DNA from: an uncultured Desulfobulbus sp.
GTDB taxonomy: Bacteria > Desulfobacterota > Desulfobulbia > Desulfobulbales > Desulfobulbaceae
Direction of reading: 5' to 3'
Assembly: GCF_963664075.1 (NCBI RefSeq)
Contig: NZ_OY760916.1
Location: 2,110,001-2,174,000 of the forward strand
DNA: 64,000 nucleotides
The first letter of the stretch is position 1. Each line of letters starts with the position of its first letter. The notes under the pieces were generated by a model that saw only the letters and a program-made list of their open reading frames with translations, was not told the DNA's origin and did no database searches. Shown here in pieces: positions 1 through 64,000 of this stretch. Position numbers and translations under genes: made by a program.

Positions 1-49
1 CCACGGCAAACAGGATCAGGATCCAGACCAGCAACATAATGATATTCAT
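1..49 (-). CDS. nuoH: NADH-quinone oxidoreductase subunit H (NuoH), N-terminal fragment
   Basis: Sixteen codons are visible before the window ends: an ATG at 49-47, then a very hydrophobic stretch (MNIIMLLVWILILFAV), as expected for the first transmembrane helix of NuoH/ND1. A GAGGAAG ribosome-binding site precedes it. NuoH is the membrane subunit at the junction of the peripheral and membrane arms of complex I and helps form the quinone chamber. The assignment rests mainly on position: it is the first gene after nuoD on the same strand, where nuoH falls in operons that lack nuoEFG. A different short membrane protein cannot be fully excluded from 16 residues. Confidence 0.6.
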   Translation of the reverse strand, partial: MNIIMLLVWILILFAV

Positions 50-164
50 TCTGTTCGCTTCCTCTTGTAATAAACCAAGCACAGTGGATTGTGCAAAGAC
101 ACCCGTGCCCAACTATAACGTTTGGGTTCAGGACTTAATCGCGACCTGAGCCAACAAAGACGGC

Positions 165-1391
165 TTAACGATCGGATTCTCCCAAAACCACATCAAGGCT
201 GCCGATATTGGCGATCAGATCAGCAATCAACTCTCCCTTGCACAGGGCCTTGAGGGAGCTGATATGGATAAAAGATGGGGAGCGGATATGCATGCGGTAG
301 GGGCGATTGTTGCCATCGGAGATGAAGTAGAATCCCAGCTCACCTTTGGGAACCTCGGTGGCCACATAGACATCGCCTTCGAGATAGAGCTTTTTATCGC
401 GCACCAGCTTAACCAGACCACCACCATAGTTACCGGCCTGAGGTACAACCCGGGCGGGTGCCTTAAAGGGCATGACCAGATCTGGAGCATCCGGCCCGAA
501 AATAGGTCCGGGAGGCAGCTGGTCGATGCACTGTTGAATAATGCGCACCGACTGGAGCATCTCTTCCATACGACAACGATAACGGGCGTAGATATCCCCC
601 TCGGTCGCCAGAGGTACTTCAAAGTCGACCTTGTCGTAGGCGTCGTAGGGCTGATGTTTACGGATATCGTAATCCACCCCAGAGCCGCGCAGGCAGGCAC
701 CGGTGAGCCCTAAACCAAGGGCCTCTTCTCCGCTGAGTTTGCCCACACCAACGGTACGTTTAAGCCAGATACGGTTGGTGTCGATCAGGGTTTCGTATTC
801 CTCCATTTTGGAGGGGAACATGTCGAGAAACCGTTGAAGCTCATCAATGAAATAGCGGCTGACATCCTGGCGCACCCCACCAATGCGGGGATAGGAAAAG
901 GTCAGTCGTGCCCCGCAGAGCTCCTCAAAGAGATCAAGGAGAATTTCTCGCTCACGGAAGCAGTAGAGAAAGACGGTCATGGCCCCGATATCAAGGGCAT
1001 GGGTCGCCAACCAGAGGAGGTGGGAACAGAGCCTGGACATCTCGCCCACGATGGTGCGGATATACTGGGCCCGCTCGGGAACGGAGATGGCAAGCAATTT
1101 TTCAACCGCCACACAGTAACCAATGTTATTGGACATGGCGGCGATATAATCAAGCCGATCCGTCAAGATGAGTGCCTGGGCGTAGGTTTTACTTTCGGCG
1201 AGTTTTTCAAATCCACGATGGAGGTACCCAACCTGTGGATTGCACTCCATAATGGTTTCACCATCAAGCTCTAGGTCAACCCGCAAAACACCGTGGGTCG
1301 CAGGATGCTGAGGCCCCATACGCAGAGAGTAGCGTTCGCTCTCTCCGTCAACCACAGGCACCTCGATGGTTTTGGACGTTGTCTGACTCAT
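165..1391 (-). CDS. nuoD: NADH-quinone oxidoreductase subunit D (NuoD, 49 kDa subunit)
   Basis: A 408-residue NuoD of normal length. Near residues 25-35 it has the GPQHPATHG loop, whose histidine lines the quinone site in this family. The family-typical [11 protein letters not shown] and [10 protein letters not shown] segments follow, and the C-terminus ends in the conserved [11 protein letters not shown]. NuoD and NuoC form the connecting part of complex I that takes electrons from the N2 cluster in NuoB to quinone. It is separate from NuoC, not fused. Its start shares one base with the nuoC stop. Downstream, 115 bp separate it from the putative nuoH, and nuoE, nuoF and nuoG are absent from that gap. 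Confidence 0.96.
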
Positions 1392-1972
1392 CAGTCCTCC
1401 TCCCTGGGATCATACTGCCCGTGGGCATGGCCTTCAGGGTCAAAGCCGTGTTTATCGAGTTCTTTGACCTTTTCCAGCAACTCGGTCATCCCCTTCCATT
1501 CCACCTTGCCTTTAAGGGGATAACTTTTCTGCAGGGGATGTCCCTCCCAGTCCTCGGGCATGAGTACACGCCGCAAATCAGGATGCCCGGTAAAGCTGAT
1601 GCCCATGAGATCGTAGGTCTCTCGTTCCAGCCAATCAGCCCCTGGCCAGAGCTCAACCACGGAGTCAATGGCGGGATCTGTATCCCCCACTTCCGCCCGG
1701 AGACGGATTTCATGACCAAGGGTAATGGAATAGAGGTTATAGACCACCTCGAACTTGGAGAGTTTGGGATCTTTTCGCCTGGAGTTATCGACCCCACAGA
1801 GCGCTCGCAGATGATTCATCTGCAAAGAGGGGTCATCGCGCAGATAGGTGACCATCTCTTTGATGCGACCAGCACGGACGATCACTGCGCCCTGCCCCTG
1901 GTTGAGGTAGCTGTCGATGACTTCCTCGGGAAACCTGGCCCTGATTTGCTCGATTATCGCCACTGGCTCCAT
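1391..1972 (-). CDS. nuoC: NADH-quinone oxidoreductase subunit C (NuoC, 30 kDa subunit)
   Basis: A 193-residue protein with the NuoC signature around residues 115-150 ([20 protein letters not shown]), followed by the [17 protein letters not shown] segment typical of the 30 kDa family. Its role is structural: it clamps NuoD and NuoB in the connecting module of complex I. The ATG at 1972 lies 19 bp inside the nuoB 3' end and its stop touches the nuoD start, so translational coupling through nuoB-C-D is likely. The C-terminal tail is acidic and short. Confidence 0.95.
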
Positions 1973-2475
1973 CGGAACTGCTCCTGTTGAATTTTTTCCT
2001 GGAGCTTGAGGAATCCCTCAAGCAGGGCCTCGGGACGTGGAGGACACCCCGGCACATAGACATCGACCGGAATAATCTGATCAACCCCTTGGGTGACAGC
2101 ATAGGTATCAAAAACGCCTCCGGAGCAGGCACAACTGCCCATGGCAAGGACGTAGCGCGGTTCGGGCATCTGATCATAGACCCGGCGCAGAACCGGAGCC
2201 ATTTTTTTGGTCAGGGTACCGGCAACCACCATGCAGTCTGCCTGGCGAGGACTTGCGCGAAAGAGAATACCAAAGCGATCAAGATCGTTGGTTGAGGCAC
2301 CGGCATCCATCATTTCAATGGCACAGCAGGCCAGACCAAAGGTCACCGGCCAGATTGACCCGGAACGGCCCCAGTTGACCAGTTTGTTCAACGGGCCAAG
2401 TACAGCGTTGGCACCGGGAATAAAGCGTACCCCCTCCTCCAACTCGACCATGGTTGAATCGTTTATTTCTCCCAT
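1954..2475 (-). CDS. nuoB: NADH-quinone oxidoreductase subunit B (NuoB, N2 cluster subunit)
   Basis: A 173-residue PSST-family subunit that carries the terminal iron-sulfur cluster N2 of complex I. The tandem cysteines C50-C51 ([11 protein letters not shown]), a cysteine in GSCACSGG and one in VPGCPPRPE supply the expected N2 ligands. The [13 protein letters not shown] loop is also conserved. It starts 13 bp inside nuoA and overlaps nuoC by 19 bp. It resembles the complex I form, not the NiFe-hydrogenase small subunit, because the neighbours are nuoA, C and D and no hydrogenase large subunit is present. Confidence 0.95.
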
Positions 2476-2834
2476 TGCAGAACTCCTTTTTTCCAGGCGT
2501 AAACATAGCCCACCAACAGAAGTGCGATGAACAGCAGCATCTCGACCAGGGCAAAAAGTCCCAGCCGATCATAGCTCACTGCCCAGGGATAGAGATAAAT
2601 GGCTTCAACATCAAAGACCACAAAGAGAATGGCGATCAGATAGAACTTGACCGAAAAACGCATTCGTGGGGCCTCGGTCGGCTCATTACCCGATTCGTAG
2701 GCAACCAGCTTTTCCTTGTACGGCCGGCTCAAACGAAAGAACCGGCCGATAACCAGGGTCAGCACACCAAACAAAACACCAAAGATCAGCAGCAGTAAAA
2801 TGCCGAGATATTCCTTGGGCAGCGCTTCCATCAT
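2463..2834 (-). CDS. nuoA: NADH-quinone oxidoreductase subunit A (NuoA)
   Basis: A small membrane subunit (123 residues) with three predicted helices: about residues 9-29, 65-85 and 90-110. The conserved polar loop between helices 1 and 2 is present ([17 protein letters not shown]), followed by [19 protein letters not shown], the hallmark of NuoA/ND3. I chose the ATG at 2834, not the TTG at 2837, because AGGAG lies 7 bases upstream of the ATG. It begins 10 bp after the ferredoxin gene ends, so the redox genes upstream and the nuo genes look like one transcription unit. Confidence 0.94.
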
Positions 2835-2844
2835 CAAAAAACTC

Positions 2845-3351
2845 CTATGAGCGTCGGTTTTCCATCAACTGCTCGGCATAGGCCTGACGAGCTGTTTGAG
2901 AAGCCTCTGACGGGGTGGTGAAATGGAGACAGTTGGTCACACATTTGGCTACACAGGCGGGTTCCAATCCCTGGTCGATACGGTCCATACAGAGATCGCA
3001 CTTGCCGACTTTGCCGGTTTCCGCATTCCATTGGGGGACGGTCCAGGGGCAGGCGGTGATGCAGGCTTTGCAGCCAACGCAGGACTTGGCATCCACATAG
3101 ACAATGCCGTCTTTTTCGCGACGACGCATGGCCCCGGTGGGACAGGCGTCGATGCACCAAGCCTTTTCACAGTGAAAACAGGAAAGGTAGACGAAATTGA
3201 TCTTCGGGGTTGGCTCACCAGGCGCTTCCACCTTGAGCATGCGACAATAAAACGCATCAGGTCCGGGCTTGTTTTTTGATTTACAATGCACCTCACAGGC
3301 CCGGCAGCCAATACAATCGGCCACATCCTGAACGATAAGATATTTACTCAT
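2845..3351 (-). CDS. four-cluster 4Fe-4S ferredoxin subunit (HycB/DmsB/PsrB family) next to complex I genes
   Basis: A 168-residue electron-transfer protein with about sixteen cysteines in four clusters. The sets include CIGCRACEVHC at residues 13-23, CFHCEKAWCIDACPTGA, CVGCKACITACPW and CDLCMDRI...CVAKC. This is the standard beta subunit of molybdopterin oxidoreductases (DmsB, PsrB, PhsB, HycB, FdhB families). I start it at 3351, not further upstream, because AAGGAG sits just ahead of that ATG. There is no signal peptide. It lies between the molybdoenzyme (17 bp upstream) and nuoA (10 bp downstream). By inference it carries electrons from the molybdenum subunit to complex I subunits in place of NuoEFG; the exact partner is not shown by sequence. 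Confidence 0.88.
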   Translation of the reverse strand: MSKYLIVQDVADCIGCRACEVHCKSKNKPGPDAFYCRMLKVEAPGEPTPKINFVYLSCFHCEKAWCIDACPTGAMRRREKDGIVYVDAKSCVGCKACITACPWTVPQWNAETGKVGKCDLCMDRIDQGLEPACVAKCVTNCLHFTTPSEASQTARQAYAEQLMENRRS

Positions 3352-3368
3352 TTCAACTCTCCTTAGGG

Positions 3369-5453
3369 TTAAACGGGGGTAACAGTAACAAAACTTTCGG
3401 CAAGATTCAGGCCACCACCGGCCTTGTCCCACTCCTTGAGTTTACCCTTCATGTAGAGTTGATCAGCCAGACCTTTTTTATAGGCCCGCTTTTTGGCTGG
3501 TACGCGTGTACCAAATCCATGGAGCATGAAGACTGCCTCGGGGTGGATAAGGTCGGTTACTTTCGCAATTATAGTGCCCTGCTCATCGCCGTTGGCCACC
3601 ATAACGCGCGCACCGTCCTTTATCCCTAATTTTTTTGCAGCCTGGGTATTGATCCACAGTTTATTCTCCCGTAAGAGGTCATTGAGCAAAGGATTGTTCT
3701 GGTGATGACCATGGGCCTGATAGCCGTTTCGCCCAAAAAGGAGACGGAAACTGCCTTCCGGTGGCGCCTCGGGAGCTTCATAGGGAACTAACGAGGGAAC
3801 CCCCATAGCTTCCCACTTTTCGTTGACGATTTCAATCTTTCCGGAGTCGGTTCCAAATTTTAGGTTATCCCGGTCATACCAGATTGCTTCATCACTGAGC
3901 TTAACAAAGCCTTTCTCATCAAAATCAGAAACGCTCAGCCCCGTATCCTGTAACTGGTAAGCCCAGATATCCTCAATGGTCTCAAAGGGGAAATACTCGC
4001 CTTTACCCATACGCCGGGCGATTTCCAAGTAAATCTCCCAGCCAGCCTTGGTATTATTCAAAGGTTCTACACATTGCTCACGACGACCAAAGCCAGGTTT
4101 CAGCCCTTTCTCAGTACGCAGTATGGATGCACGTTCCACGTAGGTATTTTCAGGAAGGATTACATCGGCAAACCAGGCTGTATCACTGAAGTTGATGTCG
4201 ACTGAGACGATAAGCTCAAGCTTATTTAAGATACGCATCTGCTCGTCGGTGTCGGGCAGTGCGATAAAAGGATCATGCCGATGAATGAAGTAGGCCTTGA
4301 GTGGATAAGGCTCTTCTTTTTCAATGGCCTCGTAAGCTGTCTGCAGCATACCAGCACCGGCATCCCATTGGGGATACCGTGTTCCGCAGCCATCTGCGCG
4401 TTCCTCCCCCACACCGGGAACCAGGGCTCCAAGGCTTTTGAGGCCCGAACGACCTGCATCTTTAGGAGTTTTGGGGTAAAAAAGTCCACCAGGTTGCTCA
4501 ATAGAGCCCATGAGTGCATTGATAATGTGGATCATACGTGAGGCAAAGTATGAATCCCGATAACGGGCAAGCATCCAGCCTGGATGAAAGATAACTTTGG
4601 GACGGTCTTGATTCAGTTCGCGGCAGAAGGCCTCGATCTCCTCAGCAGCAATACCTGTTTCATTGGCAGCCCACTGGGCGGTATACGGCTCAAGAAAGAC
4701 ACGCAGTTCCTTCATACCATTGACGTACTTGTCGACAAATTCTTTGTCGTAATAGCGATTTTTGACAAGTACATGGGCAATACCCAGCAACAGCGCATAA
4801 TCAGTGCCTGGCTTATTCTGCCAGTAACGTGTTGCTTTTCCCGCAGTCACAGAGGCACGAGGATCGATGTAGGTGACGTGACATCCTTTTTTTACCGCCT
4901 TCAGAAAACTTTTAACCTCTTTGACCTTAAGCGCTTCTGTGATATTGCGTCCGAAAAGGACAATATGCTGAGCATTGGCAAAATCGTAGGCAAACCCTTT
5001 ACGCCCCATACCGTACAAAGATTTTGCGGCATGGTGAACGTTACGGCCACAGGTACAGTCGTGATTGATGTAGTTGGGAGAGCCTAAAGCCTTAACAAAG
5101 GCCTTACGCAGATCGGCAAAAGGACCACCCCGATCAGAGAACATGATGGAACGAGCACCATGTTCGTTGATGATGGAACCAAGCTTATTGGTGATATAGT
5201 CAAAGGCCTCTTCCCAGCTTGCTTCACGCCACTTCCCTTCTCCACGTTCACCTACGCGAATCATCGGAGATTGCGGACGCTGTTTATCTTCACGCTGTGC
5301 GAAAGTAGCGGCCCCTTTAGCACAGAGACTGCGCCCCATACCAGAGTCGTTAGCATTGCCTTCTATCCATACAGGTTCACCATTTTCCACTTCTACGGTC
5401 ACCGGACAGCGAACGGCGCACATGCCGCAGATACTATACTTAGTCTCACTCAT
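3369..5453 (-). CDS. molybdopterin oxidoreductase (PsrA/PhsA/FdhF-like catalytic subunit), no Tat signal
   Basis: A 694-residue DMSO-reductase-family enzyme. An N-terminal 4Fe-4S site (C9, C12, C16, C44) precedes the molybdopterin domain. In the region that usually supplies the molybdenum ligand there is NHDCTCGRN (C133 and C135), so Cys ligation as in polysulfide/thiosulfate reductases is likely. The C-terminal dinucleotide-binding domain starts near residue 585 (FRLLFGRNGYQAHGHHQNNP). The protein begins MSETKYSICGMC, with no twin-arginine leader, so it should be cytoplasmic, whereas PsrA/PhsA are normally exported. No NrfD/PsrC membrane anchor gene follows; the next genes are the ferredoxin and nuoA-D. 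The substrate is unknown: formate, a sulfur compound or an internal donor are all possible. It could act as the electron-input module of this complex I. Confidence 0.85.
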   Translation of the reverse strand: MSETKYSICGMCAVRCPVTVEVENGEPVWIEGNANDSGMGRSLCAKGAATFAQREDKQRPQSPMIRVGERGEGKWREASWEEAFDYITNKLGSIINEHGARSIMFSDRGGPFADLRKAFVKALGSPNYINHDCTCGRNVHHAAKSLYGMGRKGFAYDFANAQHIVLFGRNITEALKVKEVKSFLKAVKKGCHVTYIDPRASVTAGKATRYWQNKPGTDYALLLGIAHVLVKNRYYDKEFVDKYVNGMKELRVFLEPYTAQWAANETGIAAEEIEAFCRELNQDRPKVIFHPGWMLARYRDSYFASRMIHIINALMGSIEQPGGLFYPKTPKDAGRSGLKSLGALVPGVGEERADGCGTRYPQWDAGAGMLQTAYEAIEKEEPYPLKAYFIHRHDPFIALPDTDEQMRILNKLELIVSVDINFSDTAWFADVILPENTYVERASILRTEKGLKPGFGRREQCVEPLNNTKAGWEIYLEIARRMGKGEYFPFETIEDIWAYQLQDTGLSVSDFDEKGFVKLSDEAIWYDRDNLKFGTDSGKIEIVNEKWEAMGVPSLVPYEAPEAPPEGSFRLLFGRNGYQAHGHHQNNPLLNDLLRENKLWINTQAAKKLGIKDGARVMVANGDEQGTIIAKVTDLIHPEAVFMLHGFGTRVPAKKRAYKKGLADQLYMKGKLKEWDKAGGGLNLAESFVTVTPV

Positions 5454-6133
5454 AATTTCTCACCCACTCGTTTCATCCCTCACCGACCGCCCCTGCATCG
5501 GTGCCATCATTCAATAAAAATATCTGATACAACGATCTAGCGTGAATTTCCCACATCCTGTTGCGCACTTGGTCAATGAGCAAAGCATACCAGTCTCAGT
5601 GTAGCTCGACGGTATACATTCTCCATAGAACCGTTAATTCAAATAGTTAACAAAGAAAATGCCCATCATTTCAAATTTTAAATATCAATATTACTGATCC
5701 TAATATTAAATTTAATCAAGAAATACTTAAAAACATTGAGATTATCTACAAAAGATCTCTGTAAATTAAAAATCTATTCGACAGAGGTTAATGATCAATT
5801 TTACTTATGAAAAAACTTGCACATTTTGCATCAACAGGGTGAAAGATTTTCAGAAAATAGATTTTAGATTACAAAAAAATACCCGGAAAATCAAGCGATT
5901 AACTCACGTATCCTTCTATTGGTAAGGTGCTGATTTTGCGCGGTATCCCCTCCTCCTCTTTTTTATTCCAGGTATTTTTTGGGACAGCCCTCACCACCAA
6001 CACACTACCGTTTAAGTTATCTCAACACTTTTTAGTGTATCCTAAAAATAGGAATTGACATTTACTCTCAACCCGATAAACTCGCCCACTGTTTAGCTCA
6101 GGCTAAAATTTAACTCCTTGGCTAATATTCGTT
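5454..6133. other. 680-bp AT-rich intergenic region between divergent redox and iron operons
   Basis: No open reading frame with coding character was recognised. It separates the minus-strand molybdoenzyme/nuo operon from the plus-strand feo operon, so it should hold promoters in both directions. The part from about 5640 to 5900 is strongly A+T rich. Near the feo side are two small adjacent dyads, ACACT(tttt)AGTGT at 6025-6038 and TCCTA(aaaa)TAGGA at 6040-6053, followed by a sigma-70-like promoter. No textbook Fur box was found by eye. Confidence 0.6.
6055..6082 (+). promoter_or_regulatory. sigma-70-like promoter candidate for the feo operon
   Basis: TTGACA at 6055-6060 matches the -35 consensus exactly. 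After a 16-base spacer comes TAAACT at 6077-6082, a fair -10. It points toward feoA, whose start is about 50 bases downstream. Two short dyads (6025-6038 and 6040-6053) lie directly upstream and could be regulator sites. The call rests on the two hexamers and position only. Confidence 0.4.
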
Positions 6134-6484
6134 ATGGGTAGATTCAAATCTTTTTTTACAAAAACAGGGCAACCCACTGAAAAAACAACTTATTGCCCTA
6201 ACTGCCCCCCCTCTCAACGAGGGTGTCCTCTCGCGGGCTTTCCGCTGTCGCTCGCCAGCGAAGGCGAAAAGGTCCGCATTATTATGATCCGTAAAGGGAA
6301 AATGCTGCATGAACGTCTGGGGAGCATGGGATTGAAGGTGGATGATGCCATAACTGTCATAAAAAAACAGCCAGGTGGTGGCACCATCATTGAGAAATCA
6401 GGTAACCGCTATGCGCTGGGTGGCGGCATGTCACTCAAAATTAACGTTATGAGGTGTGAAGGAAATGGAACAGACGCTTGCTGA
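6134..6484 (+). CDS. feoA: FeoA domain protein with a cysteine-containing N-terminal extension
   Basis: A 116-residue protein. The last 75 residues form a FeoA (SH3-like) domain, starting LAGFPLSLASEGEKVRI and including HERLGSMGL and GGGMSLKINVM. FeoA proteins are small cytoplasmic partners of the ferrous-iron transporter FeoB. The first 40 residues are extra and hold CPNC...GC, a possible metal site. The upstream ATG at 6134 has no clear ribosome-binding site, so a later start is possible, but the cysteines directly before the domain favour a start that includes them. It overlaps the second feoA by 20 bp and heads the feoA-feoA-feoB-feoC operon. Confidence 0.85.
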   Translation: MGRFKSFFTKTGQPTEKTTYCPNCPPSQRGCPLAGFPLSLASEGEKVRIIMIRKGKMLHERLGSMGLKVDDAITVIKKQPGGGTIIEKSGNRYALGGGMSLKINVMRCEGNGTDAC

Positions 6485-6704
6485 TATAAAGGTTGGCGAA
6501 CAAGCCATGATTATTGGGTTTCAGCAGTCCAGTCAGCCCTATCGCCAGAGACTGCTGGCCATGGGGTTGACCAAAGGAACGAAACTGCGCGTGTCACGGG
6601 TAGCTCCTCTTGGTGATCCTGTGGAAATTGAGGTTCGAGAATACAACCTCAGCCTGCGAAAAGAAGAAGCAAAAGCCCTCGTGGTTGGGAGAATTAATCC
6701 ATGA
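6465..6704 (+). CDS. feoA: second FeoA domain protein
   Basis: A 79-residue FeoA-type protein. The SH3-like fold signature is visible in the segments LADIKVGEQAMI, RQRLLAMGLTKGTKL, APLGDPVEIEV and LSLRKEEAKALVV. The ATG at 6465 is preferred over the GTG at 6456 because a GGAA-type ribosome-binding site lies ahead of it and the family usually starts shortly before the L-x-x-I-K-x-G motif. Its stop overlaps the feoB start in the ATGA pattern, so the two are probably translationally coupled. Having two FeoA proteins before one FeoB is known in several anaerobes; the two differ clearly in sequence and are not recent copies. Confidence 0.9.
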   Translation: MEQTLADIKVGEQAMIIGFQQSSQPYRQRLLAMGLTKGTKLRVSRVAPLGDPVEIEVREYNLSLRKEEAKALVVGRINP

Positions 6705-9061
6705 AACATTTGACACTTGGTGTGGTCGGAAATCCGAACTGCGGCAAAACCACTTTGTTCAACCTGCTGACCGGCGCAAAACAACGGGTGGGCAACTGGC
6801 CCGGAGTGACGGTGGATCGGAAAACAGGCAGTTACCATTATGACGACACCTCTGTTGAAGTAATTGATACACCTGGAATCTATTCCCTTTCAACCTCTTC
6901 ACTTGATGAACAGGTTACTCGGGATTTTTTGCTTACCTCTCAGGCAGATCTGATTGTCAACATTATCGATGGATCAAACATAGAACGAAATCTCTATCTC
7001 ACCAGCCAACTTCTTGAGATGCGCCTGCCCGTGGTCGTGGCTGTGAACATGATGGACATGGCCTTAGACAAGGGACTCGTGATCGATATCGACGGGTTGG
7101 CACAACGATTGGGTTGCCCGGTTGTTGCCATGACGGCCTCTAAAAACAAAGGAATCGAAGAACTCAAGGCTGTTGCAGGGGCTTCGGCGACCACTTCACA
7201 TATAGCATCCCAGGCTGAAGTCCTGTTTCCGGAATCTGTGCAGGAGGCCATCAGTCACCTTACTCCTGAATTCAGTCAAAGCTGCGCCGTCCATGGTGTG
7301 GATCCTCGCTGGCTTGCTCTCAAACTCTTGGAGGGAGAACAGGCTCCTCTGAGCAAGATACAGCTCAGCGAGTCGACGCTGAGTAAAGTTGACGCTCTTC
7401 GGCAGGAGATTGAAGCCAAAGAAGAGGAAGAGACTGATATCGTTATTGCTTCAGCCCGTTATGGTTTTGTCAGTTGGCTGACCAAAGATGTGGTCAGTAA
7501 ACGGGGCCGCATAAACAATACCCTTTCTGATCGCATTGATGGTGTTGTTCTCAGTCGGATTTGGGGGCTACCGCTCTTTCTCCTGGCCATGTATCTGATG
7601 TTCATGTTCACCATTAATTTGGGCGGGGCATTCATCGACTTCTTTGACCAGGCGGCAGGAACCATTTTTGTTGATGGTTTTGGCGCTGCGTTGGCGGCGG
7701 TGCAGGCTCCTGAATGGCTGATTGCTGTCCTGGCAACAGGCATTGGTGGCGGCATCCAGACCATGGCGACTTTTATCCCCCCCATTGGTTTTATGTTCCT
7801 CTTTCTCTCCTTTCTCGAAGATTCGGGCTACATGGCAAGGGCCGCCTTTGTCATGGACCGTTTCATGCGCTTTATCGGGCTACCTGGTAAGGCCTTCGTC
7901 CCCATGCTGGTGGGATTTGGTTGTAATGTTCCTGCCATCATGGCGACTCGTACTTTGGAAAACGACCGTGATCGGCTCTTAACCATCATGATGAACCCTT
8001 TCATGTCCTGTGGAGCCAGATTACCAGTTTACGCCCTTTTTGCAGCGGCCTTCTTCCCTACTGGAGGGCAAAACCTGGTTTTTCTTCTCTACCTGATCGG
8101 TATTGGCTTTGCAGTACTGACTGGTCTGATTTTAAAGCACACGCTGTTGCAGGGAGAGGCCACCCCCTTTGTCATGGAAATGCCGCCCTACCACCTGCCC
8201 TCTTTTCGCTCGGTTATTATACGCGCCTATGATCGCTTGCAAAGCTTCCTTTTTAAAGCAGGCAAGGTGCTCATTCCTGTAATCATGGTACTGGCAGTCC
8301 TTAACTCTTTGGGAACGGATGGTAGTTTTGGCAACGAGGATACAGACCAATCAGCTTTAGCAAGCCTCAGTCAGGTAATCACCCCTGCCCTACACCCTTT
8401 AGGGGTCAGTGATGAAAACTGGCCAGCAACCGTGGGAATATTTACGGGTATTTTTGCCAAAGAAGCCGTGGTGGGAACCCTAGACTCCCTCTACAACAGG
8501 CTCGATAAGCAGCCAGGTGATGAAGGTGGAGATGCGGGCGAATCTTTTGCCTTCTGGAAGGGGATTCAAGGGGCGTTTGCTTCTATTCCTGAAAATTTAC
8601 TGGGCGTGCTGGACACCTTTGCTGATCCGCTGGGTCTTTCCATTGGCGAGGTCGGCGATACAAACACCGCCGCTCAGGAACAGGAGGTCAGTGTCTCGAC
8701 TTTTGGTTCCATGGTCACACTCTTTGGCAGTCAGAGCGCAGCCTTTGCGTACCTGCTCTTTGTCTTGTTGTATTTCCCCTGCAGTGCGGCAATTGGAGCT
8801 GTCTATCGGGAAACGAATCTGGCCTGGACCGGTTTTGTTGGTTTCTGGACTACTTTCCTTGCCTACTTTGCCTCTACACTTTTTTACCAGCTGGCTAATT
8901 TCGCGAGTAATCCCGGTTACGCCACCCTGGTTATTGGTCTCGATTTCAGTGCGCTGATAAGCGTCATTGTCATTCTCAAAATTGTGAGTACCCGCAAAAA
9001 GCAGAGGGAGATTCCTGTCTTCAACCAACCGCTTGCCGCTGAATTCACCACCAGAAAATAG
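6701..9061 (+). CDS. feoB: ferrous iron transporter FeoB
   Basis: A 786-residue Fe(II) uptake protein of the inner membrane. The N-terminal G domain shows G1 (GNPNCGKT, residues 10-17), G3 (DTPG) and G4 (NMMD). A helical GDI-like spacer follows, then a membrane domain with two Gate regions containing conserved cysteines (GFGCNVPAIMATR and MSCGARLPVYALF). Length and domain order are those of intact FeoB. It starts by an ATGA overlap with the second feoA and is followed 8 bp later by feoC. Iron-dependent regulation is likely from the family but no clear operator was found. Confidence 0.97.
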   Translation: MKHLTLGVVGNPNCGKTTLFNLLTGAKQRVGNWPGVTVDRKTGSYHYDDTSVEVIDTPGIYSLSTSSLDEQVTRDFLLTSQADLIVNIIDGSNIERNLYLTSQLLEMRLPVVVAVNMMDMALDKGLVIDIDGLAQRLGCPVVAMTASKNKGIEELKAVAGASATTSHIASQAEVLFPESVQEAISHLTPEFSQSCAVHGVDPRWLALKLLEGEQAPLSKIQLSESTLSKVDALRQEIEAKEEEETDIVIASARYGFVSWLTKDVVSKRGRINNTLSDRIDGVVLSRIWGLPLFLLAMYLMFMFTINLGGAFIDFFDQAAGTIFVDGFGAALAAVQAPEWLIAVLATGIGGGIQTMATFIPPIGFMFLFLSFLEDSGYMARAAFVMDRFMRFIGLPGKAFVPMLVGFGCNVPAIMATRTLENDRDRLLTIMMNPFMSCGARLPVYALFAAAFFPTGGQNLVFLLYLIGIGFAVLTGLILKHTLLQGEATPFVMEMPPYHLPSFRSVIIRAYDRLQSFLFKAGKVLIPVIMVLAVLNSLGTDGSFGNEDTDQSALASLSQVITPALHPLGVSDENWPATVGIFTGIFAKEAVVGTLDSLYNRLDKQPGDEGGDAGESFAFWKGIQGAFASIPENLLGVLDTFADPLGLSIGEVGDTNTAAQEQEVSVSTFGSMVTLFGSQSAAFAYLLFVLLYFPCSAAIGAVYRETNLAWTGFVGFWTTFLAYFASTLFYQLANFASNPGYATLVIGLDFSALISVIVILKIVSTRKKQREIPVFNQPLAAEFTTRK

Positions 9062-9069
9062 GTCAGGAT

Positions 9070-9291
9070 ATGGATCTCATCGCATTAAAACACTATCTCC
9101 GCGAACGAAAGATCACGCCGCTTCAGGATGCAGCCCATCATTTTCAGGTTGAAGTGGATGCCATTCGCCCCCTCTTTGAGGTCTGGCTGCACAAAGGCAA
9201 ACTTCGCAGACGGTATGATCCTCTCAAAACCTGCAAGGGATGCTGCAAATGCGATCCGGCTACTGTTGAAATTTATGAGTGGCTTGATTGA
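9070..9291 (+). CDS. feoC: FeoC-like winged-helix protein with a cysteine cluster
   Basis: A 73-residue protein of FeoC type. A short winged-helix-like N-terminus (LIALKHYLRERKITPLQDAA) is followed by a C-terminal loop with four closely spaced cysteines (CKGCCKCDPATVEIYEW), which in FeoC can bind an iron-sulfur cluster. FeoC proteins act on FeoB stability or as small regulators of iron uptake. Its place directly after feoB supports the call. It is the last gene of the tight operon; the next gene begins after a 156-bp gap. Confidence 0.85.
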   Translation: MDLIALKHYLRERKITPLQDAAHHFQVEVDAIRPLFEVWLHKGKLRRRYDPLKTCKGCCKCDPATVEIYEWLD

Positions 9292-9388
9292 AGGTGCACG
9301 AAGGAAAAGCAAGCAGTCCCACATTGTCGGATTCGTAAAAACGGCGACATAAAAACTGGGTTGCAAAAGAAATTACACCATATTATCA

Positions 9389-9403
9389 ACATGCTTTGCA
9401 TGT
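9389..9403. promoter_or_regulatory. perfect palindrome upstream of the porin gene (possible operator)
   Basis: ACATGC-TTT-GCATGT is a perfect 6-bp dyad with a 3-base centre, 45 bp ahead of the porin start codon and 98 bp after feoC. Its position fits a regulator site or a small 5' hairpin for the porin mRNA. It does not match the Fur consensus as I know it. Confidence 0.35.
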
Positions 9404-9447
9404 GTTACGTAATTTAAATTTATCACACAAAAAAAGGAGGAAGTCCC

Positions 9448-10662
9448 TTGCATAAACAATTCAACCGCTCTCTTGTTCTGGCCGCAGTATCTGGCCTCAT
9501 GCTCGCTCAAGGGAGCAGTGCCCTTGCTGGTGGATCTACGAACCAAAGTGAAATAGATGAACTCAAAGCCCAAGTTCAGATGCTGATTCAACAGAACCAG
9601 CAACTCAACGCCAGACTTTCTGAAATGGAACAAGGCTCAGTACAGGCAACGACAACCAAAGCGGCCATCGAAGAGGAAGTAAGCAAACAAATGGCAGCAA
9701 AAAAACCTGGCCAATCAATCAACGATTATGTCAGCCTCAGTGGTTCCATTGAAGGAGATTACAAACTTTCCCAGGGGGCAGATGGGGCTAATACCAGTGA
9801 ATTTGTCCTGGATACGGTTGAGCTGATCCTGGAGGCTCAGATCACTGATTGGGCCAGCGGAACGATTGTCATAGACTATGAAGGAGATGATGACGAAGAA
9901 GGTTTTTACCTGGATGAGGCGAATATCACTCTGGGAAAAACCGAGACCTTCCCCTACTATTTGACAGCCGGAAAGCTCTACGTTCCCTTTGGTTATTACG
10001 CGACAAATATGATCCAGGACCCTCTGACTCAGCAACTTGGTGAGATCAATCCCAAGGGGGTTATCCTTGGTTATGAAGCAAATGGCATCACTGCAACCGT
10101 ATTCAGCTATAACGGTATAGATGAGGGAGATGCGGATAATGATACCATTAACGGATACGGTGCCTCGCTCAGTTACGCCCAAGAACAAGAGAATATGGGA
10201 TTCAATGGAGGCATTGCCTATGTAAGCAATCTCGGGGATTCGAGTGAGCTCTCAGAAATTGTTGATCAAAATATAGCCAATGAGGTGCCAGCGATCGCCT
10301 TAAATCTTGGAATGCATTATGACGCCTTCTCCTTTATCGGTGAATACATCGCTGCATTGGACAGTTTTAATGCTAATGTACTAGGAACCAACAATACCCC
10401 AGAACCCAAAGCCCTGAACCTTGAGCTTGCCTACACCACCTCTCTGATGGACAAAGAAACAGTGTTTGCTCTTGGATTTCAGACAAGTTGGGAAGCCTAC
10501 AACACTGAACTCCCAGAAAAACGCTATATTGGATCAGCTGCGATGAATGTGTTCGAGGGAACCACCATTGCTCTGGAGTACTTCATTGATGAATTTTATC
10601 AAGCACAAGGATCAGAAGATGACGGCTACGGCTTTACCACACGCCTGACCTATGAATTTTAA
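9448..10662 (+). CDS. LbtU-like outer-membrane siderophore/iron porin
   Basis: A 404-residue exported outer-membrane protein. A signal peptide ends about residue 27 (GSSALAGG) and is followed by a short coiled coil (residues 34-65, IDELKAQVQMLIQQNQQLNA). A predicted beta-barrel rich in alternating residues ends in the aromatic LTYEF expected for barrel insertion. The segment with VELILEAQITDWASG and YLDEANITLG resembles the LbtU siderophore-porin family first described in Legionella. The start is TTG, with a strong AAAGGAGGA 6 bases ahead and no better ATG. Placement next to feo genes suggests iron uptake; the actual ligand is unknown. Confidence 0.75.
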   Translation: MHKQFNRSLVLAAVSGLMLAQGSSALAGGSTNQSEIDELKAQVQMLIQQNQQLNARLSEMEQGSVQATTTKAAIEEEVSKQMAAKKPGQSINDYVSLSGSIEGDYKLSQGADGANTSEFVLDTVELILEAQITDWASGTIVIDYEGDDDEEGFYLDEANITLGKTETFPYYLTAGKLYVPFGYYATNMIQDPLTQQLGEINPKGVILGYEANGITATVFSYNGIDEGDADNDTINGYGASLSYAQEQENMGFNGGIAYVSNLGDSSELSEIVDQNIANEVPAIALNLGMHYDAFSFIGEYIAALDSFNANVLGTNNTPEPKALNLELAYTTSLMDKETVFALGFQTSWEAYNTELPEKRYIGSAAMNVFEGTTIALEYFIDEFYQAQGSEDDGYGFTTRLTYEF

Positions 10663-10714
10663 TCCTCTGCTGAGAGTTGAGGGAATAATCAGCGGCTATT
10701 GAACAGGCTGTTGG

Positions 10715-10754
10715 AAGAGCTTCAGAAAATGAACATTTCCTGGAGCTCTTTTTT
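10715..10754 (+). terminator. rho-independent terminator after the porin gene
   Basis: A long stem, AAGAGCTTCAG...(A/T-rich inner stem)...CTGGAGCTCTT, with one mismatch near the middle and a very short loop, is followed by TTTTTT at 10749-10754. It lies 52 bp beyond the porin stop and before the flavodoxin gene, so the flavodoxin probably has its own promoter. Confidence 0.8.
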
Positions 10755-10799
10755 ACTCAACAATTTTAGGCAAATCTAATAATTTTAATAGAACAGATT

Positions 10800-11261
10800 A
10801 TGGCAAAAATTCGCATCATTTATGGTTCCGAGACAGGAAACACACGGCAGGCGGCCCATATCATAGAAAATTGGTTGAACCAATACGGACATAAGGTACA
10901 GATTCTTGCAGCCAGAGAGACAGAGCCCACAGACATCTGCCGAGGTGTCGAATTGACTGTTCTTGGTTCTTCAAGTCGTGGTGATAACAACTCTATCTCC
11001 TTTCCGCCCAGCTTTGCCCATTTCTATGAAAAGTTACGCGAAGGAAAAATAAAGAAGAAAAAAATAGCGCTCTTTGGTTGCGGTGACCGCCACAAACCTT
11101 TTTTTTGTGGGGCTGTCGAGTTACTCATGGAAAAAGTTGGCGATCTTGGGGGAGAACTCATTACAAAACCACTCTATATTGATGGCTCGCCACTGGAGGC
11201 TCAAGAAAATCTACAGCTCTGGAGTCAGGAAATTAGTCAGAGCTTGATAGAAAACAGATAG
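10800..11261 (+). CDS. flavodoxin
   Basis: A 153-residue flavodoxin, a cytoplasmic FMN electron carrier. The phosphate-binding loop is YGSETGNTRQ at residues 9-18. LGSSSRGDN (around residues 58-66) and LFGCGDRHKPFFCG (around residues 97-110) supply the flavin-flanking loops. The length is that of a short-chain flavodoxin. The ATG lies at the end of an AT-rich stretch without a strong ribosome-binding site. Flavodoxins often replace ferredoxin when iron is scarce, which fits the neighbouring iron-uptake genes, but no iron-responsive site was identified. A terminator follows at 11276-11340. Confidence 0.9.
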   Translation: MAKIRIIYGSETGNTRQAAHIIENWLNQYGHKVQILAARETEPTDICRGVELTVLGSSSRGDNNSISFPPSFAHFYEKLREGKIKKKKIALFGCGDRHKPFFCGAVELLMEKVGDLGGELITKPLYIDGSPLEAQENLQLWSQEISQSLIENR

Positions 11262-11275
11262 TTATAGATCGGCAC

Positions 11276-11340
11276 AAGGGATACCAATGGTTCTACGACA
11301 GCATACACATTGGGCTCCCTTTCGTTTTTTCATCCGGGTG
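11276..11340 (+). terminator. rho-independent terminator after flavodoxin
   Basis: AAGGGA..CCAATG at 11276-11289 pairs with CATTGG..TCCCTT at 11318-11331, leaving a two-base internal bulge and a 28-base loop. TTTTTT follows at 11335-11340. It sits 14 bp after the flavodoxin stop. Confidence 0.65.
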
Positions 11341-11377
11341 ACTGTGTCCCTCTTATTTTTTACTGACTAATGAACGA

Positions 11378-12040
11378 ATGACCTGCTTTAAAAATGTAGA
11401 TTTTCATCTTTTTATCGAAAGCCTGACTCGCACCATAGAACTCAAGGATTTGTATACCGCAGGGCATTCGCGTCGAGTTTCAGAACTGGCAGAACTGATT
11501 TGCAGGGGAATGAACATGGCAGAAGAGTATTGCGATTATCTTCATGTTATCGGCCACCTGCACGATATCGGCAAAATTGGTATTGCCGAAGGTATCCTCA
11601 TGAAATCAGGAAAACTGAGTCAGGCAGAATACACGCTGATGCAACAGCACTCTGCAATTGGTGGTTCAATTTTTGAGAATCTACCCGGACTTGAAAAGAT
11701 GGGTAAAATAATTCGCCATCACCATGAGCGTTTTGATGGCAAAGGGTATCCGGATAATCTCCGCCATGATGAGATACCACTAGAGTCAGCAATTATAGCC
11801 GTAGCAGACGCCTTTGATGCCATGACAACATTTCGTCCCTATAAACCGGCATTGTCAATTCAGCAGGCCTGGGATGAAATCGAGAGAAACCGTGGCAGCC
11901 AATTTCATCCGGATATTTGTGATATATTCCTCGGCCTCTATGGTCAACATCATATTCAGTTGGAATCATTGGCCATGGAGCGGAACCTGGCGCAGATTCA
12001 TGGCTACGATCCGTTTAATTCACAAGCCAGGGCAGCATAA
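11378..12040 (+). CDS. stand-alone HD-GYP domain protein (probable c-di-GMP phosphodiesterase)
   Basis: A 220-residue protein made almost wholly of an HD-GYP domain. It has H30, the HD pair H62-D63 within HLHDIGK, the HHH motif, GKGYP at about residues 121-125, and VADAFDAMTTFRPY. All metal and GYP residues expected of an active enzyme are present. Such enzymes hydrolyse cyclic di-GMP. There is no receiver, PAS or membrane segment, so it lacks an obvious sensory input. The ATG at 11378 has no good ribosome-binding site. It is flanked by terminator-like structures and looks monocistronic. Confidence 0.88.
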   Translation: MTCFKNVDFHLFIESLTRTIELKDLYTAGHSRRVSELAELICRGMNMAEEYCDYLHVIGHLHDIGKIGIAEGILMKSGKLSQAEYTLMQQHSAIGGSIFENLPGLEKMGKIIRHHHERFDGKGYPDNLRHDEIPLESAIIAVADAFDAMTTFRPYKPALSIQQAWDEIERNRGSQFHPDICDIFLGLYGQHHIQLESLAMERNLAQIHGYDPFNSQARAA

Positions 12041-12056
12041 ACTCAATCAATAAAAC

Positions 12057-12140
12057 ACGGGATGAACAACAGCATGGTAGTCTTGAAGCAGGAGGGAACT
12101 CCTCAAAATTCTACCATCGGCACAGCTGTGTTCATCCCGT
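12057..12140. repeat. nested three-stem inverted repeat between convergent genes
   Basis: A 12-bp perfect outer stem, ACGGGATGAACA (12057-12068) with TGTTCATCCCGT (12129-12140), encloses a 7-bp stem ATGGTAG (12074-12080)/CTACCAT (12111-12117). This encloses a 5-bp stem AGGAG(ggaa)CTCCT at 12090-12103. It lies between the convergent HD-GYP and emrB genes, where a bidirectional terminator is expected, but neither side has a T-run. It could be a terminator variant or a small mobile or structured element. Confidence 0.6.
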
Positions 12141-12163
12141 AAGGTTGTACGTTTGTAGGTATC

Positions 12164-13705
12164 TCAATGCCCGGCAATAGCCCCCTCTCCCGGTCGTTTT
12201 AAAAGGAAGAGCAAAGGAATCACAGCCAGGAAGGCCAAGCTCAAGATGAAGTAAGTCTGAGTATAGGCAAGAAGTCCTGCCTGTTCACGAACCGTCGCGT
12301 ACATCTTCGCCAAAGAGAGGTTTTGCGCACTGACGGCATCGTAGCCTCGATGCAGCAGGCCTCCAAGCAAAGTGGCCATGTGCTCCTGATAACTGCTGTC
12401 GTAGGGGGTGGCATGGGCAACCAGTCCATTCTGATTGATCTGAGAATATCTGGCCAGCAAAGTGGTCGAGGCGGCAATTCCAACACTGCCCCCGATATTG
12501 CGCAGCAGATTAAAGATTCCAGAGCCATCGCCCATGTTCTCTTTATCGATATTCCCCAGGGTGATAGTGGTTAAGGGGACAAAGATACAGGCCAGCCCAA
12601 TGCCGTTACAGATACGTGGCCAGATAAAATAGCCAAAGGAGGCCTGGAGTGTTGCGCAGTGCAGGAGGTACATGGAAAGGGCACCAAAACAGAGACCTAC
12701 AAAGACAATCTTGCGACCATCAACCTTGCGCATGAGAATCGCAGCGACAGGCATGCATAAAAGGGTCGCCAAACCTCCCGGGGCCAGGACCAGACCGGAT
12801 TGGGTGGCGGTATAGCCCATCATGGTCTGCAATTGCATGGGGATGATGCAGATTGCGCCATACAGTCCAAACCCCACTATAAACATAACCAGGTTGCCTG
12901 CAGAAAAAGAGATGTCTCGAAAGAGCTGTAGGTTGACCACCGGCCGCTTCTGGCGCAGTTCCACCCAGACTAAAACCGTCAACGAAACCAGAGAGAGCAC
13001 CGCACAAAAAACGATAAAGGGTGAGCTGAACCAGTCATCCTGCTGCCCTTTATCCAAAAGAATCTGCAGGGCACCTATGCCAAGCACCAGCAGAATCAGC
13101 CCCCAATAATCGACAGAATTACTTCCCTTTTTTAGGTACACCGGATCCTCAACCACAGCGCCTACCATGGCAAAGGCAAGCAGACCAAAGGGAAAATTGA
13201 TGTAAAAAATCCAACGCCAGCTGAAATTATCTGTGAGCCAACCACCTAAAATGGGGCCAATGACTGGTCCAAACATGACTCCAACCCCGAACAGAGCATT
13301 GGCAAGCCCCTGTTGATCCTTGGGAAAGCGCTCCAGCAATATTGCCTGACTCATGGGAATCAGGGCGCCGCCGGCAGCGCCTTGAAGGATCCTGCAGATT
13401 ATGAGCATCTTCAGGCTCATGGCGGCTCCACAGGAGAGTGAAGCCAGGGTAAAGGCTGCGACACAGGCCATGAGAAAGCGCTTGCGACCAAAATATCGAG
13501 CAAGCCAGCCTGTCATGGGAAGCACCACTGCATTGGCCACAAGATAGGAGGTCAACACCCAGCTGACCTCATCAGAACCGGCGTTGAGACTCCCCTGCAT
13601 GTGCGGAAGTGCTACATTGGCAACCGAGGTATCGATGACTTCCAAAAGCGCCGGCAACATCACGGCTGCGGCAACGAGCCATTTACTTTTGGGAGTCGAA
13701 GACAT
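12164..13705 (-). CDS. MFS multidrug efflux transporter, DHA2/EmrB-QacA family
   Basis: A 513-residue inner-membrane proton antiporter with about 14 predicted helices. DHA2 motifs are visible: TSYLVANAVVLPMTGWLARYFGRKR (first 20: TSYLVANAVVLPMTGWLARY), which includes motif A, and GPVIGPILGGWL, the antiporter motif C. With the HlyD-type partner upstream it should form an EmrAB-like pump that moves drugs across both membranes together with an outer-membrane channel. Its start overlaps the emrA-like gene by 23 bp, so the two are coupled. The substrate is unknown. Confidence 0.92.
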   Translation of the reverse strand: MSSTPKSKWLVAAAVMLPALLEVIDTSVANVALPHMQGSLNAGSDEVSWVLTSYLVANAVVLPMTGWLARYFGRKRFLMACVAAFTLASLSCGAAMSLKMLIICRILQGAAGGALIPMSQAILLERFPKDQQGLANALFGVGVMFGPVIGPILGGWLTDNFSWRWIFYINFPFGLLAFAMVGAVVEDPVYLKKGSNSVDYWGLILLVLGIGALQILLDKGQQDDWFSSPFIVFCAVLSLVSLTVLVWVELRQKRPVVNLQLFRDISFSAGNLVMFIVGFGLYGAICIIPMQLQTMMGYTATQSGLVLAPGGLATLLCMPVAAILMRKVDGRKIVFVGLCFGALSMYLLHCATLQASFGYFIWPRICNGIGLACIFVPLTTITLGNIDKENMGDGSGIFNLLRNIGGSVGIAASTTLLARYSQINQNGLVAHATPYDSSYQEHMATLLGGLLHRGYDAVSAQNLSLAKMYATVREQAGLLAYTQTYFILSLAFLAVIPLLFLLKRPGEGAIAGH

Positions 13706-14798
13706 CTTTTCCCTGAATTAACTGAGCGGTCAGTGCCAATGGGGAACTTGGCTGTGCGAAATATTCGAGGACGGAATTCTTCACCAGGATAGTCGGGACC
13801 ACCGACATGCCAACCCGCAAGGGAAACCTATCCGTATCAGCAACATCAATGGTAATTTTCACCGGAATACGCTGGGTCACCTTCACATAGTTCCCGGTGG
13901 CATTTTCCGGGGGCAGCAGTGAAAAGGCAGCTCCCGTTCCAGCCATGATCGAATCGACCCGTCCGTTAAATTCTATCCCTGGGTAGGTGTCGACACTGAA
14001 TCGTACCCGCATGCCCGGATGTACCTGGGCGAGTTGACTCTCTTTATAATTGGCTGTTATCCAGGGTTCGCTGGCACTCACGACCGCCATTAATGCCTGA
14101 CCTGGCTGAATCCAGTTTCCGACCTCAACCGCCTTGCGGGTGATTAAGCCATCAGCTGGTGCATATAACCGTGTGTAGGAGAGTTGTAATTGTGCCAGTT
14201 CGAGTTCTGCCTGTCGCTGAGCCACCAGAGCGGTTGTAGCCTGGCCCATGGATTGTCCAACGGTTGCTTGATCCTTCTTCAGTTTTTCCTGGGCGACACG
14301 TACTGAAGCTTGAGCTACCTGATACTCGGTACGAACACGGTCGAGTTGCTCCTGGGGAATGACTTTTTTGGCAAACAGTACTACTGCTCTTTGTAAATTT
14401 CGGGCTGCCTGTTCTTCCTGCGTGCGGCCTTTTGCAAGCTCAGCCTTTGATTCTTCTACCTGCGCCCGATCGCTGGTGCATTCGTTTCGCGCCAATTCCA
14501 GCTGGGCTCTCGCCTTATCCACTTGGGCCCTGGCGTCCCGGTCATCGAGGATGAGCAGTAAATCACCTTTTTTAACCAGCTGATTATCCTCGATCAAAAC
14601 CTTGGTAACAGATCCACTCAAACGGGCTGCAATACGATGAATTGGGGCCTCGACGAAGGCATTATCCGTTTCAATATGTATCCTGCCCTCAAGCCAGAAG
14701 TACCCGCCTACAGCCAAAACCATACAGCCAATAAGCATGGCAACAGCCTTTTTTTTGCTGCTTTTCCGGAATTTATCTGTTCGTGTTTTCTGCTCCAT
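13683..14798 (-). CDS. HlyD/EmrA-family periplasmic adaptor protein
   Basis: A 371-residue membrane-fusion protein with one N-terminal transmembrane helix (about residues 19-36). A lipoyl-type half domain (EAPIHRIAARLSGSVTKVL) comes first, then a long coiled-coil hairpin at about residues 85-190, the second lipoyl half (YAPADGLITRKAVEVG) and a C-terminal beta-barrel. It bridges the MFS pump encoded directly downstream (23-bp overlap) to an outer-membrane channel. The intergenic region ahead of it is shared with a divergent sigma-54-type activator gene, a likely regulator. Confidence 0.92.
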   Translation of the reverse strand: MEQKTRTDKFRKSSKKKAVAMLIGCMVLAVGGYFWLEGRIHIETDNAFVEAPIHRIAARLSGSVTKVLIEDNQLVKKGDLLLILDDRDARAQVDKARAQLELARNECTSDRAQVEESKAELAKGRTQEEQAARNLQRAVVLFAKKVIPQEQLDRVRTEYQVAQASVRVAQEKLKKDQATVGQSMGQATTALVAQRQAELELAQLQLSYTRLYAPADGLITRKAVEVGNWIQPGQALMAVVSASEPWITANYKESQLAQVHPGMRVRFSVDTYPGIEFNGRVDSIMAGTGAAFSLLPPENATGNYVKVTQRIPVKITIDVADTDRFPLRVGMSVVPTILVKNSVLEYFAQPSSPLALTAQLIQGKDVFDSQK

Positions 14799-14829
14799 AC
14801 AACCTTCACGTTCTTTTTTCTGTCTTGAT

Positions 14830-14853
14830 TCAGTGAGGGGTGGTGGTCACTGA
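14830..14853. promoter_or_regulatory. TCAGTGA/TCACTGA dyad upstream of the emrAB-like operon
   Basis: TCAGTGA (14830-14836) and TCACTGA (14847-14853) form a perfect 7-bp inverted repeat with a 10-base G-rich centre, 32 bp ahead of the adaptor gene start. It could be an operator or a leader hairpin. Only symmetry and position support this. Confidence 0.4.
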
Positions 14854-15258
14854 TCAACGTATCTTTTCAATGAGACAATGTTTTTTATCCTATTCAGGTG
14901 TTGGTCAGTTTCATCCGCTCAGCCACACCCCATGAACCAAGGCTCCAGGACTCAGCATGCATGACGATGTAAACTCCTCGATTCCTGGCAACCCGATAAG
15001 GAGACGATAGAATGAATCGTTTCCCTTTGCATTGTGGAGAGAACAAAACCCATTTCTACCTGTAAGCGAAAAATGTACCATATTTTTTTTCTTTAATTAC
15101 TGATAGTTAGAAACGATACTCCATATATTTACCAAATATATCAATCAATTTTACCAAATATGGTACTATAGTCTCGTGGTCACCATATTTGTCACCTTTG
15201 TACAAGGCGCATCATCCCCCCTCAACATTCACGCTCCGTCTCCTTGAGGGTGTCTTGA
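14854..15258. promoter_or_regulatory. divergent intergenic region with AT-rich repeated motifs
   Basis: No gene was recognised. Four copies of an ACC(A/T)-AT-rich element lie between about 15076 and 15196: ACCATATTT (15078-15086), ACCAAATAT (15131-15139), ACCAAATATGGT (15153-15164) and ACCATATTTG (15182-15191). The second and third are in the opposite orientation to the first and fourth. They cluster directly ahead of the activator gene at 15259 and could be its own binding sites. No clear -24/-12 promoter was seen on the emrAB side. Confidence 0.45.
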
Positions 15259-16851
15259 ATGAAAACCACTGGAGCAGTGATTGGGCAACCTCTTCTGTTT
15301 CGTTATATGACTGCATCTATGAATCCCTCTGACGAATTTTTTCGTGAAACAACACTGCGAATCTGCGGAAGTTTGGAAATTTCAACAGCCATTGCTGATG
15401 TCTTTGCCTACTTCAAACACCACTTTCCGATCATTGGTTTAAGCCTGACCATTCGCGACCAGGAGCTTGGTGCCCTCCGTCGTATCGCGCTGGCAACAGA
15501 CCACCAGGAAGAGTATCCCGTGGAAATTCAGCCCATGGGAAAAAATCTCTGGGCAAAGGTCCAGCAAATGGCTGCGACCCTACGCGAGCCATTTATCATC
15601 ACCACGGATCAGGATCCGGTCATTCGCCAGTTGGCGCTTCTTTTCAAACTACGCAACAAACGTGATTTGGTCCTGCCTCTCTGGATGGATGGCTCTCTCC
15701 AGGGAGCGCTGAATTTGCGAGGAGAGCATGAGGGATGCTTTTCCCGGCATCATCTCGATATGGTTCGAGACATCACCCGTCCCTTCACGATCGCTCTTGC
15801 CAACGCCATCGCCCACGATAAAATCCGCAGGTACAGTGAACTCCTGCTTAAAGACAACCAGCGTCTCACAAAAAAACTTGGCTACCACGGGGAAGAGACC
15901 ATTGTGGGAGGAGAAGGTGGCCTGCGCAATGTGATGCAGTTGGTCAGCCAGGTGGCGACCCTGGCTAACACGGTTTTATTGCTTGGGGAAACCGGGACGG
16001 GAAAAGAACTTATCGCCGGTGCCATTCATGCCTCTTCAACCTACAAAGCTGGCCCCTTTGTTAAAGTCAACTGCGGGGCGATCCCTGAACACCTGATCGA
16101 CAGTGAGCTTTTTGGTCATGAAAAAGGCGCATTCACAGGCGCAATCGCCACAAAACAGGGTCGGTTTGAACAGGCAATTGGTGGGACTATCTTTCTTGAT
16201 GAGATAGGTGAACTTCCACTGCAGGCCCAGATTCGTCTACTGCGAGTCCTCCAGAACAGAGAGATAGATCGGGTTGGCGGTAATCATCCGGTGCCGGTAG
16301 ACATACGTGTCATAGCCGCGACCCATCGAAACCTGGAAAACATGGTGCAGGAACAGAGTTTTCGTGAAGACCTTTGGTTTCGACTCAACGTCTTTCCCAT
16401 TATCATTCCACCACTGAGACAACGAAGAGAGGACATCCCCGCACTGACCCGACACTTTATTTCAAGCAAAGCCAGAGAAATAGGAATCACCAAACTCCCC
16501 ATACTCATGCCAGGTGCTCTTGCGCGAATGCAGAGCTACCATTGGCCCGGCAACGTGCGGGAATTGGAAAATTTGGTCGAAAGGGAACTCATTCTTCATA
16601 GGGATGGCTGCCTGCCTTTTGAGCATCTGCCCCCCACCGCCTCTCCCCAGACCTCAACCTCCCCGCAGGAAATAGCCCATGAAACACTTGATACCATCAT
16701 GTCCCGCCATATCATTCAGGTGCTGCAGCACTGCGATGGTCGCATCAGTGGAGCCGGAGGTGCCGCTGAAATTTTGGGTCTGCACCCCAATACCCTGCGA
16801 GCTCGCATGAAAAAACTCGGTATTCGTTTTGGCCGGCAGCCCCTGGGTTAA
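15259..16851 (+). CDS. sigma-54-dependent transcriptional activator with a GAF sensor domain
   Basis: A 530-residue FhlA/NorR-like enhancer-binding protein. An N-terminal GAF-like region (about residues 25-190) is followed by a AAA+ domain with Walker A GETGTGKE (residues 243-250), the sigma-54 contact loop GAFTGA (290-295), Walker B IFLDEIGEL and the arginine-finger region. It ends in a Fis-type helix-turn-helix (AAEILGLHPNTLRARMKKLG). The GAFTGA loop is intact, so it should activate sigma-54 promoters in response to a small ligand or redox cue. It sits between an MFS efflux operon (divergent) and an RND pump operon (downstream), its probable targets. GAGG lies 9 bases ahead of the ATG. Confidence 0.93.
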   Translation: MKTTGAVIGQPLLFRYMTASMNPSDEFFRETTLRICGSLEISTAIADVFAYFKHHFPIIGLSLTIRDQELGALRRIALATDHQEEYPVEIQPMGKNLWAKVQQMAATLREPFIITTDQDPVIRQLALLFKLRNKRDLVLPLWMDGSLQGALNLRGEHEGCFSRHHLDMVRDITRPFTIALANAIAHDKIRRYSELLLKDNQRLTKKLGYHGEETIVGGEGGLRNVMQLVSQVATLANTVLLLGETGTGKELIAGAIHASSTYKAGPFVKVNCGAIPEHLIDSELFGHEKGAFTGAIATKQGRFEQAIGGTIFLDEIGELPLQAQIRLLRVLQNREIDRVGGNHPVPVDIRVIAATHRNLENMVQEQSFREDLWFRLNVFPIIIPPLRQRREDIPALTRHFISSKAREIGITKLPILMPGALARMQSYHWPGNVRELENLVERELILHRDGCLPFEHLPPTASPQTSTSPQEIAHETLDTIMSRHIIQVLQHCDGRISGAGGAAEILGLHPNTLRARMKKLGIRFGRQPLG

Positions 16852-17004
16852 GTGGAGGCGGCGCCCCGTTCCCTGTATAAGTAAAATCCATTCAACGTTC
16901 GTCTGAATTATTTTGATCAATACCCGTTGTTCCTGTACTGTGGACTCGTGCCGATCTCTTCTGTTCCCACGTATACTTATCCAAGAGAACTGACCTCTAT
17001 TTCC

Positions 17005-18153
17005 ATGAATACTCCTGCTTTTTACTCGCTGCCCCCCATTCTCCTTTTACTGATCTGCCTCATGGTTTCGGGCTGCCAGTTACCCAGTGAACAGAAGGCG
17101 AACAAAAAAAAGCGTCCAGCCATTGCGGTGGTCACGACAAAGAGTTCGACCATGACCATTCCAGTGGAGCTTGAAGCTACCGGTTACGCCGAGGCCGAGC
17201 AGTCTGTTGCAATTCGCTCACAGGTAAACGGAGAACTCCAGGCTGTCCATATCCAGGAAGGTCAGATGGTCAATCAGGGGGATCTCCTTTTTAGCATTGA
17301 TCCCAGGCCTTTTGTCGCAGAGCTTGCCAAAGCAAAGGCGCAACTGGAAAAAAATCAGGCTGATCTAGAAAAGGCCCGACGGGACCGAGCCCGATACACC
17401 CCCGCTGCCACCAAAGGATTGGTTTCTAAAGAACAGGCCGATGAGGCCGCCACAAGAGTTCGGACCCTGACAGCGGCAATTCAGGCGGATAAGGCTTCGG
17501 TGACCACGGCCCAGTTGGCCTTGGAATACTGCTCCATTCGTGCCCCTTTTTCAGGCCGTAGCGGTGAAATACATTCTGACCCGGGCAACCTGATCAAAGC
17601 CAATGCGGACGAACCCATGGTCATTTTGAAGAGCCTAGATCCCATCCTGGTGCGATTTTCTCTGCCAGGACGCCATCTCAAATCTATCTTCAAGGAGGAG
17701 AAAAACAACAATCCTCTCAAGGTTATCGTTCACCAAGATCAAGAACAGCCTGGACTGGAAGGTAGCCTGGTTTTCACTGACAACACGGTGGATACCAACA
17801 CCGGAGAAATTCTACTTAAAGCACGTATCGACAACAAATCACACCTCCTTTGGCCAGGAAAACTGGTCAGGATTACGCTGCATCTGCGAGACGAACCGGA
17901 TGTGGTGGTTGTCCCCTCCCAGGCAGTGCAGACCGGCCAACAGGGCGAGTATCTTTTTGTGGTGGATACGACCCAGCGTTCCCGCTACCGGCCCGTTGAG
18001 ACAACGATTCGCTGGGAACACTACACCGTGATCAGCAAGGGGCTCAAGGCGGGAGAACGCGTTGTTATTGATGGCCAGCTGCTATTGGAAGATGGTAGTA
18101 CCGTACAAGAACATTCTGCTGTTGCTCAGCAGCACACTTCAGGCCAGCCATGA
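17005..18153 (+). CDS. RND efflux periplasmic adaptor lipoprotein (MdtA/AcrA family)
   Basis: A 382-residue membrane-fusion protein. I start it at 17005, because from there a lipoprotein signal is read (hydrophobic PPILLLLICLMVSGC, lipobox VSGC). Lipoyl halves (IRSQVNGELQAVHIQEG and YCSIRAPFSGRSGEI) flank a coiled-coil hairpin, followed by beta-barrel and membrane-proximal domains. Its stop overlaps the RND pump start (ATGA pattern). There is no outer-membrane factor in this operon. The one encoded at 24489-25934, or another elsewhere, may serve. Confidence 0.92.
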   Translation: MNTPAFYSLPPILLLLICLMVSGCQLPSEQKANKKKRPAIAVVTTKSSTMTIPVELEATGYAEAEQSVAIRSQVNGELQAVHIQEGQMVNQGDLLFSIDPRPFVAELAKAKAQLEKNQADLEKARRDRARYTPAATKGLVSKEQADEAATRVRTLTAAIQADKASVTTAQLALEYCSIRAPFSGRSGEIHSDPGNLIKANADEPMVILKSLDPILVRFSLPGRHLKSIFKEEKNNNPLKVIVHQDQEQPGLEGSLVFTDNTVDTNTGEILLKARIDNKSHLLWPGKLVRITLHLRDEPDVVVVPSQAVQTGQQGEYLFVVDTTQRSRYRPVETTIRWEHYTVISKGLKAGERVVIDGQLLLEDGSTVQEHSAVAQQHTSGQP

Positions 18154-21100
18154 TGGGCTTGTCCGATATTTTTATTCGCCGGCCGGTTATGACTGTGCTG
18201 GTGATGGTCTCACTTCTGCTTTCTGGACTCATTGGCTACAAGCAACTTTCGGTTTCCGATCTGCCCAATGTTGACTTTCCCACCATAGTTGTCACCGCTC
18301 GCTTACCTGGAGCAAGTCCGGAGACCATGGCGTCGACCGTGGCCACAGTACTGGAAAAACAGTTTGCGACCATTGCCGGGATCGACTCCTTGAGCTCTGT
18401 CAGTTCCACGGGCACCACCAGTATTACCCTCCAATTTGCCTTGGAACGTGATATCGATGCAGCAGCCCAGGATGTGCAGACGGCTCTTGCCCAGGCAGCA
18501 CGCAACCTGCCCGATGACATGCCCTCCCCCCCCTATTTTCGAAAAACCAATCCGGCTGCTTCTCCCATTCTTTACCTGTCGCTTTCCAGCCCGATACTTC
18601 CCCTTTCCATGCTTGATCAGTATGGGCAGGTCATGAGCCAACGCATTTCCATGATCGAAGGGGTGGCTCAGGTCACTTTACGCGGTTCTCGAAAATATGC
18701 GGTCCGTGTTCAGCTTGATCCCCATAAACTCAAAGCCCTGAACCTCGATCCTGAAGAGGTTTCCACTGCTATCAGCAACCAAAACAGTAATCGGGCCATG
18801 GGACAGCTGGTCGGGCCACAGACAAACCTGACACTGCAGGCAAGCGGTTCTTTGGACCGGGCTGAGGAATATAAAAATATTGTTGTCGGGGTGCGAGACT
18901 CTCGCCCCATTCGTCTCGCCGAGATCGCCGCAGTGATTGACTCGGTGGAGGATGATCAGGGAGGAGCCTGGCTCTATACCCCACAAAGTGTTGCTCGCGC
19001 CATCTTTCTGGCCATTGATAAACAGCCGGGAATGAACACCATCGAGGTGGCCCAATCCATTAAAGGTCTCATCCCCGAACTGACCAACGGCCTTCCTGGT
19101 TCCATTCGTCTGAATCTACTCCGCGATGGCAGCACCTCCATCCAGGAATCTGTTGAGGACATTGAATTCACTCTACTTTTGACCCTTGCTCTGGTTATCC
19201 TCGTCATTTTTCTCTTTATCCGCAACCTGAGCGCAACCATTATTCCCAGCCTCTCTTTGCCGATGTCGCTCATTGGTACCTTTGGCGTCATGTACCTGCT
19301 GGATTACAGTCTCAACACCATGTCGCTGATGGCGCTGACCCTGTCACTTGGTTTTGTGGTCGACGACTCCATCGTGGTCCTGGAAAATATTGTCCGCCAC
19401 ATGGAAATGGGAAAATCTCGGGTTCAGGCAGCCCTTGATGGTGCACGCGAGGTGGGCTTTACCATCATCTCCATGACCCTTTCCCTGGTGGCAATATTTA
19501 TTCCGCTGCTCTTTCTCACCGGAGTCATGGGGCGACTGTTTCGTGAATTTTCCGTGACTATTGGTGTGGCGGTCTTAATTAGCGGAGTCATCAGCCTGAG
19601 CTTGGCCCCCATGCTCTGCAGTCGTTTTCTCCCCGAAAAAAAACAGGCAAACCACGGAGCCTTATACAGAAAAACGGAAGCCGCCTACGAGTGGCTGGCA
19701 GGGCTCTATGGAAAAAGTTTACAGGTTGTTTTGCGCTACCGCAGGCTGACCATGTTCATTTCTCTGCTGCTCCTCGCCTGCACTGTTTATCTCTTTGTGG
19801 TCATCCCCAAAGGATTTATTCCAGCAGAAGATCGATCATTCCTTATTGCCTCCTTGAAAACAGACCAGGGCATCTCGTATGAGAACCTGGTGCAGCATAT
19901 GCAGCAAATTGGCGAATTGGCACGGCAAAATGAAAATGTTGAACGGTTTATGCTGAGTTCCCATCGCGGTGGCCGCTTGATTATTGTCCTGAAGCCACGA
20001 TCGCAACGGCCCTTAAGCGCTGATGCGGTGGTTGCGCAGCTGCGCGCCAAACTCAACACTGTCCCGGGGGTACGAACTATTCTGGTCAACCCGCTGCCCG
20101 TTACGCTTGGCGGCCGCACCTCACGCAGCCTCTACCAGCTCACCCTGAGCGGTGCCAACACTGAACAACTCTATTCTGCAGCCACAGAGCTTGAAAGGTT
20201 ACTGACCGACGTCAGCGGGGTTGTCGACGTGACAAGCGATTTACAGATAGAAAATCCAGAATTATATGTGGATATCGATCGTTCGCGAGCCGATCTTTTG
20301 GGCGTGAGTCCTGAGAAGATTGAGAGTACGCTCTACACAGCCTTTGGCAATCGTTCCATCTCCACCATCTATGGCAGTAACGACCAGTATTCAGTTATTA
20401 TCGAGTTTGCTAAAAATTTTCAGCGTGATGCACGCGACCTCGAGCTGATCTATCTTCGTTCCGACTCAGGTCATCTGGTTCCGCTCTCTACCCTGGCAAC
20501 ATTTCGCCATAGGCTTAGTCCTCTCTCCATCAACCACACAGGTCAACTCCCTTCGGTCACGCTCTCCTTTAATCTCGCTGGCGGCTACGCCTTGAGCCAG
20601 GTACTTGAACAGATAGAGACCGCAAGCCGAGAGGTTCTTCCCTCAGGAGTAACCGCCTCCTTTCAGGGAAATGCTAGGCAGTTCCAGTCCACCCAGGCAA
20701 GCCAGGGTTGGCTGTTGGCCCTGGCCATTGTGGTGATCTATATTGTCCTTGGCATGCTGTATGAGAATTTCATTCATCCTCTGACCATCCTCACCGCCCT
20801 GCCTTTTGCAGGCTTTGGCGCCCTGATCACCCTTATGCTGTTTCACGTCGAGCTCTCAGTCTACGCTTTTGTGGGTATTATTATGCTGGTTGGCCTGGTG
20901 AAGAAAAATGGCATTATGATGATAGATTTTGCGCTGAGTGCGCAGGCAGAAGGGCAATCACCAGAAGACGCAATTTATCAGGCCTGCGTCATTCGTTTTC
21001 GCCCTATCATGATGACAACGGTTTCAGCCCTGATGGCTGCCATTCCTCTAGCCATTGGTTATGGAGCTGGTGCGGAGTCACGTCAGCCCTTGGGGCTTGC

Positions 21101-21215
21101 GGTGGTCGGTGGTTTGCTCTTCTCACAAAGTCTGACCCTGTATGTCACACCGGTATTTTATCTGTATATGGAAAATTTACAGCAATGGGTGCAAAGAAGA
21201 AAGGCCGTGGCCTGA
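18150..21215 (+). CDS. RND multidrug efflux pump subunit (MdtB/MdtC/AcrB family)
   Basis: A 1021-residue inner-membrane pump of the HAE1/RND superfamily with the usual 12-helix, two-loop layout. Helix 1 begins at IRRPVMTVLVMV. The proton-relay aspartates occur in GFVVDDSIVVLENIVRH (about residue 405). The second half repeats the fold, with VGLVKKNGIMMIDFA near residue 915. It drives export of hydrophobic compounds with the adaptor encoded immediately upstream. In sequence character it is distinct from the AcrB-like pump at 25936-29076 (for example GYKQLSVSDLPNVDFPTI in the N-terminus), so it is not a recent duplicate. Confidence 0.94.
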   Translation: MMGLSDIFIRRPVMTVLVMVSLLLSGLIGYKQLSVSDLPNVDFPTIVVTARLPGASPETMASTVATVLEKQFATIAGIDSLSSVSSTGTTSITLQFALERDIDAAAQDVQTALAQAARNLPDDMPSPPYFRKTNPAASPILYLSLSSPILPLSMLDQYGQVMSQRISMIEGVAQVTLRGSRKYAVRVQLDPHKLKALNLDPEEVSTAISNQNSNRAMGQLVGPQTNLTLQASGSLDRAEEYKNIVVGVRDSRPIRLAEIAAVIDSVEDDQGGAWLYTPQSVARAIFLAIDKQPGMNTIEVAQSIKGLIPELTNGLPGSIRLNLLRDGSTSIQESVEDIEFTLLLTLALVILVIFLFIRNLSATIIPSLSLPMSLIGTFGVMYLLDYSLNTMSLMALTLSLGFVVDDSIVVLENIVRHMEMGKSRVQAALDGAREVGFTIISMTLSLVAIFIPLLFLTGVMGRLFREFSVTIGVAVLISGVISLSLAPMLCSRFLPEKKQANHGALYRKTEAAYEWLAGLYGKSLQVVLRYRRLTMFISLLLLACTVYLFVVIPKGFIPAEDRSFLIASLKTDQGISYENLVQHMQQIGELARQNENVERFMLSSHRGGRLIIVLKPRSQRPLSADAVVAQLRAKLNTVPGVRTILVNPLPVTLGGRTSRSLYQLTLSGANTEQLYSAATELERLLTDVSGVVDVTSDLQIENPELYVDIDRSRADLLGVSPEKIESTLYTAFGNRSISTIYGSNDQYSVIIEFAKNFQRDARDLELIYLRSDSGHLVPLSTLATFRHRLSPLSINHTGQLPSVTLSFNLAGGYALSQVLEQIETASREVLPSGVTASFQGNARQFQSTQASQGWLLALAIVVIYIVLGMLYENFIHPLTILTALPFAGFGALITLMLFHVELSVYAFVGIIMLVGLVKKNGIMMIDFALSAQAEGQSPEDAIYQACVIRFRPIMMTTVSALMAAIPLAIGYGAGAESRQPLGLAVVGGLLFSQSLTLYVTPVFYLYMENLQQWVQRRKAVA

Positions 21216-21330
21216 AATAGTGACGGCGAGCGGCCACTGAACCACGCATCTTTTGAATGCTCACGGATTCAGACGCAAGGGCCAACCTTAATCTTCCTTG
21301 TGCATGAAGAGAGGATGAAGGAAAAACCTG

Positions 21331-22425
21331 TTATGATGTGATTGTATCCGTCGGCTGATCAATTTGTGCCTCAATGGGCAGGTTTATAATGAAGGTCGAG
21401 CCCTCTCCCTGGGTACTTTCCACTCGCAGGGTTCCCCCGTGTTTCTTGCTGACAACGTCATGGGCGATGGCCAACCCCTGGCCCGTCCCCTGGCCAACCG
21501 TTTTGGTGGTGAAAAAGGGATCAAATACGCGACTAATGATATCCTCTGGGATACCTACACCGGTATCACGGATACATATTTCCACATTTTCCCCCTGGGT
21601 ACGGGTGGAGATGGCAATAACCCCTTTCTCTGCTTCTTTGTCTTCTTTCACTTTGGCTTCAATGGCATGAACCGCATTGACCAGTATATTGAGCAACACC
21701 TGTCCGAGTTCATCGGCGAGACTGGAGACCAGGGGTAAATCCGGATCCAGATCCGTTTGCACGTCCGCAACGTATTTCCACTCATTGGAGGTCACAATAA
21801 CAGTGGTCTCAATGAGTTTGTTGATATCGTTCTTGGCCTTTTCTTTACTGTTTGGATGACTAAATTCTTTCATAGCCATGACAATGGAAGCGATACGCTT
21901 GATTCCTTCCTTGCTCTGTTTGATAGCAGCCGGTGTTTCTTCTTCCAGATATTCCCAATCGACCTCGGCCAGCAAGCCGTTGACCATGGATTTACTCAAT
22001 GAAATGGTCTCTCCCTCGGTTCGCTCCAACTGCCGGCAGAGCAGATGAATGATACGCTGCATGCCCTCAAAGGCTTCCCCGAGGTAATCTATATTCGAGC
22101 CTATAAACTGCGTAGGTGTATTGATTTCATGGGCAATACCAGCGGCAAGTTGTCCCACCGACTCCAGTTTGTTGGCATGAATCAGTTGTGATTGGGTGAC
22201 CTGCAGCTCCTTGAGTGCCTTTTGTAAGGCATCGCCCTGCTGTCGCAGATGCTCGGTTTTGCGTTGAACAACACGTTCTAAAGCCAGGTTCTGGGTGAGC
22301 AGTTCCATGGCAGACCCGCCACCAGCGTATTGCTGCTCAACGGTATCCATCAAAACCTGTATCGTTTTGGACTGGGCCATGAGCTTGGCATGCAAGGTAG
22401 CCAGATAATCTTCCTGCGAATTCAT
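21331..22425 (-). CDS. cytosolic sensor histidine kinase paired with a FIST protein
   Basis: A 364-residue histidine kinase without membrane helices. The N-terminal 90 residues are helical and coiled coil, the phosphoacceptor is H99 in AAGIAHEINTP, and the HATPase domain has N (NILVNAVHAIE), G1 (DTGVGIPED) and G2 (GQGTGQGLAIAHDVV) boxes. The gene follows the FIST gene by 2 bp on the same strand, so the FIST protein is probably its signal-receiving partner. No response regulator gene is adjacent, so the phosphoryl target lies elsewhere. No function beyond signalling can be read from sequence. Confidence 0.9.
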   Translation of the reverse strand: MNSQEDYLATLHAKLMAQSKTIQVLMDTVEQQYAGGGSAMELLTQNLALERVVQRKTEHLRQQGDALQKALKELQVTQSQLIHANKLESVGQLAAGIAHEINTPTQFIGSNIDYLGEAFEGMQRIIHLLCRQLERTEGETISLSKSMVNGLLAEVDWEYLEEETPAAIKQSKEGIKRIASIVMAMKEFSHPNSKEKAKNDINKLIETTVIVTSNEWKYVADVQTDLDPDLPLVSSLADELGQVLLNILVNAVHAIEAKVKEDKEAEKGVIAISTRTQGENVEICIRDTGVGIPEDIISRVFDPFFTTKTVGQGTGQGLAIAHDVVSKKHGGTLRVESTQGEGSTFIINLPIEAQIDQPTDTITS

Positions 22426-22427
22426 GG

Positions 22428-23576
22428 TTAACCTCCCAATGCTACGCCGGTAAAGGTCTGATTGACATGAAGTGAATTATACTGCTCACCGTAGGTATTA
22501 AACCCAAAGACATGGTTTTTGGCCATAAGCGAACCAATTTCCTTGTCAATATGAGACTCTTCCATTTCCAATCGCCGTAAAATGCAGTCACAGCCAAAAA
22601 TAAGAACCGGTTCACCGATTTCTTCTCGCACTTTCTGAAAACTTGACTCCAGAGCCTGAACAGCTGAGGTCCCCTGTCCGACGGTCAATACCAACCCCTT
22701 ATCGATTGCGCAGTAAAATTTGAGACTACCATCGTCTTCCACTCCGGCTATGGAGCGAACAAAATAGTCCTCACCTATGCGCAACATCAGCGGATACTGG
22801 GAAAAAACTGAGGCATTCAGCTCATCGACCGGTACACCTATGCAGTGAGCATACGCCTGTACCGCGATCTCACCGTTAATCTCCTGTACCAGTCGCTGTT
22901 CAGGAATAGCCTCGGTGATGACCAACCGTTTTACTGTAGATTCAAAATGCTGATGTTTGAACACGGTAAAGGGCAGCGAGGTCATACAGAGGGTAAAAAC
23001 AGCGCAATCCTGTAATAACTCCCCGTTATGATACAGATAGGTGTTTTCAAAACGGAGTTTATCCCCAGCCGAACCGCCAACTATGGGCACATCTCCAAGT
23101 GCACGGTAGAGAGTGGCACTCAGAGCCTCTTCGCGGGTCGAGAGTCCATCGACAAGCAGGAGCCCAAAGGCCTGTTGCTTCGAGAACTGCAGGCGATCGC
23201 GAACATCGGCAGCAATCACCTCAACCTGATCGACCAGATTATCCAGGGGCTTAATCAGGTAGGAAATTGCTTTGAAATACGAGCTACTTAGACGCATCGC
23301 GCTGATTCCATCTTTCTGAAACCCGTTAGAAGTGAGTTGACCTGCCGAAGAGCAACCAACCACCGTCCCAGGAAGGCTTGAAAGCACCTTACACAATTCG
23401 CTGTGATCATAGTTTTCCGCAAAAAAGACCTGGGTCAACTGCGGTGGGCCCGTAACTCCTTTTGATCTGATATCACACTGGGTGAAGAGGTCTTCCAACG
23501 CCTTGGTTGGATCAAGAATAGAGGAAGTCCCCTGGCAAATGGTAACGCGTGAAGATTGAGACGATTTGACAGGCAT
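22428..23576 (-). CDS. FIST-domain sensory protein
   Basis: About 382 residues. The FIST N part (VVGCSSAGQLTSNGFQKDG and the GGSAGDKLRFENTYLYHNG region) and FIST C part (QEINGEIAVQAYAHCIGVP to FGFNTYGEQYNSLHVNQTF) are both recognisable. FIST proteins are thought to bind small ligands such as amino-acid derivatives and to feed histidine kinases or cyclases. I start it at 23576, where AGAGGTG lies upstream, not at the more distal in-frame codon at 23645. It ends 2 bp before the soluble histidine kinase, forming a two-gene signalling unit. Confidence 0.85.
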   Translation of the reverse strand: MPVKSSQSSRVTICQGTSSILDPTKALEDLFTQCDIRSKGVTGPPQLTQVFFAENYDHSELCKVLSSLPGTVVGCSSAGQLTSNGFQKDGISAMRLSSSYFKAISYLIKPLDNLVDQVEVIAADVRDRLQFSKQQAFGLLLVDGLSTREEALSATLYRALGDVPIVGGSAGDKLRFENTYLYHNGELLQDCAVFTLCMTSLPFTVFKHQHFESTVKRLVITEAIPEQRLVQEINGEIAVQAYAHCIGVPVDELNASVFSQYPLMLRIGEDYFVRSIAGVEDDGSLKFYCAIDKGLVLTVGQGTSAVQALESSFQKVREEIGEPVLIFGCDCILRRLEMEESHIDKEIGSLMAKNHVFGFNTYGEQYNSLHVNQTFTGVALGG

Positions 23577-23732
23577 CGTGTTCGTCACCTCTGAAAGCAT
23601 TCCCACAAAAAGTATGGGGAGAGAACAGTCATAACGTACTGCCACATAGAAGAGTTGTGCACACAGAAACTCGTATTCTGGTTAACTTACAGCGTATCGC
23701 ATCGTCTAAAGAAAGTGAATGTGATTTGCAAT

Positions 23733-23777
23733 AAAAAAAGGCCTCTGGGCCCGCTGGAAAGCAGGCAGAGACCTTTT
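23733..23777. terminator. terminator between the tetR operon and the FIST gene
   Basis: AAAAAAGG-C-CTCTG pairs with CAGAG-A-CCTTTTT around a G+C-rich loop, giving T-runs on both strands. On the minus strand it terminates the acrA-acrB-oprM-tetR operon before transcription reaches the FIST gene. Confidence 0.7.
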
Positions 23778-23845
23778 TACTCACAAGAAAGAGTATGATT
23801 GGCTCACCTAAACGGGCACAGGCAAGCTCAACGATAAGAGGATGA

Positions 23846-24481
23846 TTACGCCTGGGTCAATGATCCATGACGACGAAACATGGTAAACACCATTCTCACA
23901 ATTAAGGGGCCCTGCCGTTTAATATCCACCATTTCAGGATTCATCACCCAGTTGGCGATAAGCCCGTGAATCATGGAGAAAATAGTCACGGTGCCAAGCT
24001 TTACATCAAAATCCGCTGGAAGTTGCCCCTGCTTGATCGCGTTAGACAAGACAATCTGTAATCCCTGATAGCGTTCATGGCGCAGCTGGTGATGCCGCAT
24101 GCGGATCGCCTCGGTATCTTTACTACGATCTCCCTCGTCAAAGAGGATACGAAACAGCTGCTGCTGGAGGCGATCATCTTCCATCCCATTGAAAAAAGAG
24201 AGATACAGCTCTTCCAGTTTTCCTAGAGGATCGGGTTCATCCATTCGCTCACTGGCCTCAGTCAAAGGGGAGTAGAACTCCAATACCTGTTCCCAGAGAG
24301 AATTGAGCAAATCAGCCTTGTTGGCAAAATGCCAGTAAATGGCCCCGCGGGTGACACCTGCTTCTTTGGCTATCTCGGTAAGCGAGGCGTGGGCTACGCC
24401 TTTACCGGCGATCACCTGGACCGCAGCCTCCATGATGGCATTACGGGTTTCCAGCGCTTCTTCTTTGGTTCTTCGTGCCAT
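23846..24481 (-). CDS. TetR/AcrR-family repressor of the RND operon
   Basis: A 211-residue regulator. The N-terminal helix-turn-helix (MARRTKEEALETR, then HASLTEIAKEAGVTRGAIYWHFANKADL, quoted in part) is typical of AcrR/TtgR/MtrR-type repressors of efflux pumps. The C-terminal ligand domain is less conserved. I start it at 24481, not at an upstream in-frame codon, because the family begins M-A-R-R/K-T and GAGGGG precedes it. It is the last gene of the acrA-acrB-oprM operon, 7 bp after the outer-membrane factor. The palindrome in the operon promoter (30358-30375) is its likely operator, which would give negative feedback. Confidence 0.92.
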   Translation of the reverse strand: MARRTKEEALETRNAIMEAAVQVIAGKGVAHASLTEIAKEAGVTRGAIYWHFANKADLLNSLWEQVLEFYSPLTEASERMDEPDPLGKLEELYLSFFNGMEDDRLQQQLFRILFDEGDRSKDTEAIRMRHHQLRHERYQGLQIVLSNAIKQGQLPADFDVKLGTVTIFSMIHGLIANWVMNPEMVDIKRQGPLIVRMVFTMFRRHGSLTQA

Positions 24482-24488
24482 ACTCCCC

Positions 24489-25934
24489 TCACAAAACCGC
24501 TGACGTGGATGGTGACTCCGTGGTGTGCTCTTTCCAACCGCCCCCAAGGACCTTATAGAGGTTTATGCGGTTGAGCATTTGTGCCAGTTGCAGTGAAAGA
24601 CAGCTCTGGCGAGCGGAATACAAAGAACGCTGAGCATCCAAGAGCGTTAGGAAGTTATCGAGCCCTTGCTCGTATCTCTCCTTGGCCAGAGTATAGTACT
24701 CTTCGTTAGCCGCAAGATTTTCCTTTTGAGCAACCAACTGCCGATCGTAAGTTTCATCGGCAACCAGTGCGTCTGCAACCTCACGAAAAGCGCTCTGAAT
24801 AGCGAGTTCGTAATTGGCAACGGAGATGTCTTTACTGATTTTGGCAACATCCAATTCAGCTCGCAGACGACCAGCTGTAAAAATAGGCAGGCTGATACGG
24901 GGAGTAAAAAGCCAGGTTCCCGAGGCGGAATCAAAAAGCTCAGAGAGTTCACCGCTCATTTTCCCAGCACTGGCGGTTAAGCTGATACTGGGGAAAAAAG
25001 CAGCCCGGGCTGCACCGATCTGAGCATTAGCTCCTTTGAGGCTATGTTCCGCTGCCTGGATGTCAGGACGCTGCAGTAAAACAGCTGAGGAGAGATACGC
25101 AGGTGGAGCTGTTGGGGCGACCTGGGTCATCAACCCATGCTTGGGGTGATCCAACCCGGGGAGCGGCCCACCGGTGAGAAAGGTCAGGTTGTTAATATCT
25201 TGTGCAACCTGACGTTGATACATGGCAGCGTTGGCCCTGGCCGTTTCAAGGCTTGTCCGAGCCTGGGCCAGGTCGAGTTGGGTCCCCATCCCCTGCTGGG
25301 AACGTTGCAGAATGAGCTGATAGGACTCCTCTTCGGTCCGCATTGTTTCTTCGGTTATGGTCAGCAGTTCCTTATCGGCAAGCCAGGTCAGATAGGCGCC
25401 CGCGACCTCGGCGACCAGACTGATCTGGGCTGCACGATGGGTCTCTTCCATGGCCAGATAATTTTCCAAGGCCTGGTCTTTAAGACTGCGAACCCGCCCA
25501 AAAAAATCAAGCTCATAAGAAGAAATACCAACTGAGGCACTGTAGGTCTCAGCGGTGACATGGTTGCCACCGCTGTAGGTTCGCTGCTTGGTCCCTGAAC
25601 CGCTCCCACTGAGACTGGGAAAGAGTGCCGAGCGTTGAATACGGTACTGTGCCTGATAACTTGCAATATTGAGCGCTGAGACACGTAAATCTCTGTTATT
25701 GGCAAGTGCGGTCTGAATAATGGACTGCAACCTGGAATCGACAAAAAATTCACGCCAGCCAAGCTCTGAGCCAACTGTCGGCAGGGTGCTGGCGGCCTTG
25801 GCCCCCAGCTTCATCCCGGGGAGAGCATCAGCGACAGGCAGCGTTGGTTGAGTGTATTGCGGTGCCAGAGCACATCCTCCCAAAAGCGAAACCAATGCTG
25901 CTGAAAGTACATACTTTGAAGTTGGGGCAATCAT
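24489..25934 (-). CDS. outer-membrane efflux channel lipoprotein (OprM/NodT family)
   Basis: A 481-residue TolC-type channel lipoprotein. The start at 25934 yields a lipoprotein signal (KYVLSAALVSLLGGC, lipobox LGGC) and lies 1 bp after the pump gene. The two OEP repeats are visible, with long helices such as residues 180-260 and the FFPSISLTASAGKMSG strand region. It should assemble as a trimer and form the exit duct for the AcrAB-like pump of this operon; it may also serve the other two efflux systems nearby, which lack their own channel gene. Confidence 0.93.
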   Translation of the reverse strand: MIAPTSKYVLSAALVSLLGGCALAPQYTQPTLPVADALPGMKLGAKAASTLPTVGSELGWREFFVDSRLQSIIQTALANNRDLRVSALNIASYQAQYRIQRSALFPSLSGSGSGTKQRTYSGGNHVTAETYSASVGISSYELDFFGRVRSLKDQALENYLAMEETHRAAQISLVAEVAGAYLTWLADKELLTITEETMRTEEESYQLILQRSQQGMGTQLDLAQARTSLETARANAAMYQRQVAQDINNLTFLTGGPLPGLDHPKHGLMTQVAPTAPPAYLSSAVLLQRPDIQAAEHSLKGANAQIGAARAAFFPSISLTASAGKMSGELSELFDSASGTWLFTPRISLPIFTAGRLRAELDVAKISKDISVANYELAIQSAFREVADALVADETYDRQLVAQKENLAANEEYYTLAKERYEQGLDNFLTLLDAQRSLYSARQSCLSLQLAQMLNRINLYKVLGGGWKEHTTESPSTSAVL

Positions 25935-25935
25935 C

Positions 25936-28900
25936 TCATACCTCCACAGAAGAGCTGGTTTCAGCAAGCTCTGCTCTTTTTGTTTTAAAAATACGTAACA
26001 CGAGAACAAAAAACAAAGGGATAAAGACAACCGCCAAGACAGTCGCCGAGAGCATACCGCCCAGGACACCGGTACCAATGGCATGACGACTGTTGGCGCC
26101 CGCGCCCGTGCTGATCGCCAGGGGGAGAACACCGAGCATAAAGGCCATGGATGTCATGAGAATGGGACGCAAACGTACACGGCAAGCACTCATGGTGGCA
26201 TCGACCAGCTCAGCCCCCTTATCGTAGCGCTGTTTGGCAAATTCAACGATAAGGATGGCATTTTTGGCAGATAAACCAATAGTGGTCAGCAAACCGACCT
26301 GAAAATAGACATCGTTTTCCATTCCGCGAAAGTACGCCGCTGCCAGTGCACCAAGCACACCAAGAGGAACTGCTAGAATAACAGAAAACGGAACCGACCA
26401 GCTCTCATACAGGGCAGCGAGACAAAGAAAGACGACCAGAATCGAGATTGCATACAGGGCGGGTGCCTGCGCGCCAGCCTGTTGCTCTTGAAATGAGGCA
26501 CCTGTCCACTCATAACCGATACCTGCGGGGAGTTTCCCGACAAGCTCTCCGACTATACGCATGGCATCACCACTGGAGTTTCCGGGAGCCGCCTCACCGA
26601 CAATTTCAACAGCAGAGTTACCGTTAAAGCGCTCCAGACGCGGTGAGCCAAAGCTCCAGTGCCCGGAACTGAACGTGGTGAAAGGGACCATCTCACCGCC
26701 AGTGTTGCGCACATACCAGAGCTTGAGATCCTCTGGCTGCATTCGATAGGGTGCATCAGCCTGCACATACACCTTTTTAACCCGACCTTGGTGCACGAAA
26801 TCATTGACGTAGTTGGAGCCCCAGGCGGTTGAAAGGGTGGTATTGATGTCACTGACTGATACGCCTAGAGCCATCGCCTTTTCAAAATCAATATCCACAT
26901 TGTATTGCGGTGTATCTTCCATGCCGTTTGGTCGCACGCGTACCAAATTCGGATTCTGGGCAGCCATACCGAGGAACATGTTCCGGGCGGCAATAAGCTT
27001 TTCATGCCCCAAGCCACCACGGTCCTGCAGATAAAAATCAAATCCCGAAGACGAACCGAGTGAAGGAATTGACGGGAGGTTGAAAGGATAGACCATCGCA
27101 TCTTTAATGCCGGAAAACGCCCCGAAGGCTCGATGAATAACATCAAAAACCGAGCGACCGGCCCCCTTCCGTTCATCCCAGTCACGCAACTGGGCAAAAA
27201 CCATTCCCATATTCTGTCCTGTTCCGGCAAAACTGAAACCGGCAACAGTAAAGGCAGATTTGACGTTTTCTTTATCTTCCACCAGATAATAGTCACGGAC
27301 GCGATTGAGGACCGTCTGGGTTCGTTCCATGGTGGCCCCTGTGGGCAGCTGAACCATGGTCAGGAAAACCCCCTGGTCTTCTGATGGCAGAAAGGAGGTC
27401 GGCAGTTTGGTAAAGAGAAATCCCATACACCCCAGGAGGAGCAGGTAAATCAAACCAAAACGACCGCCTCGCTTGAGCACATATCCTACGGTTGACTTAT
27501 AATTATCAGCGTTTCGTTCGAAGCTCCGGTTGAACCAGCCAAAAAATCCTTTTTTCTGTTCATGGTGCTCTTTGTTCACAGGTTTAAGAATCGTTGCACA
27601 AAGAGCCGGTGTCAGAATAAGTGCCACCACTACAGAGAGCACCATAGCGGAAACAATAGTCAGGGAAAACTGGCGATAAATAGCACCAGTTGAACCGCCA
27701 AAAAAGGCCATGGGAACAAAAACCGCAGAGAGGACCAGGGCAATACCGATCAAAGCCCCGGTAATCTGGTCCATGGATTTACGTGTCGCCGCAAGTGGTG
27801 AGAGCCCTTCACTGGCCATGATCCGTTCCACGTTTTCCACCACGACAATCGCATCATCAACCAAGAGACCAATTGCCAGAACAAGACCGAACATGGTCAG
27901 GGTATTGATGGAAAAGCCAAAAACCGACATGACCCCAAAAGTGCCCAGTAAAACGACAGGTACTGCAATGGTGGGGATGAGTGTGGCTCGAAAATTTTGC
28001 AAGAAAAGGTACATGACCAGGAAGACCAGAATAACGGCTTCAACCAGGGTATGGGCAACCTCTTCAATGGATATTTTAATAAAGGTCGTTGTATCGTAGG
28101 GATAAACGATGGAAACACCGGCCGGGAAGTAGGGTTTGAGTTCTGCCAATTTGCTCCGCACGGACGCAGCTGTATCCAGAGCGTTGGCTCCAGTTGCCAG
28201 CATAATGGCCATACCGGCTGCAGGTTTGCCGTTGAAGGTGGTCAGGGAATCATAGCTCTCACCACCAATTTCAACCCGAGCAACATCTTTCAGACGAATC
28301 TGCGAACCATCACTGTTCACGCGTAAGAGGATATTAGCAAACTCATCTGGCGAACTCATTTTGGTCTGTGCCATCATACTGGCAGTAACCATCTGCCCGG
28401 AAACTGAAGGAACACCACCTAAATCGCCCACTGCGACCTGATTATTTTGTGCCTTGATCGCCGTAGTCACATCTGATGGTGTCAGTTGGTAGGCGTTCAA
28501 CTTATGGGGGTTGAGCCATATACGCATTGCATACTGACTTCCAAAAATACGAATGGACCCAACACCTGGTGTTCTACTTAAGGGATCGCGCAAGGTGGAA
28601 ACCATGAAGTCAGAAAGATCGTTCTTGTTCATGGTGCCGTCATCGGAAATCAGTCCCACGATCATGAGGAAGGTGGAGTTTGATTTCGTTACCTGCACGC
28701 CTTCCTGCTGCACTTCCTGGGGTAAAAGGCTGGTTGCTTGCTGCAGTTTATTTTGCACCTGCACCTGGGCAATATCAGGATCGGTCCCCGCCTCAAACGT
28801 CAGGGTTACCGTGACCGTACCCGAAGAGGAACTCTGTGCGTTCATGTAGAGCAGGTTATCGATACCGTTCATATTCTGCTCAATAATCTGGGTAACGCTA

Positions 28901-29076
28901 TCCTCAATAGTTTTTGCAGAAGCTCCTGGATATTTAGCAGAGATCTGTACAGATGGGGGGGCAATATCGGGATATTGGGCAATGGGCAGACGCATGATAG
29001 AAAGCGCACCTGCCAACATGATGACAATGGCAATAACCCAGGCAAAGATGGGTCTATCAATAAAAAATCTGGCCAT
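25936..29076 (-). CDS. acrB: RND multidrug efflux pump AcrB/MexB homologue
   Basis: A 1046-residue HAE1-type RND transporter. The start [20 protein letters not shown] is characteristic of AcrB/MexB/TtgB. The proton-relay motif [16 protein letters not shown] is intact at about residue 405, and the second-half motif [21 protein letters not shown] is present. Two large periplasmic loops are complete. It works with the adaptor encoded 3 bp upstream and the OprM-like channel 1 bp downstream as a tripartite drug pump. Transcription should be controlled by the TetR protein at the operon end. Confidence 0.96.
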
Positions 29077-29079
29077 GAT

Positions 29080-30276
29080 TTACTCCATCTGTGCTCCAGA
29101 TTGTGCGGAATCGTTTTGAACAACTGAGGGACGCTGTCCCTGTTCCACGGGTTTCACCGGTACACCGACACGTATTTTCTGCAGTCCAGAAACGATTATT
29201 TTTTCACCAGGTTGAAGCCCAGCTTTAATGAGAACCTGTTTTCCAATGTTCTGTCCGGTTTCCACGATTTTACTGGCGACAGTTGATTTATCATCAACAA
29301 CCATAACTGTGGCCTCACTCTTGGCGTTACGCTGCACGCTGATGGAGGGCACCAATAAAGCATTGGGTTGTATACCTTTATCGATTTTGGCTCGCACAAA
29401 CATTCCAGGAAGGAGTTCCTGATCAGGATTGGCAACAAGCGCCCGTAAGGTAACGGTGCCCGTCGTTTGATTGACTGTTACATCGGAAAATTCCAGGTTA
29501 CCGATTTCTCCATATTCTGAATTATCATCAAGAATCACTGTCACGGCTGAGTGAGGTTTTTCTCCTCCTTGGGCAAGCCCTGCCGCCACATCACGTTTCA
29601 AGCGGATCAGCTCGGTACTGGATTGATTAACATCAACATACATGGGATCAAGTTGTTGAATGGTCGCCAGAGCTGTGCTTTGTTGTGCCGTCACCAAAGC
29701 GCCCTCGGTAACCTGAGATTTTCCAATGCGTCCGCTGATGGGGGCAGTGACCTTGGTATAATCAAGGTTGATCCGGGCGGTATCCAATGCCGCTTTGGCA
29801 GCAGCCACATCGGCAACAGCCTGCTTCCAGCCGGCATCCATTTCAATTTGTTCCTGTTCACTCACTGCTTTGGTGCGTACAAGAACACGATAGCGGTCAG
29901 CTTTAATCTTATCGGAACGCTCCTGGGCACGAGCCTTAGCCAATGCGGCTTTGGCACTGTCGTACGCCGCCTGATAGGTCGCGGGGTCAATCTGATACAA
30001 GAGCTGCCCAGCTTTTACCTCTGCACCTTCTGTGAACAATCGTTTCTGGATAATTCCACTCACCTGGGGACGCACTTCAGCAATACGAAAGGCTGCGGTT
30101 CGTCCGGGCAGTTCAACAGAAAGGGCGACAGATTGGGGTGTTAAGGTAACCACGCCGACCTCAGCGGGGGGAGGTGCCGTTGGTTTCTGCGCACTCTCTT
30201 TTTCACAGCCTCCCACCACAAGCCCTATGCTCAAGGCTGCTGCCAGTATCAATTTTGTCTTTTCAAACTTTTTCAT
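29080..30276 (-). CDS. acrA: RND efflux periplasmic adaptor lipoprotein AcrA/MexA homologue
   Basis: A 398-residue adaptor. The lipoprotein signal ends at LVVGGC (residues 19-24). The lipoyl halves are VRPQVSGIIQKRLFTEG and YTKVTAPISGRIGKS. The coiled-coil hairpin spans about residues 100-165, and GLQKIRVGVPVKPVEQG closes the membrane-proximal domain. It is the first gene of the acrA-acrB-oprM-tetR operon. A good promoter with an embedded palindrome lies 75-103 bp upstream. Confidence 0.95.
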   Translation of the reverse strand: MKKFEKTKLILAAALSIGLVVGGCEKESAQKPTAPPPAEVGVVTLTPQSVALSVELPGRTAAFRIAEVRPQVSGIIQKRLFTEGAEVKAGQLLYQIDPATYQAAYDSAKAALAKARAQERSDKIKADRYRVLVRTKAVSEQEQIEMDAGWKQAVADVAAAKAALDTARINLDYTKVTAPISGRIGKSQVTEGALVTAQQSTALATIQQLDPMYVDVNQSSTELIRLKRDVAAGLAQGGEKPHSAVTVILDDNSEYGEIGNLEFSDVTVNQTTGTVTLRALVANPDQELLPGMFVRAKIDKGIQPNALLVPSISVQRNAKSEATVMVVDDKSTVASKIVETGQNIGKQVLIKAGLQPGEKIIVSGLQKIRVGVPVKPVEQGQRPSVVQNDSAQSGAQME

Positions 30277-30350
30277 TGAGCTTCTTCTGACTCCATATTT
30301 GCAATTTGGTTAAGCGCAGTACACGCTGAAATAATCATTTGATGCGGCAG

Positions 30351-30379
30351 ACTATATATACATTCACGAATGTATGCAA
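30351..30379 (-). promoter_or_regulatory. promoter with embedded TetR-type operator for acrA-acrB-oprM-tetR
   Basis: On the minus strand TTGCAT (30379-30374) and TATAGT (30356-30351) form -35 and -10 elements with an ideal 17-bp spacer. The spacer is almost filled by the palindrome ATACATTC-AC-GAATGTAT (30358-30375), two 8-bp arms around a 2-bp centre. This resembles the AcrR operator type (TACAT..ATGTA). A repressor bound there would block RNA polymerase directly. The TetR gene that ends the operon is the natural candidate. Confidence 0.8.
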
Positions 30380-30570
30380 ATGTTTTAATAAAAATACAGA
30401 GTTTTTTTGAGAATTATTTTCATTTGATATATTTCCTTTTAATTTCCTGAGGTTAGGCTTCAAAATTACACCTATTTGCCTATACTTCCGTCTATTTCGC
30501 ATGCGAAAACAATCGAGAAATTTGAAGAGGCTGTGGCGTTGAAACGAATGCCTACGATGCAAAAAACAAA

Positions 30571-30592
30571 AAAAAACCCGGGAAAACCCGGG
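30571..30592 (-). terminator. rho-independent terminator downstream of glmS
   Basis: CCCGGG(aaaa)CCCGGG at 30577-30592 is a 6-bp G+C stem with a 4-base loop. On the minus strand it is followed by a run of T (the A-run at 30571-30576 and beyond on the plus strand). It lies about 135 bp after the glmS stop and faces the acrA promoter region. The rest of 30380-30727 holds no recognisable gene. Confidence 0.75.
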
Positions 30593-30727
30593 CTCAATTT
30601 TTTAACCTTGAAGATTCAATTCGTAGGATTGGTGAAATATTGCGAGATGATCCCTGATGTGCAGCAAAACAGAAATTCCAGGTAAACGGGGTTAAGCGAC
30701 CTCTTCACCTGCAAGGTAATGTTCAGT

Positions 30728-32566
30728 TTATTCAACCGTTACACTCTTGGCCAAGTTTCTTGGTTGATCGACATCACACCCACGCCGGTAAGCAATTTCA
30801 TAGGCAAGAAGTTGAGCAGGTATGGTGTACAAAATAGGCATCAGATCTTCACGTACCTGGGGCATATACAAAACATCTTCCGTCAGGCTGCTCAGATGGG
30901 TATCACCCTGGGTTCCAATGAGAACCAAGCGCCCCTGTCGCGCCTTGATTTCCTCGACATTGGAAATCGTTTTTTGATAGACAGTGTCCTGGGGAACCAA
31001 GGCAACAATTGGCATTTCTTGGTCAATCAGGGCGATGGGCCCATGTTTGAGCTCACCAGCAGCATAGCCTTCTGCGTGAATATACGAGATCTCTTTGAGT
31101 TTCAATGCGCCCTCAAGGGCAATGGGAAAATTCAAACCTCGGCCAACAAACAAAAAATCCTTCGCCTGATAATATCGCTCTATCAGCCCCTGAACGTCTG
31201 CCTGCATCCGAGGGAGATCTCGTTCGATTACATTCGCAACATCAATAAGTCCGTTCCCCAATTTTTTCTGGGTTACAGGATCGATGGTCCCTCGAATCTG
31301 TCCTAAATACAAGGTCAGTAAAAAGAGTGCCGCCAATTGACAGGTAAACGCTTTTGTTGAGGCAACACCTATTTCCGGCCCCGCGTGGGTATAGATCACT
31401 CCATCGGCTTCACGGGTCATGGTTGAACCGACTACGTTGCAAACGGTGATCACCTTGGATCCAAGTTCAGCGGCCCGTCGAATTCCGGCAAGGGTATCCG
31501 CCGTTTCGCCGGACTGGGAAATGGCAACCGTAAGTACGCGCTCATTAACCAAAAGGCGCCTGTAGCGAAACTCAGAGGCGATGTCCACTTCGACCGGAAT
31601 ACCGGCATATTTCTCTATCCAGTATTTGGCCACCAGGGCAGCGTGCCATGAAGTACCGCAGGCAACAAGAGCAATACGATCAATTGAGGAAAGAGTGGCA
31701 GCATCAAGACCGATCTCTGGCAGATCGACAACACCGGTATCAGGGACTATCCGGCCACTGACCGTATTGAGGATTGCCTGGGGTTGCTCAAAAATCTCTT
31801 TGAGCATGAAGTGACGATACCCGGCCTTCTCGGCCATGGAGGCATTCCAATCAATGGTTTTGACTGATTTAGTTACAGGTGCCCCATTTTCTATCTGGAG
31901 AATGGTATATTCCCCTTTACGCAAGATGGCCATTTCCTGATCATCAAGAAAAATCACATCTTTAGTATAGGGGAGTAAGGCGGGAATATCAGAGGCGATA
32001 TAACAGGCATCCTCCCCCACCCCCATTACAAGCGGGCTTTGATTACGGGCAGCGACTAAAAGATCAGGCTCTTTGGCCCAGAGCACGCCAATGGCGTAAG
32101 AACCATCGACACGGGAGAGTGCAGTACGGACAGCAGTGACCAAATCACCGTCGAGGCAATCCTCAATAAGGTGCGCCAGGACCTCGGTATCGGTCTCAGA
32201 AGCGAAGGTGTGCCCTTTTGCTATCAGTTCTTTTTTTAAGGCAGAGTAGTTTTCAATTATACCATTGTGGACGACCACAATCTCGCCCTTGCAATCCGTG
32301 TGGGGATGGGCATTATTTTCTGTGGGCGCGCCATGGGTAGCCCAACGGGTATGTCCAAGGCCGGTCCCACTGGCAACGCCAATATGTTCATCAACGACCC
32401 CCTCAAGGTTGACCAATTTGCCTTTGGCTCTATAGCGCAAAAGTTCGCCACCAAGCTGGTAAACAAGACCAGCTGAATCGTATCCCCGATACTCAAGACG
32501 ACGCAGTCCCTCAAGTAAAACAGGCACAACTCTCCTTGGCCCAACGTATCCGACTATTCCGCACAT
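30728..32566 (-). CDS. glmS: glutamine--fructose-6-phosphate aminotransferase (isomerizing)
   Basis: A 612-residue GlmS of normal length. It makes glucosamine-6-phosphate from fructose-6-phosphate and glutamine, the first step to UDP-GlcNAc for peptidoglycan and lipid A. The N-terminal glutaminase has the nucleophile C2 (MCGIVGYVG) and GHTRWATHG. Two SIS isomerase domains follow (VACGTSWHAALVAKYWIEK, SQSGETADT, GRGLNFPIALEGALKLKE), and it ends in DQPRNLAKSVTVE. Its need for UDP-GlcNAc fits the lpx genes further along. I saw no glmS ribozyme in the 274-bp upstream gap. Confidence 0.97.
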   Translation of the reverse strand: MCGIVGYVGPRRVVPVLLEGLRRLEYRGYDSAGLVYQLGGELLRYRAKGKLVNLEGVVDEHIGVASGTGLGHTRWATHGAPTENNAHPHTDCKGEIVVVHNGIIENYSALKKELIAKGHTFASETDTEVLAHLIEDCLDGDLVTAVRTALSRVDGSYAIGVLWAKEPDLLVAARNQSPLVMGVGEDACYIASDIPALLPYTKDVIFLDDQEMAILRKGEYTILQIENGAPVTKSVKTIDWNASMAEKAGYRHFMLKEIFEQPQAILNTVSGRIVPDTGVVDLPEIGLDAATLSSIDRIALVACGTSWHAALVAKYWIEKYAGIPVEVDIASEFRYRRLLVNERVLTVAISQSGETADTLAGIRRAAELGSKVITVCNVVGSTMTREADGVIYTHAGPEIGVASTKAFTCQLAALFLLTLYLGQIRGTIDPVTQKKLGNGLIDVANVIERDLPRMQADVQGLIERYYQAKDFLFVGRGLNFPIALEGALKLKEISYIHAEGYAAGELKHGPIALIDQEMPIVALVPQDTVYQKTISNVEEIKARQGRLVLIGTQGDTHLSSLTEDVLYMPQVREDLMPILYTIPAQLLAYEIAYRRGCDVDQPRNLAKSVTVE

Positions 32567-32840
32567 ATTTCTGTCCTTGGTAAAGGTCTAGGGAAATATT
32601 TATTATTTGAGTTAATATCTTCGAGCTCTTCTAAAAAAGCAAGAAGGAGCATGAAGCTCTGGAGCAATTTTCATTTAAAATCTGGAGAAAATTTTCTCTA
32701 ATCCACCGTTTTAGAGTGCATATGCGAACTATTCACGGTAAAAGAATTTCCCATTTGGCACAATCATACAAAAAAATTTGATTTCGTCGCCAAAAAGGGT
32801 ACCCTCTTTTTATATTTATTTTTTTGTTTCTGGATGGATT

Positions 32841-33407
32841 ATGGACGAACGACAACGACTCAAAGAACTTTTACTGCAGAAATCCTACAGAGAGGGCACA
32901 TTCACCCTCACCTCCGGTAAAACTTCTGATTTTTATGTGGATGGCAAGCAGACCACCTTGGATGCCGAGGGAAGCTATCTCTGCGGGCGACTTCTCTACA
33001 AACTGATTCAAGAACACACGGAACCTATCCAGGGCGTCGGTGGCATGACCTTAGGTGCCGATCCTCTGGTGACTGCAGTTTCCCTGGTGAGCTACCTTGA
33101 AAAATCACCGATTCCCGCTTTTATCGTACGTAAAGAAGCCAAAGGGCACGGTACGGGAAACTACATAGAGGGAAAAAGTAATCTCCAGCCTGGTTGTCTT
33201 GTCGCCCTGGTTGAAGATGTGGTGACCACTGGTGGCACGCTGATCAAGGTTATTGAACGGGTTGAAAACGAAGGCTTCAAAGTTGGCCTTGTTGCAACCA
33301 TTGTTGACCGACAGGAAGGTGGAGCCGAGGTTCTCGCAGAAAAAGGATATCCCCTAAAAGCAGTATTTACCCGTGAACAACTCATAGGAAAGGCCGATAA
33401 AACGTGA
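32841..33407 (+). CDS. pyrE: orotate phosphoribosyltransferase
   Basis: A 188-residue PyrE. It joins orotate and PRPP to give OMP in pyrimidine synthesis. The PRPP-binding motif is LVALVEDVVTTGGT, the N-terminal TSGKTSDFYVDGKQTTL is the orotate-side signature, and the catalytic loop has RKEAKGHGTGNYIEG. I use the ATG at 32841, since the upstream in-frame extension from 32778 is AT-rich, hydrophobic and not conserved in the family. Its stop overlaps the GTG of a tiny zinc-ribbon gene. Confidence 0.95.
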   Translation: MDERQRLKELLLQKSYREGTFTLTSGKTSDFYVDGKQTTLDAEGSYLCGRLLYKLIQEHTEPIQGVGGMTLGADPLVTAVSLVSYLEKSPIPAFIVRKEAKGHGTGNYIEGKSNLQPGCLVALVEDVVTTGGTLIKVIERVENEGFKVGLVATIVDRQEGGAEVLAEKGYPLKAVFTREQLIGKADKT

Positions 33408-33574
33408 ACTGTCGCAAATGTGGTGAACGATTAGAGGTTGAACGACGGTGCCGCCAGGTGCGGCTCCGTTGCCAGGGCTGCCAGAAAGAATATCAAATCC
33501 ATGAGGTAGCCGCTGATCTAGATCCTGAGACGGAGGCACTCCTTGAGCGCTATACCTGCATCATCTATGATTGA
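33404..33574 (+). CDS. 56-residue zinc-ribbon protein coupled to pyrE
   Basis: A small gene starting with GTG at 33404, overlapping the pyrE stop (GTGA), and ending with TGA at 33574. The 56-residue product starts MNCRKCGERLEVERRCRQ and continues LRCQGCQKEYQIHE. The CxxC...CxxC pairs form a classic zinc ribbon, followed by an acidic helix and a C-terminal YTCIIYD. Coding is supported by the exact stop/start overlap, the paired cysteines and continuity with the next gene 6 bp downstream. The function is unknown; zinc ribbons of this size bind nucleic acid or proteins. Confidence 0.75.
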   Translation: MNCRKCGERLEVERRCRQVRLRCQGCQKEYQIHEVAADLDPETEALLERYTCIIYD

Positions 33575-33579
33575 GCCCT

Positions 33580-34050
33580 ATGTCACTGATTAAAGTTTAC
33601 GTCCGTGAAAACAACACGGCCACACTTGTTTGCCCCAAATGCAGAACGGCGAAACACTTTGATGCAGGAAGGTATCGGCACCAGCGGCACACATTCTCTG
33701 TCCGTTGCCGTTGTCAGCATGTTTTCTCAGTTCAGCTTGACTTTCGCCGACATTTCCGCAAACAAACCAGCCTCCACGGTACTTACGAGATCCTCAGCCA
33801 AGGTGCCCACGGCGGTGGTATCATTCATATCACCAATATATCCCGTGGCGGCTTGGGTTTCACCGTTTCTGGCCTGCATGACATTCAGGCCAACCAGCTG
33901 ATCCAGGTTGAGTTTCAACTTAACGACAAGAAAAAAACCGTGCTCAACAAACAGGCTGTGGTTCGTACCGTTCTCAAGAACAGCATAGGCTGTGAGTTTC
34001 AGCATACTGTTGATACAGACAAAGCTCTTGGGTTCTACCTGCAGAACTAA
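33580..34050 (+). CDS. PilZ-domain protein with an N-terminal zinc ribbon
   Basis: A 156-residue protein. Residues 17-50 have CPKC...CRCQ, a zinc-ribbon-like module. The rest is a PilZ domain, the cyclic di-GMP receptor fold. The arginine motif is FRRHFRK, the second motif is NISRGGLGF, and the barrel continues to IGCEFQHTVDTDKALGFYLQN. I prefer the ATG at 33580 over the TTG at 33571. The gene lies 6 bp after the small zinc-ribbon gene, so pyrE, the ribbon and this receptor seem to form one unit. Its output partner is unknown. Confidence 0.82.
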   Translation: MSLIKVYVRENNTATLVCPKCRTAKHFDAGRYRHQRHTFSVRCRCQHVFSVQLDFRRHFRKQTSLHGTYEILSQGAHGGGIIHITNISRGGLGFTVSGLHDIQANQLIQVEFQLNDKKKTVLNKQAVVRTVLKNSIGCEFQHTVDTDKALGFYLQN

Positions 34051-34087
34051 ACAACACCCGAACTTTACACCTCCACGCTTTCTCCTT

Positions 34088-35779
34088 TTACGGCTCCTCT
34101 ACAGGGTCCTCTTGAGCAAAAGACTTGTCCCAACCGGGCTCGAGCACTTTCCCCACTATCAGGCGCAGTTCCCGTCCTGCCCTTTGTAGGAGAGGATCAA
34201 GCGTCGCTGCCTCTGTTGCACTGACCCCTACTCCATCTTCCTGGCACCTGAACTTTTGGGCCTCTTCTCCTGTAAGGAGGTCAATCTTGTTGAACACCTT
34301 TAAACAGGGGATGGAATCAAGTTCCAGTTCCGCAAGAAGTTTTTCAACCACATCCATCTGTTGCTCCCAAAGAGGATTTGAAACGTCAACAACATGCAGC
34401 AGTAGGTCCGCTTCAAAAAGCTCCTCAAGCGTAGATTCAAAGGCCTTAAGTAATTCACTTGGCAAATTACGGATAAAACCGACAGTATCCGTGATAATAA
34501 CCTCCATATCCTCGGGAAAACGCAACCTGCGTGAGGTCGGGTCCAGGGTAGCAAAGAGGAGATCTTCTGCCTGAATATCGCTTTTGGTAAGGGTGTTGAG
34601 CAGAGTTGATTTACCAGCGTTGGTATACCCCACCAGAGAAATAACCGGCACATCACGTTTGCGGCGTCGGTTGCGACGATGAAAGCGCTGAGCACCTACA
34701 GATTTCAGTTCTTTCCCCAACCGTGCAATGCGATCGTTAATCCGCCGCTTGTCAATTTCAAGTCGGGTTTCACCAGGACCACGGGCACCGATGCCACCGG
34801 TTAGACGGGAGAGTGCATCATCACGGGTGGTGAGTTTGGGCAACATATATTTGAGCTGCGCCATTTCGATCTGGAGTTTACCTTCCCGAGAACGGGCGCG
34901 ATGGGCAAAAATATCAAGAATCAGCTGAGTTCGGTCAATAACACGTAGATCGGTGTGATTTGTTACCGAACGGATCTGAGAAGGGCTGAGTTCCTGGTCG
35001 AAAAGCAGGAGATTGGCCCCCAAGCGCAGACTCATCAGCACAATTTCAACCAACTTGCCACGGCCCAAAATAAAGCGGGGATGTATTGATTTTCTGCGCT
35101 GAATGACCTGTTCCAGCACTTCGACACCAGCAGAACGAGCCAGTTCAACCAGCTCGGACATGGAATCTTCAGCCTGGGAGCGACTTCCTGTGGTGACTGA
35201 AATAAGAAGTGCCCGGTCCTTCCCCATATCCACCTCTCGGGTGGGCCGTTCGCGGACAAACTCCTCTTCCAGAGCTTCAATGAGTTCAAGGCAAGATATA
35301 TGCTGGTGGGCAGGATGAACCGGCGCGAGACTCGCCCAGTCCTTGCCATCAACCTGAACAGGAATAAGATGGACGGTATGCAGAAGATCAGGGAGGCCAT
35401 CACGCAGCGTCAGACTCGACATAAGATCCAGCCGCAGGCAGGCCAGATCCATTATATCTTCTTCATTGATCGGTGTGGAAGGACCAAGAACGGTATGAAC
35501 ACAACGCAGGCCGCGGAGTCGTCCACCTGAAGTGCGAATAGTAGACAAGGCCGGGATGACGATGCGATCATAATCGCCTACAATGACAGATTCTATTTGT
35601 CCGGAACGATGAATCAGCAGACCAATACGGCGATTGAGTTCCGTTGAAATGCTGGCTAGAGACCTGGCGGTCTCCCGGCCCAGTATTTCATCAGGTGCGC
35701 CTTTCTTCTGGGCGAGTCGTTCCAGATCTTTCAGCTGCTTGGGTTTCAGGCCGCCGGTGTTACCAGTAACAGTAGCTAT
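34088..35779 (-). CDS. hflX: GTPase HflX, apparent AUA start codon
   Basis: A 563-residue ribosome-associated GTPase that splits stalled 70S ribosomes. The G domain has GYTNAGKST (P-loop), DTVGF (G3) and NKID (G4), preceded by the HflX-specific ARGPGETRLEIDKRRIN. Reading in frame upstream of the first internal TTG (35548) gives 77 more codons without a stop, encoding ATVTGNTGGLKPKQLKDLER and so on, as in long HflX proteins. The first in-frame stop lies just before, and the only suitable start is ATA at 35779-35777, nine bases after AGGAG (35793-35789). So either an AUA start or a base error (ATG to ATA) must be assumed. Confidence 0.88.
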   Translation of the reverse strand: MATVTGNTGGLKPKQLKDLERLAQKKGAPDEILGRETARSLASISTELNRRIGLLIHRSGQIESVIVGDYDRIVIPALSTIRTSGGRLRGLRCVHTVLGPSTPINEEDIMDLACLRLDLMSSLTLRDGLPDLLHTVHLIPVQVDGKDWASLAPVHPAHQHISCLELIEALEEEFVRERPTREVDMGKDRALLISVTTGSRSQAEDSMSELVELARSAGVEVLEQVIQRRKSIHPRFILGRGKLVEIVLMSLRLGANLLLFDQELSPSQIRSVTNHTDLRVIDRTQLILDIFAHRARSREGKLQIEMAQLKYMLPKLTTRDDALSRLTGGIGARGPGETRLEIDKRRINDRIARLGKELKSVGAQRFHRRNRRRKRDVPVISLVGYTNAGKSTLLNTLTKSDIQAEDLLFATLDPTSRRLRFPEDMEVIITDTVGFIRNLPSELLKAFESTLEELFEADLLLHVVDVSNPLWEQQMDVVEKLLAELELDSIPCLKVFNKIDLLTGEEAQKFRCQEDGVGVSATEAATLDPLLQRAGRELRLIVGKVLEPGWDKSFAQEDPVEEP

Positions 35780-35866
35780 GGGATTACACTCCTATCAATA
35801 AACAGAACTTCGCCTGATTGATATGCATTTGCACACATCAAACAGTCCGCATAAAAAAAACAGAGA

Positions 35867-37252
35867 CTAACAGGGGGCACTTCCTGGTGTCCTGGGAAAA
35901 GCAATGACATCACGGATGTTTTGCATGCCAGTGACAAACTGGACAAGACGCTCAAAGCCTAGGCCAAACCCTGCATGGGGAACAGAACCGTAACGGCGCA
36001 GGTCCAAGTACCATCCATATTCGTCCAGGTTGAGGCCTGCGGATTCCATGCGTTTGGCCAGGACATCGTAGCGTTCTTCACGCTGTGAACCACCAACCAG
36101 TTCCCCGATGCCTGCAAGCAGTATATCCATTGCGGCAACGGTGGTTTCGCCATCATCAAGCCGCATATAAAATGGCTTAATCTCTTTGGGGTAGTTGGTC
36201 ACAATCACAGGCGCCTTGGCAACCTGCTCGCAGAGAAAACGTTCGTGTTCAGCCTGCAGGTCGACACCCCACTGAAGGGGATATTCGAAGGACTGTCCGG
36301 AGGAAAGTAGAGTCTCCACAGCCTCAGTGTAGCTCATATGAACAAAGGGCTGATCTCGCACCAAGCTCAGGCGATCAAGAAGCCCTTTGCAGACATGCTG
36401 ATTAAAGAGCGCCAAGTCATCGCTGCATTCTTCCAGCGCAATCCCAATCAAGTACTTGATCATCGCCTCTGCTACTTGCATGTCACCTGCCAGATCGCAG
36501 AAGGCCATTTCCGGCTCGAGCATCCAAAATTCGGCCAGGTGGCGGCTGGTGTTAGAATTCTCTGCACGAAAAGTGGGGCCAAAGGTGTAGACTCGACCAT
36601 GGGACTGGGCAAAAATTTCAGCCTGCAACTGCCCGCTGACCGTGAGCCCCGCCCGACGCCCAAAAAAATCGTTGCTGAAAGGTTCCTGAACAGCAAAATC
36701 TCCAGGCTCAAGTGCAGTGACCGTAAACATCTCCCCAGCCCCTTCACAGTCCGAGGTGGTGATTATGGGCGTATGAACCTGAATAAACCCCTGCTCTTCG
36801 AAGAATCGATGGACCCCATGACTGAGGACACTGCGTACACGTGCAACAGCTCCGAGCGCATTGGTCCTGGGGCGCAGATGAGCAATTGAGCGGAGAAATT
36901 CAAAGCTATGACGTTTTTTCTGTAAGGGATAATTTTCCGGTTCAGCCCAACCGAGCACTTCAACGCTGACTGCCTGAATTTCAACGTCCTGCCCCTTGGC
37001 GGGCGAAGCAACCAACTCTCCATGTACACGCAGGGAACAGCCGGTGGTCAATTTTCTTATCTCAGAGAGATAGTTGGCAATCCCTTCGTCAACAACAACC
37101 TGCAACGATTGAAGGCAGGATCCATCGTTGAGTTCAAGAAAGGAAACCCCGCCAGCGTCACGGCGGGTTCGCAACCATCCCTGGACCACCACCTCAGAGC
37201 CGAGCGGTTGTTGATGTAGAATATCGGCTATCTGTTGACCAAGCAGTTTCAT
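35867..37252 (-). CDS. asnS: asparagine--tRNA ligase
   Basis: A 461-residue class IIb aminoacyl-tRNA synthetase that charges tRNA-Asn. An N-terminal OB fold (EVVVQGWLRTRRDAGGVSFL) binds the anticodon. The catalytic core has motif 2 (TFRAENSNTSRHLAEFWMLE) and motif 3 (HAGFGLGFERLVQFVTGM). The presence of the asparagine-type active site (family recall) separates it from AspS. I start it at 37252 (MKLLGQQI) in place of the upstream in-frame ATG at 37279. It lies between lpxI and hflX on the same strand. Confidence 0.95.
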   Translation of the reverse strand: MKLLGQQIADILHQQPLGSEVVVQGWLRTRRDAGGVSFLELNDGSCLQSLQVVVDEGIANYLSEIRKLTTGCSLRVHGELVASPAKGQDVEIQAVSVEVLGWAEPENYPLQKKRHSFEFLRSIAHLRPRTNALGAVARVRSVLSHGVHRFFEEQGFIQVHTPIITTSDCEGAGEMFTVTALEPGDFAVQEPFSNDFFGRRAGLTVSGQLQAEIFAQSHGRVYTFGPTFRAENSNTSRHLAEFWMLEPEMAFCDLAGDMQVAEAMIKYLIGIALEECSDDLALFNQHVCKGLLDRLSLVRDQPFVHMSYTEAVETLLSSGQSFEYPLQWGVDLQAEHERFLCEQVAKAPVIVTNYPKEIKPFYMRLDDGETTVAAMDILLAGIGELVGGSQREERYDVLAKRMESAGLNLDEYGWYLDLRRYGSVPHAGFGLGFERLVQFVTGMQNIRDVIAFPRTPGSAPC

Positions 37253-37300
37253 ACTGTCCTCACGGTGTACTCTGTTCATGACTCCTGGTTGTTGACTCGC

Positions 37301-38152
37301 TTAGTTATAACTCAGATTTCCCATCTCATCTTCAACCAGGCCAACAACAACAACCCCGGCATCTTTGGCAGCCTTCACCATGGCCTCCTGATCAAAGAGT
37401 AACGACTGGCCTGCTTCAACAGCAAGGACCGCCCCTTTGACAGAGGCCAGGGTCTTGATGGTTTGGATGCCAGTTGCGGGCAAATCAAAACGAAAATCCT
37501 GGCCAGGCTTTTTCAGCTTTACAACTACAGCACCAGATTTCCCCAACTCTCCACCGCGTCGTATGGTGGCATCCGTTCCCTCAATGGCTTCTACCGCGAG
37601 AACTGTACGATCACGGACCACGATACACTGCCCAATATCCAGCCTGCCAATCTCCCGGGCAATTTTCCAGCCAAAATTAATATCTTCCCACTGACTTTCA
37701 CTTGGCTTTTTCCCTGCGAGTATTCCTTTTGGGAAAAACAAATGATCGAGGTAACAGGTTGAGGGGAGGACCTGTATCCCCTCTTCTTCCAGCGCCCCGG
37801 CAACTGAACGCAGGATGGCATCATCCTGGCGGACATCAATCTTGTTCCAAAGGGTTAACCCTTTTAGATCAGGGAGGATATCACGAAAAATTCGAGTTTT
37901 GGTTATTGTCCCGGCAAAAACGGTTTCTCGAACGCCCTGCTGATGAAAATATTTTACAATCTTCCCCAGCTGACCGAGCTTGACCCAACAGAGCTGATCG
38001 GCCTTTTCTGCAAGCATTGGATCGGTTTCATTCTGGTGGGCAATGGCCACGACCCTGCGCCCACGTGCTCGGGCAGCATCAGCAAAAAGAAGCGGAAACT
38101 GCCCTCCCCCGGCAATCAGCCCAATGGGCGAGGTGTTCTTTTGATCAGTCAT
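37301..38152 (-). CDS. lpxI: UDP-2,3-diacylglucosamine diphosphatase LpxI
   Basis: A 283-residue LpxI (formerly DUF1009). It hydrolyses UDP-2,3-diacylglucosamine to lipid X in lipid A synthesis and is the alternative to LpxH in many alpha- and deltaproteobacteria. Family segments are IGLIAGGGQFPLLFA, FAGTITKTRIF, DDAILRSVAGALEEEGI, VEAIEGTDATIRRGG and KPGQDFRFDLPATGIQTI. The start at 38152 overlaps the lpxA 3' end by 8 bp. LpxI normally sits beside lpxA in this way, which supports the call. Confidence 0.94.
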   Translation of the reverse strand: MTDQKNTSPIGLIAGGGQFPLLFADAARARGRRVVAIAHQNETDPMLAEKADQLCWVKLGQLGKIVKYFHQQGVRETVFAGTITKTRIFRDILPDLKGLTLWNKIDVRQDDAILRSVAGALEEEGIQVLPSTCYLDHLFFPKGILAGKKPSESQWEDINFGWKIAREIGRLDIGQCIVVRDRTVLAVEAIEGTDATIRRGGELGKSGAVVVKLKKPGQDFRFDLPATGIQTIKTLASVKGAVLAVEAGQSLLFDQEAMVKAAKDAGVVVVGLVEDEMGNLSYN

Positions 38153-38942
38153 CCAGAGTACGTTTGACAACACCACGTTTACTTGAGTGAAAGAACTGCA
38201 CCATTTTCTGTACCTCGGCACAGTCCTTCATCTCTTCATCAAGTTTGGCCAAAGCATCTTTTAATAAGAGCTCAGGTGACCTGAAGAGCAGGCGGAAGGC
38301 CTCTTCAAGTTTTTTTATGGTTTCTCTATCAATACCTGCTCGTCGCAAACCAATCTTATTGATACTGGCAATACGCATCTGATTACGTGTACCTTCCATA
38401 ATGACATAGGGGGGAACATCAAGGCCAATACCCGACATGCCACCGATATAAGCATAGTCGCCAATTCTGCAGAACTGGTGCACAGCGACCAATCCTCCTA
38501 AATTTGCATGATTGCCTATTTCCACATGACCAGCAAGTGTTGCCACATTTGCCATGATAACATGATCCGCGAGAATACAATCATGGGCGATATGGCAGTA
38601 GGCCATGATCATGTTATTATTCCCCAAAACGGTTTTACCGTCCGCCTTGACCGTGGCTCGGTGAATCGACACGTATTCACGAATCTGGTTGCCATCGCCA
38701 ATAATCAACTCGGTTGGCTCACCCTTGTAATGAATATCCTGTGGGGGGGCACCAATGGTGGCAAAAGAACCGATGGTATTGTTTGCGCCCATGGTTGTAT
38801 TACCAGAGACGACAGCATGGGCACCAATCCGTGAGTTTGCTCCGATTTTGACCGGTCCTTCGATCACTGCATACGGTTCAACAATAACAGATGAATCAAG
38901 TTCCGCTTTGGGGTCTATGACCGCTGTCGGATGTATGTTCAT
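38145..38942 (-). CDS. lpxA: acyl-ACP--UDP-N-acetylglucosamine O-acyltransferase
   Basis: A 265-residue LpxA that adds the first 3-hydroxyacyl chain to UDP-GlcNAc for lipid A. It is a left-handed beta-helix of hexapeptide repeats (residues about 1-180, e.g. NIHPTAVIDPKAELDSSVIV). The catalytic histidine region is MAYCHIAHDCILADH, and the substrate loop contains GAPPQDIHYKGEPT. The C-terminal helical domain is complete. It overlaps lpxI by 8 bp and follows fabZ after a gap that contains a terminator-like hairpin. Confidence 0.97.
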   Translation of the reverse strand: MNIHPTAVIDPKAELDSSVIVEPYAVIEGPVKIGANSRIGAHAVVSGNTTMGANNTIGSFATIGAPPQDIHYKGEPTELIIGDGNQIREYVSIHRATVKADGKTVLGNNNMIMAYCHIAHDCILADHVIMANVATLAGHVEIGNHANLGGLVAVHQFCRIGDYAYIGGMSGIGLDVPPYVIMEGTRNQMRIASINKIGLRRAGIDRETIKKLEEAFRLLFRSPELLLKDALAKLDEEMKDCAEVQKMVQFFHSSKRGVVKRTLDD

Positions 38943-38964
38943 AAAATTCCCCTTAAATAAAACG

Positions 38965-39008
38965 AAAAAAAGCTCGTAGCGTAGTGCATGTACGCAGTTG
39001 AGCTTTTA
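38965..39008 (-). terminator. terminator/attenuator-like hairpin between fabZ and lpxA
   Basis: On the minus strand, AAAAGCTC pairs with GAGCTTTT around an inner GCGTA/TACGC stem, and a T-run follows directly. It lies inside what otherwise looks like one lpxD-fabZ-lpxA-lpxI operon, 60 bp after fabZ and 23 bp before lpxA. It may reduce lpxA-lpxI transcription relative to lpxD-fabZ or mark an operon end. Confidence 0.6.
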
Positions 39009-39045
39009 GCAATGATGTAATGAAAAAGAATATCAGGGATAAGAA

Positions 39046-39486
39046 TCAGGCAAAACTTGCCATCAACTCAGCCTCAGTTGCCAACTGGTTATCCACATAT
39101 GCTTTACCGGCCATTTTTATGACCTTCCCTTTTTGCCTCAGCATTTCAAGCTTCATCACCAATTGATCACCAGGTCGTACAACCCGACGAAATCGGGCTT
39201 TATCCAAACCGGCAAAGTAAACCAGGCGACCAATCATGTCATCATCGGTGAGGCAGGCCAAAATACCTCCAACCTGCGCCATTGCTTCTAAAATCAGTAC
39301 GCCAGGCATGACAGGTTCACCAGGAAAATGCCCCTGAAAAAATGGCTCATTTATGGTCACGTTTTTAATACCAGTGATGGTTTTCCCCTGGTCAAATTCA
39401 ACAATCCGATCCACTAAAAGAAAAGGATAACGGTGGGGTAGAATTTTCATAATTTTTTTAATATCAACGGGCAGCTCTATTTCCAT
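39046..39486 (-). CDS. fabZ: 3-hydroxyacyl-ACP dehydratase FabZ
   Basis: A 146-residue hot-dog-fold dehydratase of type II fatty acid synthesis. The catalytic His region is [17 protein letters not shown], then [20 protein letters not shown] with the conserved H, and E in LILEAMAQ. The ATG at 39486 is used instead of an upstream in-frame TTG (39504) that would overlap lpxD. It follows lpxD by 14 bp. fabZ is often placed with lpx genes because both use 3-hydroxyacyl-ACP. Confidence 0.96.
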
Positions 39487-39500
39487 CTTCTGCGTTTTCC

Positions 39501-40574
39501 TCAAGTATCTTTAGGTTGCTCTGTGGTTTCGAACATGCTTTGCAGTCGTTCCACTTCTTTGCGCAATCGCCGTAATTCCTTCACCATCTCTGGCAATCGA
39601 TTATATGCTGCGGCTGAACGCCCCCATTTTTTCACCTCAATTGCTGGAACACCGCCGAGAATTGCTCCTTTGGGCTGGTCGTTGTGGATACCACTCATGG
39701 CTGCTGCCATCACCTGATCGCTGATACGAAGATGCCCGGCAATACCGGTTTTGGCCCCTATAACAACATTGCGTCCCAAAGTTGTGCTCCCCGCAATGCC
39801 TACTTGGGCAACAAGGACCGAATTTTCGCCCACAACAACATTATGCCCGACCATTACCAGGTTATCAATTCGTGTACCAGCTTTTATCCATGTCACGCCG
39901 AAAGCCGCACGATCTACGCAGCTATTGGCTCCGATTTCGACCTCATCGTCAATGCGAACAATACCTACCTGAGGTTTTTTATGATGACATCCCATCTTGT
40001 CGGTAGCAAAACCAAAACCATCACTCCCGATAACGACACCATGATACAACACAACCCGTTTACCTATTATGCAGTCACGAGCAACGCTCACATTAGCGTG
40101 GAGGACAGTATCATCACCGATACTGACACCATCCTCAAGGACCACCCCAGGATTCAGAATGACGCGCTTTCCAAGCGCCACATTATTGCCCACGCTGACG
40201 AGTGGACCAATACTCACTTCCTCGGGGATCGAGCACTCCTGCCCAATAACAGCAGAAGGATGAATGCCTGTAGCTGTAAATGGTGAGGTAACCAAGGCAC
40301 GATGAATTTTTGCGGCTGCAACCGAAGGGTCATCACAAAGAATGAGAGGGAGAGAGACATCTTCAATATTTGATGGGGCTATACAAGCCGATGCTTTACA
40401 CCTTTCTGGAAGAGGCAATTGCTTGGCATCGAGCACAAAGGTTATCTCCCCATCTGTTGCGTATTCGATGCCATTTAACCCGTGAATTAGCACATCTGGA
40501 TTACCTTGAACCCGCCCGCCAACCATCTGCGCGAGCTGCTGTAAACTGTATTGTTGCTCCACCTTGAGAGACAC
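39501..40574 (-). CDS. lpxD: UDP-3-O-(3-hydroxyacyl)glucosamine N-acyltransferase
   Basis: A 357-residue LpxD that adds the amide-linked acyl chain in lipid A synthesis. The N-terminal uridine-binding part ([20 protein letters not shown]) is followed by a hexapeptide beta-helix and the catalytic His region [10 protein letters not shown]. The C-terminal coiled coil, about residues 325-350 ([19 protein letters not shown]), is typical. It is first in the lpxD-fabZ-lpxA-lpxI run. The usual upstream partners bamA and skp are not here; a 167-bp gap leads to the DUF1343 gene. Confidence 0.97.
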
Positions 40575-40741
40575 TCCGTGGGAATAATTGAAAGTAGATA
40601 CGATCGAGTACAGAGCTGAAAATTTGCCGTCAAATGAGGAAGCTTCTCAAGCTTGATTCGCAAACAATCGAACCAGCCTGATAAGCATCCACACCATCAA
40701 CAGCGACCTTCAGGCGAGGGCTGAGATTACTGCGTTTTGGC

Positions 40742-41911
40742 TTAGTCGTAAAGAAAAACAGCCTGTGCCCGTTCCTTGTACTGGTCTAACCCGCTTTTCC
40801 AGCCAAACTCAAGTTCGCCAAGAGGAACCCCCTGCTCCAGTCCAAGCCGAACCTGACGATCACCGATGATGAGATCCATAGGTAACCGCTCGTATTCATA
40901 CTCATACGGCGGTTCTTTGTATGAAAATTCTTCAGGATAAAGCGTCAGCATCGCTTGCAGGAGTGCAAGGCTGGTTCTGTAAGGCAGAAAATCATCGGGG
41001 GATGTAACGTGAATCTGAAAACCTTTGCAAGCGTGGTGATGCCATTTACCGGAAGTGGGTTCAAAACAAAGAGGTCTGAGTAAGCACCCCGGCAAATCAA
41101 CGCGCTCAATAAAATCAAGTATTTCAATGGGTTCAACAAAAGGTGCGCCAAAAAGCTCAAAGGGTAAGGTTGTGCCTCGAGCTTCAGAAATATTTGTCCC
41201 CTCCCAAATGACCTGGCCCGGATAAACAAGAGCTGTGGCAAAACTGGGCATGTTTGGTGATGGAAAAACCCAAGGAAATCCGGTTTGAGGGAAAAGGATA
41301 CTGCGATTCCACCCCTCCATTGTAACAACCTCTACCTGGGCGTCTATATGCAACTCCCGGTTACACAAGAGAGCCATTTCGCCAACTGTCAGCCCATGTC
41401 GCATGGGAATGGCATGCAACCCCACAAAAGAACTGCACTCCATATCAAGAACGTTTCCTTCCATGAGTCGCCCACCAATGGGGTTGGGCCTATCTAATAC
41501 GAAGACTTCAACGCCAACTTCTTTTGCAACTTGCAAGCAGTACAAAACTGTCCATATAAATGTATAGACACGAGTTCCTACATCGATCAAATCGATAAGT
41601 AATACATCAATATCTTTGAACATTGAAGGAAAAGGCTTTCGAGTTTCACCGTACAGTGAGTATACAGGCAAACCACTGGCGACATCAATTTGATGTTCTG
41701 ATTCCACCATATTATCTTGCTTTTCACTAAAAAAACCATGCTGAGGAGAAAAGAGGCAGACCAGTTGCCTGGGATACATTTGACAAATAAGATCCCGACC
41801 ATGAATGAAAAACCGGTTTGTTGACGCCTGATTGGAAAGCAAAGCGAGACGTTTACCAACCAGACGCCTATCTTGTTGTGAGCAGATTTTTTCCAGTCCG
41901 ATTTGAATCAC
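40742..41911 (-). CDS. DUF1343/NamZ-like exo-beta-N-acetylmuramidase homologue
   Basis: A 389-residue protein of the DUF1343 family, some members of which (NamZ) remove terminal N-acetylmuramic acid from peptidoglycan fragments. Family landmarks are LALLSNQAS, LFSPQHGFF, SLYGETRKP, DVLLIDLIDVGTRVYTFIWT, VLDRPNPIGG and WEGTNISEARGTTLPFE. I see no signal peptide: it begins MIQIGLEKICSQQDRR. The protein is therefore probably cytoplasmic, acting in wall recycling, or exported by another route. It is encoded upstream of lpxD on the same strand. Confidence 0.85.
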   Translation of the reverse strand: MIQIGLEKICSQQDRRLVGKRLALLSNQASTNRFFIHGRDLICQMYPRQLVCLFSPQHGFFSEKQDNMVESEHQIDVASGLPVYSLYGETRKPFPSMFKDIDVLLIDLIDVGTRVYTFIWTVLYCLQVAKEVGVEVFVLDRPNPIGGRLMEGNVLDMECSSFVGLHAIPMRHGLTVGEMALLCNRELHIDAQVEVVTMEGWNRSILFPQTGFPWVFPSPNMPSFATALVYPGQVIWEGTNISEARGTTLPFELFGAPFVEPIEILDFIERVDLPGCLLRPLCFEPTSGKWHHHACKGFQIHVTSPDDFLPYRTSLALLQAMLTLYPEEFSYKEPPYEYEYERLPMDLIIGDRQVRLGLEQGVPLGELEFGWKSGLDQYKERAQAVFLYD

Positions 41912-42230
41912 GGGGTCTCCTGTTGTTCGTGCTGAATTTAGAGTGCAAGCTACTTGCGAACTTCATATCAAGTTCGGTTATAAATGGACGAGACTCATTA
42001 CCGAAGTAGTAAAAATTTTTACACGGGAAATTATCGTCAGATTTATTCTTTATTTACAGCACTTTTTATCAAAAACAACCGTTATTTTGTCTTTTTTCCG
42101 CCCCCATCCCTCCCCTATTGACAAACAAGTTCTTTTTTTTACATAATGAATTAACAACGTAAAATCAAAATTTTAAACATCAAACATACTTTTACGGTTC
42201 AAAATTTTGTATTTTTTTCAGCAATCGATA
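41912..42230. other. AT-rich intergenic stretch
   Basis: About 320 bp between divergent genes (DUF1343 on minus, the barrel gene on plus). It is strongly A+T rich from about 42030 to 42230. I see no gene or RNA in it. Its right end leads into the promoter of the barrel gene. Confidence 0.5.
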
Positions 42231-42259
42231 TTGCTAATCAGCTGGAGCTTTGTTATATT
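42231..42259 (+). promoter_or_regulatory. sigma-70-like promoter for the small outer-membrane barrel gene
   Basis: TTGCTA (42231-42236) and TATATT (42254-42259) are spaced by exactly 17 bp. The resulting transcript would have a leader of about 110 bases before the ATG at 42376, which is preceded by AGGAG at 42364-42368. Upstream DNA is rich in A/T tracts, as in strong promoters with UP-like elements. Confidence 0.6.
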
Positions 42260-42375
42260 CTATTCTGAAAGGATGAGAAAAGACTTCAAACTCTTTAAAC
42301 AATCGTATAGATACACAGTTTTTCGAAAGGCAATAATGCCTGGATGTTCATAAAAGATCACGTAGGAGAAATAAT

Positions 42376-43047
42376 ATGAAAAAAGTACTGAGCGTTATGG
42401 CTGTCTCTGCTTTCGTAATGACCGCAGGCGTTGCATTTGCAGGAGGCCCCGGCAAAATGGATCCTGCTTGCCCCGAAGCGTGCCAGCAGCAGATTGACGA
42501 CCTCCAATCTTCCCAAGCTCAGCAAAATGAAGAACTGAGCGCTCATACCCAGCAGCTTGACAATCACGAGACCCGCATTACTGCCCTGGAAGCCCTACCT
42601 GGCGTTTATGCCCGTGTTGGAGGACGTCTCGCTTGGATGGATATCGGAAATGCTTCCTCTGATTTAGGCTGGGGTGGCGCTTTGGCCATTGGCCAGACCT
42701 ATAAAAACCTGCGTTACGAGCTGGAGCTTGCGTATCAGAGTACTGAAATCGACAATAATGGCGACGCTGACCTCGCCACCGTTATGGCGAATGCTTATTA
42801 TGACTTCCCCATCCAAAACGGATTCAGTGCCTATGCCATGGTCGGTATGGGATACGGCCACATGGACGCCGAGGGATTTGATAAAGTCAACACCATGGCA
42901 TACAAAGCTGGTGTGGGTGTGAGCTACATGTTCACCGATCAGGTTATCGGTGACCTGGGCTATGAATACCTTGGCGTTACCGACTCGGGTGCTGTAAAGG
43001 ACGTAGACGGCCACAATATCGTTGCTTCTGTCCGCTTCCTGTTCTAA
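42376..43047 (+). CDS. small outer-membrane beta-barrel protein with coiled-coil N-terminus
   Basis: A 223-residue exported protein. The signal peptide MKKVLSVMAVSAFVMTAGVA is cut near AFA-GG. A short helix with heptad pattern (residues 35-72, QQQIDDLQSSQAQQNEELSA) follows a cysteine pair (CPEAC). The rest is an eight-strand-like OmpA/OmpW-type barrel (VGGRLAWMDIG ... VRFLF) ending in Phe. It has its own promoter and a strong terminator, so it is monocistronic and may be abundant. The specific role is unknown. Confidence 0.8.
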   Translation: MKKVLSVMAVSAFVMTAGVAFAGGPGKMDPACPEACQQQIDDLQSSQAQQNEELSAHTQQLDNHETRITALEALPGVYARVGGRLAWMDIGNASSDLGWGGALAIGQTYKNLRYELELAYQSTEIDNNGDADLATVMANAYYDFPIQNGFSAYAMVGMGYGHMDAEGFDKVNTMAYKAGVGVSYMFTDQVIGDLGYEYLGVTDSGAVKDVDGHNIVASVRFLF

Positions 43048-43070
43048 TATAACTTCGATTAGAATTGTTG

Positions 43071-43102
43071 AAAAAAGCTCCCTCAATGAGGGGGCTTTTT
43101 TT
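43071..43102 (+). terminator. rho-independent terminator after the barrel gene
   Basis: AGCTCCCTC(aat)GAGGGGGCT forms a 9-bp stem with one G-T pair and is followed by TTTTTTT. The A-run on the left side may also make it work for minus-strand transcription from the DUF2332 gene, which ends at 43153. Confidence 0.9.
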
Positions 43103-43152
43103 ATTCATCCCCCCTAACTACCCAAATTTAAGAAACTTATCTTCTCTAGTTC

Positions 43153-44319
43153 TCACGAACCTAACCAAAATTTCTTCCAGTCAAGCACTCCTCTTTCCCA
43201 CTGAACCCTTAACCCGTGGGGATGCACCCACCCAAGAAACCACTTAGACATTCTCCCTTGGTCAATCAACTCCGCGGTCCAGGCAAGCCAGCCCAATTCC
43301 GGCCCCTGCTTTTGTTTTGGTGGCAGTTCCCATTGCAGCCAGAGCACAGGCTGCTTCTGTTGGCGTCCCCAGCCATAGAGCGCTTGTTCAAAGCTTTGTT
43401 CCTCATTTCCCAGGTAAGAACGAAGGTATGTGTTGTAAATAACCACGGGTCGGGGCGAGTCTTGAAGAGAGGTGTTCAGAAACGAGGATAAATCGCCAGG
43501 GAGCTTTGCCTGAACCAACTCTACTGGAGCGACGCTTTGCGCTACCCCCTGCAAGGCTCTTATCCCTTCCTTGAGACGCTGTAAACGTTTTTCCTGGTCG
43601 CCCCAGACAAATGAAGCAAGCGTGTTCACATCCTGAGAAGATTGGAGAACCAATGGGTGGAGATCACAGCCTATACGGGCTGCGATGTCAGGCATACAAA
43701 ATGTGGGTGGAAGTATCAGTGTCCCCTCTGAATCCACCTGAAAATGGGTATTTTCTGCTTTACCCAGGTGATACCCCTGAATAGAATAACCCCGCTGATC
43801 CGCCACAAGATTCAATCCTGCACTACAGCCAAGATCCACCAGGCTTACCTGTTTCCAGCTCACAAAGGAAAGCGGCAGCAGCCAACAGAGCCCGCGCGCA
43901 GTCTCGTTAGTCTGAACCGTGGAAGTACTTATGAACCGAGCTAAAACATCTTGATGGGCTAAAAGCAATCGCCGTATTTCAGAGACAAGAAGATCAGGAT
44001 CAAGGGCGGCATATCCACCAACAGTTGGATAATACCTGGCAAGGGAAGCAAAATCGGGATGGCCTCCCAGAATTTCTCGATGCAATGCTGCAAGCAGCAG
44101 CATGGGCAGGGCGAATGACGATTGATTTTGGTTGAGATCCACCAGCCAGGAACTGATTTCCTCTTCTCCTGAATCCGGAGAGAGAAAATCAGCGACAATA
44201 CCACAGAGAACAGCGGAAAGTGGTGAGCTACACTTCGAAAATTCTTGCTGTTTACGAAATCTCTTCGCAAGTCGACAACGTCGCTCTCCCAACGCTGCTT
44301 GGAGGTGTTTTTCATTCAC
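43153..44319 (-). CDS. DUF2332 family protein
   Basis: About 388 residues, matching the DUF2332 family as I recall it. It has SPLSAVLCGIVADFL near the N-terminus, LLLAALHREILGG, the YPTVGG segment, and a methyltransferase-like glycine motif (VSLVDLGCSAGLNLVAD). Later it has VIYNTYLRSYLGNEEQ and a C-terminal GWVHPHG. The VDLGCSAG motif suggests SAM or nucleotide binding, but no reaction is established. I start it with GTG at 44319, where GAGGAA lies 7 bases ahead; the in-frame TTG at 44340 would overlap the upstream gene. It is the last gene of the minus-strand run from the sigma locus. Confidence 0.7.
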   Translation of the reverse strand: MNEKHLQAALGERRCRLAKRFRKQQEFSKCSSPLSAVLCGIVADFLSPDSGEEEISSWLVDLNQNQSSFALPMLLLAALHREILGGHPDFASLARYYPTVGGYAALDPDLLVSEIRRLLLAHQDVLARFISTSTVQTNETARGLCWLLPLSFVSWKQVSLVDLGCSAGLNLVADQRGYSIQGYHLGKAENTHFQVDSEGTLILPPTFCMPDIAARIGCDLHPLVLQSSQDVNTLASFVWGDQEKRLQRLKEGIRALQGVAQSVAPVELVQAKLPGDLSSFLNTSLQDSPRPVVIYNTYLRSYLGNEEQSFEQALYGWGRQQKQPVLWLQWELPPKQKQGPELGWLAWTAELIDQGRMSKWFLGWVHPHGLRVQWERGVLDWKKFWLGS

Positions 44320-44336
44320 CGCGCAATTCCTCGATC

Positions 44337-45185
44337 TCAATGCCCGCCACCGTGACCTCCTCCTGATCCGCCACGACCACCGCTACCGGTTTCCCCACGA
44401 CCACCAGTTTTAGAGCTCAATCCACCGACCTTCCCTTGTTGCGCATAGCCCAGCATTGCACCAGCTTGTACCCCCTCACGGAGCCCTTGGATGAGGCATT
44501 GGCCCAGCACTTTCATGTTGGTATTGAGCCGTTCATTATGGATCAACTGCCGCAAAACATACATATCATTTGCGCTATACCCTTGCGCAAGTGCAGATGT
44601 GGCAACTGCGGATGCAGTATTTGAATCCAGGCCATAACGAACCATATCTCGCACCGTCTGCATGGTTTCCATCGAAAGCTTGGCCATTTGTTTCGTACCA
44701 AGAACTTTTTCTCGCGATCGCAGCCCCTGCGTAACCAGGTCAAGATCTTCTTTTCCTAGCCCTGAAACCATGGCATCAGCGATCACCGGGCGAAGACGCA
44801 TTGGGTTACCTACAGCAAGTGTATCTGTTGTTGCCCGGGCCTGGGTCTGCCGAGCCCGAACTCGAGTTAAAGCACGAGCAATGGCCAAGGCGTTGACCTG
44901 CTTGGCAATCCCCTCATGCACTTTTTCCGTCATGACATGCAGGGTCTGTTGATCCTGTTGGGCCAATTGAAACTGGGCAATAATCTGCCGAGTTGCGTTT
45001 TCAGAAAATTGGGCCCCTAACAGAGCCCGGCTCAACCCCTCAGCGGCAATTGCCTCTACACCAGCCTGTTCAAATCCCCTGGTTATTGTCTGGTGACTGC
45101 TCCCCGCCTGCCCCCCCTTATCTTGAGCGATACAGAGTACAGGAAAAAGCAAAAACAGCAGCAGAACGTGTATATATTTTTTCAT
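44337..45185 (-). CDS. exported protein of unknown function with a Gly/His-rich tail
   Basis: A 282-residue protein with a signal peptide (KKYIHVLLLFLLFPVLCIAQ, cut near residue 20). A helical Ala-rich body follows (residues 35-245, with repeated short helices such as VNALAIARALTRVRARQTQ). The C-terminal 30 residues consist of Gly, Ser, Arg and His, ending GGSGGGHGGGH, which could bind metal or form a flexible tether. I do not recognise a family. It is encoded after the E-set lipoprotein and anti-sigma genes on the same strand, and is a plausible member of that sigma-factor regulon. Confidence 0.65.
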   Translation of the reverse strand: MKKYIHVLLLFLLFPVLCIAQDKGGQAGSSHQTITRGFEQAGVEAIAAEGLSRALLGAQFSENATRQIIAQFQLAQQDQQTLHVMTEKVHEGIAKQVNALAIARALTRVRARQTQARATTDTLAVGNPMRLRPVIADAMVSGLGKEDLDLVTQGLRSREKVLGTKQMAKLSMETMQTVRDMVRYGLDSNTASAVATSALAQGYSANDMYVLRQLIHNERLNTNMKVLGQCLIQGLREGVQAGAMLGYAQQGKVGGLSSKTGGRGETGSGGRGGSGGGHGGGH

Positions 45186-45224
45186 TGTTCTTTCTATCCT
45201 TAAAATCCCTGATTAAGACAATAT

Positions 45225-45542
45225 TCAGGGAAGATGGCGACAACTCATGGAACCGAAATCATCCTGCACGGTATAACGGCACTCCGGGATCATGACACTG
45301 CCGTCAACGATAAAAAAATATTTAAATTCCTGATTAGGTAGCCCCCCGATAGACCATTGACCATGTGTTCCCTGCTGTGCCAGATGTCTTCTGTACTGAT
45401 CCAGGGATGAAGCAAATGCCACCTCATCTACCTGATGCATATGAACAGTTATAATCACAGTATTTTTTTCCACCACGACAGTATGCTTCGGGGTACACCC
45501 AGCTATCAGCAGGAAGAGAAAAATGAACATAATGCGTCCCAT
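45225..45542 (-). CDS. small lipoprotein with an E-set/glycogen-binding-like domain
   Basis: A 105-residue lipoprotein: signal MFIFLFLLIAGC with lipobox IAGC. The remainder resembles the isoamylase-N/AMPK glycogen-binding fold: VAFASSLDQYRRH, then GQWSIGGLPNQEFKYFFIVDG and YTVQDDFGSMSC, matching the usual W...Y-x-F-x-V-D-G...D-D-F-G layout. Its ATG overlaps the stop of the restored anti-sigma reading frame (TAATG), indicating translational coupling. It shares the D-D-F-G layout with the C-terminal domain of the anti-sigma protein. Whether it binds glycans is unknown. Confidence 0.72.
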   Translation of the reverse strand: MGRIMFIFLFLLIAGCTPKHTVVVEKNTVIITVHMHQVDEVAFASSLDQYRRHLAQQGTHGQWSIGGLPNQEFKYFFIVDGSVMIPECRYTVQDDFGSMSCRHLP

Positions 45543-46124
45543 TAAATAGCAGTGCCCCCTATCTCCAGAACTGAATTTTCACCTCCGAAATCATCTTGCT
45601 CCCGCAATGCAACCGTCGGATCAGGAATTTGACGGTCCTGTTCCACCAGATAACTGTAACGATGTTCCCCCCAAGGGTATATCCAATGTCAGGGTCCAGT
45701 ACCCACTTGTTCCGATTGAAGTCATGGAAACGGGCTGCCAATCAGTGAAGGTGCCTATTATCTGAGCTTGTTGAACATCGGGGAGATAAACGACAAAGCG
45801 GTGTGGTTCCGATTGTATTGATGGTTTGGGCTGAGGCGTCATAATCAGCAAACCAGCAACGGCACCAGCTACTGCAAGCCCTGCAAAGGTTTTCCACCAT
45901 GCCTGAACAAACCATGAATTTTCCTTAGAGGAAGCTCGCTCAATCTTGGGCGCAACCGGCAAATCATGCACAGGGAGCAGGGTCAGTTGTTTCTCCAACT
46001 CCAGGAGATCCAGAGCTTCTTCTTTAAAATCAGGGGCATCATGAACAGTTTGGACAAAAGTAATTTTTTCGTCCAGGCTCAGTTCATTATCGATATACTG
46101 GCTTATAAGAAATTCAGTGTTCAT
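45542..46124 (-). CDS. anti-sigma factor with periplasmic E-set domain, frameshifted in a C6 run
   Basis: The N-terminal 50 residues resemble anti-sigma factors (MNTEFLISQYIDNELSLDEK) but lack a zinc Cys motif. One membrane helix follows (residues 77-95), then an E-set/glycogen-binding-like domain (FVVYLPDVQQAQIIGTFTDW). The frame as sequenced stops at 45621 after an odd tail. Removing one base from the six-C run at 45667-45672 restores EHRYSYLVEQDRQIPDPTVA, then EQDDFGGENSVLEIGGTAI, ending in a TAA that overlaps the next ATG. That restored frame is clearly the evolved one (193 residues). It overlaps the sigma gene by 4 bp. The change may be a true mutation, phase variation or a sequencing error. 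Confidence 0.78.
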
Positions 46125-46597
46125 ACCCTTTTCCGAACAAGTAACTGCCTGAGTTTTTGACGGGCACGATGTACCCGAACCTTAATGACAGCGACGGTGC
46201 AATTCCGAATCACAGCGATCTCTTGATAACTTAACTCACTACTGACCACAAGTGCCAGGATATCGCGATCTTCTTCTGACAGCTGCTGCATGGCCTCAAG
46301 AACATGTCTGGATTCCTCACGTTGTATATATTTATCTTCCTCATCCCCTTGCCCGACTATCGTTTCATCCTGGAGTTCAACTTCCCTGCCTGCTCTGCGC
46401 CCCTGATCGTAAAGTAAATTACGCCCGATAGTAAAAAGCAGAGCCACACTCTTTTCCCAGTGACTGTACCTCTCCATATAGCGGGTGAAGCTTTCCTGCA
46501 CCAGGTCCGCAGCAAGTGGACCATTGCTTGACTTTCGAACGAGATAGCCAAATAATTTCTATTTATGCGCCTGGTAAAATTGACGAAAGCTTTCCAT
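46121..46597 (-). pseudogene. ECF sigma factor with an in-frame amber codon at position 13
   Basis: The full frame from ATG 46597 reads MESFRQFYQAHK, a TAG stop (46561-46559), then KLFGYLVRKSSNGPLAADLV and on through a normal ECF sigma factor. Region 2 is QESFTRYMERY...LLFTIGRNLLYDQGR; region 4 is LSEEDRDILALVVSSELSYQ, then VIKVRVHRARQKLRQLLV. The stop is one base from CAG (Gln), the residue expected there. An internal GTG at 46501 could still give a 126-residue product, but it would lack region 2.1. The stop overlaps the anti-sigma start (ATGA). It is either inactivated, read through by a suppressor, or miscalled. Confidence 0.75.
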
Positions 46598-46712
46598 ATC
46601 TTTGGGGAAGTAACGCTATTTCAGGCGTTGGGTTACGGAAAAAGGCTCTTTTGCATACCAAATGTTAGGTAACTTATGAACGGGAAGGAAACAGAAATCA
46701 GAATCATTGTGC

Positions 46713-48104
46713 TCAGACTAGGATCTTTTTGGGAAAACGAATCTCAAAAACTGTCCACCCAGGAGGACTGTCGACCACAGCAATCCTTCCACCATGGAGA
46801 GTGACGATACGTTGAACAATAGTCAAACCAAGGCCTGAACCGCCCTGGCCGATGGCCCGTGATTGTTCACAACGAAAAAACTGATCAAAAACAGCTGCAC
46901 GATCTTGTTTGTCAATACCCACTCCTGTATTGGCTATGGTACAGACAAGCTCCTGACCGCTGACCTCCGCCTGCACAGTAATTTTTCCCTGTGGGTAATT
47001 ATAACGGGCTGCGTTATCCACCAGGTTTATACACAGACGCCGTATTTTTTCCTGATCAGCATAGAGCTCTAATGCTCGAGGTATTTGACAATCTATCTGC
47101 AGTTTACGCTGACGCAGTAGGAGCTGAAAATCATCGAGAATGGATTGCCAGAGCTCATTGAAGAAAAATCGGCTACGCTGCAAACTATCAGAAAGCTCCA
47201 GGCGAGACAGATCCAAGAGTCCTTTCACCAGTTGATTTATTCGTGCCAGAGCCTGTTCCTGGGCGACTAATTTTTCCTCTACAGCAACCGGTAGTTGTGG
47301 ATACTGCAAAATCTCTTCTGTTGACAAACGCAAAAGGGTTAAAGGAGTTTTCAGCTCATGGGAAGCGTTGGCGATAAACTGTTTTTGGCGTCTAAAAGAA
47401 AACTGCAAGCGGTTGAACATGGCGTTAAGCGCCTGAGCTAATTCGTCAAGCTCGTCACGATTCCCTGAAAGGGGAATTCGTTTTTCCAATGTGTTTTCGG
47501 TTATATCAACCGCAAGTTTATTGATCTCTTGTATGGGGGTGAGTATTTTTCCGGCGACATAATAACTCACGAGGATAAGGATCAAGGTTGCTATCACCAG
47601 AGAAGAACCGATCATAATAGCGGAGTGAATTGCCTCACCCACAAGGCTTTCCACGGGTCTTGCCACATGAATTGTGTAGTTCTGCCCTTGAGCCTTAAAG
47701 AGAAAGGACCTGTTCCAAAAAACGGCAGGTTCGTCTTCCTCCTCAGGGTAGAATACATGCAGAGGAATTTCTGTTGCAACGACATACCCCTGCTTTTTGT
47801 CCTTGAGCGGCATTTCTACTTTTTGTGCCAACTTTGAGGCATAGATCAGCTTGCCCTGACCATCATAGATTCTGGTCCAATAGAGATGGGTAAAATGATC
47901 CAAGGTCTCATTGTGCAGGTTCATTGCTGCGGCCCTTTCGCGAATGAGTTCATCACGAACCGAATGAGCGCGGATTTCCAATTCTTGATCTAGGAACTCA
48001 TAAGGGCTCTCAATACCCCAGAAAAAGACAATCAATGAGAGGATAATACTGGAACAAAGCCCAGTAAGGCTCACCCAAAGGGTTATACGATGCCGCACCC
48101 TCAT
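46713..48104 (-). CDS. two-component sensor histidine kinase (CusS/QseC type)
   Basis: A 463-residue membrane kinase with TM1 at about residues 8-30, a periplasmic loop of about 130 residues, and TM2 at about 161-185. HAMP follows (PIQEINKLAVDITENTLEKR), then the H box NASHELKTPLTLLRLS with H249, the N box NLVDNAARYN, and G boxes VGIDK and GQGGSGLGLTIVQRIV. All catalytic elements are intact. It overlaps the response regulator gene by 4 bp. The periplasmic loop has no obvious metal motif, so the signal is unknown. Confidence 0.93.
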   Translation of the reverse strand: MRVRHRITLWVSLTGLCSSIILSLIVFFWGIESPYEFLDQELEIRAHSVRDELIRERAAAMNLHNETLDHFTHLYWTRIYDGQGKLIYASKLAQKVEMPLKDKKQGYVVATEIPLHVFYPEEEDEPAVFWNRSFLFKAQGQNYTIHVARPVESLVGEAIHSAIMIGSSLVIATLILILVSYYVAGKILTPIQEINKLAVDITENTLEKRIPLSGNRDELDELAQALNAMFNRLQFSFRRQKQFIANASHELKTPLTLLRLSTEEILQYPQLPVAVEEKLVAQEQALARINQLVKGLLDLSRLELSDSLQRSRFFFNELWQSILDDFQLLLRQRKLQIDCQIPRALELYADQEKIRRLCINLVDNAARYNYPQGKITVQAEVSGQELVCTIANTGVGIDKQDRAAVFDQFFRCEQSRAIGQGGSGLGLTIVQRIVTLHGGRIAVVDSPPGWTVFEIRFPKKILV

Positions 48105-48781
48105 GCTTGCTCATCCTGCGCCATGTAGCCAACCCCGCGAACTGTAACTATCCGTTCGCCTGCCTGATCACCTAATTTGCGGCGTAGATTTTTTATATGG
48201 ACATCGATATTATTGGACATGGTAAAAGGATCAAAGGCATCTCCCCAAACATGTTCCGCCATACTGAACCGTGATACCGCCCGATTGCAGTTATAGAGCA
48301 GGAATTCAAGGAGAGAAAACTCTTTTGGGGTCAAACTAACGGCCTCCCCCTCAAGGGAGACCTCATGGCTGGTGGTATCAAGGCAGATATTCCCCAGACA
48401 GAGCAGGGAACTGACCTGCTCGTGACTGCGCCGTAAAAGTGCCCGTATTCGGGCAAGAAGTTCAGCCATGGAAAAAGGTTTATGCAGGTAATCATCTGCG
48501 CCCGCATCCAGTCCCTGGACTCGATCTGCAATTTCACCTTTTGCAGTCAGCATCAACACTGGAATTTTGAGACCTTCTCGGCGCAGTTCCTGCAATACCT
48601 CAAAGCCATCTTTTATTGGCAGCATGATATCGAGCACGATGAGGTCAAAAGGATCGGTAAATATTTTTTCCAGGGCTTCTGTACCGTCGCCCGCTGTATC
48701 CACTGCGTATTGCTGCTTTCTCAGTGATTCTGCGATCTGGCGACAGAGCTCGGCTTCATCATCTACAATAAGGATTCGCAT
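48101..48781 (-). CDS. OmpR-family response regulator
   Basis: A 226-residue regulator. The receiver has acidic D7-D8, phosphoacceptor D51 (IVLDIMLP) and a conserved K in MLTAKGE. The winged-helix DNA-binding domain runs from about residue 125 (LTPKEFSLLEFLLYNCNRAV...NNIDVHIKNLRRKLGD). It pairs with the kinase downstream through a 4-bp overlap. Its start lies only 14 bp from the start of the divergent YqaA gene, so the promoters must overlap coding DNA or one another. Confidence 0.95.
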   Translation of the reverse strand: MRILIVDDEAELCRQIAESLRKQQYAVDTAGDGTEALEKIFTDPFDLIVLDIMLPIKDGFEVLQELRREGLKIPVLMLTAKGEIADRVQGLDAGADDYLHKPFSMAELLARIRALLRRSHEQVSSLLCLGNICLDTTSHEVSLEGEAVSLTPKEFSLLEFLLYNCNRAVSRFSMAEHVWGDAFDPFTMSNNIDVHIKNLRRKLGDQAGERIVTVRGVGYMAQDEQA

Positions 48782-48795
48782 ATAATTTCCTTTCC

Positions 48796-49251
48796 ATGGA
48801 TTTCTTCAACCTTACACATCTGCCAGCCTACGGCACACTGTTTACCACGGCACTGGTCGCAGCGACTGTTTTTCCCATGCAGTCGGAGGCTGTTTTGGTT
48901 GGTCTCCTACTTACAGGCAAATACTCCACCTTGTCACTGCTCCTCTGGGCAAGTTGTGGCAACATTCTGGGCTCCGTGGTGAACTGGTGGCTGGGACGTT
49001 CAATTGACCGGTTTCGCCATTGTCGTTGGTTTCCATTTACCAATGACCAATTGGGCCGGGCACAACGATGGTATCACCACTATGGACGCTGGTCCCTTCT
49101 CCTCTCCTGGGCACCTCTTGTAGGTGACCCGCTCACGGTAATGGCGGGAGTTCTTGGCGAACCATTGCCAGGATTCCTCCTGCTGGTGGGGCTGGCAAAA
49201 TTTGGCCGCTACCTGATTTTAGCATCCATAACACTTGGCTGGACAGGATAA
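48796..49251 (+). CDS. YqaA-like small membrane protein (DedA/VTT-related)
   Basis: A 151-residue inner-membrane protein with about four hydrophobic segments. It resembles YqaA, a short member of the SNARE-associated/DedA superfamily: VAATVFPMQSEAVLVGLLL, the glycine-rich ASCGNILGSVVNWWLGR and LLLSWAPLVGDPLTVMAGVL. Longer DedA proteins are linked to lipid transport and membrane potential, but the role of YqaA is unknown. No ribosome-binding site is visible ahead of the ATG at 48796, which is only 14 bp from the divergent response regulator gene. Confidence 0.78.
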   Translation: MDFFNLTHLPAYGTLFTTALVAATVFPMQSEAVLVGLLLTGKYSTLSLLLWASCGNILGSVVNWWLGRSIDRFRHCRWFPFTNDQLGRAQRWYHHYGRWSLLLSWAPLVGDPLTVMAGVLGEPLPGFLLLVGLAKFGRYLILASITLGWTG

Positions 49252-49269
49252 GAATCCTTTCCAAATAAA

Positions 49270-50034
49270 CTACAATGATTCAAGATATTTCGAACCACCA
49301 AGTCGACCTATATTCTTTTCGATCCAACGTGCACGGGAAAGGGTGTAGGAGCTGGGATGATTGGCATGAAAACGACGGGGATTAGGCAAAACTGCTGCCA
49401 GCAGAGCAGCCTGACGCCTACTGAGGCGCTTTGGCGTAGTCTTAAAGAGATATTTGCTTGCCGCGCCAACTCCATAGATATTATCACCAAACTCAGCGAT
49501 GTTCAGGTAGACTTCAAGGATGCGTTTTTTAGGCCAAAAAAACTCAATACAAAGAGTCAGTCCAGCTTCTGCTGCTTTACGAACCAGATTGCGCCCTCCC
49601 CAAAGGAATAAGTTTTTTGCAGTCTGTTGGGAGAGTGTACTGGCCCCTAACATACGGTGATTGTGCGTTTTATTGTACGTCAGCGCATGTTTAATTGCGG
49701 CAAAATCAAAGCCCCAATGTTTGGCAAAGAGCTGATCTTCCCCTGCTATAACAGCCATAGGCATTGCGGGGTCCATCGCCTCCAGACTCACCCAGTGATA
49801 GCGCAGCGGGGGAATTGTCCCCTCAGCCTTTACCCGTTCCAACTGCCGGAGTACCATAAAACTGGAGACTGGCACAGGCAGCCAGCGGAAGGCAAGAATA
49901 GCAAGGATCGGAGTGAGGGTAAATAGGAGAACAAAGAAGCAAAGTCGCCGCAAAAGGCGGATAAGCCACCCCCTGCCCCCTCGTTTACTAGAGGGGGCAG
50001 GGGGGCTATTGGAATGAAGGCGAAATAAAGCCAT
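49270..50034 (-). CDS. mtgA: monofunctional peptidoglycan glycosyltransferase
   Basis: A 254-residue GT51 enzyme anchored by one N-terminal helix (about residues 26-50). The catalytic Glu lies in IAGEDQLFAKHWGFD, followed by STLSQQTAKNLFLW and RILEVYLNIAEFGDNIYGVG, the GT51 signature. It polymerises lipid II into glycan strands in the periplasm. Codons about 11-22 (SSKRGGRGW region) contain a 14-bp perfect inverted repeat (49969-50004), unusual in coding DNA and likely to fold near the translation start. Confidence 0.94.
   Translation of the reverse strand: MALFRLHSNSPPAPSSKRGGRGWLIRLLRRLCFFVLLFTLTPILAILAFRWLPVPVSSFMVLRQLERVKAEGTIPPLRYHWVSLEAMDPAMPMAVIAGEDQLFAKHWGFDFAAIKHALTYNKTHNHRMLGASTLSQQTAKNLFLWGGRNLVRKAAEAGLTLCIEFFWPKKRILEVYLNIAEFGDNIYGVGAASKYLFKTTPKRLSRRQAALLAAVLPNPRRFHANHPSSYTLSRARWIEKNIGRLGGSKYLESL
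49969..50004. repeat. 14-bp perfect inverted repeat inside the mtgA 5' coding region
   Basis: CCCCCTGCCCCCTC (49969-49982) and GAGGGGGCAGGGGG (49991-50004) are exact inverted copies separated by 8 bases. The structure is very G+C rich compared with surrounding sequence and lies 30-65 bases inside mtgA. It could form a stable mRNA hairpin near the start codon or represent an inserted palindromic repeat element. Confidence 0.85.
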
Positions 50035-50082
50035 TATGTGCTGTTCTCTTTCTTGATGGTTTCTATCCGCCTGATAATTATT

Positions 50083-51090
50083 CTACTGGGGAGAGGAGTG
50101 AGGTACCTGTGAGGAAGCATCCTTTTCCTCTTCAGCGACAGCCTTGTGCTGAACAATATCTGTCCGTTTTATCTTCTTCAGGGCATCAACCTGCCAGCCA
50201 TCGACCTGAACCAGCTGGTTAAGCGCTGAGGTCTTGAGGATGTAGCTGCTCTCTTGGGGAGAGGCTTGGTCGTCGGGTGTTTGGGCTGCTGTTTTTTGAG
50301 CAAAACTATACGATATGATTTGCCCGTTTTCCAAGCTAACACTGTAAGAGAAGACAGGCTTCGCCAAGCCGTACTCAGGCTTGTCCTCTGATCCGAGAAT
50401 AGCGGAGATTGACAGACCGGTCAAACGATTCAGCAACCCGTTGAGCCGATGAGCTTCCACCTCCTCTCCCTGCTGCAGATCCACCGGCTGCAAACTCCCC
50501 TTAACTCTTGTAAGATCGATTTCCGGCAGCTTAACCTCTACCAACTGCTCTTTTTTCAAGTGAAGGACTGTGGTATCAATCCAGTCACCGGGTCTGGTGG
50601 ACAGATCGTGGGCCGTCATCTCTATGGAATGGATCTCGGGATCTCCCGCACACCGCAGGTACAATTGGCGGAGTCCTGGTGAGCTTCCAAAATAGATGAC
50701 CTGCAGTTCTTTCCCTTGCCCTGACAAGCGCAGACGGTGTGCAAAGTTATCCCTGGACACCTTGAAGCGCGTCGCAGCTTCGGCTGTGCTGGCCTCAGGC
50801 CACTCACGTTTGAGTTGGGTTATTTTCTCGACAAGCCCCTGAACACGAATGGAATCTGCTGGAAACCCCATGGAATCAGGGAGCTGCCAACGCCCATCTA
50901 TCTTTTGAATTTTCAATGTATTGCCGTCACTCTCCTCGAAAAGGAGTGTATCAATATCAGCCACATTCAGCGCCACCAGATTGCCTTTGGCAACAGCCCT
51001 CTGTTGCCCCCCTGCATTCCAATTGGTCCAAAGCGTCAGTCCAGCCTGGGCCAGCGCAAGCAGCGCACAGAGCGTAATCCATCGTTTCAT
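50083..51090 (-). CDS. DUF4340 protein of a Gld-type ABC system
   Basis: A 335-residue protein with an N-terminal membrane anchor or signal (MKRWITLCALLALAQAGLTL). A repeated beta-rich domain of DUF4340 type follows, visible as LLFEESDGNTLKIQKIDGRW and again ILKTSALNQLVQVDGWQVD near the C-terminus. In many Gram-negative bacteria this family is encoded after an ABC ATPase and a GldF/GldG protein, as here (4-bp overlap). It is presumed periplasmic, tethered to the inner membrane. The substrate of the system is unknown. Confidence 0.8.
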   Translation of the reverse strand: MKRWITLCALLALAQAGLTLWTNWNAGGQQRAVAKGNLVALNVADIDTLLFEESDGNTLKIQKIDGRWQLPDSMGFPADSIRVQGLVEKITQLKREWPEASTAEAATRFKVSRDNFAHRLRLSGQGKELQVIYFGSSPGLRQLYLRCAGDPEIHSIEMTAHDLSTRPGDWIDTTVLHLKKEQLVEVKLPEIDLTRVKGSLQPVDLQQGEEVEAHRLNGLLNRLTGLSISAILGSEDKPEYGLAKPVFSYSVSLENGQIISYSFAQKTAAQTPDDQASPQESSYILKTSALNQLVQVDGWQVDALKKIKRTDIVQHKAVAEEEKDASSQVPHSSPQ

Positions 51091-54017
51091 CCGTTCTCCC
51101 TCCCATACAGCAAAGCCTGCTCGTGACGCCGATTTTTATTCACAGCTATTGTACGGACCAGCCAGACCAAGACTAAACCACAGGCTGCCAGTCCATAATT
51201 GAGATATTCCCAAAAGACGCGCATCTGCTGACTCATGGGCAGCAGGGTGCGAGCAAAATGGCCACGTCCGCGAATAGTGAGCAGATCACGATCCTCCAGG
51301 GACCAGTCAATACAGTTGGCAATCAGTTGCAATGGGTTAAGATACTGGGTTCCACCTGCCCCCGAGGCTAATTCAAGGCTGGTATCTGCCAAAAACGTAT
51401 TGGATGAGAGCATTATGATCCGGGCAGAGTCTGGCGAATGCTCAAGAACACGCCCGATCACAGCAGGTTTCTCCTCTTTTTCCTGCTGCATTGCTGGACC
51501 ATTCTCTTCAAGCTCAGCCTCCCCCTGTTTTTCTTTCTCGGCCAGTTTGCGGGCATTCGCAACCAGTGGAGATGTTTTTCCCTTAAACCAGGAATCAAAC
51601 TCCCCCTCTACCATGACACCAACAAGCTGGCGCCCCTCTGCCTTGCTCTGCGCAAAACCCGATTCACCGTATTTTCGAAAATCAGGCTGAATATCACTCC
51701 TATCAGAAAGCCAACTGGCTTCAGAACTCTGCAAGAGGGGCACGACCTTTCGCTTACTGTTTATTTCCGGGTCAATGCTCAGAGGAGAAGCCCAGGTCAT
51801 GGACAGCTGATCGATTCCTGTAAGGAGCCCATTTTTACGATTCATGCCATCAGGACGAATATCGATAAAATAGGGATAATTGACCAGGTGAGTCTCCCGC
51901 ACACTGTAGCCGCCGACCTGTCGATCAACGGGAACGGGAAAAGCGGCATTCTGCGGATCAAGTACCAAGCTCTGGCCCAGGGTAATGCCATAACCGGCAA
52001 GCCAGTCCTGCAAGCCGCTTGTTTTCTCGACGGCTGCAAGATTTCCCTGGAGATGCACATCAAAGGCAGAGGTGGCCAGTATGAGCGTTCCGCCCTGCAT
52101 CAAAAACTGGTCGATGGCAAAAAGCTGGGTGTCATCGAGTTGTTCTGGGGAAACAACCAGTAAAATATCGGCCTCTGGATCAACCTGCCCGTTCTTGAGA
52201 TCAACAGGTTTGATTCGATGTTCCTGTGCTGCAAATTGGGAGAGCATCTGAAAAGTGTTCCCCTGAGCTGGCATTCCGTATTGAACCATGGCCGGTTGAT
52301 GAGGTGGGGTATAGAGGGCGACCGTCTTCAGCATATCTTTGGAAAAACGCTTGAGAGTTGCCTCAATGGAGCTCTTCAAGGCGGCAGAATCAAAGGAGGT
52401 GGGCAACGCCACCTGAACCTGCTCTCCTCCGCTCTCCAGGGTCATGTAAAACCAGAAAGTCTTTGTAGAAAGCAGTCCGGCAACCATGGGTTGCATGCCA
52501 AAGGTTGTACTCAGTTGCTTGGCCAGAGCACCTCCATTGGCATCAGGATCACTAAAATCGTAGGAAAATTTATTTTTGCCCTGCTTTTTAAAATCATCCA
52601 AAACTGACTGCAATGTCGCCTTCAACTCCACCAATTGTGGAGGCAGGGCTTGCTCCGCAGACATATAGCCGTGAAAAACTACAGGTTGACTGATTCCTGC
52701 AAACAAGTTTCCTCCGCCTTGATAGCTGGAGAGAACCTTTTTAATCGAGCGGGTGATATCGTGTTCAGGATTACGTAACTCAACCTCAAGCTTGGTATCC
52801 CCCTCACTCTTCACCTCGATCAGATCTTGAAAACCAAGGGTCGTATAGGAGTCGCCATACTTGATTAAAATATCGAAATAGGAATTCGTCACAGCGGTCT
52901 GATACCGTGAGGCTGTCTGGAACGGAACCGGGCGAATCCCAAATTTTTCACCAGCCTCCTGCTCAAGATCGGGTTTTTCCTGGGGATCGACAAACTCAAC
53001 TTTGACCTTCCCTTTTCCTGCCACAGCATATTCTTCCAGCAGATCACGTATCTGAGGAACAAGAGGTGCAAGCAGCGGGTGCGTCTGTGCCGAAAAATAT
53101 CCCCGAATGAGCAATGGTTCCTGTAATCGGGCAAGGTAGGATTTGGTAGCGGCTGAGAGAGTATACATTCGGCCGGAACTCAGATCGGACCTCAGTCCCA
53201 CAATGGGCGCAAGCCAGAAACTGATCAGTATAAAATTGGCGATAAGCAAGCTGGTGAGGATGCCCCAATTTCGATGCCTGCTGTTTCTGGGGTTACCCGC
53301 CCAGCGTCCACGTTCAAGACTGTAGATATTGAGGGATAGGAATATCCCTATGAGGCTGAAATAATATGCAATATCTCGAACATCAATCACTCCGCGAGTG
53401 ATTGATTCAAACCGGGAACCGGCCCCCAAGAGTTTTAAGATTTCGCCACCATGATTACCGAAAAATCCGGTCAGCGTCGCAGAGCCCAGAAGATACAAAA
53501 AGCTGCACACCAGGGTGGAAACGATGAGACTGACAATCTGCGAGTTAAACTGCGCACTGACATAGAGACCGATGGCTATATACGCTCCGGCAAGAATAAG
53601 ACTCGCCAGGTAGCCCCCTACAACCGGGCCCCAATCGAGTTGCCCAAGAAAGCTCACCGTAACCGGTAAAGGAAAGGTTAAGAGCAAGGCGATAGCTACC
53701 AGCCCCAGGCAGGCAAAAAATTTTCCCAAAACCAGGACGGAGAGTCGCACAGGGGAGGTCAGCAGAGGCTCCAATGTTCCGGCTCGGTGCTCTTCAGACC
53801 AGGCGCGCATGGTGATGGCAGAAGAAAGAAAAATCAAGAGCAGCGGCATCCAGCTGAACAGAGGCCGAACATCGGCAAGGTTGCGACTGAAAAAAGTCTC
53901 CACCCAAAAAAAAATAAACAGAGCGGCTGCGAGAAAGGCTGCCAAAAAGATAAATGCTGCTGGTGTGGAAAAAAATACCGCCAACTCACGCCGAGCTATC
54001 TTGGCAAGAATCTTCAT
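51087..54017 (-). CDS. GldF-GldG fusion: ABC-2 permease joined to a Gld auxiliary domain
   Basis: A 976-residue protein. Residues 1-245 form an ABC-2 type permease with six helices (AFIFLAAFLAAALFIFFWVE, GYLASLILAGAYIAIGLYVS and others). From about residue 255 it continues as GldG: a membrane helix, a large extracytoplasmic region with GRMYTLSAATKSYLARLQEP and LLVVSPEQLDDTQLFAIDQF, and a final helix near residue 935. GldF and GldG are separate proteins in gliding Bacteroidetes; fused forms are known in other phyla. It overlaps the ATPase gene and the DUF4340 gene by 4 bp each. Confidence 0.87.
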   Translation of the reverse strand: MKILAKIARRELAVFFSTPAAFIFLAAFLAAALFIFFWVETFFSRNLADVRPLFSWMPLLLIFLSSAITMRAWSEEHRAGTLEPLLTSPVRLSVLVLGKFFACLGLVAIALLLTFPLPVTVSFLGQLDWGPVVGGYLASLILAGAYIAIGLYVSAQFNSQIVSLIVSTLVCSFLYLLGSATLTGFFGNHGGEILKLLGAGSRFESITRGVIDVRDIAYYFSLIGIFLSLNIYSLERGRWAGNPRNSRHRNWGILTSLLIANFILISFWLAPIVGLRSDLSSGRMYTLSAATKSYLARLQEPLLIRGYFSAQTHPLLAPLVPQIRDLLEEYAVAGKGKVKVEFVDPQEKPDLEQEAGEKFGIRPVPFQTASRYQTAVTNSYFDILIKYGDSYTTLGFQDLIEVKSEGDTKLEVELRNPEHDITRSIKKVLSSYQGGGNLFAGISQPVVFHGYMSAEQALPPQLVELKATLQSVLDDFKKQGKNKFSYDFSDPDANGGALAKQLSTTFGMQPMVAGLLSTKTFWFYMTLESGGEQVQVALPTSFDSAALKSSIEATLKRFSKDMLKTVALYTPPHQPAMVQYGMPAQGNTFQMLSQFAAQEHRIKPVDLKNGQVDPEADILLVVSPEQLDDTQLFAIDQFLMQGGTLILATSAFDVHLQGNLAAVEKTSGLQDWLAGYGITLGQSLVLDPQNAAFPVPVDRQVGGYSVRETHLVNYPYFIDIRPDGMNRKNGLLTGIDQLSMTWASPLSIDPEINSKRKVVPLLQSSEASWLSDRSDIQPDFRKYGESGFAQSKAEGRQLVGVMVEGEFDSWFKGKTSPLVANARKLAEKEKQGEAELEENGPAMQQEKEEKPAVIGRVLEHSPDSARIIMLSSNTFLADTSLELASGAGGTQYLNPLQLIANCIDWSLEDRDLLTIRGRGHFARTLLPMSQQMRVFWEYLNYGLAACGLVLVWLVRTIAVNKNRRHEQALLYGRENG

Positions 54018-54943
54018 TGTTCCCTCCCGGCAGCCATATTTATTTCACTAAAGATTCGCTCAAGGCTTCGAGACTCAAAAGTAAGCTCAAAAAGAGGCCA
54101 ACCATTGCCGGTGATAGCCGCGGCAACACGTGGTGACAGATCTCTTGCAGGCACAGTGGTGCTCAATCTGAAGCAGTATCGCTCGGACTCCACAATGGTT
54201 TGCTCAACACTGCTGACCCCGTCGAGTTTTCGGAGAAGTACCTTTGCCTCTTCTCGGTCTGTGGTTACCAGGAGACGCTGATTTTCACTCAATGCATCCA
54301 GTGATGTATCAAGCTTCTTTTTCCCATGGCCAATGATAATGACCCGGTCACAGACCGCCTGCACTTCCTGGAGAATATGGGTTGAAATAATCAGGGTAGC
54401 CTCCAGGGAGAGTTCACGGATAAGCGTACGCATGTGCTGTATCTGCGTCGGATCCAATCCATTGGTCGGCTCATCGAGAATGATTATTTTGGGTCGGTGC
54501 AAAATAGCCTGAGCCACGCCTAAACGCTGCCGATACCCCCGGGAAAGAGTACCTATGGTTTGGGTCGCGCGGTCAGTCAGTCCTGTTCGCTCCAATGCCT
54601 CCCGTAAGAGTGAGCCCAGCTCATTGGAGTCAACATGGTGCAGGGTAGCCATATATTCCAGATAGCTCACCACACGCATCTCTGGGTAGACAGGGCAGTT
54701 TTCGGGCAAATAACCGATTAATCTCTGAATTGCACGACGATCCGTCTCCAGATCCCGCCCATTAATGGTAATTGTCCCCTGACTTGGTTCAAGAAAACCA
54801 GTCAGCATTTTCATAATAGTGGTCTTTCCAGCGCCGTTATGCCCGAGCAGGCCAACAATCTCCCCTGCTCCGATATGAAAGGAGACATCATCGACAGCAT
54901 GGGTCTCCCCATAGGTACGGCTCAAATGTTCAACCTGTATCAT
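54014..54943 (-). CDS. ABC transporter ATPase (GldA-like)
   Basis: A 309-residue ATP-binding subunit. Walker A is GHNGAGKTT, the ABC signature LSRGYRQRLGVAQA, and Walker B IIILDEPTNGLDPTQ with the H-loop in LIISTHILQEV. The C-terminal 80 residues form a DUF4162-like tail, as in GldA and drug-export ATPases. It is the first gene of the three-gene ATPase, GldFG fusion and DUF4340 operon. Export of an unknown substrate or remodelling of the envelope is likely. Confidence 0.93.
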   Translation of the reverse strand: MIQVEHLSRTYGETHAVDDVSFHIGAGEIVGLLGHNGAGKTTIMKMLTGFLEPSQGTITINGRDLETDRRAIQRLIGYLPENCPVYPEMRVVSYLEYMATLHHVDSNELGSLLREALERTGLTDRATQTIGTLSRGYRQRLGVAQAILHRPKIIILDEPTNGLDPTQIQHMRTLIRELSLEATLIISTHILQEVQAVCDRVIIIGHGKKKLDTSLDALSENQRLLVTTDREEAKVLLRKLDGVSSVEQTIVESERYCFRLSTTVPARDLSPRVAAAITGNGWPLFELTFESRSLERIFSEINMAAGREQ

Positions 54944-55384
54944 GAACCCCTCATTTGGTTTATATTCATAGACATTATATTTTATTCAATAAATTTGTAT
55001 CACAGGGTGGGGGCGAGAGATCAGTACACCAGAGCGGCAATGCAGCTGCCAGACAGACAGGAGAAATACTTACAAATGGTCGTACAGGTTGCAACATAGG
55101 ATATCTTGAGGTTGTCAGCTCTATGATCAAAATCAAGAAAAAATGGAAGAAGCGGAGACTGAATGCCCTACTCCAGAATGACTTTAAGGACGCCCCCTTC
55201 GGGAAGGGGCGGGTGATACACTGGATAAAAGTAAAGCAGATCAGAAGGTTGTCAATCCAGGATGCGGGAGAAATCAAAGAAACAGGAGCAGGATGAAACG
55301 GTTACACAACGGTTATACTTCTCGATGAGCTATATTTTCACCCCGTCTTATCTTCTGCCAGCCCGATCTCAATTTTCAGCAGAT
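54944..55384. other. intergenic region between ABC operon and EamA gene
   Basis: No convincing gene. Short open frames here have no recognisable domain or ribosome-binding site. The segment 55190-55212 holds a G+C-rich imperfect hairpin (CCCCTTC(gg)GAAGGGG) without a T-run. An AT-rich stretch at about 54958-55000 lies just upstream of the ABC ATPase gene and probably contains its promoter. Confidence 0.5.
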
Positions 55385-56272
55385 TCAAGAGAGGGCTCGT
55401 CTTCGCACCTGCACTGTAGTGAGGACAATCCCAATAAATATCAGCAGCACTCCCTGTCCGTGGTACCAGGCTGGCTGTTCTCCCAAAAATACCATAGCCA
55501 GGGCGGAACTGAAGACAGGCATGAGATGCACAAAAGGACCGGCCCTGTTGGCCCCGATGCTCCGTACTGCACGATTCCAGAAAATAAAGGCGAGCACCGA
55601 AGCAAAGAGAGCAACATAGCCAATGGTTGTTGCAACGGGTAGGGTCAGAACAAAGGTTTTGCCCTGATACAACTCAAAGAGATAAAGAGGAATAATTCCG
55701 CAGAGGCCAACCATCGTCATGGCACTGAGGTAGGCAAGCGGATGTATCGCTTCGGGATAACTCCGCAGGTTGGTGGAATACAAGGCCCAAACCACAGCTG
55801 CAGCTAAAACCAGAAGATCTCCCTGGTTAAAGGAGACCTGAAGCAGCATGGAAAGATCCCCCTTGACCATAATCAGGGCAACCCCGGAGAGCGAAAGCAA
55901 AATACCAACATATTGGCGTGGGCGAAGCGTCTCCCGATAGATCAACCAGGAAAATAAGGCAATAAGCACCGGAACACATGAATTCACCAACACCCCATTG
56001 ATGACGCTGGTATGTTGCATAGCCATATAGAGCAGGGTGTTAAACCCGGTGACCCCTAAAAGCCCCTGGAGGATGATGAAGCGAGAATGACGCATCAAAA
56101 CCCTGCGATCATTCCAGAGGTGCTTATGGGCCACCGCAAGCAGTATGATAAGAGCAAGAGACCAACGCCAAAAGGAGAGGGCAACCGGTGGCATCACCGC
56201 GTGCATGCCTCGGCCGAGTACAAAATTACCGGACCAGAACAGAGTTGTCAGAACGAGCAAAAAATAGGGCAT
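55385..56272 (-). CDS. EamA/DMT-family transporter
   Basis: A 295-residue inner-membrane protein with ten predicted helices in two EamA repeats: the first starts LLVLTTLFWSGNFVLGRGMH; the second starts LLVLAAAVVWALYSTNLRSY. The typical end-of-repeat glycine/proline motifs are present (GVTGFNTLLYMAMQHTSVIN and FLGEQPAWYHGQGVLLIFIG). Members of this drug/metabolite superfamily export amino acids, nucleotides or other small solutes; the substrate cannot be told here. It is monocistronic and divergent from the TRAP operon. Confidence 0.88.
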   Translation of the reverse strand: MPYFLLVLTTLFWSGNFVLGRGMHAVMPPVALSFWRWSLALIILLAVAHKHLWNDRRVLMRHSRFIILQGLLGVTGFNTLLYMAMQHTSVINGVLVNSCVPVLIALFSWLIYRETLRPRQYVGILLSLSGVALIMVKGDLSMLLQVSFNQGDLLVLAAAVVWALYSTNLRSYPEAIHPLAYLSAMTMVGLCGIIPLYLFELYQGKTFVLTLPVATTIGYVALFASVLAFIFWNRAVRSIGANRAGPFVHLMPVFSSALAMVFLGEQPAWYHGQGVLLIFIGIVLTTVQVRRRALS

Positions 56273-56336
56273 AGCTCCACCGTCGATTTTTCTTTCCGCC
56301 CCCTGAGAAATGGCTAAAAAAGTTCGTATATGAGAT

Positions 56337-56353
56337 CCGTTTTCACGAAACGG
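56337..56353. promoter_or_regulatory. CCGTTT/AAACGG dyad upstream of the first TRAP operon
   Basis: CCGTTT (56337-56342) and AAACGG (56348-56353) form a 6-bp inverted repeat with a 5-base centre in the 339-bp gap between the divergent EamA and dctP genes. It may be an operator. I see no other structured element in this gap (56273-56611). Confidence 0.35.
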
Positions 56354-56611
56354 TCCGATTGAATGTTTTTCCCGATCAAAACCTGGGCTCTAACATATTT
56401 AGCCCACCTTGCGTATATTCAAAATCAGGCCATCACTTCAGTAAACAGACTTGTATTCTTTTTTTGTACAGACTATTAAAAAGATACGCAGGTAAATCTT
56501 GCCCCCCTCAAACCAATCTATCAGTCTTTGCTCCAATCAGCACTGTCGTTCAAGGTTGCCCCCAACGGGGAGATCGTCCCATATTCTTTTACCGCTTGAA
56601 GGAGGAGATGT

Positions 56612-57688
56612 ATGAAACGTATCCGTGCCCTGATCTTTATCCTTGCTGCCCTTCCCCTTATTGGTAGCCCAGCTTTTGCCAAAGAGAAAAAAGTCCGCTG
56701 GAACATGGCTCTGACCTGGAACTCAACACTAACCCCATTTGTTGATGCCCCCAAAAAGGTGGCCAAGATGGTCGGAGAGATGACCAACGGTATGTTCATT
56801 ATCAAGGTAGAGGGGGCGGAAAAGCACAAAGCGCCCCTGGAAATTCTTGATATGGTTAAAGGTGGGCAATACCAGATGGGACATACTGCTTCCTACTACT
56901 GGAAAGGCAAAGATGCTGCCACCGCGCTGTTCACAACGGTTCCCTTTGGCATGAACAACGACGAACAAAACGCCTGGCTTTACTATGGCGGCGGCATGGA
57001 ACTGATGCAACAGTGCTACGACAAATTTGGAGTGTATGCCTTTCCAGGGGGAAATACCGGAGTACAAATGGGCGGCTGGTTCCGCAAAGAAATTCGCTCA
57101 TTAGATGATCTCAAAGGATTAAAAATGCGCATTCCCAGTGTAGCAGGCGAAGTCTTTGCAAAACTGGGGGTTAATGTCACAAACATCGCGCCTGGAGAAT
57201 TGTACACCTCGCTTGACCGCGGGACAATAGATGCCCTGGAGTGGGTTGGCCCTGGCATGGATATCAAAATGGGGTTCCATAAAATCGCCCCCTACTACTA
57301 TGCAGGATGGCATGAGCCGGCAACAGATCTTCAATTTTTGATCAACAAACGAGAATTTGACAAACTCCCCCTCTCCTATCAAGCAGCTCTGAAAACCGCT
57401 ATGCAAGCCGCGAGTGCAGATATGCATTATGAGAACTTTGCCATGAGTGCTGAGGCCTGGACCTCCATGAAGTCGGAGTTTCCCAACATCAAAGTGATGA
57501 CATTTCCAGAACCGGTGCTCGCTGCAATGAAACAGGCGACAGATGAGGTTCTTGCCGGATACGCCGCCAAGGATCCTTTCTTTAAAAAGGTCCTTGAATC
57601 GCAAAGAGTATTCATGAAAAAGGCACGCCAGTGGACCAAGATGAGTGAGCAGTATTACCTGGAACAATCGGAAAAGGTTGTGCAATAG
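56612..57688 (+). CDS. TRAP transporter substrate-binding protein (DctP), first copy
   Basis: A 358-residue periplasmic binding protein with a signal peptide cut near SPAFA (residue 23). The DctP fold is supported by GNTGVQMGGWFRKEIRSLDD, LKGLKMRIPSVAGEVFAKLG (containing the ligand-contact Arg) and DRGTIDALEWVGPGMDIKMG. The W-V-G-P signature and the two-lobe layout resemble TakP-like proteins for 2-oxo acids, which is only a suggestion. It is about three quarters identical by eye to the product at 59829-60908. A strong ribosome-binding site (GAAGGAGGAG) precedes the ATG. A hairpin follows before dctQ. Confidence 0.93.
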   Translation: MKRIRALIFILAALPLIGSPAFAKEKKVRWNMALTWNSTLTPFVDAPKKVAKMVGEMTNGMFIIKVEGAEKHKAPLEILDMVKGGQYQMGHTASYYWKGKDAATALFTTVPFGMNNDEQNAWLYYGGGMELMQQCYDKFGVYAFPGGNTGVQMGGWFRKEIRSLDDLKGLKMRIPSVAGEVFAKLGVNVTNIAPGELYTSLDRGTIDALEWVGPGMDIKMGFHKIAPYYYAGWHEPATDLQFLINKREFDKLPLSYQAALKTAMQAASADMHYENFAMSAEAWTSMKSEFPNIKVMTFPEPVLAAMKQATDEVLAGYAAKDPFFKKVLESQRVFMKKARQWTKMSEQYYLEQSEKVVQ

Positions 57689-57705
57689 TATCTTGTTACC
57701 GTGCT

Positions 57706-57745
57706 AAACCGCCCATTTCACCCGACTTGGGTGATTGGGCGGTTT
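57706..57745 (+). terminator. intercistronic hairpin between dctP and dctQ
   Basis: AAACCGCCCA..TCACCC pairs with GGGTGA..TGGGCGGTTT around gactt, with a small internal loop; only a weak T-rich tail (TTTCTTTAT) follows. Located 18 bp after dctP and about 110 bp before dctQ, it could stabilise the dctP mRNA or cut down read-through, giving more binding protein than membrane subunits. Confidence 0.65.
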
Positions 57746-57857
57746 CTTTATCCCCTGCAAGCTTGTCGAGGGGTGACAGGAATGCTAGAAATCACACTTC
57801 ATAGTTGGAAAAGGGGGCAGAGAACGTCAACTATCAAAAATGGGGGAACAGGCTGTA

Positions 57858-58400
57858 ATGTTGGAACGAATCGAACAATTGTATCGTGTGTTCAACCGTA
57901 TCCTGGGCAAGATTCTGGCGGTTGTTTTTCTCCTCATGGCTCTCAATGTTTTTTACGATGTAGTCATGCGCTATTTTTTCCACAACAGTTCTGTCGGCAT
58001 GCAGGAGCTTGAGTGGCACCTCTTTTCCATCGTCATTCTTTATGGTGTCTCCGTTGCCCTCCTTGATGAGGGCCACGTTCGTGTTGACTTCCTCTATGAC
58101 CGATATTCGGTAAGAACGAAGGCGCTTGTCAATATCATCGGCACGGTCTTCTTTCTGGTGCCCCTTGCCTGTCTGGTTATGTTCGGTTCTTTTGATTTTG
58201 TCAAAGACTCCTATGAGATTAAAGAAATATCGGAAAACCCTGGGGGCCTTCACTACCGTTTCCTCATCAAAGCCATGATCCCGGTATCGTTTGGTGTCCT
58301 TATTTTCACGGCCATCGGCTACACCATCAAAAATGTACGGCTCTTTAGGCAGACAATCCAGCACGACAGCCAAATCAAAGATACGGAGGGACAGGCATGA
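57858..58400 (+). CDS. TRAP transporter small membrane subunit (DctQ)
   Basis: A 180-residue membrane protein with four predicted helices. The first (ILGKILAVVFLLMALNVFYD) leads into the DctQ signature region MRYFFHNSSVGMQELEWHLF, and GVSVALLDEGHVRVDFLYDR completes the motif. I use the ATG at 57858, after GGGGGA; an in-frame ATG at 57840 is also possible. DctQ associates with DctM and is needed for transport. It overlaps dctM by 4 bp. Confidence 0.92.
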   Translation: MLERIEQLYRVFNRILGKILAVVFLLMALNVFYDVVMRYFFHNSSVGMQELEWHLFSIVILYGVSVALLDEGHVRVDFLYDRYSVRTKALVNIIGTVFFLVPLACLVMFGSFDFVKDSYEIKEISENPGGLHYRFLIKAMIPVSFGVLIFTAIGYTIKNVRLFRQTIQHDSQIKDTEGQA

Positions 58401-59725
58401 CAGGAATCATCATGTTTTTTGCCGCCCTGCTGATGTTAGGCATCGGATACCCGGTGGCCTTCACCTTCGGTTCGGTCTCTATCTTCTTTGGCTTTATCGC
58501 CGCGATGGTGGAAATGTCGCCTGATTTAAGCATTGTCACTGTTGCCGATGAATTTTTCCGCATGTTTTCGATGATGCCTTTTCGGGTCTATTCGATCATG
58601 AACAACACCATTCTCATGGCGATCCCCCTGTTTATTTTCATGGGGATTATTCTTCAACGGTCCCAGCTCGCTGAACGACTTCTGGAAGCCATGGGGACTC
58701 TTTTTGGACGGGTGCGCGGTGGGATTGCAGTAAGCACGGTTGTCGTAGGGGCACTGCTCGCCGCTTCAACCGGTGTGGTGGGAGCCTCTGTCGTCGCCAT
58801 GGGCGTCATCTCACTTCCGGTCATGCTCCGCTATGGTTATTCAAAACCCCTAGCAACCGGAACCATCTGCGCCGCCGGAACCCTCGGCCAAATTATCCCC
58901 CCTTCAGTTGTTCTTGTTGTCTTGGGAGATGTCTTTCAGATTCCTGTCGGCGATCTCTTTGCTGGCGCCTTAGGACCAGGCATTGGCCTGGTTGCCATCT
59001 ATGTTGTCTTTATTCTTCTCTGGTCCTACTTCAAGAAAGAAGACGCGCCTGCAATGCCCAAGCAGGAAGGTTCTCGAATAGCCATCATAAAAAAGGCGCT
59101 TCTTGCCATTTTGCCACCACTTACCCTCATATTTCTGGTCCTGGGCTCAATATTCATCGGTATTGCGACTCCCACAGAGTCGGCCGCTGTGGGCAGCGTA
59201 GGTGCGGTTGTCCTTGCAGCTCTATATAAAAAACTGAGCTGGCAAGTCGTTGAGGAGTCTGCCCTGGAAACAGTTAAAGTTGCGGCAATGGTCTTTGCTA
59301 TTCTCATTGGCGCCACAGCCTTTTCCATGGTGTTTCTCTACTCTGGTGCAGATTTAATCGTTGAAGAAATTATGCTTAGCCTTCCTGGGCAAAAGTGGAC
59401 CTTTGTCTTTCTAGTGATGCTGGTTATTTTTGTTCTGGGTTTTTTTATCGACTTCTTTGAGATTACCTATATCGTCGTGCCCATTATCCAGCCTGTGGCC
59501 GCAACCATTGGCCTGGATCCTCTTTGGTTTGCCATTCTCATTGCCATGAATCTGCAGACGTCATTTCTTACTCCTCCATTTGGTTTTTCACTTTTCTATT
59601 TGAAAGGATGCTGCCCCCCCGAAGTGCAAACCGTTGATATCTATCGAGGGGTCATTCCTTTTATTTTTTTGCAGGCGCTGGTTCTCTTTTCCCTGGCTCT
59701 TTTCCCTCAACTCTATGGTCTATAA
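58397..59725 (+). CDS. TRAP transporter large permease subunit (DctM)
   Basis: A 442-residue membrane permease with about 12 helices. Family motifs include AIPLFIFMGIILQRSQLAER, GALLAASTGVVGASVVAMG, AAGTLGQIIPPSVVLVVLGD and the C-terminal FLTPPFGFSLFYLKG. It uses the ion gradient to import the ligand delivered by DctP. It starts with a 4-bp overlap from dctQ. A second dctP gene follows 103 bp downstream. Confidence 0.95.
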   Translation: MTGIIMFFAALLMLGIGYPVAFTFGSVSIFFGFIAAMVEMSPDLSIVTVADEFFRMFSMMPFRVYSIMNNTILMAIPLFIFMGIILQRSQLAERLLEAMGTLFGRVRGGIAVSTVVVGALLAASTGVVGASVVAMGVISLPVMLRYGYSKPLATGTICAAGTLGQIIPPSVVLVVLGDVFQIPVGDLFAGALGPGIGLVAIYVVFILLWSYFKKEDAPAMPKQEGSRIAIIKKALLAILPPLTLIFLVLGSIFIGIATPTESAAVGSVGAVVLAALYKKLSWQVVEESALETVKVAAMVFAILIGATAFSMVFLYSGADLIVEEIMLSLPGQKWTFVFLVMLVIFVLGFFIDFFEITYIVVPIIQPVAATIGLDPLWFAILIAMNLQTSFLTPPFGFSLFYLKGCCPPEVQTVDIYRGVIPFIFLQALVLFSLALFPQLYGL

Positions 59726-59828
59726 TTAGCTCAAGTAACATCATATTTTCTACTGGGCTTTGGTTATAGATTCATGTAAATTTTTCAAATTTATTATCTA
59801 TCTTATACATAGCTTAGAGGAGAATACC

Positions 59829-60908
59829 ATGAAACGTTTAGGAGCCGTTGTCGTCACACTCTGCCTGTTGCTCGCATCTCCACTCTACGCTGAAGGGGTG
59901 AAAAAGATCCGCTGGAATCTAGCGACCACCTGGAACAGCACCCTGACACCACTGATCAATCCTCCCAAACGTGTTGCTGAACTTGTTCAAGAAATGAGTG
60001 GAGGGAATTTCACCATTCGGGTCTCCGGTGCAGAAAAACACAAAGCTCCACTGGAGATTCTCGATATGGTCAAAGGAGGTCAGTATGAAATGGGACATAC
60101 GGCCTCCTATTACTGGAAAGGTAAAGATGCAACCACTACCCTATTTACCACAGTGCCTTTTGGCATGACTATGAGCGAGCAAGAGTCCTGGTTGTTCTAT
60201 GGAGGGGGGCTTGAACTCATGCAGAAATGTTATGCAAAATTTGGAGTCTACTCATTCCCAGGAGGAAACACTGGCGTACAGATGGGGGGCTGGTTTCGAA
60301 AGGAAATTAAAAGCTTAGAAGATCTCAAAGGACTTAAAATGCGCATTCCCAGTGTTGCTGGTGAAGTCTTTGCGAAATTGGGGGTTAACGTGACGAATAT
60401 TGCGCCTGGAGAACTTTATACGGCTCTCGATCGTGGCACCATAGATGCGCTTGAGTGGGTGGGGCCTGGAATGGATATCAAGATGGGCTTCCATAAAATA
60501 GCCCCCTTTTATTATGCAGGTTGGCATGAACCCGCATCAGACATGCAATTTTTGATCAGCAAAAAAGCCTTTTATGCACTGCCCAAACAGTATCAGAGCA
60601 TCCTCAAAACAGCAATTCAGGCAACAGCTGCCGACATGTACTATGAAAACTTTGCCATGTCTGCCAAGGCCTGGATGGCTATGAAAACCGAATACCCAGA
60701 TATCAAGGTTATGACCTTTCCTGAGCCGGTGTTGAAAGCCATGAAACAGGCAACAGATGAAGTCCTTGATGGCTACGCAGCTGGAAACCCAGAATTTAAA
60801 GAGGTACTTGACTCCCAGCGTGCATTCCTCAAATCAGCACGACAGTGGACCAGAATGTCCGAACAGTATTTTCTGGAACAGGCAGAAAAAGTTATGCAAG
60901 AACAGTAA
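59829..60908 (+). CDS. TRAP transporter substrate-binding protein (DctP), second copy
   Basis: A 359-residue paralogue of the first DctP, with long identical blocks such as GAEKHKAPLEILDMVKGGQY and KMRIPSVAGEVFAKLGVNVT. Differences concentrate in the signal peptide and in surface regions; the W-V-G-P motif and likely ligand Arg are kept. I start it at 59829, after TTAGAGGAG, not at the upstream in-frame ATG (59760), because only this start gives a clean signal peptide. The two binding proteins presumably feed the same DctQM with related ligands or under different conditions. Confidence 0.93.
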   Translation: MKRLGAVVVTLCLLLASPLYAEGVKKIRWNLATTWNSTLTPLINPPKRVAELVQEMSGGNFTIRVSGAEKHKAPLEILDMVKGGQYEMGHTASYYWKGKDATTTLFTTVPFGMTMSEQESWLFYGGGLELMQKCYAKFGVYSFPGGNTGVQMGGWFRKEIKSLEDLKGLKMRIPSVAGEVFAKLGVNVTNIAPGELYTALDRGTIDALEWVGPGMDIKMGFHKIAPFYYAGWHEPASDMQFLISKKAFYALPKQYQSILKTAIQATAADMYYENFAMSAKAWMAMKTEYPDIKVMTFPEPVLKAMKQATDEVLDGYAAGNPEFKEVLDSQRAFLKSARQWTRMSEQYFLEQAEKVMQEQ

Positions 60909-60918
60909 TCACAGTAAA

Positions 60919-60951
60919 AAACAGCCATCCAGCCTTGTTCTGGATGGCTGT
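60919..60951. terminator. terminator between dctP copy 2 and the lipoprotein gene
   Basis: ACAGCCATCCAG (60921-60932) and CTGGATGGCTGT (60940-60951) form a perfect 12-bp stem with a 7-base loop. The T-run is on the minus strand (AAAAA at 60916-60920), so it ends the lipoprotein transcript best; the strong stem may also stop the TRAP transcript. Confidence 0.85.
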
Positions 60952-60980
60952 CCTTCCCATGCATAAACGATATTTTTCCT

Positions 60981-61487
60981 TTACTCTCGCCCCATAAACA
61001 AACCATCATCGCGCTCTTCCCCACAGACCATGCCGCCAACCGTATGAGGTTGGCAGATCTCGAGGACACCGGGTTCGGGCATATACACGCTGTTCAGCTC
61101 ATTCTGAGAGTACCAGTAACCAACCAGCGTACCATCGGGAGCATAAATGTATCCTGCCCGATAGGAACAACTGCCATACATTTCCTGTGAATATGCTTGT
61201 AACCACCCCGCCATTCGTTTTGACGTCATCGTAACCTGAGCCCAGGCACGGCTTCGCAATTGAAACCTGTCATCCAGCGCGATAAAGGAATCCGGAGCAG
61301 TTATGGAACCAAGGTAATAGTAGTTATGCCCAGAAAAGAGTTCCCCGTTTTCGATGGTCTTGAGAACATCCTGTTGTTCAAGCCACTGTCCTTTGGGCAC
61401 TGTCGCACTTTGTTGAGCACAGCCTACAAACAGGACTAAGCACGAGCAAAAAAACAGCATGGTAAGCAAAAGCCCAGCTTTATGCAT
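60981..61487 (-). CDS. lipoprotein of unknown function
   Basis: A 168-residue predicted lipoprotein. From the ATG at 61487 (after GGAGAG) the signal reads MHKAGLLLTMLFFCSCLVLF then VGC, giving lipobox FVGC. The mature part has an aromatic-rich, beta-looking sequence (GHNYYYLGSITAPDSFIALD, YRAGYIYAPDGTLVGYWYSQ) and several cysteines that could form disulfides. I do not recognise a domain with confidence. It is convergent with the first TRAP operon and divergent from the second. Confidence 0.75.
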   Translation of the reverse strand: MHKAGLLLTMLFFCSCLVLFVGCAQQSATVPKGQWLEQQDVLKTIENGELFSGHNYYYLGSITAPDSFIALDDRFQLRSRAWAQVTMTSKRMAGWLQAYSQEMYGSCSYRAGYIYAPDGTLVGYWYSQNELNSVYMPEPGVLEICQPHTVGGMVCGEERDDGLFMGRE

Positions 61488-61931
61488 GGCATCTCTCCGC
61501 AAAAAAGACACGAAATCCACTCCAACAATCTTTTTTTGTTCTAACCGGCAAAATAACAACGGTTAAAGTACAGCTCTTCATTTCTCTCAACAGGCGTTGC
61601 AACTGCATGCCTAATCAATGCACCATTAAAGAAATTAGTAATGAGTCTTCCAGGGAACCACAAGGTTGAAAACCAGATTCAACAAGTATAATTAGGCGAT
61701 GAGTCGAAACTCCTCACTGTGCCCCCCACAATAAGGTTCTGGTGTGCTAGGATACATCAGGACGTGAAAATTGATGAATTCGTAAATAGTCAGAAGCCGA
61801 GAAATCACACATCGTCAAATCAGTAGTTTACGAAGATAGGAACGTCGATCTTGGGGATTTTTACGAGAACGATAAAATTCATGGTTACCTATTGACCTTC
61901 TAAGACTGATCTTCTATCATCGGTCGCCACG
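61488..61931. other. intergenic region upstream of the second TRAP operon
   Basis: About 440 bp without a recognised gene between the minus-strand lipoprotein and the plus-strand dctP. Open frames are short and lack ribosome-binding sites. No tRNA or repeat was seen. The right end leads into a possible sigma-54 promoter at 61932-61947. Confidence 0.5.
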
Positions 61932-61947
61932 TGGTCTGCGTTGTGCA
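61932..61947 (+). promoter_or_regulatory. possible sigma-54 (-24/-12) promoter for the second TRAP operon
   Basis: TGG (61932-61934), ten bases, then GC (61945-61946) followed by A gives the invariant GG-N10-GC spacing of a sigma-54 promoter. The remaining positions fit the consensus only partly (TGGTCT...GTGCA). It lies about 75 bp before the dctP start. TRAP and Dct systems are often sigma-54 controlled, which makes it plausible but unproven. Confidence 0.35.
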
Positions 61948-62021
61948 TGTTTTATGGGCATCTTGAAAAATCTAATTATTCATGACACCCTTATATTTTG
62001 GAGGAAAAAGGAGGATATTTT

Positions 62022-63053
62022 ATGTTGAAACGGACACTCGTTTTTGCGCTGGCTCTTGGCGTGCTCATGTGTATGCCCGCATTTTCTGATGCGGCTGGCA
62101 AATACAAAAAAGAATACAAGATGAGCGTGGTTGTCGGTCCGAAACTCCCCTGGGGGCAGGGAGCGACAAAATTTGCCGATCTGGTGCGAGAGCGCACTGA
62201 TGGCCGCATTAACATCAAGGTATACACCTCGTCCTCACTGATGGCGGGCAAACAAACCAATGAGTTTCTGATCCATCGCCGTGGGGTGGCAGAGTTCTGC
62301 TTTGCTTCCACCATTAACTGGTCGACCACCATCAAGGAACTTAATCTTTTTAACCTGCCTTTCCTTTTTCCAGATTATAAAGCCCTTGATGCCGTAACTC
62401 AGGGAGAAATCGGTGACGAGATTGGCGATTTGCTCCACAAAAAAGGCGTAACCCTGCTTGGCTGGGGAGAAAACGGCTTCCGCGCTCTCACAAATTCCAA
62501 GGGGCCGGTTGCCAAACCCGCCGACCTGGAAGGCATGAAAATTCGTGTGGTCGGCACCCCGATCTTCATCGACACCATGACCGCCTTAGGCGCCAACCCG
62601 GTGAACATGAACTGGGGTGATGCCCAGGTTGCCTTTCAGCAGGGTGTTGTAGACGGTCAGGAAAATCCGGTGGTAGCCATCGAGATTCCTGTGAAAATCT
62701 GGCAATTTCACAAGTATGCGACCATCTGGCGCTATGTGATCGACCCGCTCATGTTCACCGTGAACAACAAGGTCCTGGCAAGCTTTACCCCAGAAGATCA
62801 GCAAATCATTCGCCAAGCCGCGATTGAGGCTGGCGAGTGGCAGCGAGCACTGGTCCGCAAGGGGTTGATTGCCCCCGATCTCAGCGCTCTTGACACCATG
62901 CGTGAAAACGGAATGGAAGTCGTCGTGCTTGATCCGGAAGCTCGTAAGGCATTTCGCGCAAAAACCGCCTCTGTGTATGAAAAATGGATCCCCACTGTCG
63001 GTGCGGAGCTGGTCGAAAAAGCTGAAAAAGCCATCGCGGCATCACAAAAGTAG
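62022..63053 (+). CDS. TRAP transporter substrate-binding protein (DctP), second system
   Basis: A 343-residue periplasmic binding protein of the classic DctP type. The signal peptide (KRTLVFALALGVLMCMPAFS) is cut near residue 25. Then come GPKLPWGQGATKFADLVRER, LNLFNLPFLFPDYKALD, the ligand-site segment ADLEGMKIRVVGTPIFIDTM and NMNWGDAQVAFQQGVVDGQE. I use the ATG at 62022, preceded by GGAGG, not the upstream in-frame ATG at 61998. It differs clearly from the two DctP proteins of the first system and is closer to C4-dicarboxylate binders. It starts a dctPQM operon. Confidence 0.94.
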   Translation: MLKRTLVFALALGVLMCMPAFSDAAGKYKKEYKMSVVVGPKLPWGQGATKFADLVRERTDGRINIKVYTSSSLMAGKQTNEFLIHRRGVAEFCFASTINWSTTIKELNLFNLPFLFPDYKALDAVTQGEIGDEIGDLLHKKGVTLLGWGENGFRALTNSKGPVAKPADLEGMKIRVVGTPIFIDTMTALGANPVNMNWGDAQVAFQQGVVDGQENPVVAIEIPVKIWQFHKYATIWRYVIDPLMFTVNNKVLASFTPEDQQIIRQAAIEAGEWQRALVRKGLIAPDLSALDTMRENGMEVVVLDPEARKAFRAKTASVYEKWIPTVGAELVEKAEKAIAASQK

Positions 63054-63061
63054 GATCACAC

Positions 63062-63532
63062 ATGTCTGTTCGCTGGATCGCCGGGCACCTTGAAGAGGTG
63101 CTCGGCGCCGCTTTACTGGCTGGCATGGCCTTTTTGGCCCTGGCCAATGTCATAACCCGGTATATCTTTCATTATCCCCTGGCCTTTACTGAAGAACTTG
63201 AGATCAATGCACTTGTCTGGCTGACTCTCTTTGGAACCAGTTTGGCTTTCAGACGGGGGCATCACCTGCGGATGCTTTTTTTCCAGGACAAACTCCCACC
63301 AAAACTCCGTTTCTGGCTCACTCAACTGTTACAGTTGGCAGGAATAGGCCTCTTTGCCACCCTGGGGTATCTGGGGTATTTGCAGCTGGTCGACGAATAT
63401 GTTTTGGAAATTACCTCCGAATCTCTCAATCTTCCCCAATGGATCTATACGCTCTGTATTCCCGTTGGTTGCACCATGATTGTTCTCCGTATTATTGAAG
63501 TCGTCGTCCGCGATGTAAGGGGGATGCGCTGA
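63062..63532 (+). CDS. TRAP transporter small membrane subunit (DctQ), second system
   Basis: A 156-residue membrane protein with four helices. The signature region reads VITRYIFHYPLAFTEELEIN then LVWLTLFGTSLAFRRGHHLR. It starts 8 bp after dctP, and its stop shares a base overlap with the dctM start (TGATG). Function as for other DctQ subunits: partner of DctM in ion-driven solute import. Confidence 0.93.
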   Translation: MSVRWIAGHLEEVLGAALLAGMAFLALANVITRYIFHYPLAFTEELEINALVWLTLFGTSLAFRRGHHLRMLFFQDKLPPKLRFWLTQLLQLAGIGLFATLGYLGYLQLVDEYVLEITSESLNLPQWIYTLCIPVGCTMIVLRIIEVVVRDVRGMR

Positions 63533-64000
63533 TGGGTCTTGGTTTATTTTTAGGTTTCTTCGCTCTTCTCATACTTGGAGCCCCCATTGCCCTGGCCATT
63601 GGCATCCCCAGTTTTGCTGTTATCTGGGGTGCTGATCTCGGAGTACCGGTCATCTCTCCCAATTTTTTTGCCGGAATTGCCAAATTTCCCCTGCTGGCTA
63701 TCCCTCTCTTTATTCTGGCTGGTTTCATTCTTGAACGCTGCGATATTTCTCGCCGCATTATTCATTTTGCCAATCTTTTGGTGGGCCAGCGCAAAGGGGG
63801 ACTGGCCATCGTCGCCATTGGGGTCTGTGTCTTTTTTGGTGGCGTCTCCGGCTCAGGTCCGGCTGATGCGGCGGCAATAGGTGCTATCCTGATCCCGGCT
63901 ATGTATTCCCAGGGATACAGCAAAAGCTATAGTGCTGCCTTGATTGCAGCGGCGGGCTCAACGGCGATCATCGTGCCTCCATCGATTGCCCTTATTATCT
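63532..64000 (+). CDS. TRAP transporter large permease subunit (DctM), second system, truncated by window
   Basis: The first 156 codons are visible, starting MGLGLFLGFFALLILGAPIA. Motifs match DctM: FPLLAIPLFILAGFILERCD, AIGVCVFFGGVSGSGPADAA and AAAGSTAIIVPPSIALII, after which the window ends. It overlaps the dctQ stop. The missing C-terminal two thirds lie beyond 64000; nothing suggests a broken gene. Confidence 0.93.
   Translation, partial: MGLGLFLGFFALLILGAPIALAIGIPSFAVIWGADLGVPVISPNFFAGIAKFPLLAIPLFILAGFILERCDISRRIIHFANLLVGQRKGGLAIVAIGVCVFFGGVSGSGPADAAAIGAILIPAMYSQGYSKSYSAALIAAAGSTAIIVPPSIALII

Follow-up and report, generated by a model that had tools for sequence, protein, structure and literature searches.

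Gene content of the operon

The window analyzed here, a 64,000-nucleotide stretch of the genome of an uncultured Desulfobulbus sp. (contig NZ_OY760916.1), carries at its left edge the head of a run of 13 genes, all on the minus strand, which open reading frames (ORFs), Pfam, and NCBIfam assign, across the window and the adjoining contig, to a molybdopterin oxidoreductase (MoA), a four-cluster ferredoxin (Fd4), and nuoABCD-HIJKLMN:

3369..5453, minus strand: MoA, predicted molybdopterin oxidoreductase of the PsrA/PhsA type, 694 aa (ORF, Pfam, NCBIfam, AlphaFold2 model)
2845..3351, minus strand: Fd4, four-cluster [4Fe-4S] ferredoxin of the PsrB/DmsB/NrfC type, 168 aa (ORF, Pfam, NCBIfam)
2463..2834, minus strand: nuoA, start at 2834 or 2837 (ORF, Pfam)
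1954..2475, minus strand: nuoB (ORF, Pfam, NCBIfam)
1391..1972, minus strand: nuoC (ORF, Pfam, NCBIfam)
165..1391, minus strand: nuoD, quinone-type (ORF, Pfam, NCBIfam)
1..112, minus strand: start of nuoH, which runs on beyond position 1 (Pfam)
genome about 2,102,528-2,110,112, outside the window, minus strand: rest of the operon through nuoI, J, K, L, M, and N (adjoining contig sequence, locus L007 6528-14112)

The order from the molybdoenzyme to the start of nuoH had been described in an earlier note made from the sequence alone; the ORFs, as listed above, agree with it, and Pfam and NCBIfam give the genes the same names. The spacing reported there is likewise borne out, with 17 bp between MoA and Fd4, 10 bp between Fd4 and nuoA when counted from the first ATG (7 bp if an earlier TTG is the start), and overlaps among the genes after the nuoA start. 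The note had also found no nuoEFG after nuoD and had proposed extending the contig. Followed past position 1, the operon continues with nuoH, I, J, K, L, M, and N and ends at convergently oriented topoisomerase-like genes (named by eye), and neither nuoE, nuoF, nor nuoG is met anywhere in this run. NuoL was assigned by Pfam, and NuoM and NuoN by length, gene order, and resemblance to other Nuo sets. The operon encodes NuoA, B, C, D, H, I, J, K, L, M, and N together without NuoE, F, and G, the composition of an 11-subunit complex I rather than that of the 14-subunit NADH complex I with NuoEFG as its N-module. None of its 13 genes encodes an NrfD/PsrC-type membrane subunit.

NuoD (508.7 bits; TIGR01962 cut-off 459.35) and NuoB (236.1 bits; TIGR01957 cut-off 142.7) both score above threshold, the former above an equivalog threshold, and the motifs visible in their translations are those of a quinone-type NuoD and of the N2-cluster cysteines in NuoB. 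Assignment of the NuoD-like subunit to the Group 4 [NiFe] hydrogenases was rejected, as PF00374 matches with only 20.8 bits against a cut-off of 25.8; by eye, the ends of NuoD show no CxxC of the kind that ligates NiFe. Promoter- and terminator-like sites show no excess at the locus, their count being about equal to that in shuffled sequences or below it.

MoA and Fd4

The AlphaFold2 model of MoA, built from 61 sequences, has a pLDDT of 93.0 (a version from 10 sequences reached 61.5 and was not used), and its nearest structure in Foldseek is polysulfide reductase PsrA, with a TM score of 0.90. Profile matches give the same ranking, with 524 bits to PsrA, 273 to acetylene hydratase, and at most 237 to formate dehydrogenases; the match to the PhsA equivalog, 540.6 bits, lies below its cut-off of 694. 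MoA combines the PsrA/PhsA fold with an N-terminal [4Fe-4S] motif (C9-C12-C16-C44) and a cysteine, C135, predicted to ligate Mo or W. The five commonest residues after C135 among 167 aligned rows are G (102), A (32), K (20), S (7), and R (5), whereas formate dehydrogenases have His after the Cys or Sec ligand. This active-site residue, together with a score of 228.5 bits against the formate dehydrogenase equivalog cut-off of 666.25, rules out a formate dehydrogenase identity. By profile and model, MoA is a relative of the polysulfide/thiosulfate reductases PsrA/PhsA and no formate dehydrogenase. The earlier note had left the electron donor unspecified; the choice can be narrowed by the profile scores, which place MoA among sulfur enzymes of the PsrA/PhsA type.

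Two positions of the pocket are changed relative to PsrA. PsrA H145 aligns to R108 of MoA (R in 166 of the 167 rows, with one gap) and PsrA R332 to W293 (W in 147 and Y in 20 of the 167); H145 and R332 are presumably residues that line the polysulfide pocket. Because both are altered, the substrate of MoA may be other than that of PsrA. No Tat signal was seen by eye, the protein starting directly at the FeS motif, and MoA is presumably cytoplasmic. A Tat-bearing PsrA type is encoded elsewhere in the same genome. As for Fd4, only PsrB among its three best PDB matches spans the protein (residues 1–149); the best E-value belongs to the perchlorate reductase subunit PcrB, over residues 48–146 only.

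Distribution of the MoA-nuo link

MoA is present in 21 of 23 Desulfobulbus genomes. In 18 of these 21, that of the window included, nuoD lies just downstream on the same contig and strand, and in the remaining three the locus is cut or unresolved at contig ends. The order MoA-Fd4-nuo recurs in 47 of 80 named loci, a set comprising the best 80 of 287 and biased towards close kin. Given the same order in 18 of 21 genus genomes and 47 of 80 named loci, the adjacency is not due to chance. The search of other genomes proposed in the earlier note thus recovered its gene order within the genus and in several families, the same layout occurring in Desulfocapsa, Thermodesulfatator, and others. Among 18 genomes chosen from four other families, NuoD is found in all 18 and the link in 16; in the other two (G144 and G367), MoA-Fd4 lies away from nuo. 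No match to PF01512 (NuoF) was obtained in 15 of the 16 linked genomes checked outside Desulfobulbus. The link persists where the nuo genes are internally reshuffled, and in some loci a cousin has taken the position of MoA, with nuo and the ferredoxin retained; Fd4 at these loci is still closest to nuo-linked Fd4s.

The association of MoA with complex I is not universal. In a census of 86 loci (with four earlier loci, the best 90 of 121 places; phylum labels based on tblastn proximity), a flavoprotein or NuoE/F/G-like gene lies no more than 4.5 kb from MoA in 31, neither such a gene nor nuo is nearby in 37, and the sequence ends too soon in two. Nuo links are undercounted in loci L138-L162, whose flanks extend at most 1.5 kb: L151 was scored as "other" although nuoD lies about 3 kb downstream. 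L099 was given the same label although a flavoprotein lies further on, and L061 falls within the nuo-linked clade yet has no adjoining nuo. A TauE/SafE-like gene occurs near MoA in 28 of the 86 loci; in 9 of 26 loci it has the same orientation as MoA and begins no more than 1.5 kb upstream of it. In Thermodesulfatator, the genes follow one another as TauE, membrane protein, MoA, Fd4, second ferredoxin, nuo.

Plasmid records searched at the DNA level gave 56 matches, in none of which a single place covered 80% of the query; among the 20 matches listed, coverage is at most 9% of the query, all in the nuo part. No MoA relative was found in viral contigs.

A proposed sulfur-linked complex I

We propose, with a probability of about 0.6, that the products of the 13 genes form a single membrane machine, a complex I of 11 subunits in which MoA and Fd4 replace NuoEFG and which most likely acts on a sulfur compound inside the cell. 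The earlier note had offered the molybdoenzyme and ferredoxin as a candidate electron-input module, and conservation, the NuoF-less genomes, the in-place exchange of MoA, and the reshuffled nuo genes all support it. A cytoplasmic molybdo- or tungsto-enzyme with Fd4 would here substitute for the NADH-input module; viewed from the other side, a Psr/Phs-type AB pair would use complex I instead of the membrane subunit C (PsrC/PhsC). Known input forms of complex I use NADH, F420H2, ferredoxin, or formate, and the input module may be a plug-in slot which a sulfur enzyme can also occupy. We infer docking of MoA-Fd4 on complex I and an electron path that would connect the MoA active site, the MoA [4Fe-4S] cluster, the Fd4 clusters, NuoI, NuoB, and menaquinone, coupled to ion movement via NuoLMN. 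Thiosulfate would be the first candidate substrate, and polysulfide or sulfane sulfur the second.

The direction that we tentatively favor is backwards, a choice between the two senses that the earlier note had left as alternatives; reverse may be likelier than forward. Complex I would then act as an ion-gradient-driven cytoplasmic reductase of thiosulfate (or sulfane sulfur), in disproportionation or thiosulfate reduction: a proton or sodium gradient would raise menaquinol electrons via NuoLMN and pass them to NuoB, NuoI, Fd4, and the PhsA-type molybdoenzyme. This could supply the reverse-electron-transport step still missing from accounts of inorganic sulfur disproportionation in Desulfobulbales and Thermodesulfobacteria; in other lineages, the same AB pair would be coupled to NAD(P)H flavoproteins.

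The same machine could also operate forwards. MoA would oxidize a low-potential cytoplasmic substrate, formate or a reduced sulfur compound, while ions are pumped and menaquinone is reduced, a reading that we regard as rather unlikely. Complex I can work in both directions and mostly operates forwards, and the drop from formate to menaquinone, about 358 mV, would be enough to move 4 ions per 2 electrons against about 179 mV. The formate dehydrogenase model does match MoA at 228 bits; however, this is far under the equivalog cut-off and MoA is much nearer to PsrA, the residue after the ligand is Gly, Ala, or another rather than the His expected of a formate dehydrogenase, and the TauE-like neighbors suggest sulfur. 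Sulfide or sulfane sulfur may still be a substrate of the machine running forwards.

Two further readings separate MoA-Fd4 from complex I. The pair could be a soluble enzyme in its own right, for example a sulfur reductase linked to ferredoxin or NAD(P)H, that shares only its regulation with an EFG-less complex I, the latter receiving electrons from free ferredoxin. The census loci near flavoproteins or near neither partner are consistent with this, as is the published suggestion that ferredoxin is the donor of EFG-less Nuo in Desulfobulbus and others (PMC3608642). Against it, the pair heads the operon in several families with tight gaps (with starts guessed, MoA-Fd4 11-17 bp in 34 of 46 loci and Fd4-nuoA 3-15 bp in 38 of 46), and the link survives both nuo reshuffling and MoA exchange; we hold this reading to be unlikely. 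That the operon encodes an ordinary NADH complex I completed by the NuoEFG of a second operon, with MoA-Fd4 unrelated, seems very improbable. Of the 23 Desulfobulbus genomes, 21 have a PF01512 (NuoF-type) match, which makes borrowing in trans conceivable within the genus on gene content, but in the window's genome NuoEFG belong to another, complete nuo operon that starts at about 907 kb, and the missing NuoF match rules out supply in trans for 15 of the 16 linked genomes outside the genus. The window's genome has a third nuo cluster, also EFG-less, at about 3,109-3,121 kb.

Comparison with known systems

Complex I without NuoEFG has been described in Desulfitobacterium hafniense (PMC11238625) and Thermosulfurimonas dismutans (PMC4911364), the donor being left open in the portions of these articles consulted. 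In T. dismutans, the nuo genes carry the tags TDIS_1014-1025, and TDIS_1010 is a Tat-less protein described in print as a formate dehydrogenase. The Desulfobulbus operon likewise has all 11 Nuo subunits and no N-module but is headed by a dedicated molybdoenzyme and ferredoxin as candidate partner. With PsrABC/PhsABC (Thermus PsrABC, 2vpw) it shares the fold of the A subunit, the Mo-ligand Cys, and a four-cluster B subunit, whereas it differs in the lack of a Tat signal and of an NrfD-type C subunit, in the two changed pocket positions, and in having complex I instead of C. Formate hydrogenlyase places FdhF-HycB on a complex-I-like membrane hydrogenase, a molybdoenzyme and four-cluster ferredoxin with a NuoI/NuoB/NuoCD-like arm. 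The present operon follows the same general design, but MoA is no formate dehydrogenase, NuoD is of the quinone type and not a [NiFe] hydrogenase, and complex I is present in full as the membrane arm.

Two questions left open in print meet at this operon, the donor of EFG-less complex I and the uphill transfer of menaquinol electrons to thiosulfate or sulfur in disproportionators; the operon names candidate proteins and allows a direct test. If correct, the proposed machine could explain how intracellular sulfur chemistry is coupled to membrane energy supply in Desulfobulbus and related sulfur bacteria. It would also join the donor puzzle to that of PhsAB without PhsC in Desulfobulbaceae, taken in the sections consulted as a puzzle or a possible loss of quinone interaction (PMC9751629, PMC13047784). 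No article joining PhsAB to EFG-less Nuo was found in the portions searched of open-licence PMC articles.

The published PhsAB are probably the same two proteins as MoA-Fd4, and complex I would provide the quinone contact. Gene orders in D. dismutans and D. dissulfuricans are known here from published locus tags, RS03515-03575 and GF1_30490-30610 respectively, and in Desulfolithobacter dissulfuricans the PhsAB tags continue into Nuo: the consecutive tags GF1_30490 to 30520 belong to PhsA-1, PhsB-1, and two Nuo proteins (PMC9751629). The authors of that article judge PhsA too low for a main enzyme and prefer a tetrathionate reductase type. The proteomic data given there fit the proposed machine, with PhsA-1 slightly higher in thiosulfate disproportionation and these two Nuo proteins, of four, detected only under that condition.

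Operon organization and distribution

The genome of the uncultured Desulfobulbus sp. is assembled as one contig of 4.78 Mb, in which a PsrA/PhsA-like molybdopterin oxidoreductase (MoA) and a four-cluster [4Fe-4S] ferredoxin (Fd4) head a run of complex I genes:

5453–3369, minus strand, MoA, molybdopterin oxidoreductase, 694 aa
3351–2845, minus strand, Fd4, four-cluster ferredoxin, 168 aa
after Fd4, at the left end of the window, minus strand, nuoA, nuoB, nuoC and nuoD, in that order
past the left edge of the window, minus strand, nuoH, I, J, K, L, M and N, continuing the same run

The earlier note had described the order MoA, ferredoxin, nuoABCD and the start of nuoH, which holds in every detail checked, and had remarked on the missing NADH-input genes nuoE, nuoF and nuoG (EFG). 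The run was extended beyond position 1 to nuoN, and no EFG gene was found within MoA-Fd4-nuoABCD-HIJKLMN before it stops at convergent genes named by eye as topoisomerase-like. Elsewhere, the same genome carries a complete nuo operon that includes EFG, another nuo cluster (the third) that is EFG-less, and a group-4-hydrogenase-like cluster. The third nuo cluster (locus L009, 1402–12940; genome ~3,109,400–3,120,940) has no MoA at its head and encodes four, not three, antiporter-type subunits (499, 596, 505 and 471 aa; Pfam PF00361). Upstream of MoA and divergent from it, positions 6134–9061 of the window hold a pair of FeoA-like genes and a gene for a FeoB-like ferrous iron transporter, all assigned by eye.

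The same gene order recurs within the genus and beyond. MoA is present in 21 of 23 genus genomes, the window's included, and was not found in G013 (74% complete) or G018 (99% complete). In 18 of the 21, nuoD lies just downstream on the same contig and strand; the remaining three are G020, a fragment, and G005 and G016, whose contigs end within the run, one after Fd4 and a partial nuoA and the other after Fd4, nuoA and a partial nuoB. G018, a single contig with one NuoD in which neither MoA nor NuoF was found, perhaps holds another EFG-less complex I with a different partner. Among the best 80 of 287 named loci, MoA-Fd4-nuo is seen in 47 and a flavoprotein behind MoA in 6; the scoring rule assigned neither to 18, and 9 stop too early to be classified. 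Spacing is tight in the 46 measurable loci of these 47, with the MoA-Fd4 gap at 11–17 bp in 34 and the Fd4-nuoA gap at 3–15 bp in 38, as reckoned from guessed gene starts. The closest named relative among the same 80 is Desulfobulbus rhabdoformis DSM 8777 (92% for MoA), and holders include Desulfocapsa, Candidatus Desulfobulbus rimicarensis, Thermodesulfatator autotrophicus and Thermodesulfobacteriaceae MAGs.

Relationship of MoA and Fd4 to known enzymes

The MoA profile matches Thermus polysulfide reductase PsrA over nearly the full length with 524 bits, versus 273 bits for acetylene hydratase and at most 237 bits for formate dehydrogenases (FDHs). In NCBIfam, thiosulfate reductase PhsA ranks first, with 541 bits where the cut-off is 694; assignment as an FDH was rejected at 228 bits against a cut-off of 666. 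A Foldseek search with the AlphaFold2 model (pLDDT 93.0, 61 sequences) returned PsrA as the closest structure (E 5e-58, TM 0.90), followed by ArrA (0.88) and acetylene hydratase (0.85). For Fd4, the lowest E-value in the PDB belongs to perchlorate reductase PcrB, over residues 48–146, with PsrB second and covering residues 1–149.

C135 of MoA, retained in 166 of 167 rows with one gap, aligns with the Mo-ligand cysteine of PsrA. The residue that follows is Gly, Ala or others; in FDHs, His follows the Mo-ligand residue. H145 and R332 of PsrA, which line the polysulfide site, align with MoA residues R108 (arginine in 166 of 167 rows, one gap) and W293 (tryptophan in 147 and tyrosine in 20), replacements that speak against a plain PsrA. 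No Tat signal was seen by eye on MoA, which begins right at the FeS motif; a further protein of the PsrA type in this genome does have one, also by eye. Because MoA is nearest to PsrA and PhsA yet is changed at two pocket positions, we file it as a relative of these proteins rather than within PsrABC or PhsABC.

MoA-Fd4 and complex I as a probable unit

Four lines of evidence, the absence of NuoF, exchange of MoA, reshuffling of nuo and published proteomics, indicate that MoA-Fd4 and the EFG-less complex I probably form a unit. NuoF was sought in 18 hand-picked genomes, all from four other families of the phylum. All 18 have NuoD and 16 have MoA-Fd4 linked to nuo genes; 15 of these 16 lack a NuoF-type (PF01512) match, G295 being the sole exception, in a search that gave matches for 9 of the 14 control genomes. 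Each of the four f75-family genomes has no NuoD other than the MoA-linked one. Within Desulfobulbus a NuoF-type gene occurs in 21 of 23 genomes, so that complex I might there borrow NuoF-type subunits from elsewhere.

At three loci (L115, L118 and L119), MoA is 51–52% identical to the window's and clusters with MoAs without adjoining nuo. Their Fd4s are still nearest to nuo-linked Fd4s, the best match not labelled as nuo being L081, a contig-edge locus within the nuo clade, and nuoA-D of L115 place with Desulfobulbaceae and those of L119 with the Desulfocapsa group (L118 is cut). By these placements, a cousin of MoA was taken into the same operon slot, an exchange in place. MoA-Fd4 also still heads the operon in family f39, where the nuo order is reshuffled to B, D, I, A, C, H, J, K and onward (seven loci, one traced to nuoN). 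In Desulfolithobacter dissulfuricans, the published proteome places PhsA-1, PhsB-1 and two Nuo proteins at the consecutive tags GF1_30490, 30500, 30510 and 30520, from which we infer their gene order; four Nuo proteins, including the tag-adjoining two, were detected only in thiosulfate disproportionation, and PhsA-1 and PhsB-1 in both conditions, PhsA-1 being slightly higher in disproportionation (PMC9751629). Against a unit stand MoA-Fd4 pairs away from nuo in G144 and G367 and the locus L061, which falls within the nuo-linked clade and has a nearby TauE/SafE gene and no adjoining nuo.

One f39 locus (L223 of genome G113, 1559–15671), MoA-Fd4-linked and with the reshuffled order, encodes four antiporter-type subunits, possibly moving more ions per electron pair; those of 493 and 592 aa are 51% and 41% identical to counterparts in L009. 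In Thermodesulfatator-type operons, Fd4 and nuoA are separated by the gene of a second four-cluster ferredoxin (L086, 12804–13343; L224, 5483–6016).

The component parts were already known. EFG-less Nuo in Desulfobulbus was reported in 2013, ferredoxin being suggested as a donor (PMC3608642), and "PhsAB without PhsC" in Desulfobulbaceae in 2022 (PMC9751629) and 2026 (PMC13047784), the latter reading the missing PhsC as possible loss of quinone interaction. No text joining the two was found in the open-licence literature, and the new element is the combination, in which a sulfur-type molybdoenzyme would serve a complete complex I as its input module.

Sulfur context and proposed mechanism

By annotation, proteins of the TauE/SafE type are exporters of sulfite. 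A TauE/SafE-like gene lies at most 1.5 kb upstream of MoA on the same strand in 9 of 26 census loci (L137–L162; four families, raw count from tblastn labels); the TauE assignment is borne out by Pfam in L086, L120, L224 and L061. In Thermodesulfatator (L086), genes for a sensor kinase and a sigma-54 regulator come first, then TauE/SafE, a 210-aa membrane protein, MoA, Fd4, the second four-cluster ferredoxin and nuoA onwards. By association only, this adjacency suggests that sulfite, thiosulfate or an anion akin to them may be involved. The operon is also present in Candidatus D. rimicarensis (L077), for which the genome figure annotates transcripts of PhsAB, NuoABCDHIJKLM and a TauE/SafE permease and the text ranks phsAB transcripts next after those of aprAB and sat (PMC7117923).

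Gene content, gene order, conservation, predicted fold, cluster motifs and the missing NuoF in named genomes are the observed basis of a mechanism in which MoA-Fd4 would dock at the NuoG/E/F site. Electrons would pass from MoA through its FeS cluster, Fd4, NuoI and NuoB to menaquinone, or back, with ion movement through NuoLMN. We favour a complex I that would run in reverse during disproportionation: PhsA is expected to act on thiosulfate, whose intracellular cleavage would supply sulfite to the cytoplasmic Apr/Sat/Dsr route. Many holders, however, are sulfate reducers, which need not disproportionate. Reverse operation is favoured further by the Nuo-like genes of D. dismutans (a 13-tag cluster), which a published study describes as strongly up in sulfur disproportionation, proposing an "unknown electron-donating oxidoreductase" (PMC12142623). 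The low PhsA amounts in D. dissulfuricans, where the authors prefer a tetrathionate reductase type (PMC9751629), count against it.

Possible alternative partners and energetics

In a phylum-wide draw, 106 of 394 genomes have a MoA-type protein at E ≤1e-150. Among 86 census loci, 16 are nuo-linked (the window's included) and 31 have a flavoprotein or NuoE/F/G-like gene no more than 4.5 kb away, whichever the strand; 37 have neither (L151 is scored "other" solely from a short flank) and 2 are at edges; a TauE-like gene is nearby in 28. Given this split, two kinds of partner seem open to the MoA catalytic core: soluble flavoproteins, which by their domains are NAD(P)H-type, or a complex I that pumps. 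MoA, mostly with Fd4, is found near large Pyr_redox_2 and Fer4_20 flavoproteins (domains scanned in two examples) at L089, L092, L094–L097, L099, L162, L167–L174, L206–L219, L221 and L222, apparently the same enzyme in a soluble, NAD(P)H-type form. Some of these loci also have NuoE/F/G-like genes, on the opposite strand in L167 and L215. Tandem MoA copies of differing identity occur at L076 (5943–12079; one of the pair nuo-linked) and L099 (305–5141), and in family f51 (L184, L186 and L187) a MoA homologue, for which no Fd4 was detected, lies divergent next to a different type of nuoA-D cluster.

NAD(P)H lies at about −320 mV and menaquinone at about −74 mV. If both serve MoA, with a pump only in the menaquinone case, the substrate couple should lie at roughly −300 to −400 mV. 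With the potentials used here, electron transfer from menaquinol to thiosulfate is 328 mV uphill and would be balanced by 4 ions per 2 electrons at a gradient of ~164 mV; sulfur/sulfide would likewise need ~98 mV and formate ~179 mV. Thiosulfate fits this estimate, as does formate on that measure alone.
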